Assembly: GCF_024170465.1 (NCBI RefSeq)
Contig: NZ_JALJYF010000001.1
Coordinates: 806,001-870,000 of the forward strand
From: Natronospira proteinivora
Lineage (GTDB): Bacteria > Pseudomonadota > Gammaproteobacteria > Natronospirales > Natronospiraceae
Length of the DNA: 64,000 nt
Direction of reading: 5' to 3'
Part shown: in pieces, positions 1 to 64,000 of the stretch
How positions within the stretch are numbered: position 1 is the stretch's first letter
Layout of the letters: every line of letters begins with the position of its first letter
The notes under the pieces: generated by a model
The model's input: only the letters and a program-made list of their open reading frames with translations
The model's database searches: none
Told to the model about the DNA's origin: nothing
Program-made: the position numbers and the translations under genes

Positions 1-1380
1 AAGGGTTTCCGGATCGAGAAGGACAGCATGGGCGAGCTTCAAGTGCCGGAGGAGGCACTCTGGGGCGCGCAGACTCAGCGTGCCGTGGAGAACTTCCCCA
101 TCAGCGGCCTGCACATGCCGCGTGCCTTTATCCGAGCCCTGGGTCTGGTGAAATGGGCGGCGGCGGCGGCCAACCGGGAACTGGGTTTATTGGATGACGC
201 CCGCGCTGATGCCATCCAGGCGGCCGCGGAAGAAGTGGCTTCCGGTCGTCACGATGCCCATTTTCCGGTAGATGTTTTCCAGACCGGTTCCGGCACCAGC
301 TCCAATATGAACGCCAATGAGGTGATTGCCCGCCTGGCCACCGACAAGCTCGGCGACAAGGTGCATCCCAATGACGACGTGAACATGGGACAGAGCTCCA
401 ATGACGTGATTCCCACCACCATTCACGTCAGCGCCGCGCTGGAAGTCAACGAACGCCTGCTGCCCGCTCTGCGCCACCTGGCCGGTACCATTGAGCGCCG
501 GGCCGGCGAACTGTCCAATGTGGCCAAGACCGGCCGCACTCATCTGATGGATGCCATGCCGGCCCGCTTTGATCAGACCATGGGCGCCTGGGCCACCCAA
601 GTGCGTCGGGGTTGTGCCCGGGTGGAGGCCACCCTGCCGCGCCTGTACGGACTGGCCCAGGGCGGCACCGCGGTAGGCACGGGCATCAATGCCCATGAGC
701 AGTTCGCCGATAGCTTCGCCAAGCACTTGGCAGAACGCACCGGCGTGGCCTTCGAGTCTGCCGAAGACAAGTTCGAGACCATCGCCACCCAGGACACGGC
801 GGTGGAACTGTCCGGTCAACTCAAGACCGTGGCGGTTTCCCTGATGAAGATTGCCAACGATCTGCGCTGGATGAACAGCGGTCCTCTGGCCGGCCTGGGC
901 GAGATCACCCTGCCGGCCCTGCAGCCGGGTTCCTCCATCATGCCCGGCAAAATCAACCCGGTGATCCCGGAAGCGGTCTGCATGCTGTCGGCCCAGGTGA
1001 TCGGCAATGACAGCACCATTACCGTGGGCGGGCAGTCCGGTAATTTCGAGCTCAATGTCATGCTGCCGGTGATCGGCTACAACCTGCTGCAGAGCATTGA
1101 ATTGCTGTCCAATGGTAGTACCCAGCTGGCCGACAAGGCCATCGATGGCTTTAAGGTCAATGAAGCCAATCTGCGGGAAGCGCTGGCGAAAAACCCCATT
1201 CTGGTAACGGCCATGAACCCGGTGATCGGCTATGAGAAGGGCGCGGCTATTGCCAAAAAGGCCTATGCCGACGGCCGCCCCATCATGGATGTGGCCCGGG
1301 AAGAGACTGACCTCCCGGATGAAGAGTTGGCCCGTCTGCTGGATGCGGTGGAACTCACCAAAGGTGGTATCAAAAGCTAG
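1..1380 (+). CDS. fumC: Class II fumarate hydratase (5' end outside the window)
   Basis: Fumarase C interconverts fumarate and malate in the TCA cycle as a cytoplasmic homotetramer. The reading frame is open from base 1 and translates as KGFRIEKDSMGELQVPEEAL, which matches the usual FumC N-terminus (..EKDSMG..), so the ATG at 28 is internal and the real start lies upstream of the window. LWGAQTQR near the N-terminus and the fumarate lyase signature GSSIMPGKINP (about nt 928-960) are intact. About 460 residues are visible, close to full length. Class II enzymes need no iron-sulfur cluster. It is followed 78 nt later by a Nudix gene on the same strand. Confidence 0.96.
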   Translation, partial: KGFRIEKDSMGELQVPEEALWGAQTQRAVENFPISGLHMPRAFIRALGLVKWAAAAANRELGLLDDARADAIQAAAEEVASGRHDAHFPVDVFQTGSGTSSNMNANEVIARLATDKLGDKVHPNDDVNMGQSSNDVIPTTIHVSAALEVNERLLPALRHLAGTIERRAGELSNVAKTGRTHLMDAMPARFDQTMGAWATQVRRGCARVEATLPRLYGLAQGGTAVGTGINAHEQFADSFAKHLAERTGVAFESAEDKFETIATQDTAVELSGQLKTVAVSLMKIANDLRWMNSGPLAGLGEITLPALQPGSSIMPGKINPVIPEAVCMLSAQVIGNDSTITVGGQSGNFELNVMLPVIGYNLLQSIELLSNGSTQLADKAIDGFKVNEANLREALAKNPILVTAMNPVIGYEKGAAIAKKAYADGRPIMDVAREETDLPDEELARLLDAVELTKGGIKS

Positions 1381-1458
1381 CTAGCACAGAACCCGCCATG
1401 GGTGGCGTCAAGCTGCCACCCATGGCGACCATTCACGGCTTGTCAGGAGGCCATTGGC

Positions 1459-2109
1459 ATGGCGGTCAGCATGAATACCGGAGGCGGGACCCTGTTGGCG
1501 CGGTTGCTGGGCCAGCTGGACCAGTCGGGTCCACCCAAGGATTTGGCCGCCGAGGCCCGTTATGGCGTGCATGGGGATGTGCCGGCCAGTCTTCAGCGAC
1601 CGGTCAAGCCCCGGCCCGCTGCCGTCTTGATTCCCATCGTGGCGCATGAACAGGAGCCCACCATCCTGTTGACCCGCCGAACCGATCATCTGGCGGATCA
1701 TCCCGGCCAGATCTGTTTTCCGGGGGGTGGTTGCGAGGTGGGTGATCCGGACCTGGAGGCCACAGCGCTTCGGGAAACCCGGGAAGAGGTGGGCATTGAC
1801 GCCGACCGAATTCATATTCGCGGTTATCTGCGCCCCTATATGACCATCACCGGATTTGCCGTCGCGCCCGTGGTGGGCTTGCTTCAACCGGGTTTTGCCG
1901 TGGCACCGGACCCTTTTGAAGTGGCCGAGGTCTTTGAAGTGCCATTGGCTCATCTCATGGACCCCGCCAACCATGCCCAGCAGCAGGCTGATTTTCGCGG
2001 TCATACTCTGAGTTACTACCAGATCGATTGGCGGGGTTATCGCGTATGGGGAGCAACGGCCGCTATGCTGGTGGGCATGAGTCAGATACTGGAAGAGGAC
2101 GGAACATGA
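1459..2109 (+). CDS. Nudix hydrolase, CoA pyrophosphatase-like (NudL type)
   Basis: Nudix-family pyrophosphohydrolase of 216 residues. The Nudix helix lies at about residues 89-113, with the core RETREEVG at 105-112. The preceding HPGQICFPGGG and the following LRPYMTITGFAVAPVVG are typical of the NudL/CoA-diphosphatase subfamily, which cleaves CoA to 4'-phosphopantetheine and 3',5'-ADP. The exact substrate is inferred. I chose the ATG at 1459 because CAGGAGG (1444-1450) sits 8 nt upstream; the longer in-frame start at 1402 has no ribosome-binding site and would add 19 poorly conserved residues. It probably begins an operon with mazG, whose start lies 15 nt downstream. Confidence 0.88.
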   Translation: MAVSMNTGGGTLLARLLGQLDQSGPPKDLAAEARYGVHGDVPASLQRPVKPRPAAVLIPIVAHEQEPTILLTRRTDHLADHPGQICFPGGGCEVGDPDLEATALRETREEVGIDADRIHIRGYLRPYMTITGFAVAPVVGLLQPGFAVAPDPFEVAEVFEVPLAHLMDPANHAQQQADFRGHTLSYYQIDWRGYRVWGATAAMLVGMSQILEEDGT

Positions 2110-2124
2110 AAGGTAGGTCGATCA

Positions 2125-2925
2125 ATGAGCCGAAATGAGAATCCCATGGAACGACTGCGTGCCGTCATGGCCAGGCTAAGGGCACCGGACGGCTGCCCCT
2201 GGGATCGGGAACAGGATTTCTCCAGCATTGCCCCCTTTACCATCGAAGAGGCCTATGAAGTGGATGAGGCCATTCGTTTGGGGGATCGCCAGGCCTTGAA
2301 GGATGAATTAGGCGATCTGCTGTTCCAGGTGATTTTTCATGCACGCATGGCCGAGGAAGAAGGGGTCTTTGATCTGGATGATGTGGCCGAGGGCATGACG
2401 GAGAAATTGATTCGCCGACATCCCCATGTTTTCGGCGATGGGCATTACGATTCGGAAGAAGCCCAGACAGCCGGCTGGGAAGCCATCAAGGCGGCTGAAC
2501 GGGCTGAAAAAGGCGAGCACTCGGCCCTGGACGATGTTCCCCTGGCCCTGCCGGCCCTGGCCCGGGCCACCAAGTTGGGCAAGCGGGCCAGCCGGGTGGG
2601 CTTTGACTGGCCGGATCGTTCCGGCCCACTGGATAAGGTGCGCGAAGAGCTGGATGAGCTGCAGGAAGCCATGGACGAGGACCAGGGCAGAGCGAGGCTG
2701 GAAGCGGAGCTGGGAGATCTGTTGTTCGCGGTGACCAATGTGGCCCGGCATCTCAAACTGGATCCGGAGAAGGCCCTGCGCCAATGCAATGCCAAGTTTG
2801 AACGTCGGTTCCGCGCCGTGGAATCGGGTTTAAAGGCCGAAGGCCGCAATACGGCCGGTGCCAGCCTGGCGGATATGGACGCCCTCTGGGATGCGGCCAA
2901 ACTTAAAGAGACGGGTAATGACTGA
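2125..2925 (+). CDS. mazG: Nucleoside triphosphate pyrophosphohydrolase MazG
   Basis: MazG hydrolyses nucleoside triphosphates to monophosphates and pyrophosphate, a house-cleaning role that also affects (p)ppGpp-related stress. The 266 residues contain two tandem MazG domains, as in E. coli. The first (about 18-90) has GCPWDREQ, the EEAYE metal-ligand helix and DELGDLLFQV. The second (about 170-240) has EELDELQEA and AELGDLLFAV. The start at 2125 follows AGGTAGGT. The stop overlaps the next gene's ATG by 8 nt, so translational coupling is likely. Confidence 0.95.
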   Translation: MSRNENPMERLRAVMARLRAPDGCPWDREQDFSSIAPFTIEEAYEVDEAIRLGDRQALKDELGDLLFQVIFHARMAEEEGVFDLDDVAEGMTEKLIRRHPHVFGDGHYDSEEAQTAGWEAIKAAERAEKGEHSALDDVPLALPALARATKLGKRASRVGFDWPDRSGPLDKVREELDELQEAMDEDQGRARLEAELGDLLFAVTNVARHLKLDPEKALRQCNAKFERRFRAVESGLKAEGRNTAGASLADMDALWDAAKLKETGND

Positions 2926-3775
2926 AACCGAACAGCAGCAGGATGCATTACTGGCCATGGCCGATGCGGACGCGGCCACCAAAACCCGGCCCTGGTGGGG
3001 TGATTACCCGATGGATCCTGAGCAGCGGGGCATGAGCTGGCATATCGGCCCCCTGCGACTGCAGGCACGCTGGTGGCCCCAGGAGTGGCGGCTGGCCTGG
3101 CATTATGGTGACGATCCCTTGGATACGTCAGTGGAACATGCCGGCCTGGACGATATTGAGGCGTTTCCAGACATGACCCTGGCTCGTTATGCCTTGGGTA
3201 AGGCGCCGAGCTGTTTGCGTTTGGTGCCAAGAGTGGCGGATCGCTCGGTAGTGGTGCGTCCGGACATCCCTTTGTATGTGCCGCCCGGGGAGGAGACGGT
3301 GATCCATGTCAGTACCTCCGTCTGGGTGCAGGTGCAAGCAGTGGAAGGGGAGAAAGTGGTGGCCCTGGGGGAAATGCCGGGGTACCGGCCCTCCGATTCC
3401 TTCTTCGGTGCCAACACCCGGGAAGGGGATGTCTGCTATGCCAGCCGCAGCCTGGCAAGGCTTCGCATGGAAGACGTGGTACAACGACCACATCGGGTGT
3501 TGACACCGGTGACGGTCCGCAACAAGGGGGAGGACTCCTTACTGATTGAACGGATCAATGTGCCCTTGCCGATCCTGACCCTTTACGCCTCGGCCAATCA
3601 CCAGTTGTGGACACAGCCGCTGACACTGGAGCGAGGCCGTGACGGCAAGGAAGGGGCGTTGAAGCTGGAAGAAATGCGATTGCCGGCTTCCATGCAAGTG
3701 CGGGTTCTATCGGAGCCACGGGAAGTGCCGGACAAGCAGGGCCTGTTCCGCGCGCTGGATCGCCTCTTGGGCTGA
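2918..3775 (+). CDS. DUF432-like protein next to a mechanosensitive channel
   Basis: Soluble protein of 285 residues without signal peptide or obvious membrane helix. Its sequence (PWWGDYPMD, an N-terminal beta-rich half rich in Trp, then VRPDIPLYVPPGEE, and a C-terminal LIERINVPLPILTLY) resembles my recollection of DUF432 proteins; I cannot confirm this without a profile search. The ATG at 2918 overlaps the mazG stop (ATGACTGA), so an upstream extension into mazG is not needed. The MscS-type gene begins 17 nt after its stop. That suggests the two products work together, perhaps with this protein modulating the channel; this is inference from context. Confidence 0.75.
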   Translation: MTETEQQQDALLAMADADAATKTRPWWGDYPMDPEQRGMSWHIGPLRLQARWWPQEWRLAWHYGDDPLDTSVEHAGLDDIEAFPDMTLARYALGKAPSCLRLVPRVADRSVVVRPDIPLYVPPGEETVIHVSTSVWVQVQAVEGEKVVALGEMPGYRPSDSFFGANTREGDVCYASRSLARLRMEDVVQRPHRVLTPVTVRNKGEDSLLIERINVPLPILTLYASANHQLWTQPLTLERGRDGKEGALKLEEMRLPASMQVRVLSEPREVPDKQGLFRALDRLLG

Positions 3776-3792
3776 TGCCACTGGAGTTTTGA

Positions 3793-4638
3793 ATGGATTT
3801 GATTGAGTTTCTAACGTCTGAGCGAGGGCTGGACACCCTCAGGGCAGTGATTATTGTCCTGATGGGCCTGTTGGTGGCCAAGCTGACTTCGGCGATTACC
3901 CGGCGAGTTTCGGAGAAATATCTGGAACCACAGCAGACGGCCTTGCTGGGTCGTTTCATCTTCTACGGCATCATTATTCTGGCTGCTACCTCTGCCTTGC
4001 ACCAGCTCGGTTTCAGCTTAACCGTGATTTTAGGGGCGGCGGGGATTCTCTCCGTAGCCATCGGTTTTGCCTCCCAGACGTCTGCTTCCAATCTTATCAG
4101 CGGTTTATTCCTGATCGGTGAGAAGCCGTTCAAAATTGGCGACTTCATCCGTGTGGGCGAAACCGTGGGAGAAGTACTCGCCATTGATCTGTTGTCGGTG
4201 AAGTTGCGAACCTTCGATAACCTCTATGTCCGCGTACCCAATGAAACCCTGATCAAGTCTGAAATAATCAACCTGACACACTTTCCTATCCGGCGCTTTG
4301 AACTCAAGGTGGGTGTGGCCTACAAGGAGAATCTTAAGAAGGTTCGCGAAGTTTTGCTCAATGTGGCCGACGAATATCCTCTCTGTTTGACCGAACCCAA
4401 GCCCAATGTCTTGTTCCTCGGCTTTGGAGACTCCTCGCTGGACCTGCAATTTAATGTCTGGTCCACCAGGGAGAACTTCCTGGAGCTTCGCAACAATATT
4501 CCGGAAATGGTGAAAAACGCCTTTGACGAAGCGGATATCGAGATTCCTTTCCCCCATCGCAGCCTTTATACGGGTTCGGTTACCGAGCCTTTTCCCATTC
4601 GCCTGGTTGGGGACGAAAACAAGAACGCCGACGACTGA
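3793..4638 (+). CDS. MscS-family mechanosensitive ion channel
   Basis: Small-conductance mechanosensitive channel of the inner membrane, expected to open under hypo-osmotic shock and release solutes. The 281 residues show N-terminal membrane helices (about 17-37 and 55-75). A glycine/alanine-rich pore helix follows, with ILGAAGILSVAIGFASQT and SNLISGLFLI (about 80-110). Next comes the MscS beta domain, KIGDFIRVGETVGEVLAIDLLSV, with VPNETLIKSEIINLTH, and finally the C-terminal alpha/beta vestibule domain. Length is close to E. coli MscS (286). It is part of the mazG-DUF432-mscS run; hrpA follows 6 nt later. Confidence 0.94.
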   Translation: MDLIEFLTSERGLDTLRAVIIVLMGLLVAKLTSAITRRVSEKYLEPQQTALLGRFIFYGIIILAATSALHQLGFSLTVILGAAGILSVAIGFASQTSASNLISGLFLIGEKPFKIGDFIRVGETVGEVLAIDLLSVKLRTFDNLYVRVPNETLIKSEIINLTHFPIRRFELKVGVAYKENLKKVREVLLNVADEYPLCLTEPKPNVLFLGFGDSSLDLQFNVWSTRENFLELRNNIPEMVKNAFDEADIEIPFPHRSLYTGSVTEPFPIRLVGDENKNADD

Positions 4639-4644
4639 GTATTC

Positions 4645-7600
4645 ATGAAGGAAATCATCAAGGCGCTGGCATCCGAGCTGGATGAATGCATGCTGGCGGA
4701 TGCCGCTCGCCTGGGAAAAAAACTCCAAGGGATCAAGAAGGGCCGTGGTGGGCGGCCCGATGAATTGGCGCGCCTGGAGCAGCGAATCCAGGCCTCCCGC
4801 CAGCGTGCCCAAGCGCGTCGGCGTCGCCAACCGGTACCGCGATATCCCGAGGAATTGCCGGTCAGTGAGCGGCGGGAGGATATTCGCAAGGCCCTGGAAT
4901 CCCATCAGATCGTGATCGTGGCCGGGGAGACCGGCTCCGGCAAAACCACCCAGTTGCCCAAACTGTGTCTGGAAATGGGTCGCGGGGTCCGGGGGCAGAT
5001 TGGTCACACCCAGCCTCGCCGGGTGGCGGCTCGAAGCACGGCGGCCCGGATTGCCGAGGAACTGGAAACGCCCTTGGGGGATCTGGTGGGCTACCGGGTT
5101 CGCTTCGCCGACAAGGTCAGCGCCGATACCCAGATCAAGCTTGTGACCGACGGCATGTTGCTGGCTGAGAGCCAGTCCGACCGGGATCTGCTGGCCTATG
5201 ACACGCTCATCATCGATGAGGCCCATGAGCGCAGCCTCAATATCGATTTCCTGCTGGGCTATCTGAAGCGACTGAGTCGCCGGCGCCCGGATCTCAAGAT
5301 CATCATCACCTCGGCAACGCTGGATACCGAGCGATTCTCGCGGCATTTTGACGATGCCCCGGTGATTGAAGTCTCGGGCCGAACCTATCCGGTGGAGGTT
5401 CGTTATCGCCCCCTGGCCTCGGAGTCGGAGTCAGACGCGGAAGACTTAAGCGTCTCCCAGGGTATCGCCCAGGGCTTAAAGGAGCTGTGGCGGGAGGGAC
5501 CGGGGGATGTGCTGGTATTTTTGCCGGGGGAACGGGAAATCCGGGATGCGGCGGATTACCTGTCCAAGCAGTCCTTTCGCGATACCGAAATTCTTCCCCT
5601 TTATGGGCGGCTGTCGTCCCGCGACCAGGACCGGGTCTTCAAGCCCGGGGGACCGCGCCGGCGAGTAATCCTGGCCACCAATGTGGCCGAGACCTCCCTG
5701 ACGGTGCCGGGCATCCGCTACGTGATCGACAGCGGCCTGGTTCGGCTCAGTCGCTATAGCTACCGCAGCAAGGTTCAGCGTCTACCCATTGAATCCATTT
5801 CCCAGGCCAGCGCCGCCCAGCGGGCCGGACGCTGTGGTCGCCTTGGGCCGGGGATCTGTCTCCGTCTCTATGGGGAAGAGGATTTCGAATCCCGGCCGGC
5901 CTTTACCGAGCCCGAGATCCAGCGCAGCAATCTGGCCAGTGTGATTCTGCAGATGCGTCTGCTCAAGCTGGGTGATCCGGACGATTTCCCCTTTGTGGAC
6001 CCGCCGGAGGAAGGCCTGATTCGGGACGGGTTCCGGCTGCTGGAGGAATTGGGGGCCCTGGATGAGCGCCGGCGAGTCACCGAGACCGGTCGTCGCATTG
6101 GCCGTTTGCCCGTAGATCCCCGTCAAGGTCGCATGCTGCTGGAAGCAGCACGTCTCGGCAGTTTGAGCGAGGTTCTGGTGATTGTCTCGGCCCTGAGTAT
6201 CCAGGATCCCCGCGAACGACCGGCCAATGCCCGCGAGGCAGCTGACGAAGCCCATGCTGAGGACCAGGACAAGCAGTCGGACTTTCTCTCCCTGTTCAAT
6301 CTCTGGCGCCGCTATCGCCGGGAAACCGAGGGCCTGTCCCGCAACCAGCGGCGCAAATGGGCCAAGCGCCACTTTCTGGCACCCCTGCGCATGGAGGAAT
6401 GGGGCGATCTCATGCGCCAGCTGCGTCTGGGCTTGCGAGACATGGGGCTTCGCATGAACGAGCAGTCGGCGGAGTACGCTGAAATCCACAAGGCCCTGTT
6501 GTCAGGGCTGCTTACCCAGGTGGGTCGCAAGGGCGAGCAGCATGCCTACGAAGGGCCTCGCGGCCTGCAGTTCTGGATATTCCCGGGCTCAGGCCTGTTC
6601 AAAAAAGCCCCAAAGTGGGTGATGGCGGCAGAGTTGGTGCAGACCTCAAGAACCTTTGCCCGCAATGTGGCCGGTATTGAGCCGGCCTGGCTGGAAGAGG
6701 CGGCCGCCCACATCGTTAAGCGGGAGTATTTCGAGCCCTTCTGGCAATCCCGGAAGGGGCGGGTGGCCGGCTACGAGCGGGTGAGTCTCTTTGGCCTGGA
6801 CCTGGTGGCCCGGCGCCGGATCAACTACGGGCGGGTCGAGCCGGATGCCGCTCGTGAAATATTTATTCGCGAGGGCCTGGTGGCCGGCGATTTGCCCCGA
6901 AAGCCCGCCTTTCTCAAGCACAACCTGGCTTTGATTGAGGAGGTTCGGGACCTGGAAGCCAAGCGGCGCCGCCGGGATTTGTTGAAGGAAGAGGGTGAGC
7001 TGGCGGCTTTCTATGAGGCGCGCTTGCCGGACACGGTACGGGACCTGGCCTCCTTGCAAGGCGCTTTGAAGCAGGGGGGGAAGCAACTGGATCAGAGCCT
7101 GCGGATGCAGCGATCCGATGTCATGGCCCGGGAAGCGGAGGCCCTGGAAAAGGCCTTCCCGGATCATGTTCGCATTCAGGGGATTCCCGTCTCGGTGGAA
7201 TATCACTTTGAGCCCGGCGGTGAACGGGACGGGGCCGTGCTGTTGCTGCCCCTGGCCTTGATCAATCAGCTCCACCCGGCCGATCTGGATTGGATGATTC
7301 CGGGCTGGCGGGAAGAGAAGGCCACCGCCTTGATCCGCTCCCTGCCCAAGGCCCAGCGGCGGAATTTCGTCCCGGCGCCCGATTTTGCCGGCGCGGCACT
7401 GGATGCCATGGAGCCGGGCCAAGCCATGCCCCAGGCATTAGCCCGCCAGCTTAGCCGGATGACCGGAACCACCGTGGAGCCGGAAGATTTCCGCCTGGAT
7501 CAGCTGCCGGATTATCTGCGCCTGACCATTCGCTTGCTGGATGGCGAGGGTCGGACGGTGGCGGAGAGCAGTGACCTCAAGGCACTAAAAGGGGAGTACA

Positions 7601-8511
7601 GCCATCGTGCCAGTGAATCGGCCGGCACCGCCGGCACCCCCGAATGGCCGGACCGGGAAACCCGGCGCTGGGATTTCGGCACCATGCCCGAGCAAGTGGA
7701 AGTGGAGCGCCACGGGGTTCGATTGAAGGTGGCCCCGGCGCTCAAGGATTGCGGCAATGGGGTGGCTCTGGTGCTCCACGATGACCCGGAAACGGCCGAG
7801 GCCATGAGCTGGGCCGGTGTCCGGCGGCTGGTGAGTTTTCGCTTGCAGCAACAGGCCGAGCAGGTAAAGAAGCTGCCCGGCGTGAATAAGATTGTTCTTC
7901 GTTACCGCAAGTTTGGAGGGGATGCGGCCTTCCGCGAGGCCTTGCTGGCACTTGCCATCGATGCGGCCATTCTGGCGGATCAACCCTTGCCGCGGGGCCA
8001 TGAGGACTTTGAAGCCCTGTGCCGTCAGAGAGCGGCGGATTTGATTCCCGCGGGGGAACAATGGCGGGATCTGTGCGGTGAGATCCTGGAGCGCCATGAC
8101 GGGTTGCGGCGGGAACTGGGGGGCAAAATGAACCCGGTGCTGCTCAAGGCCGGCAAGGAGATCGCCGAGCAGCTGGATTACCTGATCTTTCCGGGGTTCC
8201 TTCAGTCTGTGCCCCGGGACAGGCTACGATCCTATCCGCGCTATTTGCAGGCCATAGAAAAGCGACTGGAAAAGCTCAAGCAGGGAAACCCCCGGGATAC
8301 CCGGCTTTCCGCCGAGATTCGCCCATATTGGCAAAAGCTGCGTCAGCATCTACCTGAGCCGGGGCCGGCGGGGGACAATCCGGCATTGGCCCATTATCGC
8401 TGGCTGATCGAGGAATATCGAGTCTCCCTTTTTGCCCAGGAACTGGGAACCGCGGAGCCGGTATCTCCAAAACGCCTGAATGCGGCGTGGGAGTCACTTC
8501 GTAAAGCGTGA
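4645..8511 (+). CDS. hrpA: ATP-dependent RNA helicase HrpA
   Basis: DEAH-box RNA helicase of 1288 residues, the normal HrpA length. Motif I GETGSGKT lies at 94-101, DEAH at 191-194, SAT at 223-225, then the second RecA lobe with TNVAETSLTVPGI and AAQRAGRCGRLGPG. An HA2/winged-helix/OB region and the long HrpA-specific C-terminal DUF3418 half follow. The known role is unwinding of mRNA structures and rescue of stalled or collided ribosomes, and mRNA processing in some bacteria. It begins 6 nt after the channel gene and is probably cotranscribed with it. A 215-nt gap with no gene I can support follows before the DegV gene. Confidence 0.97.
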   Translation: MKEIIKALASELDECMLADAARLGKKLQGIKKGRGGRPDELARLEQRIQASRQRAQARRRRQPVPRYPEELPVSERREDIRKALESHQIVIVAGETGSGKTTQLPKLCLEMGRGVRGQIGHTQPRRVAARSTAARIAEELETPLGDLVGYRVRFADKVSADTQIKLVTDGMLLAESQSDRDLLAYDTLIIDEAHERSLNIDFLLGYLKRLSRRRPDLKIIITSATLDTERFSRHFDDAPVIEVSGRTYPVEVRYRPLASESESDAEDLSVSQGIAQGLKELWREGPGDVLVFLPGEREIRDAADYLSKQSFRDTEILPLYGRLSSRDQDRVFKPGGPRRRVILATNVAETSLTVPGIRYVIDSGLVRLSRYSYRSKVQRLPIESISQASAAQRAGRCGRLGPGICLRLYGEEDFESRPAFTEPEIQRSNLASVILQMRLLKLGDPDDFPFVDPPEEGLIRDGFRLLEELGALDERRRVTETGRRIGRLPVDPRQGRMLLEAARLGSLSEVLVIVSALSIQDPRERPANAREAADEAHAEDQDKQSDFLSLFNLWRRYRRETEGLSRNQRRKWAKRHFLAPLRMEEWGDLMRQLRLGLRDMGLRMNEQSAEYAEIHKALLSGLLTQVGRKGEQHAYEGPRGLQFWIFPGSGLFKKAPKWVMAAELVQTSRTFARNVAGIEPAWLEEAAAHIVKREYFEPFWQSRKGRVAGYERVSLFGLDLVARRRINYGRVEPDAAREIFIREGLVAGDLPRKPAFLKHNLALIEEVRDLEAKRRRRDLLKEEGELAAFYEARLPDTVRDLASLQGALKQGGKQLDQSLRMQRSDVMAREAEALEKAFPDHVRIQGIPVSVEYHFEPGGERDGAVLLLPLALINQLHPADLDWMIPGWREEKATALIRSLPKAQRRNFVPAPDFAGAALDAMEPGQAMPQALARQLSRMTGTTVEPEDFRLDQLPDYLRLTIRLLDGEGRTVAESSDLKALKGEYSHRASESAGTAGTPEWPDRETRRWDFGTMPEQVEVERHGVRLKVAPALKDCGNGVALVLHDDPETAEAMSWAGVRRLVSFRLQQQAEQVKKLPGVNKIVLRYRKFGGDAAFREALLALAIDAAILADQPLPRGHEDFEALCRQRAADLIPAGEQWRDLCGEILERHDGLRRELGGKMNPVLLKAGKEIAEQLDYLIFPGFLQSVPRDRLRSYPRYLQAIEKRLEKLKQGNPRDTRLSAEIRPYWQKLRQHLPEPGPAGDNPALAHYRWLIEEYRVSLFAQELGTAEPVSPKRLNAAWESLRKA

Positions 8512-8726
8512 CGCCGAACCTGAAGAAAGCGCGATAAATTGCGATTTTCAGGGTGGTTTATGATGAAATTTGGGACGTTGCGCAGTAAGCTTGAATCAGC
8601 TGAAGACGTTTGATGCGTCTGTCTGCTCTTGCCCAACCAAATCCGTCAGCAATGTTTCCGGGCTGTGCTCCCCCCCGGAATGACCGTTTCGACGAGGGCA
8701 TTGAAACCGATGCAAAGGAGATGGGA

Positions 8727-9662
8727 ATGAAAATCGGCGTCGTGATCGATTCCGCCTGTGACCTGCCGCGCAGCTACATCGACAAGTACGGCCTAAACAT
8801 CGTGCCCATCAATCTTCGCTTCGGGGGCGAACTGTTCGTGGATGAACGAGACCCCCAGGCGACCATGCGTTTCTACCAGCGTTATTTGGCCAACAAGAAC
8901 ACGGAGGCTGAGACCGAACCGCCGGAGCCTGAGAAGATCAAGGCGCTTTTTCTGGAAAAGCTGGTGCTGGAGTATGATCGAGTCTTGATGGTCACCCTCT
9001 CCAAATCCCGCAGCGAGACCTTTGAGAATGCCAACCAGGCTTCTTACGGGGTGATGAATGAGTACAAGGCAGTGCGAGAGAAGAAGGGAATCGATGCCCC
9101 TTTTGCCATGCGTGTGCTGGACAGCAAGACCCTATTTACCGGCCAAGCCGTGCTGGTGCATGAAACCCTGCGCCTGATTCGCAAGGAAAATTTGCCCCTG
9201 GAAAAGCTGCGGCCCGCCGTGGATACACTCAGTGAAAAGGTCTATGCGCACCTTATTCCGGAAGACCTGCACTTTGTTTATCACCGGGCCCGGAAGAAGG
9301 GCGATAAGAGTGTAGGGTGGCTGAGTTTCAAGCTAGGCTCGGCCCTGGACATGAAGCCCATTATCCTCATGAATCAGGGCGAAAGTAGGGCCATCAAGAA
9401 AATTCAGGGCTTTGAGAACGCGGTCAATGTTCTGTTGGATGACACCATAGAGCTAGTCAAGGCAGATAAGCTTCTGACCAATACCATCTGTATGAGCTAT
9501 GCGGGTAATCCAGAAGTCATCAAGCGCTATGCCAAATACAAGGAGCTCTGTCGGATTGCGAAAAAGCACGGTGTGGAAACCATGCTCTCGGTGATGAGCA
9601 CCACCGCCGGCGTCAACGTGGGGCCGGGCTCCTTTTCGCTGGCCTATATCAAGGATGAGTAG
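8727..9662 (+). CDS. DegV family fatty-acid-binding protein
   Basis: DegV/FakB-type protein of 311 residues. It begins MKIGVVIDSACDLP, the canonical fold start in which the DS(A/T)xDLP loop lies near the bound lipid carboxylate, and continues with PINLRFGGELFVDE. Family members bind long-chain fatty acids; in Firmicutes FakB presents them to FakA, but the role in proteobacteria is unclear and no FakA is nearby. I chose ATG 8727 because AAAGGAG (8714-8720) gives 6-nt spacing. The in-frame ATG at 8721 abuts that site, and the upstream start at 8610 would add 39 non-conserved residues. A bidirectional terminator follows. Confidence 0.9.
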   Translation: MKIGVVIDSACDLPRSYIDKYGLNIVPINLRFGGELFVDERDPQATMRFYQRYLANKNTEAETEPPEPEKIKALFLEKLVLEYDRVLMVTLSKSRSETFENANQASYGVMNEYKAVREKKGIDAPFAMRVLDSKTLFTGQAVLVHETLRLIRKENLPLEKLRPAVDTLSEKVYAHLIPEDLHFVYHRARKKGDKSVGWLSFKLGSALDMKPIILMNQGESRAIKKIQGFENAVNVLLDDTIELVKADKLLTNTICMSYAGNPEVIKRYAKYKELCRIAKKHGVETMLSVMSTTAGVNVGPGSFSLAYIKDE

Positions 9663-9689
9663 ATAAAAACTCTCTGAAGTTTTTAGACA

Positions 9690-9722
9690 CAAAAAAGCCG
9701 CGCCTTCTGGCGCGGCTTTTTT
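9690..9722. terminator. Bidirectional Rho-independent terminator
   Basis: A perfect 8-bp stem GCCGCGCC (9697-9704) / GGCGCGGC (9709-9716) with a TTCT loop is flanked by an A-run on the left and a T-run on the right. It can therefore end both the DegV transcript (plus) and the convergent slipin/NfeD transcript (minus). Confidence 0.93.
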
Positions 9723-9744
9723 GTTGATCAGGCGACACTGCCGT

Positions 9745-10503
9745 TTACTTGTCGCCCTTGAGTTTCTTCATTAGCGGTTCGATCACATCCATGGGCAGGG
9801 GGAATACAATGGTGGAGCTCTTCTCGCCGGCCACATCGGTGAGGGTCTGCAGATAACGCAGCTGCAGAGCCTGGGGGTTGGTGACCAGTTGATCGGCAGC
9901 CTGAACCAGTTGCTCGGCCGCCTGCTGCTCACCCTGGGCGTGGATGACCTTGGCCCGCCGGTTACGCTCGGCTTCTGCCTGCTTGGCGATGGCCCGAATC
10001 ATGCTTTCGTCAATATCCACATGCTTGATTTCGACGTTGGTCACCTTGATGCCCCAGGCATCGGTGTGTTCGTCCAATATCTCCTGGATATCAGAGTTCA
10101 ATTTGTCCCGCTCGGCCAGCATCTCATCGAGATCATGTTTGCCCAGCACGGAACGCAGGGTGGTCTGGGCCAGCTGGCTGGTGGCATCAAATACATTGGC
10201 CACCTGAATCACGGCCTTCTCAGGATCGATAATACGGAAGTAGATCACCGCATTGACCTTAACGGAGACATTGTCCCGAGAGATCACATCCTGGCTCGGA
10301 ACATCCAGAACAATGGTTCGCAGATCCACCTTGACCATTTCCTGAATGAGAGGGATGACGATGATCAGGCCAGGCCCCTTTACCTTGTAGAACCGGCCAA
10401 GCATGAAGATCACGCCACGCTCGTATTCGTTCAGAATCTTGAACATGCTCACCAGAAGCAGGACGATGATCCCGACAATGGTGAGAAGAATATAGGTACC
10501 CAT
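9745..10503 (-). CDS. Slipin (stomatin/prohibitin, SPFH family)
   Basis: Membrane-organising SPFH protein of 252 residues. It has an N-terminal hydrophobic helix (about 3-20), then [12 protein letters not shown], the SPFH core ([26 protein letters not shown]), and a coiled C-terminus rich in Ala/Glu/Arg ([18 protein letters not shown]). I chose the ATG at 10503 because GGGAGCGG lies just upstream and the homologous region begins there; the longer frame to 10713 runs into the NfeD gene. It lies downstream of the NfeD gene in the same direction, the classical nfeD/slipin pair in which the NfeD protease cleaves the slipin C-terminus (known from archaeal homologues). Confidence 0.93.
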
Positions 10504-10543
10504 GATCCGCTCCCGTTGAGTCCGAGTCGTACAGTCTAGTGTT

Positions 10544-11941
10544 TCAATTCTGGTCTTCGTTATCCAGAGGTTCCACCTGGAGGACGAGACCGTCAATGTC
10601 GACCACCCGAAGTTTATCACCCTTGGAAACCGGTCGGCTGCTTCGGCCTCGCCAGATTTCACTGCGGACCCAGATTTGCCCGCTTTCGGTGAAATCTTCC
10701 CGGGCTGTGGCAATCAGGCCAATCATCTCCTCGTGTCCACTTACCACGGGAGACTGCCTCGCTCGCAGAGCAAAACCAATAATGGAAAAGGTCAGCAAGC
10801 CGCCGATGATACTGACGGTGGCAATTAGGGGTAAGGGGATGCCAAAGCCGGGTACATCCGTATCCATGAGAATAATCGATCCGATGACAAAGGAGATAAG
10901 CCCACCAATCCCCAGGATACCAAAGCTGGGTACAAAGGCCTCGCTGATTATCAATGCAAGACCCAGGGCAATGAGCGCGAAGCCGGCATAATTGACCGGC
11001 AATACCTGAAAGGCGAACAGTGCCAGGAGAAGACAGATGGCCCCGACAACGCCGGGTACGATGGCTCCTGGGTTGTAGCCTTCGAAGATCAGTCCGTAAA
11101 TGCCGATCAGCATCAAGAGATAAGCCACAGTGGGGTTTGTCAGGACACTGAGCAGTTCGGTGCGCCAGTCCGGGTCCTGGCGTTCCAGGGAGAGGTTTTC
11201 GGTATTGAGGCGGATGGTGCCCACCTCGGTGTCGACTTCCATTCCATGAACCTGGCTCAGCAGATCGTCCAGATCAGTGGCCACAATATCGATGACGTTC
11301 TCTTCCAGGGCTTCCCGGGAATTGAGTGTGGCGGCTTCACGGACCGCACGCTCGGCCCAGTCGGCGTTACGGCCGCGTTGCTCGGCCAGACTGCGAATAT
11401 AGCTGACCGCGTCATTAATGGCCTTGCGTTCGGCATCGCCCTGGGGTTCCGGCGCATCCTCCTCACCGTTTTCCTCTTCGGCGTCTTCGGGATCCATGGG
11501 GGCGCCACCGATCTGGACCGGGGTGGCTGCGCCCAGGGAAGTGGCCGGCGCCATCGCCGCCACGTGGCTGGCATACATGATGAACGTGCCGGCGCTGGCG
11601 GCCCGGGAGCCGGAAGGAGAGACATAGACCACTACCGGCACCCGGGAGGAGAGAATGGCCTTATTGATCTCCCTAGTGGTATCCACCAGGCCGCCTGGTG
11701 TGTCCATCTCGATGATGATCAGGTGCTGATTGTCGTCTCCAGCATTGCTAATGCTCCGGCGCAAGTAGTCCAGGGTGGCGGGGCCGATGGCGCCATCGAC
11801 ACGCAGGATAACCCCCTGGCCGCCTTCGCTCTGGGCCTGGACATTACTGCTATCATCTTGGGCCAGGAGGGCCGGACCCGAGATGAGTAGTATCCCCAGC
11901 AGGATGCAGACGAGCGCTGTGATGAATCGTATGCTTGTCAT
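10544..11941 (-). CDS. NfeD family membrane serine protease (ClpP-like)
   Basis: Long-form NfeD protein of 465 residues. A signal peptide or anchor lies at about 5-27. A ClpP-fold protease domain follows with [10 protein letters not shown] (78-84 region), [11 protein letters not shown] carrying the likely nucleophile Ser116, and [15 protein letters not shown] with the likely general base Lys173. The Ser/Lys dyad assignment follows archaeal NfeD proteases. A strongly acidic insert (about 149-170) precedes the Lys. Four or more C-terminal membrane helices (about 245-370) are followed by an OB-fold NfeD domain (about 385-460). It is the first gene of the minus-strand pair with slipin. Its start is divergent from, and close to, the patatin gene. 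Confidence 0.93.
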
Positions 11942-11997
11942 CGTTGATTTCTATTCTGTCGCCATCACGACTCCATCAAAGCACATGGAAGAAGACA

Positions 11998-14313
11998 ATG
12001 AAAGCCCCCTATCTGCCCCGCCTTCTGAATAGGCTTGCTTCTACCCCTGGCTTGGGATGCTGGCTGATTCCTTTTTGCGGCTTGTTGCTGCTGTTCCCGG
12101 CAATAGCCCTGGGGGATCCGGCCCTGGAGGGTGATCGGGATTCCAGCTCTGCATCGGCCGAACGACCGCGGATTGGATTGGTTCTTAGCGGCGGTGGCGC
12201 CCGGGGCGGTGCCCATTTGGGGGTATTGCGGGTACTGGAGGAGCTGGAAGTGCCGGTGGACGTGGTGGTGGGCACCAGTGGTGGGGCCATTGTTGGGGGC
12301 TTGTATGCCAGCGGTTGGTCTCCGGATGAAATCGAGACGTGGCTTCGGGAAATGGATTGGGACACGGCCCTGTCCGATCGATTGCCTCGACGATCACTCG
12401 CCTACCGGGCCAAGGAGGATGATGAGCGTTTCCTCTTTGATTTGGAGGTGAGCTGGGCCGATGGTGTATTACACCTGCCTCAGGGCCTGATTGAGGGCCG
12501 GAACCTGGCCTTTCTTCTGGAACAGGCCTCCCTGAGAACAGCGGATGTCCGGGATTTCAACGACTTGCCCATTCCCTTCCGGGCCGTGGCAACGGATCTG
12601 GAGTCCGGCAGCAAGAAGGTGCTGGACTCGGGGCGTCTCTCCAAAGCCATTCGGGCCAGCATGTCCGTCCCGGGCGTATTTGCGCCAGTTCTGGTGGATG
12701 ACCATCTTTTGGTGGACGGGGGACTGGTGGAGAACCTCCCGGTTGAAACGGCCCTGGATGAAGGAGCGGATATCATCATCGCGGTGAATGTGGGTTCCCC
12801 TCTGCAGGAGCGAAGCGAGCTGAACGATATCTTTGCTCTCTCGGTTCAGGTGACGACCCTGGTTTTACACAACAATCTGCAACGGGCACTGGGTTTGCTG
12901 GCGGAATCCGATATTCTCATCGAACCGGAGCTGGATGGCCTGAACGCCCAGGATTTCCATCGGGCGGCCGACGCCGCAGCCGCCGGGGAGAGGGCGGCCT
13001 GGGACAAGCATCTGGCTTTGCGGGGGCTGGGCATTGCTACCTCGGACCATCAGCGCTTTCTGGAGGACCAGCGTCTGGATCCGGATGATTTCGGTGAGGT
13101 TTATGCCATTGAGTTTCGCGGATTGCGGCGGCTGTCGGTACGGCGCTTGGAGGCCCTGATGGAAACCCGGGAAGGCGAGCCGCTGGCCCTGAATGTCTTG
13201 CAGGGGGATATTAGCCGCTTGCAGCAGCTGGGGGAAATCGAGAGTGTCGATTTCCGAGTGGATAGTCGGGACAATGACTCGAAACTGATCCTGGACGTGG
13301 TGGAACGGGATCAGGGCCCCCACCATCTTCGTCTGGGTCTGGAAATGTTTGATGATTTTGATGGTGGGGCCCATTACAACCTGCGTATTGGGCATACCCG
13401 GCCGAGTATCAATCGCCTAGGTGCCGAATGGCGAAATGAAGTCCAATTGGGACAAATGCGCGCGATTCGGACAGAGTTCTTTCAACCATTGTCGCCAGCC
13501 GGGCGTTTTTTTCTCTCCGGCCTGCTTTCCCACGAAGCATCCGTTATCTCCGCCTTCGATGATGGTGATCGGCTGGCTGATATCAGTACGCGAAATTCCC
13601 GGGCGGGGATGGATGCTGGGCTTCGTTTCGGGGCTCACGGGGAGGCCCGACTGGGGGCATGGCGAGTGCGCCAGACCAACGAGGCCCGAATCGGCCAGGC
13701 TGGCATGGACGGGGAAGCTCTCTATTTGAGCGGTAATCGCCTGTTGCTGCGTTATGACAGGCTGGATCATGCGGAATGGCCGAGTGAGGGGCAGTTCTTT
13801 GAAGGCCACCTGGAACAGGCCGCCGAGTCCATGGGCAGTGATCGGGAATTCCGGCGGGAATCGGCACAGCTGGCCCATTTCTGGAAGCGTGAGCAACATC
13901 GTTTCATGCTGGCCGGGGAATGGGGGCAGGGTGATCGCCCCCTTGGGTTTCAGCAGCAATTCCCCCTGGGTGGGCCCACCTCGCTGAGTGGTTATCGAAG
14001 TGGTGAGTTGCGGGCAGACCGGGTGGCCGGTTTGCGTGCGGTGTGGTTTCGTCAAATGGGAGCCCCGGAACTGGGTTCCGGGGCAGGGGCATTCTATGCC
14101 GGCGCCGGCATAGCCGCCGGGGCGGGCTGGGACCACGGCCAGGGCACCCCCAGTGATGAGATCGCTTATGGCGGCAAGCTGTTTATGGGGGCAGCCACCC
14201 CACTGGGACCAATTCTCTTTGGCGCCGCCCAGTCAGACAAGGGGAAACGAGAGTTCTTTTTGACCCTGGGCTTGCCCATTCACCGGCCCCGGCCGCAGTC
14301 CTGGCCATGGTAG
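11998..14313 (+). CDS. Patatin-like phospholipase with POTRA and Omp85 barrel (PlpD type)
   Basis: Type Vd-like secreted phospholipase of 771 residues. A signal peptide (about 20-39) is followed by a patatin domain: oxyanion loop SGGGARGG (64-71), nucleophile elbow GTSGG with Ser94, and the Asp240-Gly-Gly of the catalytic dyad. A POTRA-like segment (VYAIEFRGLRRLSVRRLEAL) and an Omp85-family beta barrel to the C-terminus follow, containing GGPTSLSGYRSGEL. The predicted role is lipolysis at or beyond the outer membrane, by analogy with P. aeruginosa PlpD. I chose ATG 11998 because GGAAGAAG precedes it; an in-frame upstream ATG at 11935 would overlap the divergent NfeD gene. Confidence 0.92.
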   Translation: MKAPYLPRLLNRLASTPGLGCWLIPFCGLLLLFPAIALGDPALEGDRDSSSASAERPRIGLVLSGGGARGGAHLGVLRVLEELEVPVDVVVGTSGGAIVGGLYASGWSPDEIETWLREMDWDTALSDRLPRRSLAYRAKEDDERFLFDLEVSWADGVLHLPQGLIEGRNLAFLLEQASLRTADVRDFNDLPIPFRAVATDLESGSKKVLDSGRLSKAIRASMSVPGVFAPVLVDDHLLVDGGLVENLPVETALDEGADIIIAVNVGSPLQERSELNDIFALSVQVTTLVLHNNLQRALGLLAESDILIEPELDGLNAQDFHRAADAAAAGERAAWDKHLALRGLGIATSDHQRFLEDQRLDPDDFGEVYAIEFRGLRRLSVRRLEALMETREGEPLALNVLQGDISRLQQLGEIESVDFRVDSRDNDSKLILDVVERDQGPHHLRLGLEMFDDFDGGAHYNLRIGHTRPSINRLGAEWRNEVQLGQMRAIRTEFFQPLSPAGRFFLSGLLSHEASVISAFDDGDRLADISTRNSRAGMDAGLRFGAHGEARLGAWRVRQTNEARIGQAGMDGEALYLSGNRLLLRYDRLDHAEWPSEGQFFEGHLEQAAESMGSDREFRRESAQLAHFWKREQHRFMLAGEWGQGDRPLGFQQQFPLGGPTSLSGYRSGELRADRVAGLRAVWFRQMGAPELGSGAGAFYAGAGIAAGAGWDHGQGTPSDEIAYGGKLFMGAATPLGPILFGAAQSDKGKREFFLTLGLPIHRPRPQSWPW

Positions 14314-14372
14314 GATTCCGGACCCGGCGGTAAATCAAATTTGTGATATCGGTTGCTCAGGAGGTGTAAAGG

Positions 14373-14891
14373 GTGAATCAGCCAACGGCTCAGGAAAGCG
14401 GTGCTCATGACGGTATTCGAATCATTACCACCGGTGGGACCATCGACAAGATCTATTTTGATGCCCGCAGTCAGTTTGAGGTGGGGGATCCGGTTATCGG
14501 TCATGTACTGGAAGAGGCCTTGGTGAAGCACCCCTGGACCGTTCAGGAATTGATGCAGAAAGACAGTCTCGAGATCGATGACGCGGACCGTTTGAGGATT
14601 CGGGAAGCCGTTCAGTCCGCGCCGGAAAAACGGATTCTGATTACCCATGGTACTGATACCATGGCCAAGACGGCTGAGGCCATCGCCGAGACTGGAGATC
14701 GTACGGTGGTGCTCACTGGTTCCCTGAGTCCGGCCCGTTTCCGCTCCAGTGATGCGATTTTCAATATTGGTGCCGCCTTTGCCGCGACCCAGTGCCTGCC
14801 GGCTGGAACCTGGTTGTTCATGAATGGACAGGTTTTCAAGGCCGGGGATGTGAAGAAGAACCTGGACAGCAATTGCTTTGAAGCCTTGTGA
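14373..14891 (+). CDS. Single-domain asparaginase-like protein
   Basis: The 172 residues correspond only to the N-terminal domain of the asparaginase/glutaminase family. It keeps the first Thr motif IITTGGTIDKIYFD (Thr23 equivalent) and the second motif ITHGTDTMAKTA. Classical enzymes have about 330 residues with a second domain that completes the active site, so this short form either dimerises differently or has another role. I see no frameshifted second domain downstream: 14892-15029 holds only the intergenic hairpin. The GTG start is supported by CAGGAGGTG 6 nt upstream. It is convergent with the ATP-grasp gene. Confidence 0.82.
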   Translation: MNQPTAQESGAHDGIRIITTGGTIDKIYFDARSQFEVGDPVIGHVLEEALVKHPWTVQELMQKDSLEIDDADRLRIREAVQSAPEKRILITHGTDTMAKTAEAIAETGDRTVVLTGSLSPARFRSSDAIFNIGAAFAATQCLPAGTWLFMNGQVFKAGDVKKNLDSNCFEAL

Positions 14892-14995
14892 CAGCTTGGG
14901 GAAATCGAAGGGGAGGGGGATGGGCAGCACTGACCTAGCCAGGCTGGGAGGCTATCACCACTAGGGAGGATCCTTAAGGCGTATCTCATGAAGAA

Positions 14996-15022
14996 GCCGG
15001 CCGGGCCCCAGACCCGGCCGGC
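14996..15022 (-). terminator. GC-rich hairpin, probable terminator of the ATP-grasp gene
   Basis: A perfect 10-bp stem GCCGGCCGGG (14996-15005) / CCCGGCCGGC (15013-15022) with a 7-nt loop lies just past the stop of the minus-strand gene. On that strand it is followed by TTCTT. The short T-run makes it a weaker intrinsic terminator than the others in the window. Confidence 0.7.
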
Positions 15023-15029
15023 ATTGAGC

Positions 15030-16256
15030 TTATTGATAGTAATCCAGGTCTTCCTGCTTCTTGAGAAGATCCCGCAGCTTGATGGGGTCGTCACCGAAGA
15101 AATACACCAGCCCCCAGTGGGTACCAAAGGCCGTCCGTTTGGTGACCGTGTTTTCCAAAGGCTGAGCCAGGTCGTTCCACTCGTAATAGGGGTGGTTTTC
15201 GGTCTCTTCTGGAATGTTCAGCTGGCTGACCACGCGGCGACGCGGATAGACCCCGAAGCAGCCGGCATAGCCCTTGGCGTCCACCACTTCCCGGGGAAAG
15301 AAGGCGTTGACCTCTTCCTCGGTGCTCTTGGGATCAAAACACAGCACCATGGCTTGGTAGGCATTGAAGCCATAGGCCCGTTCCAGTAGCTCAAACACTT
15401 TGAACCCCGGCGGCCGGTAAGCTACCTCTCCGAAATACATGGTGCCGTCACTGGTAACGAAGTATTCCGGATGGATGAAGCCGAACTGGATGTCGAAGGT
15501 CTTGATCAGTTTCTCGATCTCTCGACGAATACCTTCGCGCCAGCTTTCCAGTTCCTTGGTGGCCGGCACGAAGACTGAATAACCCAGGGTGACGTATTCG
15601 GAGATGTTGAGGAACTTGATCTTGCCATCGTGAATCCAAGCTTCCACCGCGAATTCCCAACCATCCAGGTGGCTTTCCATGAGCACCGGGAATTCTTCCT
15701 CGGGAATCAGGTCCACCTCATCCGGCGTACGGATGACCCGGTGCCCCAGGCAGCCGGCCTTGTCGAAGGCCTTGAGATGAATGGGATCGTTGGGATCCCC
15801 ATCCAGTTTCAGCAGGGTCTGGTTGACCCGCTTGAGGAAACGGATCACATCTTCCCGATCATGGGCCTCTTCAAAGATACCCACCCGAATACCCCCAAGC
15901 TGGGCACGGCGCTTCATCAGCGCTTTGTCCCGCATGAGAATGGCCTGGCCATAGAGGCGAGGGTTATCCATTAGAACCGAGTTGATGGCCCCGGCCCATT
16001 CCACGGTTTCCTCGAATAATGGAATCGCCACATCCACCCCCATTTCCTTCAGGGTTTGGGCGATCTCCATGGAACGGTCGTTGAGACGCTCGAAGTCCCA
16101 AGGGGTGTAGGGAATGTCGTGCTTCTCGCAGTATTCTTCGGCCCAGGGGGGAGCAACCACCACATAGCGTCGGTCGAAGTTGTCCAGTGCTTCGATGGCG
16201 TTGAGACTCCAGCCGAGCAGGGCCACGTAGCCCTTATTTGGGTCCTTCTCTGCCAT
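15030..16256 (-). CDS. ATP-grasp domain protein
   Basis: Protein of 408 residues with an ATP-grasp fold like biotin carboxylase and carbamoyl-phosphate synthase domains. It has an N-terminal Rossmann-like segment (YVALLGWSLNAIEAL), a central lysine-containing region (RDKALMKRRAQLGG), a beta-strand lid (FPVLMESHLDGWEFAVEAWI) and a metal-ligand segment (IHPEYFVTSDGTMYFGEVAYRPPG). Such enzymes ligate a carboxylate to an amine or thiol through an acyl phosphate; the substrate here is not evident. I chose the ATG at 16256 because GGGAGAG lies 6 nt upstream; the open frame extends to 16358 without conservation. It stands alone between two terminators. Confidence 0.8.
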   Translation of the reverse strand: MAEKDPNKGYVALLGWSLNAIEALDNFDRRYVVVAPPWAEEYCEKHDIPYTPWDFERLNDRSMEIAQTLKEMGVDVAIPLFEETVEWAGAINSVLMDNPRLYGQAILMRDKALMKRRAQLGGIRVGIFEEAHDREDVIRFLKRVNQTLLKLDGDPNDPIHLKAFDKAGCLGHRVIRTPDEVDLIPEEEFPVLMESHLDGWEFAVEAWIHDGKIKFLNISEYVTLGYSVFVPATKELESWREGIRREIEKLIKTFDIQFGFIHPEYFVTSDGTMYFGEVAYRPPGFKVFELLERAYGFNAYQAMVLCFDPKSTEEEVNAFFPREVVDAKGYAGCFGVYPRRRVVSQLNIPEETENHPYYEWNDLAQPLENTVTKRTAFGTHWGLVYFFGDDPIKLRDLLKKQEDLDYYQ

Positions 16257-16358
16257 GGGTTCTCTCCCGTGAGAGTGAAATGGGTGCGAAATCGCAGGTG
16301 TGCCATGAGCATACACCTCAAATGGGCCGATTACACAGGCGTCTCTGTCTACCCGCAT

Positions 16359-16387
16359 AAAAAAGGGCCCGTCGTGGACGAGCCCTT
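16359..16387 (-). terminator. Rho-independent terminator of the aldehyde dehydrogenase gene
   Basis: On the minus strand an 11-bp stem AAGGGCTCGTC / GACGGGCCCTT (one G-T pair, 3-nt loop) is followed by six Ts. It lies 24 nt past the ALDH stop and upstream of the ATP-grasp gene, separating the two. Confidence 0.9.
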
Positions 16388-16410
16388 TATTACGCCATTA
16401 TCCTTCAAAA

Positions 16411-17952
16411 TCAGCCCAGATCGAATTTGATCCCCTGGGCCAGAGGCAGGTCGCTGCCGTAATTGACCGTATTGGTCTGGCGGCGCATGTACTGCTTCCA
16501 AGCGTCAGAGCCGGACTCTCGGCCGCCGCCGGTGTCTTTCTCGCCCCCGAAGGCACCACCAATTTCAGCACCGGATGTGCCGATATTGACATTGGAGATG
16601 CCGCAATCGCTGCCTTCCGCGGAAAGATAGCGCTCGCCATGCTGCAGCTTGTCGGTGAAGATGGCGGAGGAGAGGCCCTGGGGCACATCGTTTTGCATCT
16701 CAATGGCCTCATCCAGGGTCTTGTAAGACATGATGTAGAGGATGGGCGCAAAGGTTTCGGTCTGGACGATCTCCAGATCGTTTCGGGCCTTGACGATGGT
16801 GGGCTCAACGAAATGCCCGTCACCGTCCAGGCGCTTGCCGCCACAGAGGATTTCAGCATCCTTCTCGGAGTCAATCACCTTGATGGCGTTTTCGAAGTTC
16901 TTGACTGCGGTTTCATCGGCCAGGGGCCCCATCAGGGTGTTTTCATCCAGGGGATTGCCGATACGCACGGTCTTGTAGGCATTAACCAGCTTCTCGGTGA
17001 GATCATCCACGATGCTCTCGTGGGCGATCACCCGGCGGGTGGAGGTACAGCGCTGGCCGGCGGTGCCCACCGCACCAAAGGCAATGGCCGGAATGGCCAT
17101 GTCCAGATTGGCGGTCTCGTCCACGATGATGGCGTTGTTGCCCCCGGCCTCGATCAGATAGCGGCCCAGGCGGCTGGCTACGGTGGGCGCTACCTTCTTG
17201 GCCACTTCGCTGGAGCCGGTGAAGGAGAGCAGGTTGATCCGCTCATCGGCCACGAACTTCTCAGCCAGTTCATTGCGATCATCGGTAATCAGGGTGAAGA
17301 TCGCCGGAAAACCATTTTTCTCCAGTACCTCGTTGCAGAGCTTCTGGACGGCCACGGAAATCAGCGGGGTCTTGGGGGAACCTTTCCAGATATTCACATT
17401 GCCACAGACGGCGGAAATGAAGGTGTTCCAGGACCACACCGCCACCGGGAAGTTGAAGGCAGTGATCACGCCCACCACGCCCAGGGGATGCCACTGCTCG
17501 AACAGGCGGTGGTCCGGGCGCTCGGAGTGGGTGGTCATGCCGTAGAGCATGCGGGACTGGCCCAGGGCAAAATCGGCGATGTCGATCATTTCCTGGACTT
17601 CGCCGTCACCTTCCTGCTTGATCTTGCCCATTTCCAGGGAAACCAGGCTGCCCAGGGCGTCCTTGTTCTCGCGCAGTGCCTCGCCCATGAGGCGAATGGC
17701 CTGGCCGCGTTCCGGGGCGGGCAGCTTGCGCCACTCCTTGAACAATTCCCGGGCTTCGCTGACCACGGTCTCGTACTCGGCCTCGGTGGTCACCCGGACC
17801 TTGCCCAGCAGCTCGCCAGTGGCAGGGTTGTAGGACTCGAGAAAGCGACTGTTCTTGTCTTCCAGCCAACCGGATTTGGCCGAATAGGTACCGGCATTTT
17901 CGGCTTCCAGGCCGAAGGCGGCCAGAATGGACTTGGGATCCAGCTTGCTCAT
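16411..17952 (-). CDS. Aldehyde dehydrogenase, ALDH7/aminoadipate-semialdehyde type
   Basis: NAD(P)-dependent aldehyde dehydrogenase of 513 residues. The catalytic cysteine is Cys302 in [10 protein letters not shown] and the general base is Glu268 in LIEAGGNN. The cofactor-binding [18 protein letters not shown] and [11 protein letters not shown] are intact, and the C-terminus has [28 protein letters not shown]. The QRCTSTRR context and this C-terminal motif point to ALDH7 (antiquitin/AmaB), which oxidises 2-aminoadipate semialdehyde in lysine catabolism; substrate assignment is by family only. It starts divergently from the class II DAHP synthase and is monocistronic. Confidence 0.92.
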
Positions 17953-18045
17953 TTGATTTTCCTCCCGGAAATGCGTTGGAGCGGCGTCCTTGGCGGGTCT
18001 TGCCCCACTTCGCCGATCGCAAAAATAAAGACGGATTCAATCAGG

Positions 18046-18070
18046 TTCGGGAACACCCCTTATTCCCGAA
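18046..18070. promoter_or_regulatory. Inverted repeat between divergent ALDH and DAHP synthase genes
   Basis: TTCGGGAA (18046-18053) and TTCCCGAA (18063-18070) form a perfect 8-bp inverted repeat with a 9-nt spacer. It lies just upstream of the candidate -35 box of the DAHP synthase and 94 nt upstream of the ALDH start, so it may be an operator shared by both genes. The regulator is unknown. Confidence 0.5.
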
Positions 18071-18086
18071 TGATCTGACATGATTC

Positions 18087-18115
18087 TTGTATTGTCTCAA
18101 GAAGACGCTTATAAG
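18087..18115 (+). promoter_or_regulatory. Candidate sigma-70 promoter of the DAHP synthase gene
   Basis: TTGTAT (18087-18092) and TATAAG (18110-18115) are separated by 17 nt and lie 33 nt upstream of the start codon. This was read by eye only. Confidence 0.55.
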
Positions 18116-18147
18116 GCCAGTGGTTAGCACTCTCAACTCGGTGTAAG

Positions 18148-19527
18148 ATGAAGCCCATGGCAACTGATAATCGGACAAATTGGCATCCCGAAAGCTGGCA
18201 GGCCAAGACCGCCGGCCAGCAGCCCCTGTATCGTGATACCGAGGCTGTGAAATCGGTGGTGGATCGGCTCGGGCGTCTGCCGCAGTTGGTGACCCATGGC
18301 GAGGTCGAGGCTCTGAAAAAACAGATCGCCGAGGCCGCCCGGGGTGAACGTTTCCTGCTGCAGGGGGGCGATTGTGCGGAGAGCTTCGATGATTGCACTG
18401 CCGACAATATTGCCAACAAGCTCAAGATCCTCCTACAGATGTCCCTGGTCTTGGTCACGGGCATGCGCAAGCGGGTTACGCGGGTAGGTCGTATAGCAGG
18501 TCAATATGCCAAGCCCCGTTCGGCGGATATGGAAACCCGGGGCGGTCAGACCCTGCCCAGCTATCGGGGAGATCTTATCAACCGCCCCCCGTTTACGCCG
18601 GAGGACCGGGAGCCGGACCCGGAATTGATGTTGCGGGGGTATGAGCGTGCAGCGCTGACCCTGAATCACATTCGTGCATTGGTGGATGGTGGCTTTGCCG
18701 ACCTGCATCATCCCGAGAATTGGGATCTGGATTTCGTTCGTCAATCCCCCATGGAAAAGGAATATCGCGAAATCGTGGATTCGGTTCGCGACTCCCTGCA
18801 ATTCATGGAGACCATTGCCGGCAGTCGGGTCTCCGGCAGCGGTCGGGTGGATTTCTATACCAGTCACGAAGCCCTGCATCTGCTCTACGAGCAGGCTCAG
18901 ACCCACCAGGTGGGTCATGACGGTCGCTGGTACAATATGGCCACCCATTTCCCCTGGATCGGCATGCGCACCGCCGAACTCGATGGTGCCCATGTGGAGT
19001 ATTTCCGGGGTATTGCCAACCCGGTGGCTGTGAAAGTGGGCCCCGGAATGTCTGCCGAGCATCTCAAGGCCTTGATTGAGGTGCTCGACCCGCATGACGA
19101 ACCGGGCCGCTTGACCCTGATTCACCGCCTGGGGGCCAACAAGATCGAGTCGGGCCTGCCGCCCTTGATTGAGGCTGCCCAAGCCACTGGTCGTACCGTG
19201 TTGTGGAGCTGTGACCCCATGCACGGGAATACGGAAAAGACCCAGTCCGGTATCAAGACGCGTCGGGTGGAAAATGTTTTCTCGGAGCTGGAACAAGCCT
19301 TCGATATCCACCAGAAAATGGGCAGTCATCTGGGTGGGGTGCATATCGAGCTGACCGGGGAAAATGTCACTGAGTGCATGGGCGGGGCCAGCGGTCTCAC
19401 CGAGAAGGACCTGGAGCGGGCCTACCGTTCCCAGGTGGATCCGCGCTTGAATTACGACCAGGCGCTGGAGCTGGCCATGCGAGTGGCAGGTTATCGCCTG
19501 CGGAGCAGCAAACACCGCGTTGCCTGA
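18148..19527 (+). CDS. 3-deoxy-7-phosphoheptulonate synthase, class II
   Basis: The first enzyme of the shikimate pathway condenses phosphoenolpyruvate and erythrose 4-phosphate. The 459 residues match the class II (plant/actinobacterial-type) family: WHPESWQAK near the N-terminus, FLLQGGDCAESF with the metal-binding Cys, TRVGRIAGQYAKPRS, LHLLYEQAQT, NPVAVKVGPGM, WSCDPMHGNT and HIELTGENVTECMGG. No class I feature is seen. The start could be 18148 or the ATG at 18157 (MATDNR); neither has a strong ribosome-binding site. A candidate promoter and inverted repeat lie upstream. The convergent RssA-like gene follows. Confidence 0.95.
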   Translation: MKPMATDNRTNWHPESWQAKTAGQQPLYRDTEAVKSVVDRLGRLPQLVTHGEVEALKKQIAEAARGERFLLQGGDCAESFDDCTADNIANKLKILLQMSLVLVTGMRKRVTRVGRIAGQYAKPRSADMETRGGQTLPSYRGDLINRPPFTPEDREPDPELMLRGYERAALTLNHIRALVDGGFADLHHPENWDLDFVRQSPMEKEYREIVDSVRDSLQFMETIAGSRVSGSGRVDFYTSHEALHLLYEQAQTHQVGHDGRWYNMATHFPWIGMRTAELDGAHVEYFRGIANPVAVKVGPGMSAEHLKALIEVLDPHDEPGRLTLIHRLGANKIESGLPPLIEAAQATGRTVLWSCDPMHGNTEKTQSGIKTRRVENVFSELEQAFDIHQKMGSHLGGVHIELTGENVTECMGGASGLTEKDLERAYRSQVDPRLNYDQALELAMRVAGYRLRSSKHRVA

Positions 19528-19575
19528 TGAGCGCTTCCCAATGGGACCGGCTTGCTATTCCTTGGTCGCCGGTGA

Positions 19576-20565
19576 CTAGCGATTGTCTGTGTTAGGTCCC
19601 AGGGCCTGGAGATCTTCCCGGGCCCGTTCTACTGCTTTTTCCCCACCCAGAATGGCTTCCGAGGCCCGATCAAACTCCATCAAGCGGATGTGGGCCAGTC
19701 GGGGCGTGATGAGTATATCCGGGGGGTCGCCTGCCATCCGGCTGCGGGTAATTCGATCCTGAACCACATTGACCGAGCCGGCCAGGACGTCGAAAAGACC
19801 CGGTTCGCTGGTTTCCTGTTTGCGGGCGGCGGAAGAAATCAGACGATCTACTCTTACCCGGAGCCCGCTCTTCAGGTGGCCCACGATTCGGCTCATCACA
19901 TCGGAGCCCGGGTCTTTTTCCTCGGTGGTCAGTTTGTCGACATCTTGTTCGGAAGGCTGGTTCCCGGGAATGGCGCGGTTGTCAAAATTGCGGCCCATGA
20001 TGTCACCGTTGAGGTTCACCGCAATCACCACATCGGCGCCCATGGCGCGACAGAGAGAAACGGGCACCGGATTCACCAGACCACCATCCATGAGCCAGCG
20101 GCCCTCCTGCTGGACCGGGGCAAACAGGCCGGGGAGGGCAATGGAGGCCCGTACGGCATCCAGCAGGGAGCCTTGATTCAGCCAGATCTCGCGACCGCTG
20201 TTCAGGTCGGTGGCCACGGCGGCGAAGGGGGCCGGCAAGTCTTCGATATTCACATCCTTGACCCGTTGTCCGATGGCGTCCATGAGCTTTTCACCCCGCA
20301 TGAAGCCGCCTCCGGATAGGCCGTAATCCAGTAGCCGCAGGATATCCATGCGCTCAAGACCCCGCACCCATTCTTCCAGCGTATCCAGCCGATCCACCCG
20401 ATAGGCGCCACCCACCAGCGCCCCAATACTGGTGCCGGCGACGATATCGGGGCGAATACCCTGTTTTTCCAGGGCGCGAATGACGCCGATATGGGACCAG
20501 CCCCGGGCCGATCCACTACCCAGCGCCAGGCCGATCTTGGTCCGACGGTGTTGTTTGCTGCTCAT
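19576..20565 (-). CDS. Patatin-like phospholipase, RssA-like
   Basis: Cytoplasmic patatin-family lipase of 329 residues without signal peptide. The oxyanion loop GSGSARGWSHIG (16-27), nucleophile elbow GTSIG with Ser46, and Asp160-Gly-Gly in LMDGGLVNPVP are all present. The C-terminal region (about 190-329) is charged and lacks a barrel, unlike the PlpD-type protein at 12 kb. RssA relatives occur widely in proteobacteria; the physiological lipid is unknown. Its ATG overlaps the stop of the LysR gene by 4 nt (ATGA), so the two are translationally coupled. Confidence 0.9.
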   Translation of the reverse strand: MSSKQHRRTKIGLALGSGSARGWSHIGVIRALEKQGIRPDIVAGTSIGALVGGAYRVDRLDTLEEWVRGLERMDILRLLDYGLSGGGFMRGEKLMDAIGQRVKDVNIEDLPAPFAAVATDLNSGREIWLNQGSLLDAVRASIALPGLFAPVQQEGRWLMDGGLVNPVPVSLCRAMGADVVIAVNLNGDIMGRNFDNRAIPGNQPSEQDVDKLTTEEKDPGSDVMSRIVGHLKSGLRVRVDRLISSAARKQETSEPGLFDVLAGSVNVVQDRITRSRMAGDPPDILITPRLAHIRLMEFDRASEAILGGEKAVERAREDLQALGPNTDNR

Positions 20566-21482
20566 GCTGGATTGCCACTCCTGCTGAAGAAACGCTCATC
20601 CATTAAGCGAATAAAGGCCTTGGCCTGGGGGGAGAGGAATTTACCTCGCCGCGTGACCACGCCATAACTGCGACGTTTGAAGTAGGCCCCCATGGGTCGA
20701 ACATGGAGGGACTCGCCACCATCCAGGCAGATATCGGTGACAATGGAGATGCCCAGGTTCATTTCAACGTATTTCTTGATGACCTCCCAGCCACCGGCTT
20801 CCAGTTTCACATCATAGGCCAGCTCATGCTGCTCGAATACACTCTTGACCATTCTCCAAGTACTCAAGTGGCGGGGCGGCAGAATCAATCCATAACGACT
20901 GATGTCTTCCAGGGACACCGTCTTCCTTTTAGCCAGGGGGTGGGCAGGGGCGGTGATGAGCATGGGTTCGTAGTGGAAGATGGGGCGATAACTGAGGTCG
21001 TCGGGCACATCCACCATGGAGCCAACGGCGAAATCCACTTCATCCGCGCGCAGCATGTTCAGGCCATCCCGACCGGTGACGTTGTGCAGTCGGAACTGGA
21101 CTGCCGGATATTCATGGGCAAAGCGCTCCACGAATGTGGGCAACAGATAGAGCAGGGTGGATTCACCGGCAGCAATATCCAGGTCGCCATGGGCCGGATT
21201 CCCGCAGCGTGCGGCAAAGGTCTCCGGCAGGGTATCCAGGCTCTCCACCATGGGCAGGGCAATCTCCAGCAGGTTTTCTCCCTCCGGAGTCAGCTGGATT
21301 CTGGGCCCTCGACGTTCAAACAAGAGTGTGCCGAATTCCTTCTCCAGGGCCTGGATCTGCATTGATACTGAGGGCTGACTTAGCTCCAGCTTGTCGGCGG
21401 CGGCACTGATGCTGCCAAGCTGTGCGGTGGCACAGAAACCCCGTAGTTGAGTGAGACGGTTGGCTCGGCTGCGTTGCTTCAT
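20562..21482 (-). CDS. LysR-family regulator, CysB/Cbl-like, divergent from aceBA
   Basis: LysR-type transcription factor of 306 residues. The N-terminal winged helix-turn-helix has GSISAAADKLELSQPSVSMQIQ. The effector domain includes IAAGESTLLYLLPTFVERF and HPLAKRKTVSLEDISRYGLILP, which resemble the CysB/Cbl subgroup. The ATG at 21482 is preceded by GGGAGAAG; the frame extends upstream to 21530 but without conservation. It is divergent from aceB across 131 nt that contain a palindromic site, so control of the glyoxylate bypass is a reasonable inference. The inducer is unknown. Confidence 0.92.
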   Translation of the reverse strand: MKQRSRANRLTQLRGFCATAQLGSISAAADKLELSQPSVSMQIQALEKEFGTLLFERRGPRIQLTPEGENLLEIALPMVESLDTLPETFAARCGNPAHGDLDIAAGESTLLYLLPTFVERFAHEYPAVQFRLHNVTGRDGLNMLRADEVDFAVGSMVDVPDDLSYRPIFHYEPMLITAPAHPLAKRKTVSLEDISRYGLILPPRHLSTWRMVKSVFEQHELAYDVKLEAGGWEVIKKYVEMNLGISIVTDICLDGGESLHVRPMGAYFKRRSYGVVTRRGKFLSPQAKAFIRLMDERFFSRSGNPA

Positions 21483-21546
21483 TGCTTCTCCCGGCAACAG
21501 AGGGGCAGGCTTAAGAATTAGAAAAAACAATAATTCAAATAAGAAA

Positions 21547-21573
21547 GATTGTGTTGTTCGATATTAAACAATC
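21547..21573. promoter_or_regulatory. Palindromic candidate LysR operator in the aceB promoter region
   Basis: GATTGT (21547-21552) and ACAATC (21568-21573) are exact inverse complements separated by 15 nt. Nested TGTT (21555-21558) / AACA (21567-21570) adds inner symmetry. A candidate aceB promoter TTGTTC (21554-21559), 16-nt spacer, TTTAAT (21576-21581) overlaps it. LysR proteins typically bind such T-rich/A-rich dyads. Confidence 0.5.
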
Positions 21574-21613
21574 GTTTTAATGTCCCTGCAAGCCTGATTG
21601 GAGGAACAAGCGC

Positions 21614-23230
21614 ATGTCGAGCGCACACGCAGCAGAAAACACCCAGTCATCGGCATCCGTGGAAATACGCGGGCCGATCACACCGGAATGCGAGGCACTG
21701 TTGAGTAGCGAGGCCATGGATTTCCTGGCTGAGCTGGTACGGGCATTTTCCCCAAGAATTCGAACCCTGCTGGATGCCCGCCGCGCCCGGCAGGCGCGTT
21801 TTGACCGCGGGACAGTGCCGGATTTCCTCCCGGAAACCCGGAAAATCCGGCAGCAGGACTGGCAGGTGGCGCCGATTCCGGAACCACTGCTGGATCGCCG
21901 GGTGGAGATTACCGGGCCGGTGGACCGGAAAATGGTCATCAATGGTCTCAATTCCGGTGCTCGGGTCTTCATGGCGGATTTTGAAGATGCCTCCACCCCC
22001 AGCTGGTCCAATATGATCCAGGGGCAGCGCAATCTCTACGATGCCGTGCGTCGCCAGATCGATTTCAGCGATGAGCGAGGCAAAGCATATCGCCTGAACC
22101 GGGACACGGCGCTTTTGCTGGTGCGGGTACGGGGGCTGCATTTGCCCGAGAAAGACTTGAGAGTGGATGGAGAAGCGGTCCCCGGGGCCTTGATGGACTT
22201 TGCCCTGCATTGCTTTCACAACAGCGAGGCCCTGCTGGCACAGGGGGCCGGGCCCTGGTTCTATCTACCCAAGCTGGAGCATTGGCGGGAAGCGGCCCTG
22301 TGGGCCGAGGTCTTCGATTGGGCCGAGCAACGGCTGTCGCTGGAGAAGGGCAGTATCCGGGCGACTGTCTTGATCGAAACCCTGCCAGCGGTCTTCCAGA
22401 TGGACGAGATTCTGCATGTGTTGAGGGACTACGTGGTGGGGCTCAATTGTGGTCGCTGGGACTATATCTTCAGCTACATCAAGACCTTCCATGCCCACCC
22501 GGACCGCATTCTGCCGGATCGGGAAACGGTGGGGATGACCGTGCCCTTTCTGCGCGCCTACTCCCGATTGCTGATCGAGACTTGCCATCGTCGCGGGGCT
22601 CTGGCCATGGGCGGCATGGCGGCGCAAATCCCCGTGCGTGATGACCCCGAGGCCAATGCCGCGGCCCTGGCCAAGGTTCGTGAAGACAAGGAGCGTGAGG
22701 CGCGGGATGGTCATGACGGCACCTGGGTGGCGCATCCGGGCCTAATCCCCGAGGCCATGGCGGTATTCGATGCCGTACTGGCGGGGCCGAATCAACTGGA
22801 CCGGGCCGTACAAGACCACGGCATCGGTCGGGCGGAACTGCTGGCACATCCGGAGGGGGCGATTACCGAGGCGGGTTTTCGCCGAAATGTGGAGGTAGGC
22901 CTGGCCTATACCGCTGCCTGGCTGTCGGGGCGGGGCTGCGTGCCTATCCATCATCTGATGGAGGATGCAGCCACCGCCGAAATTGCCCGGGCCCAGCTCT
23001 GGCAATGGCTGCACCATTCCGACGCCCGTTTCGAGGTGGGTGGGGCCATCACCTTTGCGTTCTTTTCCCAGGTCCTGGAGGAGAGCCTGGCGGCTCTGCT
23101 TCAGGGGGAGGGAGAGGATGGCCCGGATGCGGGCCATTACCGGGCGGCGGCGCGATTGTTCCACCGTCTTACGGAAAGTGAGCAGTTTGCTGACTTTCTT
23201 ACCTTGGAAGCCTACGACAGCATCGCCTGA
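21614..23230 (+). CDS. aceB: Malate synthase A
   Basis: Condenses glyoxylate with acetyl-CoA to malate in the glyoxylate bypass. The 538 residues fit malate synthase [33 protein letters not shown], the catalytic stretch [18 protein letters not shown] and [15 protein letters not shown] are all conserved, and [19 protein letters not shown] and MGGMAAQIP follow. The ribosome-binding site is GGAGGA (21600-21605). It is cotranscribed with aceA (8 nt gap), and the LysR gene is divergent. Confidence 0.97.
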
Positions 23231-23238
23231 CAGGGGGT

Positions 23239-24561
23239 ATGAGCATGAGCACCGAGCAAGCCAACATCGAAGCATTGAGACGGGACTGGGATCACAATCC
23301 GCGCTGGACCGGAGTTGAGCGGGATTATGGTCCCGAGGACGTGGTCCGTCTGCGTGGCAATGTCAGCATCGAACACACCCTGGCAAGGCGGGGCGCGGAG
23401 AAGCTCTGGCGTTTGCTCAAAGAGGAAGATTTCGTCAATGCCCTGGGGGCCCAGACCGGGAACCAGGCCATGCAACAAGTGAAGGCGGGGCTAAAGGCCA
23501 TCTATTGCTCCGGCTGGCAGGTAGCGGCGGATGCCAATACCGCTGGCCAGATGTATCCCGACCAATCCCTTTACCCGGTGGACAGCGTCCCCAACCTGGT
23601 GCGCCGGATTAACGGGGCCTTCCAGCGCCTGGATCAGGTCAATTGCATGGAAGGCCGCCACGATGAGGATGTTTTCGCCCCCATCGTGGCCGATGCCGAA
23701 GCCGGCTTCGGCGGGGTGCTCAACGCCTATGAGCTGATGAAGCATATGATCGAGGCGGGTGCCGCCGGGGTTCATTTTGAGGATCAGCTGGCCTCGGCCA
23801 AGAAGTGCGGGCATATGGGGGGCAAGGTATTGGTGCCCACTCAGGAGGCGGTTCAGAAACTGGTGGCCGCTCGCCTGGCCGCCGATACCCTGGGCGTGCC
23901 CACATTGATTATTGCCCGCACTGACGCCAATGCCGCCGGACTGATCACGTCCGACCTGGACGAGCGAGACAAGTCCTTCTGCACCGGTGGCCGCACGGTG
24001 GAGGGTTTTCATGAAGTCAATGCGGGTATTGAACAGGCCATATCACGGGGGCTAGCCTATGCACCCTATGCCGACCTGCTCTGGTGCGAGACGGCCCATC
24101 CTGATCTGGAAGAGGCCCGTCAGTTTGCGGAGGCGATTCATGCCCGTTACCCCGGCAAGATGCTCGCCTATAATTGCTCACCTTCCTTCAACTGGCGCAA
24201 GCATCTGGATGACGCCACCATTGCTCGCTTCCAGCAGGAATTGGCTGCCATGGGCTACAAGTTCCAGTTCATCACTCTGGCCGGCTTCCATGCCTTGAGC
24301 CACAGCATGTTCCAGCTTGCCAAGGGCTACCGGGAACGGCAGATGAGTGCCTATGTGGAACTGCAGGAAGCCGAGTTCGAAGCCGAGGGGGACGGCTATA
24401 CCGCCACCCGTCATCAGCGGGAGGTGGGAACCGGTTACTTCGATGCGCTCAGTCAGGCCATTGCCGGTGGAAAATCCTCGCTGACGGCCTTGAGTGGGTC
24501 CACTGAAAGCGAGCAGTTCCAGCCCGACACGGCCGAGCCGTCCGTGGCTCGCCTTGGTTGA
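23239..24561 (+). CDS. aceA: Isocitrate lyase
   Basis: Cleaves isocitrate to glyoxylate and succinate. The 440 residues include [18 protein letters not shown], the metal-binding [10 protein letters not shown], the active-site loop KKCGHMGGK with catalytic Cys190, [10 protein letters not shown], and YNCSPSFNW. Two starts are possible, 23239 and the ATG at 23245; the second has better spacing from the upstream AGGGGG. aceK (isocitrate dehydrogenase kinase/phosphatase) is not found next to it. A strong hairpin follows at 24577-24609. Confidence 0.97.
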
Positions 24562-24576
24562 TGACCTCACCCCCAG

Positions 24577-24609
24577 GAATGGTGCCGGGCTGACTGTCCG
24601 GCACCATTC
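24577..24609 (+). terminator. Stable hairpin after aceA, without a U-run
   Basis: GAATGGTGCCGG (24577-24588) and CCGGCACCATTC (24598-24609) form a perfect 12-bp stem with a 9-nt loop, 15 nt past the aceA stop. No T-run follows, so it may stabilise the aceBA mRNA 3' end or act as a Rho-assisted terminator rather than an intrinsic one. The remaining 139 nt up to icd probably hold the icd promoter, which I could not fix. Confidence 0.65.
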
Positions 24610-24748
24610 GACTAAAGTCCCAAGCCCGTCCACCACCCCCTAGCCCCTGTGCCGACTCGCCTGTGCTAAGATACTGCGCCGTCTGATACGCCAATGATGG
24701 GCGCGACCGAAGTCCCCGCGCCCGCCCCAATCGCGCGCGAGGAGTCCC

Positions 24749-26080
24749 ATGCAATTTGAAAAGATTTCGGTTCCCGAGAAAGGCGAACGCATCCAGATCA
24801 ACACTGATAACAGCATCGAAGTACCGGACCATCCCATTATTCCCTTCATCGAGGGTGACGGGATCGGTATCGACGTGACACCAGTGATGAAGCAAGTTGT
24901 GGACGCGGCGGTGGAGAAGGCCTATGGCAGTGATCGCAAGATCCACTGGATGGAGATTTATGCCGGTGAGAAGGCCCTGGCGCAGTATGGCGAAGGTCAT
25001 AACCTGCCGGAGGAAACCCTGCACGCCATGAAGGATTTCGTGGTCTCTATCAAGGGGCCCCTGGGAACACCCATCGGCGGCGGTATCCGTTCCCTGAACG
25101 TGGCCATCCGCCAGTTCATGGATCTGTATGCCTGCGTACGCCCGATTCAGTACTTCCCACCCGTTTCCACCCCCATCAAGACTTCCGAGCTCACCGATAT
25201 GGTGGTGTTTCGGGAAAATACCGAAGATATTTATGCGGGAATCGAATGGCCGGCAGGCAGCGATGAGGTCCGTCGGGTGATTGATTTCCTGACCCGGGAA
25301 ATGGGCGTGACCAATATCCGCTTCCCGTCCAGCTCCGGGATTGGTATCAAGCCGGTCTCCCGGGAAGGTTCCCAGCGCCTGGTACGCAAGGCCCTGAACT
25401 ACGCCGTGGAGAATGACCGGGTGTCGGTGACCCTGGTGCATAAGGGCAATATCATGAAGTACACCGAAGGGGCCTTTTGTGACTGGGGTTACAAGGTGGC
25501 CATGGAAGAGTTCGGCGCCACGCCCATTGATGGCGGCCCTTGGTGTGAATTCACCAATCCCCGCAATGGCGAGAAGATCGTGGTCAAGGACGTGATCGCC
25601 GACAATTTCCTCCAGCAGATTCTGCTGCGCCCGGAGGATTATGACGTGATCGCCACTCTGAACCTGAACGGGGATTATATCTCCGATGCCCTGGCGGCGC
25701 AGGTGGGCGGGATCGGCATTGCCCCCGGAGGCAACATCGGTGATGGTGTGGGGGTGTTTGAAGCCACCCACGGTACCGCCCCCGGTTTTGCCGGCAAAGA
25801 CCGGGTCAATCCGGGTTCTATTATCCTGTCCGCCGAGATGATGTTGCGATATATGGGCTGGAACGAGGCGGCTGACAAGATTCTCTATGGCATGCGCGAT
25901 ACCATTGCCAGCAAGACCATGACCTACGATCTGGCCCGCCTGCGGGAGGCCATTCGTCGTCCCAAGCGGGAGCTGGCCGGTCGCAAGAACGTGGAAGAAA
26001 GCATGCAGGACCTGATTCCGGGGGCCACATTGGTGGGCACATCCGGATTTGGCGAGGCGGTGATCGCCAATATGAAATAA
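24749..26080 (+). CDS. icd: NADP-dependent isocitrate dehydrogenase
   Basis: Oxidatively decarboxylates isocitrate to 2-oxoglutarate and competes with AceA for isocitrate. The 443 residues are of the E. coli Icd type: [17 protein letters not shown], the phosphorylatable-serine loop [65 protein letters not shown] and the NADP-binding [13 protein letters not shown]. The start follows GCGAGGAGT. Its position directly after aceBA places both sides of the isocitrate branch point side by side. Confidence 0.97.
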
Positions 26081-26174
26081 GCCTGTTTTATCGGAGACAG
26101 GTTGGCAGGGGAGAGGCATCCGCCAGGGGCTTGCTCCTCAAAATCTGGGCACCTTCTGAGACAGAGGGGGAAAG

Positions 26175-26843
26175 ATGTCAATTGAAGTGCTGCTGGTGGA
26201 TGATCACGCCCTGGTGCGAACCGGGATACGACACATCCTGGATGAAGCGCCGGGATTAACGGTTATTTCCGAGGCTTCGTCCGGGGAGGAAGCCGTTGAA
26301 ATCGCCCGGGAGAAGCAACCGGATGTGGTACTCATGGATGTGAACATGCCCGGCATTGGCGGTCTGGAGGCCACCCGGAAGCTGGCCCATGTGGCACCGG
26401 ATGTGAAAGTGATCGTGGTATCGGTCCATGCCAAGGACCCTTATCCCTCACGGCTGATGGAGGCAGGAGCCCAGGGGTATCTGACCAAGGATTGTTCCGG
26501 TGACGAGATCATCGCAGCGGTAAAGAAGGTGCACGCCGGGGAGCGGTATCTGGCGGCGGATATTGCCCGACAACTGGCCGACAGCCTGCTGTCAGGTGGC
26601 AAGGGCACGCCGCTGGACCAGCTTTCTCAACGTGAACTTCAGGTCATGCTGATGATCATCCAGGGCCATACCGTGCAATCCATTTCGGACAAGCTGTTTC
26701 TCAGTCCGAAAACCGTCAGCACTTATCGCCACCGGCTTTTTCAGAAACTGGATGTGGACAACGATGTGGGCCTGGCCCGCTTTGCCATTCGCCATGGTTT
26801 GCTGGATGAAAGCGCCATGGACAGTCCCCCGGAAACCCAATAG
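26175..26843 (+). CDS. uvrY: Response regulator UvrY/GacA
   Basis: NarL/FixJ-type response regulator of 222 residues. The receiver domain has the acidic pair D9/D10, phospho-acceptor Asp55 in VVLMDVNMPG and Lys105 in GYLTKDCS. The LuxR-type helix-turn-helix is at about 155-210 (LSQRELQVMLMIIQG, SPKTVSTYRHRLFQKL). In gammaproteobacteria UvrY/GacA pairs with BarA/GacS and activates csrB-type small RNAs. Assignment is supported by the uvrY-uvrC-pgsA context. AGAGGGGGAAAG supplies the ribosome-binding site; the next gene starts 3 nt after the stop. Confidence 0.93.
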   Translation: MSIEVLLVDDHALVRTGIRHILDEAPGLTVISEASSGEEAVEIAREKQPDVVLMDVNMPGIGGLEATRKLAHVAPDVKVIVVSVHAKDPYPSRLMEAGAQGYLTKDCSGDEIIAAVKKVHAGERYLAADIARQLADSLLSGGKGTPLDQLSQRELQVMLMIIQGHTVQSISDKLFLSPKTVSTYRHRLFQKLDVDNDVGLARFAIRHGLLDESAMDSPPETQ

Positions 26844-26846
26844 GAC

Positions 26847-27500
26847 ATGGCGGCATCCCCACTTCCAAGCCGGCCCTTTCGACCGGATTGCCGGGCCTGT
26901 CCACGGCTGCGTCATTTCCTGGCCCGGGTGCGTGATAAACACCCGGATTACCATGCGGCACCGGTTGCCCCCTTCGGGCCTGAGAAGGCTCCGCTGCTGA
27001 TCGTGGGGCTGGCACCCGGTATGCATGGCGCTAATGCCACGGGCCGCCCCTTTACCGGGGATTTTGCCGGGATTCTGCTTTACAAGACCCTGCATGAACT
27101 GGGCCTGGCCAGTCGTCCGGTATCCGAGCATGCCGATGACGGTCTCAAGCTCAAGAACTGCCGTATCACCAATGCAGTGAAGTGCCTGCCACCGGAGAAC
27201 AAGCCCACTGGCAATGAAGTGAAGCAATGTGCCCCCTATTTGCGCCATGAGCTGGAGCGCATGCCCCGGCCCGGGGTGTTACTGGCCCTGGGCAAGGTGG
27301 CCCATGACGCAGTATTGAGGGTGCTGGGTTACAAGCTTAATGCCTTCAAGTTTGCCCATGGTGCCGAGCATGTTCTGGATGATCGGTTGCGGTTGATTGA
27401 TTCCTATCACTGCTCCCGCTACAACACTCAGACCGGTCGGCTCACCGAGGCCATGTTCCGCCAGGTGGTGAAAAAGGCCCGCTCCCGGATTGAATCCTGA
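26847..27500 (+). CDS. Uracil-DNA glycosylase, family 5-like (iron-sulfur type)
   Basis: Protein of 217 residues in the uracil-DNA glycosylase superfamily. Cysteines in DCRACPRL near the N-terminus, with later Cys residues (NAVKCLPP, KQCAPY), fit the 4Fe-4S cluster seen in families 4 and 5. Motif A GLAPGMHGANATGRPFTGD matches family 5 (UDGb), where the usual catalytic Asp/Asn of motif A is absent. Motif B appears as SYHCSRYNTQTGRLT. The expected role is removal of uracil and other deaminated bases from DNA. It is inserted between uvrY and uvrC, where gammaproteobacteria usually have no gene. Confidence 0.88.
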   Translation: MAASPLPSRPFRPDCRACPRLRHFLARVRDKHPDYHAAPVAPFGPEKAPLLIVGLAPGMHGANATGRPFTGDFAGILLYKTLHELGLASRPVSEHADDGLKLKNCRITNAVKCLPPENKPTGNEVKQCAPYLRHELERMPRPGVLLALGKVAHDAVLRVLGYKLNAFKFAHGAEHVLDDRLRLIDSYHCSRYNTQTGRLTEAMFRQVVKKARSRIES

Positions 27501-27512
27501 ATTTGATATCCC

Positions 27513-29330
27513 ATGGCCGATTCGACCTTTGACCACAAGGCCTTTCTCCGTAGCCTGACCACCGGCCCCGGGGTCTATCGTATGCTGTCTGACGACGGCA
27601 CCATTCTCTACGTGGGCAAGGCCAAAAACCTCAAGCGCCGGGTTTCCAGCTATTTTCAGAAGACCCATGACAGTCCCAAGACCCGGGCCTTGATGCGACA
27701 GGTGGAGAAGGTGGAGGTCACGGTGACCCATACCGAGACCGAAGCCCTGATCCTGGAAAATAATCTGATCAAGGCGCATCGGCCCCGTTACAATGTGTTG
27801 ATGCGGGATGACAAGAGTTATCCTTATATTCATCTCAGTGATCATCTCTATCCCAGACTGAGCTTTTACCGGGGGCAGCGTAAGGAGAAGGGGCGTTTCT
27901 TTGGTCCCTATCCCAGCGTCTCCGCCGCCCGGGCAGCCATCAATGAGCTGCAGAAGCTGTTTCGTATTCGACCCTGTACCGACAGCTATTTCCGGAATCG
28001 CTCCCGACCCTGTCTGCAATACCAGATCAATCGCTGCACCGCCCCTTGTGTGGATTACATCTCGAGCCAGGAATATGCGAAGGATGTGGACAACGCCATG
28101 CTGTTTCTGGAGGGCAAGAATCAGCTGGTGATTGATCGCCTTATTAACAGGATGGAGCAGGCCTCCGAATCACTGGACTTTGAAAAGGCAGCCGAGCTCA
28201 GGGATCAGGTGGCCCGCCTGCGCCAGGCTCAGGCAAAACAGTATGTGAGCGGGGATGAAGGTGAATTCGATGTGCTGGCCGTGGCCCGCCAGGGTGATCT
28301 GTTCTGTATTGCCATTATCTATATACGGGGTGGACGCAATCTGGGCAGCAAGACGTTTTTCCCCCGTGTCACCATGGACCATGAGGAGCGGGAAGTGCTG
28401 GCCGCCTTCATGCCCCAGTATTACCTGGATCGGGATCCCCCCAGGGAAATCATTACCGCCGCAGCCATTCCCGAAGCCGAGGTGCTGGCCGAGACCCTGA
28501 GTGAGCAGGCGGGGCGGAAAGTGGCGGTCCGGCATCGGGTGCGCGGTGATCGGGCCCGCTGGTTACAGATGGCGGCGGAGAATGCCAGCCAGGCCATCGC
28601 CAGCCGTCTGGCCACGGATGAACACGCCCGCACGGCCATGGAGGCCTTGGGTCGGGCTCTCAAGCTGGATGAGCCACCCATGCGAATGGAGTGTTTCGAT
28701 ATCAGCCATACCAGCGGAGAGTCCACGGTGGCCAGCTGTGTGGTGTTCGAGAACGGCGCTCCTCTGAGCAGCGATTATCGTCGTTTCAATATCAAAAAGA
28801 CGGAAAGCGGAGATGATTACCAGGCCATGCAAGAAGCCCTGGAAAGACGGTATACCCGATTGCAGAGGGGGGAGGGCAAGCTGCCGGATCTGTTGATCGT
28901 TGATGGTGGCAAGGGGCAGTTGGCCATGGCCGAGTCCGTATTTGAAGCCCTGCAGGTGGAGGGGGTTAGCCTGCTGGGGGTGGCCAAGGGGGCGGATCGC
29001 AGGCCCGGTCAGGAACAGCTTTTCTTGTCGGGGGGCAGGGCACCACTTATACTTTCTCCGGAATCTCCGGCATTGCATCTCATCCAGAGAATCCGGGACG
29101 AAGCGCATCGCTTTGCCATTGCAGGCCATCGCCATCGCCGGGCCAAGACGCGTCGGCAATCCCCCCTGGAGGATATTCCGGGGCTGGGCCCGAAACGGCG
29201 TCAGCAACTGCTCAAGGCCTTCGGCGGTCTGCAGGGTATCCGTCAGGCCGGTGTGGAAGACCTGGTGGCCATTAAAGGGATCAGCCGGAGTCTGGCCCAA
29301 AAAATCTACGATCAATTCAAACTGGAATGA
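27513..29330 (+). CDS. uvrC: Excinuclease ABC subunit C
   Basis: UvrC makes the dual incisions in nucleotide excision repair. The 605 residues show the GIY-YIG 3'-nuclease domain (GVYRMLSDDGTILYVGKAKN, about 17-36) and a UvrB-binding UVR motif (ASESLDFEKAAELRDQVARL, about 213-232). The RNase H-like 5'-nuclease domain contains ECFDISHTSGESTVAS and LLIVDGGKGQL. Two C-terminal helix-hairpin-helix motifs follow (IPGLGPKRRQQLLKAFG and IKGISRSLAQKI). It begins 12 nt after the glycosylase gene and ends 7 nt before pgsA. Confidence 0.97.
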   Translation: MADSTFDHKAFLRSLTTGPGVYRMLSDDGTILYVGKAKNLKRRVSSYFQKTHDSPKTRALMRQVEKVEVTVTHTETEALILENNLIKAHRPRYNVLMRDDKSYPYIHLSDHLYPRLSFYRGQRKEKGRFFGPYPSVSAARAAINELQKLFRIRPCTDSYFRNRSRPCLQYQINRCTAPCVDYISSQEYAKDVDNAMLFLEGKNQLVIDRLINRMEQASESLDFEKAAELRDQVARLRQAQAKQYVSGDEGEFDVLAVARQGDLFCIAIIYIRGGRNLGSKTFFPRVTMDHEEREVLAAFMPQYYLDRDPPREIITAAAIPEAEVLAETLSEQAGRKVAVRHRVRGDRARWLQMAAENASQAIASRLATDEHARTAMEALGRALKLDEPPMRMECFDISHTSGESTVASCVVFENGAPLSSDYRRFNIKKTESGDDYQAMQEALERRYTRLQRGEGKLPDLLIVDGGKGQLAMAESVFEALQVEGVSLLGVAKGADRRPGQEQLFLSGGRAPLILSPESPALHLIQRIRDEAHRFAIAGHRHRRAKTRRQSPLEDIPGLGPKRRQQLLKAFGGLQGIRQAGVEDLVAIKGISRSLAQKIYDQFKLE

Positions 29331-29337
29331 CGTCCTC

Positions 29338-29907
29338 ATGCGGATGAATGTGCCGAACAGCTTGACCCTTGCCCGGATCGTGATGATCCCGGTGTTCATG
29401 TTGCTGTTCTTTCTCCCGTTTCACTGGGCGGCTCCCGCCAGTGCGATCATTTTTGGCCTGGCCGGCCTGACCGACTGGCTGGACGGTTATCTGGCCCGTC
29501 GACTCGAGCAGTATTCCAATTTCGGTGCCTTTCTCGATCCGGTGGCGGACAAGCTCATGGTGGTGGCTGCCCTAGTCCTGCTGGTCCAGCATGACGCCAG
29601 CCCACTTCTGGCCATTCCGGCGGTGATTATCATTGGCCGGGAGATCGCCATCTCCGCATTGCGGGAATGGATGTCCGAGCTGGGGGAGCGGGCCAGCATT
29701 GCCGTGAGCTGGTTGGGCAAGGTGAAAACTACCGCCCAGATGGTGGCCATCTTCCTCATGCTTTGGCGCCACGATATTGCCTGGATCCCCACTTATACCC
29801 TGGGTATGGTCCTGCTCTATGCCTCCGCAGGGCTGACCCTCTGGTCCATGTTCAACTATCTGAAAGCCGCTTGGCCGACCCTTAAGGATGATGATCGGCT
29901 GCTTTGA
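29338..29907 (+). CDS. pgsA: CDP-diacylglycerol-glycerol-3-phosphate 3-phosphatidyltransferase
   Basis: Forms phosphatidylglycerophosphate from CDP-diacylglycerol and glycerol 3-phosphate in the inner membrane. The 189 residues begin MRMNVPNSLTLARIVMIPVF, typical of PgsA. They carry the CDP-alcohol phosphotransferase motif spread over DGYLARRLEQYSNFGAFLD and PVADK (DGxxAR..G..D..D). Four to five membrane helices are visible. The ATG at 29344 is an alternative start. The frame runs far upstream inside uvrC, but that part is a shadow. Confidence 0.94.
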   Translation: MRMNVPNSLTLARIVMIPVFMLLFFLPFHWAAPASAIIFGLAGLTDWLDGYLARRLEQYSNFGAFLDPVADKLMVVAALVLLVQHDASPLLAIPAVIIIGREIAISALREWMSELGERASIAVSWLGKVKTTAQMVAIFLMLWRHDIAWIPTYTLGMVLLYASAGLTLWSMFNYLKAAWPTLKDDDRLL

Positions 29908-29943
29908 TCAGCGGTTGAATTTAAAAGAATTTTGCCTGACCCC

Positions 29944-29971
29944 TTGACACTTTTCTGCGGGTCCATAAAAT
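29944..29971 (+). promoter_or_regulatory. Strong promoter upstream of tRNA-Gly
   Basis: Consensus -35 TTGACA (29944-29949) and TAAAAT (29966-29971) with 16-nt spacing lie 13 nt upstream of the mature tRNA-Gly 5' end, followed by a GC-rich stretch at the expected start site. Confidence 0.78.
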
Positions 29972-29984
29972 AGGCGCCTCTTCA

Positions 29985-30060
29985 GCGGGAATAGCTCAGC
30001 TGGTAGAGCACAACCTTGCCAAGGTTGGGGTCGCCGGTTCGAATCCGGTTTCCCGCTCCA
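29985..30060 (+). tRNA. tRNA-Gly (GCC)
   Basis: 76-nt cloverleaf. The acceptor stem GCGGGAA pairs with TTCCCGC, the D-loop contains AGCTCAGCTGGTAGAGC, the anticodon loop TTGCCAA gives anticodon GCC, the T-loop is GGTTCGAATCC, and the 3' CCA is encoded. Confidence 0.97.
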
Positions 30061-30070
30061 GATCAAAAAA

Positions 30071-30099
30071 GCCCCGGTGTTTTCCACCGGGGCTTTTTT
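30071..30099 (+). terminator. Rho-independent terminator after tRNA-Gly
   Basis: GCCCCGGTG (30071-30079) / CACCGGGGC (30085-30093) with a 5-nt loop, preceded by six As and followed by six Ts. It separates tRNA-Gly from the next two tRNAs. Confidence 0.92.
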
Positions 30100-30182
30100 G
30101 TGAGAAGCCGAACCGACTTGTGAGCCTTACGCAGGCTCGGAATCTGTGATAAAGTTCGCGCCCTGAAAAGCCGCACCCGTAA

Positions 30183-30256
30183 GGCTCGGTGGCAGAGTGG
30201 TCATGCAGCGGCCTGCAAAGCCGTTTACGTCGGTTCGATTCCGGCCCGAGCCTCCA
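30183..30256 (+). tRNA. tRNA-Cys (GCA)
   Basis: 74-nt tRNA. The acceptor stem GGCTCGG pairs with CCGAGCC, the discriminator base is U (as expected for Cys), the anticodon loop CTGCAAA gives GCA, the T-arm is GTCGGTTCGATTCCGGC, and CCA is encoded. Confidence 0.96.
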
Positions 30257-30314
30257 TTTTCTCAATGGGTTTTGATTGTCGGCACGCCGCTCAGGAAAGG
30301 GCGAGCCAGCTATG

Positions 30315-30402
30315 GCCCGGGTGGCGGAATTGGTAGACGCAGCGGACTTAAAATCCGCTGGCCCTTTGGGCCGTGCCGGTTCAAGTCCGGCTCCGGGCAC
30401 CA
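30315..30402 (+). tRNA. tRNA-Leu (TAA)
   Basis: 88-nt class II tRNA. The acceptor stem GCCCGGG pairs with TCCGGGC. The anticodon stem GCGGA/TCCGC encloses CTTAAAA, giving anticodon TAA. The long variable arm (GGCCCTTTGGGCC region), T-arm GCCGGTTCAAGTCCGGC and encoded CCA are present. It lies 58 nt after tRNA-Cys and is probably cotranscribed with it. Confidence 0.96.
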
Positions 30403-30468
30403 TTTTCCGCCCAGGCTGGATACCGTGACGGGTGCTCTCAACGCCCCCTGGATGTGGCAGCCCCCTGG

Positions 30469-31143
30469 ATGTCTCAGTCAGTCTCCGACAGCACCTCGAA
30501 TCGCACAACCTCCCTGGAGCTACGGGCCCATGGCTTGGAGATCTGGCGGGGAGAGACCTGTCTTTTCCACGATTTTTCCCTCAATCTTCAAGCCGGAGAA
30601 ACCGTCTGGCTGCGTGGTCCCAATGGCATCGGCAAAACCACCCTCATGCGGGTGTTGCTCGGTCTTAGCCATCCGGAAGCAGGTGAAATTTCCTGGTGTG
30701 GTCGGTCGCGAGAAGTCGATTTGGAGGCTTTTCGTCGGGAGGTGGCCTGGCTGGGCCACCAGACAGGGATCCGCGGGGAGTTGACCCCCCGGGAAAATCT
30801 GGCGGCCTGGCAGCCCCTGATGGGGCACTCCAGCGAATGCAGCCTGACCGATGCCCTGTCGGCGGTGGGGCTGTCTCAACGCGCGGATCAACCCTGCCAG
30901 ACCCTGTCCGCCGGCCAGAATCGACGAGTCGCGATGGCCCGCTTGCTGATGGACGGGGCGCGTCTGTGGTTTCTGGACGAACCCTTGACCAGCCTGGATG
31001 CCCAGGGCCAGGACCTGATTGGGCAGCTGGTGGCCTCCCATCGGGCGGCCGGGGGCGCCGCGCTGGTCAGCAGCCATCAGCCCCTGCCGGCGTCCGCGGG
31101 GACAGCGCGCATCCTGTCACTGGACGAGGCGGTGGCAACATGA
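30469..31143 (+). CDS. ccmA: Haem exporter ATP-binding protein CcmA
   Basis: ATPase of the CcmABCD complex that releases haem-loaded CcmE during cytochrome c maturation. The 224 residues contain Walker A GPNGIGKT (51-58 region), signature LSAGQNRRVAMARL, Walker B LWFLDEPLTSLD and a switch His (SSHQP). I took ATG 30469 (MSQSVSDS) as start. No ribosome-binding site is evident, and the preceding bases contain an imperfect tandem GCCCCCTGGATGT unit, so a nearby alternative start cannot be excluded. The stop overlaps the ccmB ATG by 4 nt. Confidence 0.93.
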   Translation: MSQSVSDSTSNRTTSLELRAHGLEIWRGETCLFHDFSLNLQAGETVWLRGPNGIGKTTLMRVLLGLSHPEAGEISWCGRSREVDLEAFRREVAWLGHQTGIRGELTPRENLAAWQPLMGHSSECSLTDALSAVGLSQRADQPCQTLSAGQNRRVAMARLLMDGARLWFLDEPLTSLDAQGQDLIGQLVASHRAAGGAALVSSHQPLPASAGTARILSLDEAVAT

Positions 31144-31805
31144 ACAGCGTATTGTTGGCCACGTTTCGGCGGGAATTGTTATTGGCGATCCGCAATACGG
31201 CGGATGTGGTCACGCCATTGTTCTTTTTCCTGTTGGTGGGGCTTCTTTTCGTCTTAGGGCTGGAGCCGAGGCCGGAGCTGCTGGTGGCGGTGGGTCCGGG
31301 TGTGGTCTGGGTGGCGGCATTGTTGGCCTCCCTGCTGGGGGCAGAGCGCCTCTTTCGTGCGGACTTTCAAAGTGGTGCCCTGGAGCTGGCGGCACTCAGC
31401 CCTCAGCCGCTTAGCCTGCATGTGCTGGGAAAGCTGCTTGGCCACTGGTTGATGGCCTCTCTGCCGCTGCTGCTGTTGTCGCCGTTGCTGGGCTTGATGA
31501 TGAACCTGCCGGGCCAGGCCTTGTCCATGCTTTTGCTGGTCTTGCTGCTGGGCACGCCGGTATTCACGGTTCTGTGTGCCCTGGGCGCTGCTTTGACGGT
31601 GAGCTTGCGGGGTGGGGGCAGTCTCCTGGCCCTGCTGGTATTGCCGTTGACCATTCCGGTGTTGATTTTTGGCAGTCGGTCCGTGGTCCAGTCCGTGGGT
31701 GGTGAGGACGTGACCGGGCTTTGGGCCCTGGCCACTTTGACCATGCTAGCCATCAGTCTGGGTCCCTGGGCGATCGCCGCCGCACTACGGATTAGCCTGG
31801 AATAA
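31140..31805 (+). CDS. ccmB: Haem exporter membrane protein CcmB
   Basis: Inner-membrane partner of CcmA. The 221 residues form about six hydrophobic helices, with the typical start FRRELLLAIRN, then LFRADFQSGALELAALSP and LTIPVLIFGSR. The ATGA overlap with ccmA indicates coupling. A 113-nt gap with an FNR-like site follows before ccmC, so ccmAB may be a separate or read-through unit from ccmC-I. Confidence 0.95.
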   Translation: MNSVLLATFRRELLLAIRNTADVVTPLFFFLLVGLLFVLGLEPRPELLVAVGPGVVWVAALLASLLGAERLFRADFQSGALELAALSPQPLSLHVLGKLLGHWLMASLPLLLLSPLLGLMMNLPGQALSMLLLVLLLGTPVFTVLCALGAALTVSLRGGGSLLALLVLPLTIPVLIFGSRSVVQSVGGEDVTGLWALATLTMLAISLGPWAIAAALRISLE

Positions 31806-31815
31806 GGGTGGGGGT

Positions 31816-31829
31816 TTGATTCAGGTCAA
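31816..31829. promoter_or_regulatory. FNR/ANR-like box upstream of ccmC
   Basis: TTGAT-TCAG-GTCAA (31816-31829) matches the FNR/ANR consensus TTGAT-N4-ATCAA at 9 of 10 conserved positions. A weak AAAATA element at 31852-31857 is at the distance expected for a site centred near -41.5. Oxygen-responsive control of cytochrome c maturation is known in other proteobacteria; binding here is inference. Confidence 0.55.
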
Positions 31830-31865
31830 ACGTCACAGTCTGGAAACTGGGAAAATACATTCTCT

Positions 31866-31885
31866 GGCGATCGTCCGAGATCGCC
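31866..31885. repeat. Perfect inverted repeat in the ccmC leader
   Basis: GGCGATC (31866-31872) and GATCGCC (31879-31885) are inverse complements with a 6-nt loop, 34 nt upstream of the ccmC start. It could be a leader hairpin or a protein site; no T-run follows. Confidence 0.5.
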
Positions 31886-31918
31886 GGTGTTCCAAAAAGA
31901 CCGTAACGAGAGTGAAAC

Positions 31919-32683
31919 GTGGCTAAAGAACGTTGGCGCTGGTTCCATAAATTGGCTTCACCTCCCCATGTGTTCGGCTTGGCGGGCACGCTGGCCCCCT
32001 GGTTTGGCGGTCTGGCATTGCTTTGTCTTTTGATCGGCACCGTGGGTGGTCTGGGTTTCGCGCCGCCGGATTCAGAGCAGGGGGATGGCTATCGCATCAT
32101 CTTTGTTCATGTCCCGGCGGCCTGGCTGTCCCTGTTCGTCTACACCATGATGGCCGTTGCCTGTGCCGTGGGGCTGATCTGGCGAATGAAGGTAGCTTTT
32201 GCTGTCGCGGTGGCTGCGGCGCCGATGGGTGCGGCATTTACTTTTCTGTCTCTGGCCAGCGGCTCGATCTGGGGGCAACCCATGTGGGGGACCTGGTGGG
32301 AATGGGATCCACGGATGACTTCCCAGCTGATCCTCTTTTTTCTCTACATGGGTTTCATCGTACTCAACGGGGCCTTTGCTGATCAGCGCAGCGGTGACAA
32401 GGCCAGTGGTTTGCTGGCCGTTGTAGGGGTAGTAAATGTGCCCATTATCCATTTTTCCGTGGACTGGTGGCATAGCCTCCATCAACCAGCCACGATTATG
32501 AAGTTTGATACACCGTCCATTGATTTGGAAATGCTGATTCCCCTGTTGATCATGGCAGTGGGTTTCAAGCTCTTCTTCGCCTGGGCTCTGATGTTGCAGC
32601 TGCGTACCGAACTGTTGCGTCGGGAACGCCGGGCCAGTTGGCCGGTCCGACTCGTCGTGGGTGATGGGAAAGAGGTAAAATGA
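31919..32683 (+). CDS. ccmC: Haem transporter/lyase CcmC
   Basis: Places haem on CcmE in the periplasm. The 254 residues have about six membrane helices and the tryptophan-rich WWEWDPRMTSQLILF motif, with flanking haem-ligand histidines in IIFVHVPAAWLS and VDWWHSLHQPAT. The start is GTG, giving MAKERWRWFHKLASPP. The purine-rich stretch CGAGAGTG is the only visible ribosome-binding site. The stop overlaps ccmD's ATG (ATGA). Confidence 0.96.
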   Translation: MAKERWRWFHKLASPPHVFGLAGTLAPWFGGLALLCLLIGTVGGLGFAPPDSEQGDGYRIIFVHVPAAWLSLFVYTMMAVACAVGLIWRMKVAFAVAVAAAPMGAAFTFLSLASGSIWGQPMWGTWWEWDPRMTSQLILFFLYMGFIVLNGAFADQRSGDKASGLLAVVGVVNVPIIHFSVDWWHSLHQPATIMKFDTPSIDLEMLIPLLIMAVGFKLFFAWALMLQLRTELLRRERRASWPVRLVVGDGKEVK

Positions 32684-32850
32684 CAGATTCCTTGATCAAT
32701 TTTCTTTATATGGACGGTTTCGCCGTCTGGGTATGGGGCGCCTTCGGATTGACAGCGGGGGTGATGGCCAGCATGGCATTTCTGGTGCATCGTCGGCATC
32801 GCAAGGCCCTGGACAGAATTCGCAGGATCTCCAAGGGAGGGCGGTCATGA
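32680..32850 (+). CDS. ccmD: Haem exporter small membrane protein CcmD
   Basis: Short gene of 56 codons, translated by me as MTDSLINFLYMDGFAVWVWG followed by a single hydrophobic helix and a basic tail (HRRHRKALDRIRRISKGGRS). The FLYMDGFAxxVWxAFG pattern is typical of CcmD, which stabilises the CcmABC-CcmE complex. Both ends overlap neighbours in ATGA (ccmC stop, ccmE start), which strongly supports it as a real gene. Confidence 0.93.
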   Translation: MTDSLINFLYMDGFAVWVWGAFGLTAGVMASMAFLVHRRHRKALDRIRRISKGGRS

Positions 32851-33317
32851 CGCCTCGTCGCAAGCGCATGTTGTTGGTTCTTTCTGCCGTGGGTGGTGTG
32901 GCCATTGCCGCCGCCCTGGCCCTGAATGCCTTTCAGGAAAACCTGCTCTATTACTACAGCCCTAGCCAGGTGGTCGCTGGTGAGGTGCCCCTGGACGACC
33001 AGCGGCGTATCCGCGTTGGGGGGCTGGTGGTCGATGGTTCCATTCAGCGGGAAATGGGAGAGCTGGGTGTGGTTTTTGAGGTGACCGATGAAGCGGAATC
33101 GGTGACCGTGGCCTACGACGGCATCCTGCCCAATCTTTTCAAGGAAGGGCAGGGCGTGATTGCTCACGGGCGTTTTGATGATGATGGCCTGTTTGTGGCG
33201 GATCAGATTCTCGCCAAGCACGATGAGAACTATATGGCGCCGGAGGTAAAGGATTCCCTGCGGGAAACTGAATGGCAGCGCCGCCAGCATGAACAAAACG
33301 AAGGGTCTGATTACTGA
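32847..33317 (+). CDS. ccmE: Cytochrome c maturation haem chaperone CcmE
   Basis: Periplasmic, membrane-anchored haem chaperone of 156 residues. It has a basic N-terminus, a membrane helix (about 8-27), the OB-fold core (VGGLVVDGSI, VAYDGILPNLFKEGQGVIAHG) and the haem-binding ILAKHDENYM, in which His125 forms the covalent haem bond and Tyr129 is an axial ligand. The flexible C-terminus is charged. Its stop shares one base with the ccmF start (TGATG). Confidence 0.97.
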   Translation: MTPRRKRMLLVLSAVGGVAIAAALALNAFQENLLYYYSPSQVVAGEVPLDDQRRIRVGGLVVDGSIQREMGELGVVFEVTDEAESVTVAYDGILPNLFKEGQGVIAHGRFDDDGLFVADQILAKHDENYMAPEVKDSLRETEWQRRQHEQNEGSDY

Positions 33318-35266
33318 TGCTTGCCGAACTTGGACAGATCGCGCTGATCCTCGCCCTTTTGATCAGCGTGAGCCAGGCCTGGCTGGGGTTCGCCGGCGCC
33401 ACTCGGGGACGACTGGACTGGATGCAGGTTCTGCCCATGGTCGTCATGGGGCAGTTGGTCTTTACTTTACTGGCTTACCTGCTGCTCAGCTGGGCCTTTG
33501 TGGTCAATGATTTTTCCATTGCCTATGTAGCCAATAATTCCAACACGGATCTACCGCTGATCTATCGCCTGACGGCGGTTTGGGGTGCCCATGAGGGTAG
33601 CCTGATCCTCTGGTGCATGTTGATGGCCCTCTGGACCGTGGCTGCTGTCTGGTTCAGTCGTAATCTGCCCCGGGTATTCACCAGCCGCGCCATTGGTATT
33701 CTGGGAGTGATCAGTGCAGGTTTCATTCTCTTTACCCTGCTGACTTCCAATCCTTTTGAGCGGATATTCCCGATTCCAGAGCAGGGCAGGGACCTCAATC
33801 CCATCCTGCAGGACCCGGCCATGATCCTGCATCCGCCCATGCTGTATCTGGGGTACCTGGGCCTGTCGATTCCCTTTGCCTTCGCCGTGTCCTCCTTGAT
33901 TGGCCTGGAGTCCAATACCACCTGGGCGCGTTGGACCCGGCCCTGGGCCACCATTGCCTGGGTCTGTCTGACCATTGGTATTGCCCTGGGGAGCTGGTGG
34001 GCTTATTACGAGCTCGGTTGGGGCGGCTGGTGGTTCTGGGATCCGGTGGAAAACGCTTCCTTTATGCCCTGGTTGGTGGCAACCGCGCTCATTCATTCCT
34101 TGGCAGTGACCGAGAAGCGCGGGGCCTTTAGAAACTGGACGGTGCTGCTGGCCATTTCCGCTTTTGCCCTGGCGTTGCTGGGTGCATTCCTGGTTCGTTC
34201 GGGCGTATTGGTCTCCGTGCATGCTTTTGCCACGGACCCCACCCGCGGGGTGTATATCCTGATTTTCCTGGCGGCAGTGGTGGGCGGCTCCCTGGCCCTG
34301 TATGCCTGGCGGGCGCCGCATATGGCATCCGGCGGTGGCTTCAAATTATTGTCCCGTGAAACCTTTCTGTTACTGAACAACCTGTTGCTGGTGGTGGCCA
34401 CCGCCGCCGTGCTCCTGGGTACCTTATATCCGCTTTTCCTGGATGCACTCGGGCTTGGCAAAATTTCGGTGGGTCCGCCTTACTTCAATGCGGTATTCAT
34501 TCCCTTGATGTTGCCCTTGCTGTTGTTCCTGGGTTTTGGGCCCTATGCCCGCTGGAAGCGACAGGACGGTCTGGGATTGGGCAATCGCATGTGGCCGGTG
34601 ATGGCCGCGGCGGTGGTGCTCGGTGTGGGTGGTACCTTGTTGCTGGCCGGTCCCACCGGCGTGATGGTCCTGTTGGGGATGGTGTTGGCCCTTTGGGTGG
34701 TGCTCTCGGTGTTGGTGGAACCCATTAGCCGTTTCCGCAAGCGAGGCATGAAAGGCATTACCGGCATGCCCGTTTCCCTCTGGGGCATGTTGATTGCCCA
34801 TGCGGGGGTGGGGCTGCTGGCCCTTGGTGTGGTTGGTGTGACCACCTGGTCAGTGGAGCGCGATCTTCGCATGGCCCCCGGGGACAGCTACGAAGTAGCC
34901 GGCTACACCTTCAAGTTTGATGGTGTCCGGAGCCTGGAGGGACCCAACTGGGATTCGGTTCAGGGGCAGTTCATCGTGACCCGTAACGGCCGCGAGGTGA
35001 CCCGCATGTATCCGGAAAACCGGGTTTACCGGGCCCGTCCGGATCCCCTAGCTCAGATTGCCCTGCACCCACGCCTGAGGCGCGATCTCTACGTGGCCAT
35101 GGGGGATTATCTGGGCGACGATTACTGGAGCGTGCGTATCCACTACAAGGCCATGGTGCGCTTTATCTGGCTGGGTGCCCTGGTGATGTCCCTGGGCGGC
35201 TTGTTGGCGGTCTTTGACCGACGTTATCGCATTCGTCGTCAACCCCGTCAGGAGGAGCAGGGCTGA
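33317..35266 (+). CDS. ccmF: Haem lyase CcmF
   Basis: Transfers haem from CcmE to apocytochrome c. The 649 residues have many membrane helices. The signature WGGWWFWDPVENASFMPWL is present, with periplasmic histidines in VWGAHEGSL, ILHPPMLYLGY and LVATALIHSLAVTEKRG, and a C-terminal periplasmic domain (APGDSYEVAGYTFKFDGVRS). The length is normal. It overlaps ccmE and ccmG by one base each. Confidence 0.97.
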   Translation: MLAELGQIALILALLISVSQAWLGFAGATRGRLDWMQVLPMVVMGQLVFTLLAYLLLSWAFVVNDFSIAYVANNSNTDLPLIYRLTAVWGAHEGSLILWCMLMALWTVAAVWFSRNLPRVFTSRAIGILGVISAGFILFTLLTSNPFERIFPIPEQGRDLNPILQDPAMILHPPMLYLGYLGLSIPFAFAVSSLIGLESNTTWARWTRPWATIAWVCLTIGIALGSWWAYYELGWGGWWFWDPVENASFMPWLVATALIHSLAVTEKRGAFRNWTVLLAISAFALALLGAFLVRSGVLVSVHAFATDPTRGVYILIFLAAVVGGSLALYAWRAPHMASGGGFKLLSRETFLLLNNLLLVVATAAVLLGTLYPLFLDALGLGKISVGPPYFNAVFIPLMLPLLLFLGFGPYARWKRQDGLGLGNRMWPVMAAAVVLGVGGTLLLAGPTGVMVLLGMVLALWVVLSVLVEPISRFRKRGMKGITGMPVSLWGMLIAHAGVGLLALGVVGVTTWSVERDLRMAPGDSYEVAGYTFKFDGVRSLEGPNWDSVQGQFIVTRNGREVTRMYPENRVYRARPDPLAQIALHPRLRRDLYVAMGDYLGDDYWSVRIHYKAMVRFIWLGALVMSLGGLLAVFDRRYRIRRQPRQEEQG

Positions 35267-35805
35267 TGTGGCGGTATCTGCTTCCATTGGCCGTGCTGGG
35301 CGTGCTTCTGGTTTTTTTCTGGCGCGGTCTTTCCCTGGATCCGAGTGAGGTGCCTTCGCCATTGGTGGGTCGAGGGGCGCCGGAGTTTACCCTGCCCAGT
35401 CTGCACGATTCGGAACAGCTGGTGAGCAATCTGGATCTGGCAGGCGAGGTGACCCTGTTCAATGTCTGGGGCACCTGGTGTCCCGGTTGTCATGAAGAGC
35501 ATGATGAACTCATGTATCTGGCAGAGGAACAAGGAGTTCGAATTGTAGGCCTGAACTTGAGGGATGACCGGGATGGGGCCATTCGATGGCTGCGCCGGGT
35601 GGGCAATCCCTTTGAAATGTCGGGTTTTGACCAGGATGGTCAGGTGGCCATCGACTGGGGCGTGTACGGCGCACCGGAAACCTTTGTGCTGGATCACAGA
35701 GGTCGTATTCGACACAAGCATATTGGCCCAATCAGCCAAGCGGATATCGATGAGCGATTACTGCCATTGATTCGAAGCCTGGAGGAGGAAGCGCGCAATG
35801 AGTAA
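35266..35805 (+). CDS. ccmG: Thiol:disulfide interchange protein CcmG/DsbE
   Basis: Membrane-anchored periplasmic thioredoxin-like reductant for apocytochrome c and CcmH. The 179 residues have an N-terminal anchor (about 4-20), FNVWGTWCPGCHEEH with the redox pair in a CPGC arrangement, the acidic VGLNLRDDRDGAIRWL, and the cis-Pro loop GAPETFVLD. The Gly before the second Cys differs from the commoner Thr/Pro/Ser of this family and could change the redox potential. It overlaps ccmH by 8 nt. Confidence 0.95.
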   Translation: MWRYLLPLAVLGVLLVFFWRGLSLDPSEVPSPLVGRGAPEFTLPSLHDSEQLVSNLDLAGEVTLFNVWGTWCPGCHEEHDELMYLAEEQGVRIVGLNLRDDRDGAIRWLRRVGNPFEMSGFDQDGQVAIDWGVYGAPETFVLDHRGRIRHKHIGPISQADIDERLLPLIRSLEEEARNE

Positions 35806-36247
35806 GCAATTGAGGGCCTTTCCGCTTGGGCTGCTGTTATTGGTTTTGATGGTTTTGACCGTGCCGGTGATGGCTTTCGATACCCATGAACCTTTTGAGG
35901 ATCCGGCGCTGGAGGCACGCTATCACCGTTTGATCAACGAGCTTCGCTGCCTGGTCTGCCAGAATGAATCCATTGCCGAATCCGATGCGGAATTGGCTCA
36001 AGACCTGCGTGCCCGGACACGGGAGATGCTGGCCCAAGGCGCCAGTGATGAAGAGATTAAACGGTATATGACGGATCGCTATGGGGATTTCGTCCTTTAT
36101 CGCCCCCCCATGCGGGGTGACACCATGGCCTTGTGGTTCGGGCCGGCCATACTGCTGTTAATTGGGGCCATTGTGTTGATTGTGACCTTGCGCCGCCGGG
36201 CTCGCCTGGAAGCCGAAGAAGAATCGTCCCTGGAGGATGAGCGATGA
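35798..36247 (+). CDS. ccmH: Cytochrome c-type biogenesis protein CcmH
   Basis: Periplasmic-facing oxidoreductase of 149 residues. It has a signal peptide (about 8-25), the LRCLVCQNESIAESDAELA motif with the CxxC-type pair, a three-helix bundle, and a C-terminal membrane helix (about 112-130). It corresponds to the short N-terminal part of E. coli CcmH; the TPR part is the separate ccmI gene, as in Pseudomonas. Its stop overlaps the ccmI start (ATGA). Confidence 0.96.
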   Translation: MSKQLRAFPLGLLLLVLMVLTVPVMAFDTHEPFEDPALEARYHRLINELRCLVCQNESIAESDAELAQDLRARTREMLAQGASDEEIKRYMTDRYGDFVLYRPPMRGDTMALWFGPAILLLIGAIVLIVTLRRRARLEAEEESSLEDER

Positions 36248-37446
36248 GTCTTTTCATCAGTCTGTCTGGCTTGCTGGTACTGGCTGCACTGCTGTTCGTG
36301 GCCATGCCTCTGCTGTCCCGCCGAGGCGGCACGGTGGACCACCAGGCGGTGGACGCGGTCGCCGAGACCCGTCGTCAGCAACTGGCGGATCTGGAGCGTG
36401 AGCTGGAAGACGGCGATATCGATAATCGAACGTATGAGCTTTCACGCCGTGAAATCGAAGGTGAAGCCAGCGACCGTCAGGCCCATGCCGAGTCCGGTCA
36501 GGCGAATCGGGGAGGCAAACCGCTTTCCGCCATCGCCTTCCTGATTCTGATTCCCGTGGCAACGGTGGGCCTGTATCTGCATGTGGGTGAACCTGAGGCC
36601 ATCGATGGACCAGTGGCAGAGCCTAGTTTTGATCAGGGCGACATGGCGGCCGCCGTCGAGGAGCTGGAGGCCAGGCTGGCTGATCAGCCGGATGATCTGC
36701 AGGGCTGGATGATGTTAGGGCGCAGCCGGGTAGCCCTTCAGCAATACGATCGGGCGGTTGAAGCTTTCCGGCAGGCAGTGGAAATTGCCGGGGAAGACAA
36801 TCCCCAGGTATTGGCCAATTATGCCGAGGCCATTACGCTGCGTGACCCCTCGGAAATGATCAGTCATGCCGCTCCTCTGTTCCGGCATGTGTTGGAGATG
36901 GATCCGGATCAACCCAAGGGACTTTGGTACAGTGGTTTGATCGCCTTTGAGCAGGAGCAGTTCAGCCAGGCCCGGGATCATTGGGAACGCTTGCTAGCAC
37001 AAGACCCGCCCGAGGACTTTCGCCGTGTGGTCGAGGATCGCGTCGCCGTTGCTCGGCAAGCCATGGGGGACGACACGGTGAGCCAGGAGCCGTCGGATGA
37101 GGGAAGGGTACTTGTGCGTATCCGACTGGCTGATGCCCTGTCCGATGCGGTGTCCGGTGACGACACCGTATTCTTGGTGGCCCGGGCCGTGGAAGGGGAA
37201 GGCGCACCATTGGCCGGCGTGCGTCTACCCGCAGACGCCGTGCCGGGAGAATTTCATCTGAGTGACGAGCATGCCATGATTGAAGGCCAGCGTCTCAGCG
37301 ACCATGCCCGGGTTGAACTGATTGCGCGGGTATCCAAGTCGGGTGAAGCCACGCCCCAATCCGGAGATTTGCGGGGATCGGTGATCATCGAGGTGGAAGA
37401 TCATCGCGATGAACCGGTGGAACTGGTCATTGATAGTGAGCTGTAG
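36244..37446 (+). CDS. ccmI: Cytochrome c-type biogenesis protein CcmI
   Basis: Apocytochrome c chaperone of 400 residues. Helix 1 (about 3-21) is followed by a cytoplasmic loop with leucine-zipper-like LADLERELEDGDIDNRTYEL, helix 2 (about 96-115), and a periplasmic TPR domain (about 135-270: LQGWMMLGRSRVALQQYDRA, NPQVLANYAEA). A C-terminal beta-rich domain (about 285-400) follows. It is the last ccm gene. No clear intrinsic terminator is seen in the 95 nt before the next gene. Confidence 0.94.
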   Translation: MSLFISLSGLLVLAALLFVAMPLLSRRGGTVDHQAVDAVAETRRQQLADLERELEDGDIDNRTYELSRREIEGEASDRQAHAESGQANRGGKPLSAIAFLILIPVATVGLYLHVGEPEAIDGPVAEPSFDQGDMAAAVEELEARLADQPDDLQGWMMLGRSRVALQQYDRAVEAFRQAVEIAGEDNPQVLANYAEAITLRDPSEMISHAAPLFRHVLEMDPDQPKGLWYSGLIAFEQEQFSQARDHWERLLAQDPPEDFRRVVEDRVAVARQAMGDDTVSQEPSDEGRVLVRIRLADALSDAVSGDDTVFLVARAVEGEGAPLAGVRLPADAVPGEFHLSDEHAMIEGQRLSDHARVELIARVSKSGEATPQSGDLRGSVIIEVEDHRDEPVELVIDSEL

Positions 37447-37541
37447 TCATTGGCCTGCCATGGGACCTGATGCTGGATTGATTGCCTGACTCGAGGACTG
37501 GGCGTAAGCTGCCGTTACAATCATCGTGACTGGAGCGGTGG

Positions 37542-38384
37542 ATGCCCGGGCCTCGTCTTATCCTGCTATTGTTACTTACTGCACTGCTCTTGGCAGCCTG
37601 CAGCCGGGTGCAGTTTGTCTATGACCGGGCCGATTGGCTGGGTGCCCGCTGGGTTGCCAATTATCTGGATCTGGACCGGGAACAACGCCGTTGGATCCGT
37701 TCTGAAATCGACAGCTATCGGGATTTTCATCGCCGACAGCGACTCCCCGAGATTAATGCCTTCCTGAACACACTGATCGATGATATCGAGCAGCAGCGCT
37801 TTCGCCGTACAACCCTCGTCGATCGCTTGGGAAATGCCGAGACCATGTTTCGTCAAACCGCCCGGGATGTCCTGCCGACCTCCGCTGAAGTACTGGCCGA
37901 TCTTAACGCCGAGCAACGACAAAGCCTGGCCCAGCGGTTCCAGGACCGCCAGGAAGAGCAACAGGAACGACAGCGTGAGCGAGAACAGATGGACGAGCAG
38001 GAAAGGCGACAAGCCCTGCGCCAGGGTGCCGAGTCTTGGCTGGGTTCGGTAAGCGAGGGCCAGATTGACCACCTGATCAGCTGCCGTGATCAACTGCCGG
38101 AGGTCGGTTTGCTGCAGCAAAGCTGGGAAACCGCGCGGCAGAAAGAGTTGCTTGAACGGATGGAGAACAGCGAATCCGTTGAATCCCTTGGCAGCTATTT
38201 GGAAGACTGGTGGTTGGACTACCGGGAGCAACCCCCAGAGCTAGCCGGAGCCCGGGCCGTGAGACGAGTTGTCACCGTGGATTGTCTGGAAGTATTTCTA
38301 CCCACCCTCAGCGAAGACCAGCGCGGGCACTTGCTGGACCGGCTGAAATCCTACCAGCGAGAGGTATCCCGCCTGTTGGAGTAG
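37542..38384 (+). CDS. DUF6279-like lipoprotein
   Basis: Putative outer-membrane or periplasmic lipoprotein of 280 residues. The N-terminal hydrophobic segment ends in a lipobox LLLAAC (Cys20). The following VQFVYDRADWLGARWVANYLDLDREQR resembles DUF6279, a family of uncharacterised proteobacterial lipoproteins. A long Gln/Glu/Arg-rich helical segment (about 120-165) is predicted to be coiled coil. No function can be assigned. Confidence 0.8.
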   Translation: MPGPRLILLLLLTALLLAACSRVQFVYDRADWLGARWVANYLDLDREQRRWIRSEIDSYRDFHRRQRLPEINAFLNTLIDDIEQQRFRRTTLVDRLGNAETMFRQTARDVLPTSAEVLADLNAEQRQSLAQRFQDRQEEQQERQREREQMDEQERRQALRQGAESWLGSVSEGQIDHLISCRDQLPEVGLLQQSWETARQKELLERMENSESVESLGSYLEDWWLDYREQPPELAGARAVRRVVTVDCLEVFLPTLSEDQRGHLLDRLKSYQREVSRLLE

Positions 38385-38519
38385 GGCGGGGCAATAGACT
38401 CGCTGCCTGATGAAGGAAAATGTGAGCCTGGGAGGCAAAGCCCACTGGCCTGCTGGTATCATGGTCTCATCGAATCCGTCTTCACGGATGCCAGTCGGAT
38501 CCATTGTGGGAACCTCAAC

Positions 38520-39440
38520 ATGATCAGCGAAGAAAGCGAGCCGGCCTCTGATTCCTTGACGCGAGCCTACGCCCGTCTTCTCAGCAATGAGCTTCTCCCC
38601 AGCCGCAGTGGAAGCCTGAAAGCCTCGGATTATCCCTTGCATTGCCGCGGGCCCGTGGCGGTCAGCAAAAGTCGGGTCAAGGCCTACCGGGATATCTGTG
38701 GTCTTGCCGATAGTGATGATTTACCGCCCTTGTACCCCCAAGTGGCCGCCATGCCCTTGCATTTGCAGCTGTTGTCCACGCCAGGCCTGCCGGGCCGTAG
38801 TGTGGGCGTGGTTCATGTGGGCCAGCGCGTAAAATGGCATAGGCCCATGCCGGGGAGCGTGCCTCATCTGGATATTGAAGCTATTCTGCGTCCCGGCAAG
38901 GCACATCCGCGAGGGCAGCTGTTCCATATGGACACCCATCTCTACGATGAAGAAGGCGCGCTTTTGTGGGAAGGGGAGAGTCTTTTTCTGTTCCGGGGCG
39001 TGGTGCCCGACCTGGCTGATGATCCGCTTGATCGTGTCCCACCATCGGCCCCGGGGATTCCAGAGGCGAGCGAATCCCGTGATTTTAAATGCCCGGCCGG
39101 TATTGGCCGCAGCTATGCCCGCATTTCCGGTGACTGGAACCCCATTCATCTGAGCAGCATGTCAGCACGCTTGTTTGGCTTTCAGTGCCCCATTGTGCAT
39201 GGCATGTGGGCCTTGGCCCGTGCCCTGGCTGAGGTGGGCGAGCAGGCGGATCACTCGCTGATCGGGCAGGAGCTTGAGGCCTGGTTCAATGCCCCCTTGT
39301 TCTGGCCCTCGGAAACACGATTGCATGTCAGCCCTGGAGGGGGGTGGTTCCAGGTGGATCGGGCTGGTCGTAGGCCGAAACCGGCACTATGGGGCCGGTT
39401 GACGCCCATCCATGAGTACGCATCGGCAAAGCGGGGGTAA
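38520..39440 (+). CDS. MaoC-like double hot-dog dehydratase
   Basis: Protein of 306 residues whose C-terminal half carries the hydratase-2/MaoC motif: YARISGDWNPIHLSS, then ARLFGFQCPIVHGMWALARA. Asp and His in these stretches correspond to the catalytic pair of R-specific enoyl-CoA hydratases. The N-terminal half (about 60-170) looks like a second hot-dog domain (VGVVHVGQRVKWHRPM, RGQLFHMDTHLYDEEGALLW). The substrate is probably an acyl-CoA or acyl-ACP. It has no B12 link, but its stop lies 1 nt before the cobT start. Confidence 0.85.
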   Translation: MISEESEPASDSLTRAYARLLSNELLPSRSGSLKASDYPLHCRGPVAVSKSRVKAYRDICGLADSDDLPPLYPQVAAMPLHLQLLSTPGLPGRSVGVVHVGQRVKWHRPMPGSVPHLDIEAILRPGKAHPRGQLFHMDTHLYDEEGALLWEGESLFLFRGVVPDLADDPLDRVPPSAPGIPEASESRDFKCPAGIGRSYARISGDWNPIHLSSMSARLFGFQCPIVHGMWALARALAEVGEQADHSLIGQELEAWFNAPLFWPSETRLHVSPGGGWFQVDRAGRRPKPALWGRLTPIHEYASAKRG

Positions 39441-39441
39441 C

Positions 39442-40554
39442 GTGGACGAAACACCGATTCCGGGTCTGGCCACTTTGCCGGCGATTTCGCCAGCGCATGC
39501 CGAAGCCGCTGCCACCCGTTGGGATAGCGTAGCCAAGCCGCCCGGGTCCTTGGGGCAACTGGAAGCTGTGGTCAATCAACTGGCCGCCATACAGCATCAA
39601 AGTTCTCCCCGGACGGAGTCGGTTTCCTTCTATCTCTTTGCTGCAGATCACGGCATGGTCAACGATGGGGTCAGTGCCTGGCCCAGCATGGTAACCGGGG
39701 CCATGCTGAGTACCTTCGCGCTGGGGCGAGGTGCCATCAATCGTCTTTGTGAACGGAATAATGTCCGCTTGCAGGTAGTGGATGCCGGTGTGGCCCATCG
39801 GCCGGCTGCTTTCTACTATGCGCATGCGCCGAGCAAGGACTCGGCAGTGGTTTGTCCGATTCTGGATCTGAGCCAGGGCCGTGGAACGCAGAGCGCCGTC
39901 AGGGATTCTGCCATGTCCCTTGAGACGGCTCATTCGGCCTTGTTGGCAGGCTATGAGCTAATCCGCCAACAAGCCTTGCCGACCGACATGGTGGGTCTGG
40001 GGGAAATGGGGATTGGCAATACGGCGTCCGCCAGCCTGATTAGTCACGCCCTGAGCGGTCATTCCCTGGATGCCTGTATCGGGCGAGGGGCTGGTCTGGA
40101 TGACGAGGGGCTTGCCCGTAAACGGGATTGTCTGGAGCAATCGATCAAGCGGGCCCCGCTACCCAAAGCGCCCATGGAGATCCTGGCCCGTTTTGGTGGC
40201 TTTGAAATTGCCATGATGGCTGGGGCTGCTTTGGGTGCTGCCAGTGATGGTCGGGCCGTGCTGGTGGATGGTTTTATTGCCACGGCTGCAGTCGCACTCG
40301 CCTGTCGCATGGTGCCAGGCCTTCGTGATTATTGCCTTTTTTGTCATGAATCCACGGAACCGGGGCACCGTTTGTTGCTGGATGAACTGGGTGCGCGGCC
40401 CCTGCTAGATCTTTCTCTGGCGCTGGGGGAGGGCAGTGGTGCCGCCATGGCCGTGCCACTGATTCAAAATGCCGCCGCCTGCCACGCAGAGATGGACACC
40501 ATCGAGTCGGTTCTGACCCGTGCCGAGACCGATCCCGATACAAGCCAGGCATGA
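39442..40554 (+). CDS. cobT: Nicotinate-nucleotide:dimethylbenzimidazole phosphoribosyltransferase
   Basis: Makes alpha-ribazole phosphate for the lower ligand of cobalamin. The 370 residues show KPPGSLGQLE, FYLFAADHGMVNDGVSAWPS, GEMGIGNTASASLISHAL with the base-region Glu/Gly, GRGAGLDDEG and DGFIATAAVALA. I chose the GTG at 39442, preceded by GCGGGGG, so that it does not overlap the upstream gene; an ATG at 39412 would add ten residues and overlap it. It begins the overlapping cobTSCU-cbiB-cobD operon. Confidence 0.94.
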   Translation: MDETPIPGLATLPAISPAHAEAAATRWDSVAKPPGSLGQLEAVVNQLAAIQHQSSPRTESVSFYLFAADHGMVNDGVSAWPSMVTGAMLSTFALGRGAINRLCERNNVRLQVVDAGVAHRPAAFYYAHAPSKDSAVVCPILDLSQGRGTQSAVRDSAMSLETAHSALLAGYELIRQQALPTDMVGLGEMGIGNTASASLISHALSGHSLDACIGRGAGLDDEGLARKRDCLEQSIKRAPLPKAPMEILARFGGFEIAMMAGAALGAASDGRAVLVDGFIATAAVALACRMVPGLRDYCLFCHESTEPGHRLLLDELGARPLLDLSLALGEGSGAAMAVPLIQNAAACHAEMDTIESVLTRAETDPDTSQA

Positions 40555-41324
40555 TGCGACCAAGCAATGATTTCCTTCTCGCGGTCAGTTATTTCACCCG
40601 CCTGCCAGTGGCGGGCCTGGTGGTCTATTCCGGCGCGGGCCTGAGTCGCGCGGCGGCCTGGTTTCCCTTTGTTGGCTGGTTGAGTGCCGCTGCCATGGTC
40701 ACGGTGCTGTTATCAGTCCAGTGGTTCTTGCCATCGGCCCTGGCGGTATTACTGGCCATGCTGGCCGGTGTCTTGATAACAGGTGCCTTCCATGAGGATG
40801 GCCTGGCCGACACTGGGGATGGGTTCGGGCCGGTGGCGGATAGAGACCAGGCGCTGGCCGCCATGAAAGATGCCCGTCTGGGCGTCTTCGGTCTTCTGAC
40901 ATTGCTCTTTGTGCTGGGGGGTAAGTATCTCTCGCTTAGCAGTGTGGCGGTGATGCCCGAGGCAGCGATCATGATCCTGGTGGCTCAGCCCCTGAGTCGC
41001 CTGCCCTCGGTATGGGTCATTGCCCGGCAGGACTATGTCAGCCAGTCTGCCAGCCGGGCCAGAGCCGTCGCCGAGGCCGTACCCCGGGCGGGATGGTTGA
41101 TTGCGGCCCCCGCGGCCCTTGTGCCCTTGTTCTTCTTCTTCCCCTGGCATCAGGCACTGATGGTTCTGCTGCTGCTGTTTCTGCTGACTGCTGGCTTCAG
41201 TCAGCTGTGCCAAGCTCGTTTCGGTGGCTATACAGGCGATACCCTTGGCGCCTTACAGCAACTGTCAGAGCTTTTAATTCTCATCACATTGTTGGTCTTT
41301 CTCACTTTGGGCGATGCGGCATGA
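40551..41324 (+). CDS. cobS: Adenosylcobinamide-GDP ribazoletransferase (cobalamin synthase)
   Basis: Joins adenosylcobinamide-GDP and alpha-ribazole (phosphate) in the inner membrane, the last assembly step. The 257 residues are highly hydrophobic, with FLLAVSYFTRLPV at the start and the catalytic/metal-binding loop AFHEDGLADTGDGFG (about 79-93), followed by KDARLGVFG. It overlaps cobT and cobC by 4 nt each (ATGA). Confidence 0.96.
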   Translation: MMRPSNDFLLAVSYFTRLPVAGLVVYSGAGLSRAAAWFPFVGWLSAAAMVTVLLSVQWFLPSALAVLLAMLAGVLITGAFHEDGLADTGDGFGPVADRDQALAAMKDARLGVFGLLTLLFVLGGKYLSLSSVAVMPEAAIMILVAQPLSRLPSVWVIARQDYVSQSASRARAVAEAVPRAGWLIAAPAALVPLFFFFPWHQALMVLLLLFLLTAGFSQLCQARFGGYTGDTLGALQQLSELLILITLLVFLTLGDAA

Positions 41325-41878
41325 ACCCGGATATTGTGGTGATGCGACATCCCCGGCCTCTGGTGGCCGAGGGTCGATGTTACGGCCAGCTGGATATTCC
41401 CCTGGCGCCGGACTGGGAAGCAAGCCTTGAGGCTCATCTGCCGCTGCTTCAACAATGCCGGGCCATTATCAGCAGCCCGCTGCACCGATGCCGCCGTCCT
41501 GCTGAATGGTTATCGGAGCGGCTTGATCTCGCCCTGACACTGGACCCGGGCTTGATGGAATTGAATTTCGGCCGCTGGGAAGGTCAGAGCTGGCAGGCCA
41601 TTGATGGCCCCGAAGCGCGGGCCTGGGGGGATGATTTCATCAACCGCGCCCCACCGGGGGGAGAGAGTTTTCGAGCCCTGGCCCGGCGGGTTCGCCAGAG
41701 CTTCACCGCTTATCGGGATCGCGTCGGTCCGCTGCTGATAATCAGCCATGGCGGGCCGATTCGGGTGCTGAAGGCTGATGCCAAGGGTGCAGATCTGACA
41801 ACTGCCTTTGAGGAGCCATTGAACTTCGCTGAGCCGCAGCGGCTAAGCGATTCACGCTTGTTCTGGAGACAGCCATGA
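41321..41878 (+). CDS. cobC: Alpha-ribazole phosphatase-like histidine phosphatase
   Basis: Histidine phosphatase of 185 residues, expected to remove the 5'-phosphate from alpha-ribazole phosphate or adenosylcobalamin phosphate. The catalytic motif is VVMRHPRP near the N-terminus, with ISSPLHRCRRPAEWL, LMELNFGRWEGQSW and IISHGGPIRVL completing the active site. The motif is RHP rather than the usual RHG/RHT. The frame extends upstream to 41012 inside cobS, but ATG 41321 overlaps the cobS stop as in the rest of this operon. Confidence 0.92.
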   Translation: MNPDIVVMRHPRPLVAEGRCYGQLDIPLAPDWEASLEAHLPLLQQCRAIISSPLHRCRRPAEWLSERLDLALTLDPGLMELNFGRWEGQSWQAIDGPEARAWGDDFINRAPPGGESFRALARRVRQSFTAYRDRVGPLLIISHGGPIRVLKADAKGADLTTAFEEPLNFAEPQRLSDSRLFWRQP

Positions 41879-42462
41879 GCCAGAAGATCAGGGGGGCTGC
41901 ATCTGGCGGCGGTTCCCGCTATCTCATCCTGGGCGGCGTCCGTTCGGGAAAGAGTGCGCTCGCCGAGCGCGCCACGGAGCGATTGCAGAGCGAGATATCC
42001 CATGCCCCAGCCCAGGTGCATTATGTGGCAACGGCCGAAGCCCGGGATGGGGAGATGGCGGATCGGATTCATCGTCATCAGTTCCGACGCCCCGGGCACT
42101 GGGGACTGATTGAAGAGCCCCTTGCATTGGCACAGGTGCTGAAGTCGCAGGATGCGCCCGGGCAGATACTGCTCATTGATTGCATGAGTCTGTGGGTCAG
42201 CAATCTGCTCCATGCCGGCGAGTCCCGGTGCTTGAGGGAGGAGGAAGCCTTTCTGGATGCCTTGTCTGTTTATGCCGGTTCAGTGGTCATTGTCAGCAAT
42301 GAGGTGGGTTGGGGGCTGGTGGGCATGGACCCCCTCAGTCGTCGTTTTGCCGATGCCCTGGGCTCCTTGAATCAGTCGTTGGCAGCTCGTTGTGACCATG
42401 TCTGGATGAGCGTGGCGGGCTTAGCCATAACGCTCAAGGGGCAGGGGCCACCGGCATGTTGA
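41875..42462 (+). CDS. cobU: Adenosylcobinamide kinase/guanylyltransferase
   Basis: Bifunctional enzyme converting adenosylcobinamide to its GDP derivative. The 195 residues include the P-loop ILGGVRSGKSALAE (about 18-31), HYVATAEARDGEMADRI, HRHQFRRPGHWGLIEEP with the guanylylated His region, DCMSLWVSNLL, and SNEVGWGLVG. It overlaps cobC and cbiB. Confidence 0.96.
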   Translation: MSQKIRGAASGGGSRYLILGGVRSGKSALAERATERLQSEISHAPAQVHYVATAEARDGEMADRIHRHQFRRPGHWGLIEEPLALAQVLKSQDAPGQILLIDCMSLWVSNLLHAGESRCLREEEAFLDALSVYAGSVVIVSNEVGWGLVGMDPLSRRFADALGSLNQSLAARCDHVWMSVAGLAITLKGQGPPAC

Positions 42463-43421
42463 TGGCCGTTCTGCTTTGCGTGTTGGCCTTGGTGGTGGAT
42501 CATTATCTCGGCGAGCCTCGCAAGGCACATCCTCTGGTGGCCTTTGGTTGGCTGGCAGGCAGGCTGGAACGCCTTGTGAATCCGTCGGCACGGACTGATT
42601 CCAACGCTCAGGGCCAGATTGGGCGGGGCGCCCTGGCCGTTCTTGTTCTGGTATTGCCGCCCACCTTGCTGGCCTTGTGGGTCAGCCATTGGCTGGTCGG
42701 GCCGGTACTTTGGGTCGTTGAACTCATCGTGCTCTATTTCGCCCTGGGCCGTCGCAGCCTTCGTGATCATGCCCGGGCGGTGGTCCTTCCATTGCAGGCC
42801 GGAGAGCTGGATGTGGCCCGGGATGCGCTCGCCCGGATGGTCAGTCGGGACGTGGCAGCGCTGGATGAGAACGGTATCTCCCGGGCTGCCACTGAATCGG
42901 TTCTGGAGAATGGCTCCGATGCGGTGGTCGCCTCCCTGTTCTGGTTCCTGTTGGCCGGTATTCCTGGCGTGATTTTACATCGCCTAGTGAATACCCTGGA
43001 TGCCATGTGGGGGTATCGGAATCCACGATTCAGGGGCTTCGGTCGCTTCGTCGCCAAGCTGGATGATGCCCTGGCTTACTGGCCGGCCCGACTGACGGCC
43101 CTGGCCTATACCGTGTCGGGGAAAATACGACCGGCCCTGGGTTGCTGGCGTACCCAGGCTGCTCAATGGGACAGTCCCAATGCCGGGCCGGTCATGGCCA
43201 GTGGCGCCGGTGCGTTGAAACTCGGTCTGGGCGGGCCGACGCCGTACCATGGTCAATGGCAGGATCGACCGCGTTTGGGGGTTTGGGCCGTTAATGGTCC
43301 GTCGGTGTCAACCGATTCCGCTCTCAGAGCGTTGAGGTTATTGGACCGTGCCTTGATGATCATTCTGGCCCTGGCTTTTGGTGGAGCAGCGTTATGGCAC
43401 TGGAGCATGGTGGGCGCATAA
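42456..43421 (+). CDS. cbiB: Adenosylcobinamide-phosphate synthase CbiB
   Basis: Membrane enzyme that attaches (R)-1-aminopropan-2-ol O-phosphate to adenosylcobyric acid. The 321 residues have several membrane helices, with the typical start DHYLGEPRKAHPLVAFGWL, SRDVAALDENGISRAATESV, DAVVASLFWFLLAGIPG, LVNTLDAMWGYRN, and FVAKLDDALAYWPAR. The name cbiB is used to avoid confusion with the decarboxylase CobD. It overlaps the next gene by 28 nt. Confidence 0.95.
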   Translation: MLMAVLLCVLALVVDHYLGEPRKAHPLVAFGWLAGRLERLVNPSARTDSNAQGQIGRGALAVLVLVLPPTLLALWVSHWLVGPVLWVVELIVLYFALGRRSLRDHARAVVLPLQAGELDVARDALARMVSRDVAALDENGISRAATESVLENGSDAVVASLFWFLLAGIPGVILHRLVNTLDAMWGYRNPRFRGFGRFVAKLDDALAYWPARLTALAYTVSGKIRPALGCWRTQAAQWDSPNAGPVMASGAGALKLGLGGPTPYHGQWQDRPRLGVWAVNGPSVSTDSALRALRLLDRALMIILALAFGGAALWHWSMVGA

Positions 43422-44392
43422 AGGCGGCGGCCCGAGCCATCGGTATTCCCGAAGACCAGTGGTTGGATCTATCCACAGGAATCAGCCCCTGGAGTTGGCC
43501 ACCACCGCCCATTCCTGATTCCGTCTGGCGCCGTTTGCCGGAGGATGATGACGGCCTGGAAGACCAGGCCCGTCATTGTCTGGGGGTGCCGGATGCGGCC
43601 GGCCTCCAGGCACTGGCGGGTAGTCAGCAGGCCATCATGCGACTGCCTGAACTTCGTCCCTTTTCCCGAGTCGGGGTGCCCATGCCAGGCTATCGCGAGC
43701 ATGCCCATTGTTGGCAGCAGGCGGGGCATCAAGTAGTGGATCTGAGCCGTGAGGAAGTCCCTCAGGCCTTGCCGGAGCTGGACGTACTCGTCTGGATTCA
43801 CCCTAATAACCCCAGTGGTGAAATCGTCCCGGTGGAGACCTTGCTGGCTTGGTGGGAACAACTCCAGGTTCGGGGTGGCTGGCTCATCGTTGATGAAGCC
43901 TTCGTGGAGGCCAGTGACGCCGAGAGTCTGATCTCCCAGACAGGCCGGGAAGGCTTAATTGTCCTTCGTTCCGTGGGAAAGTTCTTCGGTCTGGCGGGGC
44001 TCCGGGGTGGCTTCATGGCAGGCCCGCCGTCGCTTTGCCAGGCGCTTGCCCAGGCCATCGGGCCCTGGGCAGTGAGTGGTCCGGCCCGCTGGCTGATGAG
44101 ACAGGCCTTGACGGATAAAACCTGGCAGGTGATGCAGAAAAAACGGCTCCAGGATGAATCCCGGGCCCTGGTGAGCCTTTTGATGGAAAAGGGGTTTCAT
44201 CCGGTTGGGGGAACGGCGCTTTTCCAGACCGTGCGTCATGATGATCCCCGGCATGTGGAGGCGGCATTAAGGCAGCAGGGGGTATTGGTTCGCGCCTTCG
44301 ATGAGGCACCGTGGCTGCGTTTTGGCTTGCCCGGCGGTGAGGCCCGGATGCTCAGGGCGGCCCGGGCGCTCGATTCAGTCTTGCCTTCGTGA
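43394..44392 (+). CDS. cobD: L-threonine-O-3-phosphate decarboxylase
   Basis: PLP enzyme producing aminopropanol phosphate for CbiB. The 332 residues are of the class I/II aminotransferase fold: HGGRIKAAARAIGI, LDLSTGISPWSW, IHPNNPSGEIVP, LIVDEAFVEAS, and the PLP-binding lysine in RSVGKFFGLAGLRGGF. A C-terminal FDEAPWLRFGLPG follows. Last gene of the cobTSCU-cbiB-cobD cluster; the start overlaps cbiB. The gap of 54 nt to the next gene has no clear terminator. Confidence 0.94.
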   Translation: MALEHGGRIKAAARAIGIPEDQWLDLSTGISPWSWPPPPIPDSVWRRLPEDDDGLEDQARHCLGVPDAAGLQALAGSQQAIMRLPELRPFSRVGVPMPGYREHAHCWQQAGHQVVDLSREEVPQALPELDVLVWIHPNNPSGEIVPVETLLAWWEQLQVRGGWLIVDEAFVEASDAESLISQTGREGLIVLRSVGKFFGLAGLRGGFMAGPPSLCQALAQAIGPWAVSGPARWLMRQALTDKTWQVMQKKRLQDESRALVSLLMEKGFHPVGGTALFQTVRHDDPRHVEAALRQQGVLVRAFDEAPWLRFGLPGGEARMLRAARALDSVLPS

Positions 44393-44446
44393 ATTGCATG
44401 GTGCGTCCGGGACAGTCTGCTAGGATTAAATGATGGAAGAGAATAG

Positions 44447-46702
44447 GTGACAAAGCGTGGATCAATGAACCGGCTATCGGATTTCGAGGATGGATTTTAC
44501 CGGACATTGATTGCCAGTGTTCCGGATGCGGTCTATGTCCACGACATTGATGGTCAGATCCTGGAAGCCAACCAAGCAGCCACTCGCCAGACTGGGTATG
44601 AACAGACTGAGTTGTGCCGGATGACGATCATGGACTTGAACCCGTTCAGACGTCCGGATGATATCCAAGAAATGCTTTCCTCCTTGTCGAGGAACTGTTG
44701 CGCCAGTCAGGTGTTTCGAACGAGGCACCGCCGGGCGGATGGTGAGGCGATTCCCGTGGAGGTCCATGTAACCCCGGTGCGTCAGGAGGGTCACGTTTTT
44801 TTCCTTGCCGTGGTAAGGGATATGAGTGATCGGGAACGTCTGGAAATGGACCTTCAGGATAAGGTGGAATTTGATCAATTATTGCTTGATATCTCTTCCC
44901 GACTAGTCAATATCGACCCTGAGGATATTGATCAGGTCATTCATCAGCTTTTGGCCGATATTGGGGCCTTTTTCCAGGCCGGCCGCAGTTATGTATTCAC
45001 CATCGATCATGACGCAAAGACCTTCAGCAATACTCATGAATGGTCGGATGACGGCGTGGCACCGGAGATAGACCATCTGCAGCGGCTGCCCTTTGATGCC
45101 TTCCCATGGCTGATGAAAAACATCCTGAACCGGCAGGTCGCCCATGCGCCGAATATCCTTGACCTCCCAGATGAAGTGGCTCATGAGAGGGAGGAATATC
45201 GTCGACAGCGGATTCGGTCCCTGATCATCGCCCCCATTGTTCGTGGAGATATGGTAACCGGGTTGTTTGGCTTGGATACCGTTCGGGACAAACGTTACTG
45301 GAATGAGGATATTCGCAACAATCTCCGCTTATTGGGTCAGCTGCTAGCCAACGCCATGGATGCTGCAGGCCTGGGTCGTCAGCTCAAACACCTGGCCTAC
45401 CATGATTCCTTGACGCAGCTTCCCAATCGACAGCTTCTGAAAGACCGGATTGAGCAGGGCATTAGCCGTTGTCAGCGGGAATCCTTGAGGCTAGCTGTTA
45501 TGTTGCTGGATCTGGATGACTTTAAATTGGTTAACGACACCTTGAGCCATAGTGCAGGGGATGAACTTTTATGCCAGGTGGCCAAGCGTTTGACGGAGAT
45601 CCTGAGGGATACGGATACGGTTGCTCGCCTGGGTGGCGATGAGTTTGTCCTGGTAACCCAGGTTCGTGATGCAGATGAAGCAGCGGAATTGGCCAAAAGA
45701 GCCCTGGATAATGTAAGCCGACCGATTCGCCTCCAGGGACAAAGGATTGTAACTCACCCTAGCATCGGGATTTCCCTTTTTCCTGATGATGATCACAATC
45801 ACGACACCTTGATGCGCAACGCAGACCTGGCTATGTACGCTGCCAAGGCTGCTGGAAAGAACCGTTTTGCTTTCTATGATCAAAGCATGACGGATCATGC
45901 GCGTAATATGCTTCATCTGCGTCATGAGCTCGTTCAGGGCATACAAGAGGGGCAATTGCTACTGCATTTTCAACCCCGGGTGGATCTAAGAAGTCGTCGT
46001 GTATGCGGAATGGAAGCGCTGGTTCGTTGGCAACATCCTGAGCGGGGATTGTTGATGCCGGGGATGTTTCTGCCACTGGCGGAACGGTCCGATTTGATCT
46101 GCCTGATTGATCATTGGGTATTGGAAACAGCCAGAAAGGAAATGCTGCCCCTGGCCGAATTCATGGGTTCGATTCGGATTGCTGTTAATCTGTCGGCCAG
46201 GGATTTGTATGATTCAGAGCATCTTGATCATCTGCTTTCAATTTTAAAACAGAATTTCAGCCATGGTGGTGTACTCCTGGAACTTGAGATTACGGAATCC
46301 ACTCTGATGCAGGATGTTGATGCGGCCATTGCCCAGCTGCATCGGATAAAGCAGGTGATCCCCGGTGTTCGAATTGCCATTGATGATTTTGGGAGTGGCT
46401 ACTCATCGCTGAATTATCTGCGACGTTTGCCCATCGATATTCTCAAGATTGATCAGTCATTTATTAGAGACCTGGGCGGGGAGAACCCCAGTGCCGAGGC
46501 TATTATCCGCTCCATTATTGAGTTGGCGCGGAACCTGGGCATGCGGGTAGTGGCAGAGGGGATCGAAACAGAGAGCGAAGCTCTTCTGGTTCAGGGGCTG
46601 GGCTGTGACGAAGCCCAGGGTTATTTCTATTCCCAGCCCGTGCCTATGGACGAATTGATTGGGCGATTAGATAGAAATCTGACCTTGTCCCAGGCTATAT
46701 AG
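44447..46702 (+). CDS. PAS-GAF-GGDEF-EAL cyclic-di-GMP signalling protein
   Basis: Cytoplasmic sensor of 751 residues without membrane helices. The PAS domain (about 15-130) contains DAVYVHDIDGQILEANQAA and is followed by a PAC segment. The GAF domain spans about 145-305. The GGDEF domain (about 320-480) has an intact motif RLGGDEFVLV. The EAL domain (about 490-745) has an intact motif GMEALVRWQHPE and also DDFGSGYSSLNYLRRLPID, KIDQSFI and EGIETESEA. Both cyclase and phosphodiesterase activities are therefore possible. The GTG at 44447 has GGAAGA 6 nt upstream; ATG 44465 is an alternative. It sits between two B12 clusters without evident functional link. Confidence 0.93.
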   Translation: MTKRGSMNRLSDFEDGFYRTLIASVPDAVYVHDIDGQILEANQAATRQTGYEQTELCRMTIMDLNPFRRPDDIQEMLSSLSRNCCASQVFRTRHRRADGEAIPVEVHVTPVRQEGHVFFLAVVRDMSDRERLEMDLQDKVEFDQLLLDISSRLVNIDPEDIDQVIHQLLADIGAFFQAGRSYVFTIDHDAKTFSNTHEWSDDGVAPEIDHLQRLPFDAFPWLMKNILNRQVAHAPNILDLPDEVAHEREEYRRQRIRSLIIAPIVRGDMVTGLFGLDTVRDKRYWNEDIRNNLRLLGQLLANAMDAAGLGRQLKHLAYHDSLTQLPNRQLLKDRIEQGISRCQRESLRLAVMLLDLDDFKLVNDTLSHSAGDELLCQVAKRLTEILRDTDTVARLGGDEFVLVTQVRDADEAAELAKRALDNVSRPIRLQGQRIVTHPSIGISLFPDDDHNHDTLMRNADLAMYAAKAAGKNRFAFYDQSMTDHARNMLHLRHELVQGIQEGQLLLHFQPRVDLRSRRVCGMEALVRWQHPERGLLMPGMFLPLAERSDLICLIDHWVLETARKEMLPLAEFMGSIRIAVNLSARDLYDSEHLDHLLSILKQNFSHGGVLLELEITESTLMQDVDAAIAQLHRIKQVIPGVRIAIDDFGSGYSSLNYLRRLPIDILKIDQSFIRDLGGENPSAEAIIRSIIELARNLGMRVVAEGIETESEALLVQGLGCDEAQGYFYSQPVPMDELIGRLDRNLTLSQAI

Positions 46703-46749
46703 CAAGGCTCTATTTGACCTGATTCCCAGGTCCTGTTACTTTTTGCGCC

Positions 46750-46960
46750 GCATCAGGTGTCCCCAGGACCCATCCGGGTCGGGGATTAAACGGGAAGTCG
46801 GTGATCCAGTCCGACGCTGCCCCCGCAACGGTGATTGAGCGAGTCGCCTCCACAAGCGACTCAGGGCGACCACCCCTAGCCACTGTGCCAACGAGCATGG
46901 GAAGGCGGTCGTCTCGGCCTGTCCTGACGGACATGCCACTCATCAGCCCGTAGACCGGCC
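46750..46960 (+). ncRNA. Cobalamin riboswitch
   Basis: All hallmark segments occur in order: AGGTGTCC near the 5' end, GGGATTAAACGGGAAGTCGG, GTGATCC, the core GACGCTGCCCCCGCAACGGT, GCCACTG, GGGAAGGCGG, and the B12 box AGCCCGTAGACCGGCC (about 46945-46960). Binding of adenosylcobalamin or a related corrinoid should switch off the downstream btuB operon. The boundaries are approximate. The 168 nt between it and btuB form the expression platform described separately. Confidence 0.96.
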
Positions 46961-47061
46961 TGTTGCAGGAGGAGGCATCAAGCCCCTCCAGCCGCGCGTT
47001 GCGGAGGGCGACGTCGGGCTGGTCAAAGCGTACCGCTTATAGTCCCTGACTGCCCGAACAC

Positions 47062-47119
47062 TCCCTTTCCGCATGCACATTTCTCATGCCAGATCCGTGC
47101 GGTGGGCACGGCAAAGGGA
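47062..47119 (+). promoter_or_regulatory. Likely Shine-Dalgarno-sequestering expression platform
   Basis: TCCCTTT (47062-47068) is the exact complement of the btuB ribosome-binding site AAAGGGA (47113-47119). Two small hairpins, GCATG/CATGC (47071-47089) and CCGTGC/GCACGG (47095-47111), fold between them and bring the two arms together. Upstream, CCCTCC/GGAGGG (46984-47008) forms a further stem. No U-run is present, which favours control of translation rather than transcription. Confidence 0.55.
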
Positions 47120-47128
47120 ACAATCGAT

Positions 47129-49003
47129 ATGAAGCTTTTCCATTTTTCGGTGCTGTGTGCAGCGCCCGTCTATCTTGTGACTGCGGTTTCACTTCATGCA
47201 GGTCAGGCGCAATCCGCCCCCCAGGAACTGGATGAATTGGCCTACCTGGATGCCGAAGGCATGGTGGCCGGGGAGGCTTGGCTAAACCCGGTGGTGGTTA
47301 CCGCGACCCAGACCCAACGTTCTGCGGAAGAGAGTCTTTCTTCTATTTCGGCCATCGACCAAGACAGCATTCGCCGTCAGGAGCCTCGGGAGTTCGGGGA
47401 ACTGCTCAGAGCGCGCCCCGGAATTGATGTTATATCCAATGGCGCCTTTGGGAAGGCGACGAGCCTCTTTATTCGGGGTACCAGCAGTGATCAGAGCTTG
47501 TTGTTGGTGGATGGAATTCGTATGGGGTCGGCAACCACCGGCGGGGCTTCATGGCAATTTTTGCCCACCACAATGATTGACCGTGTGGAAGTGGTACGTG
47601 GTCCGCGAAGCAGTGTATACGGAGCGGATGCCATTGGGGGCGTGGTGCAGGTATTCACACCCCAGGGCAGTGATGAAACCGAACAGTGGTTCAATCTTGG
47701 AACAGGCTCCTTTGGAAGCCATGAATATGGCCTGGGCGCCCAGGGCGGAGGGGAAACCACCCGGTTCAGTGTGGGTGCAAGCCATTCCCATACCGACGGT
47801 ATTGCACTGCAAGAAGGGGGAGAACGCCGTGGTTACTACAATACCTCTGCCATGGCTCGGGTTACCCAGGAGCTGGGGGCCATGGCAAACCTGGGGTTCA
47901 CCGGACTTCGCTCTCAAGGTCGTACCGAGTTCCTGGATGGCAAAACAGACTTTGTCCATCAGGCGGCCGGCACCAGTTTGGAAATGGCGCCCAACCCCTT
48001 CTGGGATGTGGAGCTGAGCCTGAGCGAAAGCCGGGACGAAGCGGATAACTATGACGACGGCGCCGATGAGCCCACGCGCTTTGATACCCGCCGCCAGATG
48101 GTGGCCTGGCAAAACCGGATTCATACCGGCAACCACGAGTGGGTGCTGGGGGTGGATTATCGAGACGACAAGATCGAATCCACCACCGACTACGCAGAGG
48201 ATAGCCGGGATAACATCGCCGTCTTTGCCCAGGCATTGCTTGATTTCAACCCGGTGAGCTTGGAAGTCGGACTTCGTCATGATGACAACGAAAGCTATGG
48301 TACTGCCACCACCGGCAGTTTTGGGGTGGGCTATCGCCTGAATGACCATCACCGCTTACGCATGACCTGGGGCGAGGGTTTTAAAGCACCCAGTTTCAAT
48401 GATCTTTATTTTCCCGGGTTTGGTAACCCGGAGCTGGGTCCGGAAGAATCCGAAAGTGTGGAGATTGGTATATCGGGTCACTATGAACGTTGGTTCTGGG
48501 ACGGGGTCGCCTATCGCACCCGGGTGGATAACTTGATCGAGTCGGTTTTGGTGGATGGTGTATTTTTGCCCGAAAACGTGGCTGAGGCCCGGATGGAAGG
48601 TCTGGAGATTTCTGCGGGCCTGGATCTGGACGACTGGGTTATCTACGGCAGCTGGAGTTATCTCGACCCCGAGAATCGTGAAAGCGGAAATCGGCTTCGC
48701 CGCCGGGCCAAGCAAAGCTTCCGCCTGGAGGTGGATCGTGAGATTGGCGACTGGTCGTTGGGTGGCACGGTGGTGGCCCAGGGGCACCGCTTCAACGATG
48801 CCGAGGGGGAAGAACGCCTGGCCGGCTTTGGGCTGCTGAATCTGCGCGTGGGTTGGACCCTGTCCGAGAACTGGCGCACACGCCTGACGGTGAATAACGC
48901 CCTGGACAAGGACTATGTCACGGCTCGGGACAGTTTCAACGATTTCGACTATCAACAACCGGGGCGGAACGTCTTTCTGAGCCTGCGCTACGGAGACCGC
49001 TAA
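47129..49003 (+). CDS. btuB: TonB-dependent cobalamin receptor BtuB
   Basis: Outer-membrane corrinoid receptor of 624 residues. It has a signal peptide (about 1-25), a TonB-box-like PVVVTATQ (about 53-60), and a plug domain with LRARPGIDVISNGAFGKATS, SLFIRGTSSDQSLLLVDGIR and RVEVVRGPRSSVYGADAIGG. A 22-strand-type barrel follows, containing GEGFKAPSFNDLYFPGFGNP and ending LRYGDR. The ATG at 47129 is chosen because AAAGGGA (47113-47119) precedes it. The riboswitch upstream supports cobalamin as substrate. It is first in the riboswitch operon; the next gene starts 3 nt after the stop. Confidence 0.94.
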   Translation: MKLFHFSVLCAAPVYLVTAVSLHAGQAQSAPQELDELAYLDAEGMVAGEAWLNPVVVTATQTQRSAEESLSSISAIDQDSIRRQEPREFGELLRARPGIDVISNGAFGKATSLFIRGTSSDQSLLLVDGIRMGSATTGGASWQFLPTTMIDRVEVVRGPRSSVYGADAIGGVVQVFTPQGSDETEQWFNLGTGSFGSHEYGLGAQGGGETTRFSVGASHSHTDGIALQEGGERRGYYNTSAMARVTQELGAMANLGFTGLRSQGRTEFLDGKTDFVHQAAGTSLEMAPNPFWDVELSLSESRDEADNYDDGADEPTRFDTRRQMVAWQNRIHTGNHEWVLGVDYRDDKIESTTDYAEDSRDNIAVFAQALLDFNPVSLEVGLRHDDNESYGTATTGSFGVGYRLNDHHRLRMTWGEGFKAPSFNDLYFPGFGNPELGPEESESVEIGISGHYERWFWDGVAYRTRVDNLIESVLVDGVFLPENVAEARMEGLEISAGLDLDDWVIYGSWSYLDPENRESGNRLRRRAKQSFRLEVDREIGDWSLGGTVVAQGHRFNDAEGEERLAGFGLLNLRVGWTLSENWRTRLTVNNALDKDYVTARDSFNDFDYQQPGRNVFLSLRYGDR

Positions 49004-49006
49004 GTC

Positions 49007-52000
49007 ATGCGTGCCATGATCTTTGCGGTGTTCGTCCTGCTCTTGCTGGGCGGCTACCAGCCCGCATGGGGTAAGACGGTGGTGGGTGTGGTGTCGGAAC
49101 GCTCGGCCGCCGAAGTGGCGGCCGGGGCCCACCGCTTTCTGGAGGAGGTCCCTGAGAGCCGGATACAGTTGCGGACGCCGGAGCAGATTGCGGAGATGGC
49201 GGATTCCGAGGTCCGCGATTTCCTGGGCCAGGGCGATGCCATTTTCCTGGCGGCCGTGTTCGGCGATCAGGTCTCGCGACTGCAGCGCCTGGTCCAGGAA
49301 GGCCCAGTGGCCGATGGCAAGCCGATCCTGGCCATCAACAGTGATCGGCGAATCACTCGACTCTCTCGCCTTGGGGGAGAGGCAGTTCTTGATGAGCTGG
49401 ACGCCGATGAGCTGTCTCGCCTGACTGCCAATCCGGCACCAGGCGAGGACCCGGAAGCCCATCTGGCCGAGCAGCGCCAAACCTTCTCCCGGCAATCGGA
49501 ATGGTTGAAGGGGCGGGCCTTCTATATGGGACGGAGTCCGGAGCATATGTCGGGTTTGATGGCCTGGCTCTTGTCCCAGGCCGGGCATTCCCTGGATGTG
49601 CCCGAACCTTCCCCTCGGGAAGCCGTTCGTTACTATCGCGACGGTGAATCCTTCTCGAACCCGGAGAAATTGGATCTGGATGAGGGCCCGGCCGTTGTCT
49701 TGCTGGACCTGGACCGGGGCGATCGCCCCGGTGACCGGGCCTTGCTGGATAACAGCTGTGAGGCGGTGGAAGCCCGGGGCATGCAGTGTTTTGCCGTTCT
49801 TGCCCGTTGGGGTGGGGGTAGCCGTGAAGCCGTGGAGACCCTGACCGAACGCATGGCGTCGGCGGAGCTGACGGCGGTGGTGAGCCTTCAATTCTTTGCC
49901 GTTGGCGGTGGGGAAGGGCGTCAGGCCGTCACCGAGGCCTTCGAAAACCTGGATGTCCCTGTCATCAAGGGGATTCGCCTTGCCGGCAGTAGCGAGGAAG
50001 AATGGCGCCTGTCGCTGGATGGTATTCCCCAGGACCAGGTCTATTTCCGCGTGGCCATGCCGGAGTTGCAGGGCATCAGTCAGCCGCAAGTACTGGCCGT
50101 CGCCGAGCCGCCACAAGTGGATCCGCAGACCGGAATCCACTATGTGCTGACCCAACCATTGACTGAACAGGTGGCGGGGCTGGCGGATCGCCTTAAGCGT
50201 TGGCAACGGCTACGGGCAATGGATAACAGCGAAAAGCGGGTGGCCATGGTTTACTACAACCACCCGCCCGGTCGTCATAACATCGGTGCCGATAAGCTGG
50301 ATGTGCCCGAGTCGCTGATGGAATTGCTGCGGCTGATGAAGGCCGCCGGCTACGATACCGGCCCCTTGCCCGAAGATGCCGAAGCCCTGCTGGACAAGAT
50401 CCAGGACCGGGGTATCAATGCCACCGACGATGGTGAGCAACTGGCTCGAATGCATGGCCAGGTGGCCAGTCTTTCCGCCTCGGATTACCAACAATACTTT
50501 GAAACCCTGCCCGAGGTGATTCAGGGCGAGTTGCAGCATGGGCCCTTGGGCTATCTCCATGCCCGTTTGGAAGCTGCCTATTCAGAAGCTGAACATGAGC
50601 ACGGTCGGCGCTTGCTGGAGCGGACCCTGGCGGATTTGCGCCACCTGGTCGAGAACCACCAGCATGAGGCCCAGGAAAGGGCATTGTCCTTGCTCGACCA
50701 GTATGAAGCCGCCTGGTCGGAGCGCTTGGCTGGCCGGCAAGCCGATCAGGACCCGGAGTCCATTCGCGATGCCCTAGTGCGTACGGGTATGCCGGGTCTG
50801 TCCGGTTGGGGTGCGCCACCGGGCGAGGCCATGGTGCATGAAGGGGAAATGCTTTTCCCGGGCATTCGCTTTGGCAATGTCTTCATCGGTCCGCAACCAC
50901 CGCGGGGCTGGGAGATTCGCGAGTCCCTGCTGCACGCCAATACCAGCTTCCCGCCCACCCACCAGTATGTGGGGTTTTACCACTGGATCAGGGATCATTT
51001 CGAAGCGGATGCTCTGGCTTATATCGGCCGGCATTCCACCCGTGAGTTCCTGCCCCGACGGCGGGTGGGGTTGGGCGATGATGACTATCCGGCTCTGCTG
51101 GGTGGGGATTTGCCGGTGATCTATCCCTACATCGTGGATGGGGTCGGCGAAGGTATCCAGGCCAAGCGCCGGGCCATGGCGGTGATCGTCAGTCACCTGA
51201 CCCCACCGTTGGCCACCACTGAACTGTATGACGAGTTGCTGGAGTTACGGCAACTGGTGGAAACCTACGAATCGGCGACGGACCCGGACAGCCCCACCCG
51301 CCGCCGGGCGGCCGAGACCCTGCGGGATCGCATCGAAGCCCTGGAACTGACCGATGTCATTGAACGGGAAATCGCCGACGACTTGGGTGTGACCGTCAGC
51401 GAAGTGTCTCTGGAAGAGGTCTCCGAATCCCTCCTGGTCCATGAAGCCGGCCATTACGTCACCCACATGCAGGAGCATTTCATGCCCCTGGGCCTGCATG
51501 TCTTCGGTCGGGATTGGGATGAAGAGGCCCTTGAAACCATGCTCAAGTCCATGGCCGGGGACGGGGAAGTGGACGCCGAAGCCGAGCAGGCATTGCGGGA
51601 TTCGCCGGCGGCTGAAGCGGCCCATTTCCTGGGCGCCTTGTCGGGCCGTTTTGTACCGCCGGGGCAGGGCAATGATCCCATCCGCACGCCCCAGGCCTTG
51701 CCCACGGGGACCAATTTCCATGCCCTGTCCAGTGATTTGATCCCCACCCGGATCGCCTGGCGCTTGGGCCAGGAGCTGGCCGCCGAGGCCCGGGATCGGG
51801 GCGCGCCGGAGGCCGATGGCAGCGAGGCTTTGGTACTCTGGGCCTCCGATACCGTCCGTGATGAAGGCGCCATGGTGGCCTTCGGCCTGGACATGATGGG
51901 GCTGACGCCGGAGTGGAATTCCCGCGGCATCGTCAGTGGCGTCGCCCGGCAGGACCTTGAGACGCTGGACCGCCCCCGCCAGGATGTGCTGTTCACCACC

Positions 52001-53359
52001 TCCGGTCTGTTCCGTGATCTTTATGCCGACCAGCTGGTGTTGCTGGACCAGGCGGTCAAGGTGGCCCTGGATGGGGCCTATGAAACCATCCAAGCCGAGT
52101 ACCCGGCCTTGCAAACCGCTCTGGACGCCAGTCTCGAGGAACTCCCGGAGTCCATGCGGGACCCCGGCAGCGAAAGCCTGGCGATGAATCGGGTGGCTGC
52201 CCAATGGGTAGAGGATACCCGGGGGCTGATTGCCCAGGGCATGAACGCAGACAAGGCCGGTCGCCAGGCCAGCCTGCGTATCTTTGGGACAGCCCCCGGT
52301 GCCTACGGGGCCGGTATCACCCGCCTGACTGAACGTTCCAGTGCCTGGGAGGATCGGGACCAGTTGGCCGAGGCCTATGTCCGCCGCATGGGGCATGCCT
52401 ACGGCATGGTGGCACAAGGGGAGCCAGCCCATGCGGCCTTCGATCAGCGACTCTCCACCGTGGGCCGAACCTATCTGGGCCGAGCCAGCCATATCTATGC
52501 CTTGCTGGATCGGGATGATGCCTTTGATTTCCAGGGCGGACTATCCCTGGCCGTGGAAAAGGCCCGGGGAGAGGCCCCCGCCAATCGGGTTCTGATGCAT
52601 GCGGACCCGGACAATCCCTATGTGGATAGCCTGGAAAGGGCGCTTTTGACTGAGTTACGGGCCCGAAATCTCAATCCTCAATGGTTGCAACCGCTGATGG
52701 ACCACGGCTACGCCGGGGCGAGAACCATGGGCCGGGATTTCCTGGATAACCTTTGGGGTTGGCAGGTAACCGCCCCGGAGGTGATTGATTCCTGGGTCTG
52801 GGACGAAGTCCATGCGGTCTATCTGGAGGATCGCCATGGCCTGGGTCTGGATGAATTCCTGGCCCAGGATCATAACGTCCATGTGAAGACCCATATGCAG
52901 TCAGTGATGCTGGTGGCCGCCCATCGGGGCTACTGGGAAGCAGACGCCCAGGTGCTGGCCGATCTGCAGGAAGACTTTGCCGCCCTGGTAGCCGAACATG
53001 GCCTGCCGGGCAGCGGTCATTCCCGGCCGGATCACCCCACCATGGACTGGGTGGCCGATCAGATCGACCCCGAGCTGCGCGAGGCTTTTGAAGCACGGCT
53101 TGATGCGGCCCGCATGGAGCAGGCCGAGGCGGAAACGGACCCAGCCCGGGTGATGGAGATCGCACCGCGACTGGATGAGGCGAGCGAAGACATCGAGGCC
53201 AGCGATCAGGATTCGGCCGAGCGCGATGAAGGCGCGCAATCCGAGCAGGATGAAGGCCAGGAAGAGGGGCCGGCACAGAGCCTCTATCTCTGGGCTATTG
53301 TGGCGGTGGCCCTTCTGCTCTTGATCGGTGGCATTCTGACCGGTCGCCGGGGGAGGTAG
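49007..53359 (+). CDS. Extracytoplasmic CobN-like chelatase subunit with C-terminal membrane anchor
   Basis: Giant protein of 1450 residues homologous to the CobN/BchH chelatase H subunit. CobN hallmarks are NHPPGRHNIGADKLDVPES (about 423-441), IVDGVGEGIQAKRR, HFMPLGLHVFGRDW (about 822-835) and a C-terminal TMGRDFLDNLWGWQVTAPEV. Unlike classical CobN it has a signal peptide (1-22, cleavage after PAWG) and a C-terminal membrane helix (about 1425-1444) after an acidic stretch, so the bulk should lie in the periplasm. HEAGH at 812-816 formally matches HExxH. No ATP-hydrolysing CobS/CobT-type partners are nearby. Instead an ExbB-like and a DUF2149 gene follow directly. I infer a role in handling imported corrinoid, either metal insertion or removal or transfer, coupled to the proton gradient. 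Bacteroidetes HmuS is the nearest analogue I know. Confidence 0.85.
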   Translation: MRAMIFAVFVLLLLGGYQPAWGKTVVGVVSERSAAEVAAGAHRFLEEVPESRIQLRTPEQIAEMADSEVRDFLGQGDAIFLAAVFGDQVSRLQRLVQEGPVADGKPILAINSDRRITRLSRLGGEAVLDELDADELSRLTANPAPGEDPEAHLAEQRQTFSRQSEWLKGRAFYMGRSPEHMSGLMAWLLSQAGHSLDVPEPSPREAVRYYRDGESFSNPEKLDLDEGPAVVLLDLDRGDRPGDRALLDNSCEAVEARGMQCFAVLARWGGGSREAVETLTERMASAELTAVVSLQFFAVGGGEGRQAVTEAFENLDVPVIKGIRLAGSSEEEWRLSLDGIPQDQVYFRVAMPELQGISQPQVLAVAEPPQVDPQTGIHYVLTQPLTEQVAGLADRLKRWQRLRAMDNSEKRVAMVYYNHPPGRHNIGADKLDVPESLMELLRLMKAAGYDTGPLPEDAEALLDKIQDRGINATDDGEQLARMHGQVASLSASDYQQYFETLPEVIQGELQHGPLGYLHARLEAAYSEAEHEHGRRLLERTLADLRHLVENHQHEAQERALSLLDQYEAAWSERLAGRQADQDPESIRDALVRTGMPGLSGWGAPPGEAMVHEGEMLFPGIRFGNVFIGPQPPRGWEIRESLLHANTSFPPTHQYVGFYHWIRDHFEADALAYIGRHSTREFLPRRRVGLGDDDYPALLGGDLPVIYPYIVDGVGEGIQAKRRAMAVIVSHLTPPLATTELYDELLELRQLVETYESATDPDSPTRRRAAETLRDRIEALELTDVIEREIADDLGVTVSEVSLEEVSESLLVHEAGHYVTHMQEHFMPLGLHVFGRDWDEEALETMLKSMAGDGEVDAEAEQALRDSPAAEAAHFLGALSGRFVPPGQGNDPIRTPQALPTGTNFHALSSDLIPTRIAWRLGQELAAEARDRGAPEADGSEALVLWASDTVRDEGAMVAFGLDMMGLTPEWNSRGIVSGVARQDLETLDRPRQDVLFTTSGLFRDLYADQLVLLDQAVKVALDGAYETIQAEYPALQTALDASLEELPESMRDPGSESLAMNRVAAQWVEDTRGLIAQGMNADKAGRQASLRIFGTAPGAYGAGITRLTERSSAWEDRDQLAEAYVRRMGHAYGMVAQGEPAHAAFDQRLSTVGRTYLGRASHIYALLDRDDAFDFQGGLSLAVEKARGEAPANRVLMHADPDNPYVDSLERALLTELRARNLNPQWLQPLMDHGYAGARTMGRDFLDNLWGWQVTAPEVIDSWVWDEVHAVYLEDRHGLGLDEFLAQDHNVHVKTHMQSVMLVAAHRGYWEADAQVLADLQEDFAALVAEHGLPGSGHSRPDHPTMDWVADQIDPELREAFEARLDAARMEQAEAETDPARVMEIAPRLDEASEDIEASDQDSAERDEGAQSEQDEGQEEGPAQSLYLWAIVAVALLLLIGGILTGRRGR

Positions 53360-53365
53360 CACGAC

Positions 53366-53806
53366 ATGATCTCGATCAGTCTGGACTTGATGAGTACGGT
53401 GGTGAACGGGCTGTTGTTCCCGGTGGTCATCACCTTGTTGGCGCTGGTCCTTTTGACCCTCTGGGAAAGCGGACTGGCGATCGGCGAGCGCAGCGGTGGC
53501 CTGGCCCGGATTGAAAAGGACGGTTGCCTGGAGACCATGGCGGCCCGGGCCCGGCGCCGAATCGATCGAGCCGACTTGCTGGCCCGTATCGGACCCATGC
53601 TGGGCCTGATGGGCACTCTGATTCCCCTGGGGCCGGGGCTTGCCGCCCTCAGCCGGGGGGATCTGGAAGTGTTGGCGGAGGCGGTGACTGTGGCCTTCAA
53701 CACCACCGTTCTGGGTCTATTGATCGGCATCCTGGGTTTTGTCATCGGCCGTCTGCGCCGTCGCTGGTATGACGCCGCCATGGGTCGGTTGGAGGCTCGG
53801 TCATGA
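53366..53806 (+). CDS. MotA/TolQ/ExbB-family proton channel protein
   Basis: Inner-membrane protein of 146 residues with three helices (about 10-32, 73-96, 107-129). The segment LLARIGPMLGLMGTLIPLGP and the following AEAVTVAFNTTVLGLLIGILG match the conserved core of ExbB/TolQ, in which the channel lines the proton path. It is shorter than ExbB (about 240) because the long N-terminal and cytoplasmic extensions are missing. GGGAGGT precedes the start. It overlaps the DUF2149 gene by 4 nt, and its partner is presumably that product and/or the CobN-like anchor. Confidence 0.88.
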   Translation: MISISLDLMSTVVNGLLFPVVITLLALVLLTLWESGLAIGERSGGLARIEKDGCLETMAARARRRIDRADLLARIGPMLGLMGTLIPLGPGLAALSRGDLEVLAEAVTVAFNTTVLGLLIGILGFVIGRLRRRWYDAAMGRLEARS

Positions 53807-54099
53807 GCACCCCGGCTTACCGTCAAAGCCGCTTTGATACCGACGACGGAGATCCCATGGGGCCGCTGGCCAATCTGGCGGACATCATGCTGGTATTTGC
53901 AGTGGGATTGATGGTGGCCCTCGCCGCGGCACAGGGTGGGCTGGAGGACAGCCACGGCGGTGTGGAAGTGGAAGCCGGCCAGGAGCTGCCGGATGTGCCC
54001 CAGGGTGTGGGGGAGGCCGGCAGTGGTTATGAATCCATGGGCCGTGTTTATCGTGATCCCGAGACGGGTGAAATGGTACTGATTGGAGGCGATGACTGA
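53803..54099 (+). CDS. DUF2149 protein, ExbD-like
   Basis: Protein of 98 residues. The N-terminal cytoplasmic part RFDTDDGDPMGPLANLADIM leads into one membrane helix (about 24-43, ADIMLVFAVGLMVALAAA), followed by a short periplasmic tail. The DPMGPLANLxD segment is characteristic of DUF2149. Asp27 at the start of the helix lies where ExbD/TolR carry their proton-coupling Asp (compare the VDVMLVLL-type motif), so I infer an ExbD role with the preceding ExbB-like protein. The start overlaps the preceding stop, and its own stop overlaps the btuF start. Confidence 0.85.
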   Translation: MSTPAYRQSRFDTDDGDPMGPLANLADIMLVFAVGLMVALAAAQGGLEDSHGGVEVEAGQELPDVPQGVGEAGSGYESMGRVYRDPETGEMVLIGGDD

Positions 54100-55004
54100 T
54101 GAAGCGCTACTCTCAAGGCTCTGTATGGAGAGTCGTCCTGTTGTCGCTATGCTTGCTGGCAAGCGCAAACCTGTTCGCCGAATCCGAGCGCTGCGTGGTG
54201 GACGACATGGAACGGCTGGTCTGCCTTGACAGACCAGCGGAATCAATTGTGACCCTGTCTCCCGGTATGGCGGAGTTGATGTTTGAAGCGGGCGGCGGGG
54301 ATGCCATTGTCGGGACCACCTCCTTTAGTGATTACCCGGAGGCGGCCGAGGATATCCCCCGGATCGGGAGCTTCAAGCGGCTTGATCTGGAGGCGGTCCT
54401 GGCCCGTGAACCGGACCTGATCGTTGCCTGGATCACGGGTAATCCCACCGAGCAGGTACTCAAGCTGGAAGAGATGGGCCTTCCGGTCTATTGGGGCGAG
54501 CAGCGCGACTTTGATGATGTGGCGGCTACCCTGCGCCGTTTCGGGGTCTTGGCCGGTAGCGAGAACATTGCCAATGCGCGGGCGGATGAATTTGAGTCCC
54601 AATTAGAGGCCCTGAGGGACCGTTACCGTGATGCCGACCCGGTTGAGGTATTCTATCAGATATGGGATGACCCCATCATGACCATCAACGGGGAGCATCT
54701 GATCAGTCGCGCTATTGGCGTCTGCAGTGGCCGGACCCTGTTTTCGGATCTGGAAAGACTCACCCCGCGTCTGGACACCGAGTCCATTCTGGCGGCAGAC
54801 CCGGAAACCATCATCGCCGGTGGCATGGGGGAGAACGATCCCAGCTGGCTGGAATACTGGGAACAGTATGAAAACATGACGGCTGTGCGACGGGATCAGC
54901 TCTATTTTGTGCCCCCCTCAACCTTGCAGCGGCCAACACCCAGAATTCTGGATGGGATAAAACAGGTCTGTCATCATCTGGACGAAGTTCGTGAGCGCCG
55001 TTGA
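54099..55004 (+). CDS. btuF: Cobalamin ABC transporter substrate-binding protein
   Basis: Periplasmic corrinoid-binding protein of 301 residues. A signal peptide (about 1-27) precedes the class III binding-protein fold: RPAESIVTLSPGMAELMFEAGG, GTTSFSDYPEAAEDIPRIGS, LEAVLAREPDLIVAWITGNP, and the C-terminal lobe with EVFYQIWDDPIMTINGEHLI. Glu and Asp residues at the lobe surfaces would contact BtuC arginines. The riboswitch and neighbours identify the substrate class. Its stop is followed by btuC. Confidence 0.92.
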   Translation: MKRYSQGSVWRVVLLSLCLLASANLFAESERCVVDDMERLVCLDRPAESIVTLSPGMAELMFEAGGGDAIVGTTSFSDYPEAAEDIPRIGSFKRLDLEAVLAREPDLIVAWITGNPTEQVLKLEEMGLPVYWGEQRDFDDVAATLRRFGVLAGSENIANARADEFESQLEALRDRYRDADPVEVFYQIWDDPIMTINGEHLISRAIGVCSGRTLFSDLERLTPRLDTESILAADPETIIAGGMGENDPSWLEYWEQYENMTAVRRDQLYFVPPSTLQRPTPRILDGIKQVCHHLDEVRERR

Positions 55005-55029
55005 TCCCACCACAGCGCGAGGACGTGTC

Positions 55030-56010
55030 ATGAGGCCGGCCCTGCCGCGGCTTTGGCCGCCCCTCTTGCTCTTGTCCTTAGTTGGCGTGGTGTCATTGTG
55101 CCTGGCGGTGGCCATCGGCAGTGTCTCGATTGCCCCCATGGACCTGTTGGCGGTGTTGGGCGGCGAGGGCAGCCAGTTGCACCGCACCCTGATTTTCGAT
55201 CTGCGCCTGCCTCGGGCTTTGGCGGCCTTTGCCGTGGGCGGTTTGCTGGGCGTTGCCGGTGCCCTGATGCAGGTCCTGCTGAGGAACCCCCTGGCCGATC
55301 CCTATGTACTCGGACTTTCAGGCGGTGCGGCGGTGGGGGCCCTGTCCGCCATGTTGCTGGGGGCGGGCGTGGCCTGGGTCTCCGGCTCGGCTTTCGTCGG
55401 CGCCCTGATTTCCATGGTGCTGGTCTTCGGCCTGGCCCATGGAACGGGCAGCTGGACCCCGACCCGTCTCTTGTTGACTGGTGTGGTGGTTGCAGCCGGT
55501 TGGGGCGCGGTCATTACCTTCATGTTGGCGATCAGTCCGGCTGAGCGAATTCCCGGGATGCTTTACTGGTTGATGGGGGATTTGGCCTATGCCAGAGGAC
55601 CCGGGCCCGCCACGACCGCCCTGATCCTGGTCTGCTTGCTGACCATTCCCCTGGGGCGCAGCTTGAATGTACTGGCCAAGGGGCCGTTGCAGGCGGCTGC
55701 GCTGGGCGTCTCGGTCCGGCCCTTGACCTGGTCGGTGTATATCGTGGCCAGCCTGATTACCGCGGTGGCGGTGACCACTGCCGGCAGCATCGGCTTTGTG
55801 GGGCTGGTGGTCCCGCATATGCTCCGGCTCATACTGGGCAATGATCAGCGCCTGATCCTGCCGGCCTCGGCATTGGGCGGCGGTATCCTGCTGACCCTGG
55901 CGGATACCCTGGCCCGGACCATGCTGGCCCCGGAGCAACTCCCGGTGGGGGTGATTACCGCCATGCTCGGCGTGCCCACTTTCCTCTATTTGCTCTACAG
56001 AAGCCGCTGA
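55030..56010 (+). CDS. btuC: Cobalamin ABC transporter permease
   Basis: FecCD/BtuC-type permease of 326 residues with about ten membrane helices. Conserved parts are LRLPRALAAFAVGGLLGVAG, LRNPLADPYVLGLSGGAAVG, GSIGFVGLVVPHMLRLILG and the C-terminal LPVGVITAMLGVPTFLYLL. I chose ATG 55030 because CGAGGA lies 6 nt upstream. The in-frame GTG at 54991 would overlap btuF by 14 nt and add 13 polar residues. Confidence 0.93.
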   Translation: MRPALPRLWPPLLLLSLVGVVSLCLAVAIGSVSIAPMDLLAVLGGEGSQLHRTLIFDLRLPRALAAFAVGGLLGVAGALMQVLLRNPLADPYVLGLSGGAAVGALSAMLLGAGVAWVSGSAFVGALISMVLVFGLAHGTGSWTPTRLLLTGVVVAAGWGAVITFMLAISPAERIPGMLYWLMGDLAYARGPGPATTALILVCLLTIPLGRSLNVLAKGPLQAAALGVSVRPLTWSVYIVASLITAVAVTTAGSIGFVGLVVPHMLRLILGNDQRLILPASALGGGILLTLADTLARTMLAPEQLPVGVITAMLGVPTFLYLLYRSR

Positions 56011-56012
56011 TC

Positions 56013-56780
56013 ATGGCTGTGCTCAGTACCGACAAATTGCAGATCGATATTCCGGGGCGGGCCGATGGCTCACCGCTGGATATCAGCATTCAGCCGGGGG
56101 AACTCTGGGGCGTGCTGGGACCCAATGGGGCCGGCAAGACCACCTTGCTGCACACCCTGGCCGGTCTCAGGGCGCCCCGTCATGGGGGCGTGAGCCTGGA
56201 CGGGACCGACCTTCGCCGGCTCAATCGTCGCCAGGTGGCCCGTACCCTGGCCGTGGTCTTTCAGGATCATCAGGACAGTTTCCCCGCCACCGTGCTGGAA
56301 ACGGCCCTGGTAGGCCGCCATCCCCATCTGTCGCCCTGGGACCTGGACACGGCGGAAGATATGAATATCGCCCTGGATGCTCTGGCACGCCTGGAGTTAT
56401 CGGGGATGGAATCCCGGGTGATCAGCACCTTGTCCGGTGGCGAGCGCCAGCGCCTGGCGATTACCACGGCCCTGACCCAGCAGCCGGCCATCTGGCTGGC
56501 CGATGAGCCCACCAACCACCTGGACTTGCATCACCAGGTGGCCATCATGCGTTTGCTCCGGGACCAGGCCCACTCCGGCCAGGCGGTCTTCATGTGCCTG
56601 CATGATCTGAATATCGCCGCGCGCTGGTGCGATCGGTTACTGCTTCTACAGCCGGACGGCCAGGCCTGCTGGGGCCGGGCTGAGGAGATGCTGGTGCCGG
56701 ACGCCCTGGAGCGTTTGTACGGTCAGCGCCTACAGGTGGGGACTATTAACGGGGCGCGGGTGTTCGTGCCGGTGGAATAG
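56013..56780 (+). CDS. btuD: Cobalamin ABC transporter ATP-binding protein
   Basis: ATPase partner of BtuC, 255 residues. Walker A is GPNGAGKT (about 35-42), followed by Q-loop VVFQDHQDSFPATV, signature LSGGERQRLAI, Walker B IWLADEPTNHLDLHHQ and switch His in CLHDLN. It starts 2 nt after the btuC stop. A 19-nt gap separates it from cbiA. Confidence 0.93.
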   Translation: MAVLSTDKLQIDIPGRADGSPLDISIQPGELWGVLGPNGAGKTTLLHTLAGLRAPRHGGVSLDGTDLRRLNRRQVARTLAVVFQDHQDSFPATVLETALVGRHPHLSPWDLDTAEDMNIALDALARLELSGMESRVISTLSGGERQRLAITTALTQQPAIWLADEPTNHLDLHHQVAIMRLLRDQAHSGQAVFMCLHDLNIAARWCDRLLLLQPDGQACWGRAEEMLVPDALERLYGQRLQVGTINGARVFVPVE

Positions 56781-56799
56781 CGAGGAGAACGTGGGATCC

Positions 56800-58125
56800 A
56801 TGAGTGATTCAGGAGAGACCATTCAGGCACGGGTAGCGGCCGCCATGATTACTGCCCCCGGCTCCGGCCAGGGCAAGTCCATGGTGACCGCGACCCTGGC
56901 CCGGCTGCACCGCAATGCCGGGCGCCGGGTGCGGGTCTTCAAGCACGGGCCGGACTATCTGGACCCGATGGTGCTGGAAAAGGCCTCGGGGGCACCCGTC
57001 TACCAGCTGCATCCCTGGATGACCGGGGAGGCAGAATGTGCCTGGCGCTTGGCCGATGCGGCTTCGGAGGCGGACCTGGTTCTGGTGGAGGGCTCCATGG
57101 GCCTGTTTGACGGCAATCCCTCCAGCGCCGATCTCGCCGTACTGGGTGGCTTGCCGGCCCTGCCGGTGATCGATGCGGCCGGCATGGCCCAGACCTTCGG
57201 CGCGGTAGCCCTGGGCCTGGCCCGCTACCGCGAGGATGTCCCGGTCCATGAGGTGATCGCCAACCGGATCGGCAGCCCCGGCCATGGCCGCATGCTGGCC
57301 GAAAGCCTGCCCGAGGGGATTCGGTTGCTGGGTGCGGTGCCTCGTCACGAGGCCATGAATATTCCCGATCGTCATCTGGGCATCGTTCAGGCCCAGGAGA
57401 TCCAGAATCTGGATGAGCAGCTGGATGCCGCCGCCGAGGTATTGCAGGCCGCCGGGCTTGATCAACTGCCCAAAGAAATCCAGTTGAGCGCTCGGCGCCC
57501 GGCGCCACCGCCCCGCCTGCTGGAAGGGTGCCGCATTGCCATTGCCCGGGACCGGGCCTTTGCCTTCATCTACCGGGCCAATACCGAACTGCTGGAGGCC
57601 ATGGGGGCCAGCCTGGATTATTTCTCTCCCCTGGCCAATGAAACCGTGCCCGAGGCCGATGCCATCTGGTTGCCGGGCGGCTATCCCGAGCTCCATGCCG
57701 CCAAATTGGCCGGGCAGTCGGCCTTTCGCGACTGGCTGCAGGCCCATCATCAAGCAGATCGCCCCATACTGGCGGAATGCGGCGGCATGATGGCCTGCAT
57801 GGAAGCGCTGGTGGATGGCGACGGCGAGCGCCATGCCATGGCCGGTCTGCTCCCCGGGGAAAGCATCATGGTGGGGCGGCTCATGGGGCTGGGGATTCAG
57901 TCCCTGGAGACAGCGGCCGGCAGCTTGCGGGGGCATACCTTCCACCATTCCCGGCTGGAGACCCCATTAGAGCCCCTGGCCCATACTCGCCGGCAACGGT
58001 TTGATAGCGCCGGTGAAGCGGTCTATTCCGACAAATCCCTACTGGCCAGCTATTTCCACAGTTACTTCCCGTCCAGCCCGGCGGCTGCGGCCGCCCTGTT
58101 TCGACGGGATGAGCCCCTTTTCTGA
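56800..58125 (+). CDS. cbiA: Cobyrinate a,c-diamide synthase
   Basis: ATP- and glutamine-dependent amidase that converts cobyrinate (or hydrogenobyrinate) to the a,c-diamide. It has an N-terminal dethiobiotin-synthetase-like P-loop domain (ITAPGSGQGKSMVTATL, then KHGPDYLDPMVL and LVEGSMGLFDGN). The C-terminal glutaminase-like domain contains DAIWLPGGYPELHAAKLA and ILAECGGMMACME with the nucleophile Cys, and ends with TFHHSRLE and YFHSYFPSSP. The start is ambiguous: GAGGAG lies 3 nt before GTG 56791 and 12 nt before ATG 56800. Also called cobB. Confidence 0.93.
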   Translation: MSDSGETIQARVAAAMITAPGSGQGKSMVTATLARLHRNAGRRVRVFKHGPDYLDPMVLEKASGAPVYQLHPWMTGEAECAWRLADAASEADLVLVEGSMGLFDGNPSSADLAVLGGLPALPVIDAAGMAQTFGAVALGLARYREDVPVHEVIANRIGSPGHGRMLAESLPEGIRLLGAVPRHEAMNIPDRHLGIVQAQEIQNLDEQLDAAAEVLQAAGLDQLPKEIQLSARRPAPPPRLLEGCRIAIARDRAFAFIYRANTELLEAMGASLDYFSPLANETVPEADAIWLPGGYPELHAAKLAGQSAFRDWLQAHHQADRPILAECGGMMACMEALVDGDGERHAMAGLLPGESIMVGRLMGLGIQSLETAAGSLRGHTFHHSRLETPLEPLAHTRRQRFDSAGEAVYSDKSLLASYFHSYFPSSPAAAAALFRRDEPLF

Positions 58126-58140
58126 CAGGAGCCGAATCCC

Positions 58141-58752
58141 ATGCGAGAAAACGCCAAACATCCCGAACGCCATGCCGAACGGATGCGCAAAAAGCAGGCC
58201 GTGATGCGAGAGCGCATCGAACGGGCCGACAAGGACCAGGGGGTCCTGTTGGTGCTCACCGGGCCCGGTAAAGGCAAGAGCAGCTCCGGTTTCGGCATGC
58301 TGGCCCGCAGCCTGGGCCACGGCTACAAGGTGGGGGTGGTTCAGTTCATCAAGGGCAAGTTCGTCACCGGCGAGGATCGCTTTTTTCGTGACCATCCCCA
58401 GGTGGATTACCACGTGATGGGGCAGGGCTACACCTGGGACACCCAGGACCGGGAACGGGACGTGGCAGCCGCCGAGGCGGCCTGGGTGGAGGCCCGGCGC
58501 ATGCTCAATGATGACAGCTACCACCTGGTGCTCCTGGATGAATTGAATATCGTCCTTCGCAATGAATACCTGGACCTGGACACCGTACTGGATGACCTGA
58601 TGAACCGTCCCGCCATGCAGCATGTGGTGGTCACCGGTCGCAATGCCAAACAGCCGCTTATCGATATCGCCGATACCGTGACCGAAATGCAGGTGGTCAA
58701 GCACGCCTTCAAGGACGCCGGCATCCGGGCCCAAAAAGGGGTCGAGCTTTAA
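58141..58752 (+). CDS. cobO: Cob(I)yrinic acid a,c-diamide adenosyltransferase
   Basis: CobA/CobO/BtuR-type corrinoid adenosyltransferase, which attaches the upper 5'-deoxyadenosyl ligand. The 203 residues include the N-terminal helix [12 protein letters not shown], the P-loop [45 protein letters not shown] and [17 protein letters not shown] lies 9 nt upstream of the start. It sits between cbiA and cobQ, in pathway order. Confidence 0.96.
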
Positions 58753-58768
58753 TGCAGGCAAGCCAGCC

Positions 58769-60232
58769 ATGAGCGCGCTGATGATTCAGGGCACCACCTC
58801 GGATGCCGGTAAATCCACGGTGGTGGCCGCCCTGTGCCGCTGGCTGGCACGCCAGGGCGTCTCTGTAGCCCCCTTCAAGCCCCAGAACATGGCCTTAAAC
58901 AGTGCGGTGACGGTGGAGGGGGGCGAGATCGGGCGTTCCACCGCCCTCCAGGCCCTGGCCTGCGGCCTGGAACCGGAAAACGACATGAACCCGGTCCTGC
59001 TCAAGCCCCAGACGGACGTGGGCGCCCAGGTGATCCTGCGGGGACAGGTTCACGGCAATATGCAGGCCCTCGACTATCACCGTTTTAAGGCGGAAGCCCG
59101 AGAGACCGTCATGGCCGCCTGGCAGTCTCTAAGACGGCGATATGACGTGATCATCGTCGAGGGGGCGGGCAGTCCGGCCGAGATCAATCTTCGTGAGAAC
59201 GATATCGCTAATATGGGCTTTGCCGAGGCCGCCGACATTCCGGTGGTGCTGGTGGGCGATATCGACCGGGGTGGGGTTTTCGCTCAACTGGTGGGCACCA
59301 TGGCCCTGCTGAGCCCCTCGGAACAGGCGCGGGTCAAAGGCTTTGTGATTAACCGTTTTCGGGGGGATCTAGGACTGTTGCAAGACGGGCTGGATTGGCT
59401 GGAGGAATATGCCCAGCGCCCGGTGCTCGGGGTCTTGCCCTACCTCCAGGACCTGATGCTGGATGCCGAGGACAGCGTCCAGCAGGCGGGACAGGAGGAG
59501 GGTGATGGCCTTTTCCGGGTGGTCATTCCGGCCCTGCCGCGCATGAGCAACCACAATGATTTCGATCCCCTGCGCCTGCACCCCCGGGTGGCCCTGCGCT
59601 TTGCTCGTGATCCGGAAAAGGCCGGACCGGCCGATCTCGTTATCCTTCCAGGCAGCAAGCACACCCGCAGCGATCTGACCTGGCTTGAGCAGTCGGGCTG
59701 GCCCGAGTATCTGGACCGCCATCTTCGCTACGGCGGGAAGTTGCTGGGGATTTGCGGCGGCTTTCAAATGCTGGGCCGATCGGTGTCGGATCCTGAGGCG
59801 GTGGAGGGCGAAGCCGGAGAAACCCGTGCCCTGAGTTATCTGGACTTCGACACCCGTCTGGCCTCCAACAAGACCTTGCTAGAGGTGGAAGGCGGTTTTC
59901 TAGATCAGCAGGCCGGTTTTTCCGGCTATGAGATCCACAATGGTCTCAGCCAGGGCCCTGCATTCGACCGGCCCTGGCTCACCCTCGATGGTCATCCCGT
60001 GGGGGCGGAAAGCCGGGATGGACAAATCCGGGGCTGTTATATCCACGGCCTGATGGATCGAGCCGAGGCCTGTGATGCTCTGCTGCGATGGGCCGGTCTG
60101 CCGCCCAGCGAGGCACCCGCACCCGATTACCGGGCCCATCGTCTCACCCAGCTGGATCGCCTGGCCGATTCGGTGGAGGCCAACCTGGATACCGCCAAGC
60201 TGCACCAATGGCTGTTTACACTCAAAGGTTGA
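58769..60232 (+). CDS. cobQ: Cobyric acid synthase
   Basis: Amidates the b, d, e and g side chains of adenosylcobyrinate a,c-diamide, 487 residues. The N-terminal domain has [29 protein letters not shown] and [21 protein letters not shown]. The glutaminase domain has [14 protein letters not shown] and [12 protein letters not shown] with the nucleophile Cys, and ends in [11 protein letters not shown] and GCYIHGLMD. The last gene of the riboswitch operon; its stop is 9 nt from the end of the convergent LapA-like gene. Confidence 0.96.
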
Positions 60233-60241
60233 GTGCGGGCG

Positions 60242-60457
60242 CTATTGTTTGCGACGGCGGATGGCCGCGCCGCGGGCCAGCCAGCCGGCCGCCACCCCGG
60301 CGAGAAACACCGTGAACAGCACCACCGCCCGCGAGGCAGACCAGGTCCACAGCAGGAATTCCACATTGGCCGGCTCACGATTCTGGAAAACAAAGGCCAC
60401 AACCAGGGCGACCAAAATGGCAGCGACCACCGCTTTGAGTTTTTGAGGGCCAGTCAT
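60242..60457 (-). CDS. LapA/DUF1049-like small membrane protein
   Basis: Protein of 71 residues with two hydrophobic helices (about 9-24 and 42-60), the sequence VVAFVFQNREPANVEFLLW between them, and a basic C-terminus (RRRK). The F(x)QN(x)xxVxVxFLxW pattern is typical of the LapA (DUF1049) family, in E. coli linked to LapB and control of LpxC. AGGTGA lies upstream of the ATG. It is convergent with cobQ. Confidence 0.85.
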   Translation of the reverse strand: MTGPQKLKAVVAAILVALVVAFVFQNREPANVEFLLWTWSASRAVVLFTVFLAGVAAGWLARGAAIRRRKQ

Positions 60458-60532
60458 AAGTCACCTTTTATCAGTTGCTTATCGAATCTTCCTATAAAAC
60501 ACTTTAATGTGGAACAATTGCAGAAAACTGCC

Positions 60533-62095
60533 TTAATCCGCCGATTCCAGGCTCTGCTCCAGTATATCGGGGTCGTCAAAATGCCGTCTCCCGGCGAAGG
60601 CGATGGCATGCCGTCCTGGTTGACGCATGGCGCCAGGAGACGGCACCCCCATGGTCCAGAGTAGCCAACGTTCTCGTCGTTCGCTGCCCGGAACCAGGCC
60701 CCGGTCACCATAAAGTCCCCGGCGCCCCTCAGGATGCGGGAGGCTGCGTAACGTCTCGGCCGGCGCCAGGGCCAGTTCTGTTCTGGAAGGGGCCTCCGAC
60801 GGTACCGGGTCGATGTGGATCAGATAATGGCTGCGGCTCTCCCGGGTGAGGCGTAACCGCTCCTCTTCACCGATGGCGGGGAGTGGCGGACCGACGAATA
60901 TGGGCTCTCCGCCGCTGGCTTGCTCGGCCGGCTCCAGGCCTTCACCGGGGAAGACCATGTAGTAACAACCGCAGACATGCAGGCTTTCGCCGGCGATGAC
61001 CTGATTGTCTTGGTCCAGGGTCACCCGCCAGATGGCCCCGTCCAGGTGACCGCCCAGTAGGTCAAAGAACGTGTCCCGGGGCCGCTCGGGAAGCCAGACC
61101 ATGTAATTCAGCTGAGCGTGAATCTCCCCGTTGAAACGGGTAAAACTGAGGTAGCGGTATTCCATGGGCGCGTCGGTGTCCACCTGGACTTCCCCATCCG
61201 GGCCCCAGAAAGGACGACCCAATTGGTCGAAATCACCGGACTGGTCGATACGCCAGACAGGCGTGTGGCGTTGAAAAAGATCAGCCCATTCCGACTTGTC
61301 TTTATGAGGTATCCCAAGCCCGTCCGAAACCCGTTTGGAGTAGGGCGGCTTCAGCCAGCCCTTCTCTTGTCGACCACTGGTGGCCTGATAGCTTCCCCAC
61401 TCGCCAAGCTCGGCTTCCGGGGCACTCGCCAGGGCATTCGCTTGCTCTTCGTGCAGATTGTTGACGCCAGAGAGCACAAATAATCGGGTTATCGGGTAGA
61501 GCCCCATCCAGCGCCGCCCGATTCGATAGTCGTCGGGGACCCGGGCCGAGTTCTGGGCCATGGTCCTCAGTTCCGTTTTCCCGAGAACGCGCTCATTAAG
61601 GGCCGCCTGGCATTCCCTCAGGTCCCGGATTTCCCGTGACACAACGGTTGAATGCGGTTCTTCTCCGAGGAGGTTGGCCAATTCCAGGCGTCTGGCCTGA
61701 ATGTCCAGTTCGGCCATGGCGTCCAGCCAGGCGTTCCAGGTCTCCTGCTCGGAAGCCGGGTCCAGCTCCTGGCCCAGTGCCGCCAAAAGGCGGTTGCTTC
61801 GTAGCCACGGTAGCCCCGGTAATCGTCGTTCCCCATGGTCACGCACCTCGGCTTGCCGGATCGCGGTATCCAGCTCCTCAAAGGTCTCAAGGCATTCCCG
61901 GGGTTCCGGCGCCAGCTCAGTCCGGTCGAGTCTCGGGCCGCTACAGGCGGTGGTCAGGGTCATCAGCAAGCAGACAAGGCCGACAAGCCAAAGCCCCTTG
62001 CACTCGCTAAGCCGGGGCAGGGCAAGATGGCTGCGGTTCAAAACGATGTCGTCCTCCCTAAGCAATTTGCTTTCCCCTAATCTAAGCACAGCCAC
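60533..62095 (-). CDS. Unrecognised large lipoprotein
   Basis: Protein of 520 residues that I do not recognise. A hydrophobic segment ends in LLMTLTTAC (Cys about 51), a plausible lipoprotein signal, though the GTG start at 62095 leaves a long N-terminal tail and the true start may be internal. The mature part is acidic and Trp/Tyr-rich, with GRRWMGLYPITRLFVLSGVN, RYLSFTRFNGEIHAQLNYMVWLPERPRDTFFDLLGG and HVCGCYYMVFPGEGL (three Cys close together). This central part could be a secreted beta-rich domain. No enzyme motif is evident. Confidence 0.72.
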   Translation of the reverse strand: MAVLRLGESKLLREDDIVLNRSHLALPRLSECKGLWLVGLVCLLMTLTTACSGPRLDRTELAPEPRECLETFEELDTAIRQAEVRDHGERRLPGLPWLRSNRLLAALGQELDPASEQETWNAWLDAMAELDIQARRLELANLLGEEPHSTVVSREIRDLRECQAALNERVLGKTELRTMAQNSARVPDDYRIGRRWMGLYPITRLFVLSGVNNLHEEQANALASAPEAELGEWGSYQATSGRQEKGWLKPPYSKRVSDGLGIPHKDKSEWADLFQRHTPVWRIDQSGDFDQLGRPFWGPDGEVQVDTDAPMEYRYLSFTRFNGEIHAQLNYMVWLPERPRDTFFDLLGGHLDGAIWRVTLDQDNQVIAGESLHVCGCYYMVFPGEGLEPAEQASGGEPIFVGPPLPAIGEEERLRLTRESRSHYLIHIDPVPSEAPSRTELALAPAETLRSLPHPEGRRGLYGDRGLVPGSERRERWLLWTMGVPSPGAMRQPGRHAIAFAGRRHFDDPDILEQSLESAD

Positions 62096-62123
62096 CGTTC
62101 CGGGCCATGGCCTCTTCCGTTTC

Positions 62124-62158
62124 GCGCCAAATGGCGAACTTTATGGGCGCCAAATGGC
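62124..62158. promoter_or_regulatory. Two 12-bp direct repeats, probable Xre autoregulatory operator
   Basis: GCGCCAAATGGC occurs identically at 62124-62135 and 62147-62158, 23 bp apart, about two helical turns. Each copy contains the dyad GCCA-AA-TGGC. The second copy lies between a weak -35 (TTTATG, 62140-62145) and the -10 TATACT (62163-62168), so binding would block transcription of the toxin-antitoxin pair. Confidence 0.7.
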
Positions 62159-62162
62159 CTGA

Positions 62163-62168
62163 TATACT
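62163..62168 (+). promoter_or_regulatory. Candidate -10 box of the Xre-RES operon
   Basis: TATACT 28 nt upstream of the antitoxin start codon, followed by a strong ribosome-binding site AAGGAGG (62182-62188). Confidence 0.5.
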
Positions 62169-62195
62169 AAGTAATATGGAAAAGGAGGGACGATC

Positions 62196-62606
62196 ATGCG
62201 CGAATCCACGCTTACCCAGCATAGCCGTTCCATTGGGCGAGCCATGCCCAATGCTTTTCAGGTTGCCGTGCGGGCCCTGAAAAGCTGGGGGTTCAGCAAC
62301 GCTGAAATCGCCCGGGTACTGGGGTTGGCACCCCGCTCCCTGTCCCGCTACCTCTCGGACGGCCTCAGCGCCCGCGCTATCAGCCCCGATCTCATTGAGC
62401 GCGTCTCTTATGTGCTGGGCGTCGAGAAGGCCCTGGAGATCCTGCTGGGCAATGAGGCGGCCATTCGCCGCTGGATGAACAGCCCGTCCTATGGCCCGCC
62501 TTTCGGCGGGGATACGCCAAAAGCCCGTCTCCTGGGCGGCCTGGTGGCTGATCTGTACGTGACCCGGCGTTACCTGGACGGCTTGCGCGGGGGCGATTTT
62601 GCCTGA
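62196..62606 (+). CDS. Xre/ParS-type antitoxin
   Basis: Antitoxin of 136 residues. An N-terminal Xre-like helix-turn-helix (about 35-65, WGFSNAEIARVLGLAPRSLSRYL) is followed by the MbcA/ParS/Xre toxin-binding domain at about 80-136 (RVSYVLGVEKALEILLGNEAAIRRWMNSP and the YGPPFGGDTPKA region). Such antitoxins neutralise RES-domain toxins and repress their own operon. The start follows AAGGAGG. Its end overlaps the toxin gene by 8 nt. Confidence 0.92.
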   Translation: MRESTLTQHSRSIGRAMPNAFQVAVRALKSWGFSNAEIARVLGLAPRSLSRYLSDGLSARAISPDLIERVSYVLGVEKALEILLGNEAAIRRWMNSPSYGPPFGGDTPKARLLGGLVADLYVTRRYLDGLRGGDFA

Positions 62607-63285
62607 GATTCCGGCGATTTCCACCTGGCCTCAAGCCCGTCCCGAGCGTCAGAACTGGTACCGGGCCGTGCCTTCACGGCATCCGCCGGTTCAGCTCTGG
62701 GATCACTGCGCCAATCCGGAAGAGCTGCACGATGCGGCCATGGTGGAGAGTGTCACCAATGATCGCCTGCGCCAGGAGCTGGGCGAGATTCGGGCCGTCC
62801 CGGAAGCCGACTGGGTCTTCGGCGAAGGCGCTTCCCCGGTTATGGCGGCGTTCTGTCATGTGAACGAGCAGGGCAGTCGTTTCTCTCCGGGCGACTACGG
62901 CGTCTACTACGCCGGCAGCTCACCCCGGGTCGCGGCCCGGGAAGTGGCCTATCATCGCCGCCAATGGTATCGACAAAATCCCGCCGCCGAACCTCGTCAG
63001 ACCATGCGGCTGTACCAGGGCAGCGTCACCCGGCCTCTGATCGATATCCGGGGAGAAACCAGGCCAGGCCTACTGCACGACCCGGACAGCTGGCACCATG
63101 CCCAACGATTCGGCCAGGCCGCCAAACAGGATCAGTCCTGGGGCATTCACTACCGCAGCGTCCGCCATCCCGGCGGGGAATGCGTGGCCTTGCTACGCCC
63201 GCCGGCCATCACGCCTGTCATCCAGACTCGCCATTTCCAGCTCCACTGGGACGGCGAGGATGTCCAGATCCTCGGCCTCGGCTAG
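62599..63285 (+). CDS. RES-domain toxin
   Basis: RES-family toxin of 228 residues. Known members (for example MbcT, ParT) degrade NAD+ or ADP-ribosylate targets. The fold is recognisable by NWYRAVPSR near the N-terminus, RFSPGDYGVYYAGSSPRVA (Arg and Tyr pockets), REVAYHRRQ with a likely catalytic Glu, and SVRHPGGECVALLRP. The start is TTG at 62599, overlapping the antitoxin gene, so translation is coupled. At 228 residues it is longer than the shortest RES toxins. Confidence 0.9.
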   Translation: MPEIPAISTWPQARPERQNWYRAVPSRHPPVQLWDHCANPEELHDAAMVESVTNDRLRQELGEIRAVPEADWVFGEGASPVMAAFCHVNEQGSRFSPGDYGVYYAGSSPRVAAREVAYHRRQWYRQNPAAEPRQTMRLYQGSVTRPLIDIRGETRPGLLHDPDSWHHAQRFGQAAKQDQSWGIHYRSVRHPGGECVALLRPPAITPVIQTRHFQLHWDGEDVQILGLG

Positions 63286-63387
63286 CATTGGCGTGGTTCT
63301 TGGCCGGAAAGCGCCAATTTCACCATTTCTCCCCAGCAGACAGACCTTAAAAGGCTCGATTCAAAACCGCCATACACAATAACTTGT

Positions 63388-63403
63388 CATAATATATATT
63401 ATG
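63388..63403. repeat. 16-bp perfect AT-rich palindrome
   Basis: CATAATATATATTATG is its own reverse complement. It lies in the 190-nt gap between the RES toxin gene and the convergent phospholipase D-like gene, where I see no other gene. It could be a protein site or a simple AT-rich tract. Confidence 0.5.
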
Positions 63404-63475
63404 CGCATATTTGGGAGGGTCGAGGATAAGTGGTTTGGGTGAAATGGGTTTGCTGGGATACCCCCTCTTCGGGCA

Positions 63476-64000
63476 TTAGAGCCATCGTCTCAGCCCCCAG
63501 GCGATGCGGCCCAGGACGCGCCAGAGCAAGCTGGGTTGGCTCAGGTTGCCGCTCTGAATCTTGTCGGATTGCGCCAGGTCGCGCTGGAACTGCGCGTCCA
63601 GTGTCTGGTTGATGGTGTTTCGGGTAGATACCAGGTTGAGTTCCAGGTTGTGGAAGAAGCTGCGGTAATCCAGGTTGGCGGTCCCTACGGTGCCCCAGCG
63701 GCCATCCACGGTGAGTGTTTTGGCGTGCAATACCCGGTTCCGGTATTCAAAAATATGAATGCCTGCGTCCAGCAGCTCGCGATACATGCTTCGGGCCAGG
63801 ACTTGCAGGAGGCGTTGATCGCTCACCGCGGGTAATAGCAATTCGACACGGACACCCCGCCGGGCTGCTTTGATCATGTGTCGGCGCGTGAGCGGGTCCG
63901 GCGCGAAATACGGCGTGGTAATGCGGATATGCTGCTGTGCCTGCGCCATGGCCTCCCGGAAGACGCTCCTGAAGCGACTGCGCTCATGTTGACTTCGATT
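63476..64000 (-). CDS. Phospholipase D-like protein, probably cardiolipin synthase (5' end outside the window)
   Basis: The minus-strand frame is open from the right edge and ends at 63476, so about 174 C-terminal residues are visible; the ATG at 63949 is probably internal. The second HKD motif is present as VLHAKTLTVDGRWGTVGTAN followed by LDYRSF, preceded by ITTPYFAPDPLTRRHMIKAARRGVRVELLLP. This is the usual C-terminal half of cardiolipin synthase A/C, which makes cardiolipin in the membrane. The distal part is missing, so the exact subtype cannot be told. Confidence 0.88.
   Translation of the reverse strand, partial: NRSQHERSRFRSVFREAMAQAQQHIRITTPYFAPDPLTRRHMIKAARRGVRVELLLPAVSDQRLLQVLARSMYRELLDAGIHIFEYRNRVLHAKTLTVDGRWGTVGTANLDYRSFFHNLELNLVSTRNTINQTLDAQFQRDLAQSDKIQSGNLSQPSLLWRVLGRIAWGLRRWL

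Follow-up and report, generated by a model that had tools for sequence, protein, structure and literature searches.

Organization of the locus

The window, a stretch of 64,000 nucleotides from Natronospira proteinivora, contains an operon for corrinoid uptake and completion; the operon and the late corrinoid genes upstream of it lie on the forward (+) strand. A cobalamin riboswitch (46738–46977; Rfam RF00174, 92.7 bits, E 9.9e-22) precedes a btuB-type gene for a TonB-dependent corrinoid receptor (47129–49003) with Pfam plug and barrel domains. The receptor scores 476 bits against TIGR01779, the TonB-B12 equivalog, which is under that model's cut-off of 599.7; its start was taken as the ATG at 47129, with a GTG at 47102 as the alternative. 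Three adjacent genes follow, spanning 49007–54099. They encode a CobN homologue of 1450 residues (49007–53359; PF02514, 838 bits), an ExbB/TolQ/MotA-like membrane protein of 146 residues (53366–53806; PF01618, 39.6 bits, and a family alignment), and a DUF2149 protein of the HmuV type with one membrane helix (53803–54099; PF09919, 34.5 bits, and an alignment). For the CobN homologue we adopt the name BtuS, given to a third type of CobN in PMC6460266.

An importer comes next, with a btuF-type binding protein (54099–55004; PF01497, and PRK03379 at 152 bits, under its cut-off), a btuC-type permease (54991–56010; PF01032, 283.5 bits), and a btuD-type ATPase (56013–56780; PF00005, 112 bits). The remaining genes are cbiA/cobB for (hydrogeno)cobyrinate a,c-diamide synthase (56791–58125; NF002204, 408 bits, over its cut-off), the adenosyltransferase gene btuR/cobO (58141–58752; over the cut-offs of both NF004637 and TIGR00708), and cobQ for cobyric acid synthase (58769–60232), an open reading frame that, used as a CobQ query, matches cobQ-like genes in related cob/btu loci. 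Genes within the operon overlap or are separated by gaps of a few bases, and none of them encodes a metal permease. The order from riboswitch through btuB, the CobN homologue, the ExbB-like and DUF2149 genes to btuF-btuC-btuD, which a preliminary description had proposed, is confirmed by the Rfam and Pfam matches. Upstream, at 41875–44392, are open reading frames for the late corrinoid genes cobU, cbiB, and cobC/cobD, named by sequence inspection and with relatives in the same loci. The stretch from the cobC/cobD gene to the riboswitch contains a gene (44447–46702) for a sensor of 751 residues that is PAS/GAF-GGDEF-EAL in appearance.

The N. proteinivora genome is 98% complete and encodes one CobN homologue. 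Neither the precorrin-8X methylmutase CbiC/CobH nor CobT was found in it, and a search of it for ChlID-type proteins gave weak general matches only. Because CbiC/CobH and CobT are both missing, the bacterium most likely does not make its own corrin ring and, judged by its gene content, would be a corrinoid salvager. Despite these gaps it has retained cbiA, whose product acts on very early corrins.

BtuS, an exported member of the class I chelatase superfamily

Both ends of BtuS bear out the signal peptide and C-terminal anchor claimed for it at the outset. The N-terminus is a signal-type segment, and a hydrophobic helix at residues 1426–1444 is followed by arginines, which by the positive-inside rule would place the body of the protein on the periplasmic side. 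Signal-type N-termini are present in all 19 members of the BtuS clade and a C-terminal hydrophobic segment in 17, the latter count being a judgement of the sequences that admits some members under the hydropathy threshold used.

The PF02514 score, against a gathering cut-off of 24.5, assigns BtuS to the superfamily of CobN, ChlH, and HmuS, while it falls under every NCBIfam CobN/BchH cut-off, including that of TIGR02257 (524 bits; cut-off 822). A structure model of residues 230–1400 (pLDDT 74, pTM 0.55) resembles CobN 7c6o (Z 40.2, rmsd 8.1 over 773), ChlH (Z 37.5), and HmuS (Z 32.7), and the C-terminal half matches the CobN corrin-site structure 9fpc (Z 39.5, rmsd 2.0 over 377 residues). These matches of the predicted fold show membership in the superfamily and do not indicate the reaction. 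The best profile match among solved structures is HmuS, at 521 bits.

His676, in the GxH motif of a GRHST segment, is invariant in the 19 BtuS sequences and aligns with His522 of CobN and with His538 of HmuS, which is essential for heme turnover (PMC12583661). Other HmuS residues are not conserved: the columns of Met79 and His254, which belong to heme site 1, hold Val/Leu/Ile and Glu/Asp in BtuS, and that of His1209 holds Asp (Asp1171), as it also does in CobN. Cys251, Cys261, His546, His553, His643, the HExGH motif at 812–816, and His1338 do not vary within BtuS, are seldom or never found elsewhere, and are possible metal or disulphide sites. Residues 1335–1344 form a GSGHxxPDHP-like motif that, like the Cys251/Cys261 pair and HExGH, is specific to the clade.

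The BtuS clade and its association with corrinoid genes

Relatives of BtuS, at about 45–63% identity, are encoded by Massilia as well as by 16 gammaproteobacterial genomes or records besides this one; a contig scan with the single protein as query gave only four loci. In trees of 41–42 rows the 19 BtuS rows form one group with support of 100, apart from CobN, BchH, and the Hmu-type proteins. Forcing BtuS and CobN into one clade is rejected (p-AU 0.0015), so that the CobN/HmuS tree called for in the preliminary description does not place the protein among cytoplasmic CobN. Together with the signal-type N-termini and C-terminal segments of the clade, this AU test leads us to reject the idea that BtuS is a normal cytoplasmic CobN whose signal peptide is an artefact.

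A cobalamin riboswitch lies in 16 of the 19 BtuS loci versus none of the eight Hmu-type loci. The Fisher p of 1.8e-4 for this contrast, computed on seven Hmu loci with the eighth scanned later, overstates independence because the loci are kin to one another. One genome (G627) has both modules: in the first, BtuS is accompanied by a riboswitch, cobB, and cobO; the second is HmuY-linked and without a riboswitch. At another BtuS locus (L050) there is no riboswitch, and cbiZ adjoins the module. The suggested tie of the module to corrinoid uptake is thus upheld by the corrinoid genes and riboswitches at BtuS loci.

The module itself and its name are not new, and the earlier description of the machine as unexplored was too strong. 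BtuS was proposed as a third CobN type with a predicted role in salvage by Rodionov et al. in 2003, as cited in PMC6460266, and PMC6460266 and PMC10100974 describe hmu-like operons with cobalamin riboswitches in Bacteroides; in published work, Bacteroides BtuS1 and BtuS2 were tested in heme-iron use. HmuS is a structurally solved heme dechelatase (PMC12583661). The two modules are homologous and share the same three genes, in line with what the preliminary description said of the Bacteroidetes hmu loci. In hmuYRSTUV of Bacteroidota, HmuS (BtuS2) is likewise an exported, anchored CobN-family protein with the catalytic histidine, MotA/ExbB-like and DUF2149 partners, and a TonB receptor; that system handles heme and includes HmuY and the permease HmuT, whereas here there are a cobalamin riboswitch, BtuFCD, and corrinoid genes. 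The Bacteroides riboswitch operons have a similar architecture and were already noted in PMC10100974 as probably cobalamin-related. They belong to another phylum, and operons for de novo synthesis, a joint loss of motor and anchor, and an analysis of clades are absent from the available text of that paper. Apparently new are the separate proteobacterial corrinoid clade, the place of BtuS as sole candidate chelatase in CobG operons, and the joint loss of motor and anchor: a partial literature search found no earlier report of any of the three, and no functional study of the corrinoid-linked proteobacterial clade.

BtuS at the head of corrin synthesis operons

In three genomes (G236, G121, and G089) the riboswitch-BtuS-ExbB-DUF2149 module stands directly ahead of cobO, cobB, SUMT, cbiD, an ABC-2 pair, cobG, cobH, cobI, cobJ, cobL, and cobM, with bluB and cobK nearby. 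CobG exceeds its cut-off in all three; it does so in seven genomes, the other four (G209, G085, G171, and G070) being set aside because the surroundings contain no further corrin genes. CobG is the marker of the oxygen-dependent, late-cobalt route, for which CobNST is required in known biology (PMC7689651). The sole CobN match in each of the three genomes is BtuS. The search for chelatases and chelatase partners, which covered ChlID, CobT, and CbiX, found in the three genomes no convincing ChlID-type partner (a positive control with classical CobN, G272, scored 368.8 bits) and no CbiX, and no CobT in G236 and G121. A CobT match in G089 was rejected, being a VWA protein next to DUF3150. Because the three genomes (L043, L044, L046) form one tight clade, they count as one evolutionary instance. 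A further genome, G143, has a CobS/CobT-like pair and lacks CbiC.

BtuS thus resembles CobN of the CobN-CobS-CobT system in being a six-domain class I chelatase homologue, in carrying Asp at the HmuS His1209 column, and in occupying the place of the chelatase in three CobG-type operons. CobN, in contrast, is cytoplasmic and driven by the AAA+ proteins CobST, whereas BtuS is exported and anchored, belongs to a separate clade, and has no detected CobST. The preliminary description had assigned the machine to a step between BtuB and BtuF. This stands as one possible setting, but not as the only one, since de novo aerobic corrin operons in three genomes begin with the module.

The ABC-2 pair between cbiD and cobG is YadGH-like in all three de novo operons (L043, 788–2487; L044, 688–2381; L083, 16905–18595). 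It is possibly a corrin exporter, or its position may be due to chance.

The ExbB-like and DUF2149 partners

DUF2149 occurs in 18 of 274 gammaproteobacterial genomes, and in all 18 a CobN homologue lies no more than about 4 kb away (Fisher p ~7e-19 for co-occurrence). This association, for which the preliminary description had recommended a search, is not due to chance. Residues G80, L81, T84, P87, and G89 of the ExbB-like protein are conserved in the family alignment, and the acidic residue in the DUF2149 helix (Asp27 in the window) is either Asp or Glu in each of the 20 sequences. HmuV, a DUF2149 protein, is described as ExbD-like in PMC10100974. Profile comparison of DUF2149 with ExbD gave no significant match, the nearest solved chain being MotB-related at E 0.12.

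One genome (G435) and a Marinobacter plasmid have operons that retain btuB and lack the ExbB-like and DUF2149 genes, and their BtuS lacks the C-terminal anchor. The two are sisters with full support, so the tree needs one change for this joint loss; because the Pfam model overlooks a divergent DUF2149 copy in G349, the absence in G435 holds for the operon only. Since motor genes and anchor disappear together while BtuB is kept, the pair probably works on BtuS, via its anchor, and not on BtuB. The same two cases show that the motor can be dispensable. The link between anchor and motor is not universal, because two proteins outside the BtuS clade (L037a and L144a) are anchored, secreted, and CobN-like in loci without motor genes. 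In these loci (L037, 7020–16206; L144, 4142–12210) the exported, anchored CobN-like gene lies beside classical cobN with no ExbB-like or DUF2149 gene nearby; in L037 a cobW-like gene separates the two. At L047, in a genome that lacks CbiC, a tetrapyrrole methylase gene (13617–14288) separates the ExbB-like gene from the DUF2149 gene.

A possible role in cobalt insertion

We tentatively favor, with somewhat less than even confidence, the idea that BtuS is a periplasmic class I chelatase that inserts cobalt into corrins with the help of the proton motive force. BtuS would be a membrane-anchored tetrapyrrole chelatase working on the periplasmic side. In genomes with the corrin pathway it would replace the missing CobN-CobS-CobT; in salvagers such as the window bacterium it would act on imported early corrinoids that are metal-free or wrongly metallated, which BtuFCD, CbiA, BtuR, and CobQ would then import and complete. 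The ExbB-like and DUF2149 proteins would together be a small proton motor that works on BtuS at its C-terminal anchor, in place of the ATP-driven AAA+ ring, which could not work in the periplasm. What we infer is the direction of the reaction, its substrate, the proton coupling, and, in the de novo genomes, corrin export.

Membership in the ExbB family and the lack of ATP in the periplasm point to a proton drive. Insertion is favored over removal because the operons keep and complete the ring, because CobG operons need a chelatase, because cobalt can be taken out of corrins without destruction of the ring only with great difficulty, and because cobalt-free corrinoids do occur, being made by some purple sulfur bacteria under cobalt lack (PMC6771967 for both). 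Several considerations oppose this reading. HmuS, the nearest relative that has been studied, takes metal out and works in vitro without a motor. The de novo cases amount to one evolutionary instance, DUF2149 did not match ExbD significantly by profile, and two close relatives have BtuS without a motor. Hydrogenobyrinate diamide is normally produced in the cytoplasm, and the one hint of its export is the YadGH-like ABC-2 pair of the de novo operons. We regard as rather unlikely the broader proposal of a third energy scheme for class I chelatases, in which proton-motive-force-driven ExbB/DUF2149 would replace the AAA+ CobST for periplasmic cobalt insertion even in de novo aerobic producers, with export and re-uptake of the corrin.

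It is also conceivable, but unlikely, that BtuS does for B12 what HmuS does for heme: as a dechelatase of corrinoids or an exchanger of their metal, it would act in the periplasm and take cobalt, or a different metal, out of imported corrinoids or other chelates of cobalt. The homologous three-gene module of HmuS removes iron from heme (PMC12583661), HmuS is the top profile match, and sister modules are found with metal transport, in Runella among hydrogenase hyp genes and in Pseudomonas as PA1922-PA1925 under Zur control (PMC4542158); in Massilia a TonB receptor and a PepSY_TM protein accompany the module. Yet the corrinoid completion genes directly downstream suggest that the ring survives, cobalt corrins are not readily demetallated (PMC6771967), and the HmuS site 1 residues and His1209 are absent from BtuS. 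The lack of a metal permease gene in the window operon also argues against removal, which would moreover leave the CobG operons with no other chelatase unexplained.

These operons weigh as well against a non-catalytic, motor-driven relay that hands corrinoids from BtuB to BtuF and gives the transfer direction or selectivity, since in all three BtuS is the first gene of de novo synthesis. In the window, G349, and G435, btuS follows btuB and precedes btuF, a position that would suit a relay, as would the tetrapyrrole-binding fold and the clade-specific invariant residues, but the catalytic His676 is invariant and btuF is far from btuS, or absent near it, in several loci; we think this role improbable. 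Somewhat more doubtful is the view that the ExbB-like/DUF2149 pair energizes TonB and BtuB and is unconnected with BtuS. It follows the published proposal for HmuU/HmuV and HmuR (PMC12583661, PMC10100974), but DUF2149 keeps close to a CobN homologue in the 18 genomes and not merely to a receptor, btuB persists in G435 and the Marinobacter plasmid where motor and anchor have vanished, and Trichlorobacter has the pair in addition to a full ExbB-ExbD-TonB set.

If BtuS does insert cobalt, a step of B12 synthesis thought to be cytoplasmic and ATP-driven would also exist as an exported, probably proton-driven machine. Some apparent B12 auxotrophs might then live on metal-free corrins of their neighbors, and the uncharacterized HmuU and HmuV would gain a role in moving a chelatase instead of an outer-membrane receptor.

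Related modules at other loci

The P. aeruginosa operon PA1922-PA1925, controlled by zinc starvation (Zur), likewise combines a TonB receptor, a CobN-like protein, and a motor-like pair. Locus L057 resembles this type; it belongs to the Hmu-side clade and has no detected cobalamin riboswitch. A Runella plasmid (L036, 3269–11303) carries a TonB receptor, a "urease accessory" membrane protein, and MotA-like, DUF2149, and CobN-like genes inside a hydrogenase hyp cluster, a setting that suggests a form of the module devoted to nickel. On a Trichlorobacter plasmid (L035, 3348–14757) two cobalamin riboswitches precede genes for a TonB receptor, DUF2162, MotA-like, DUF2149, and CobN-like proteins; the separate ExbB-ExbD-TonB set follows the CobN-like gene, and bza and cobT genes adjoin. 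Locus L143 of G514 (2331–13734) has a cut cobalamin riboswitch followed by a TonB receptor and DUF2162-like, ExbB-like, DUF2149, CbiZ-type, and CobN-like genes, together with a CbiK-looking protein, a BtuF-like protein, and another ExbB-ExbD-TonB set. At two loci (L039, 15092–18613; L046, 16295–19834) a TonB receptor and a PepSY_TM-type protein are encoded near a cobalamin riboswitch, and may serve in the uptake of cobalt chelates.
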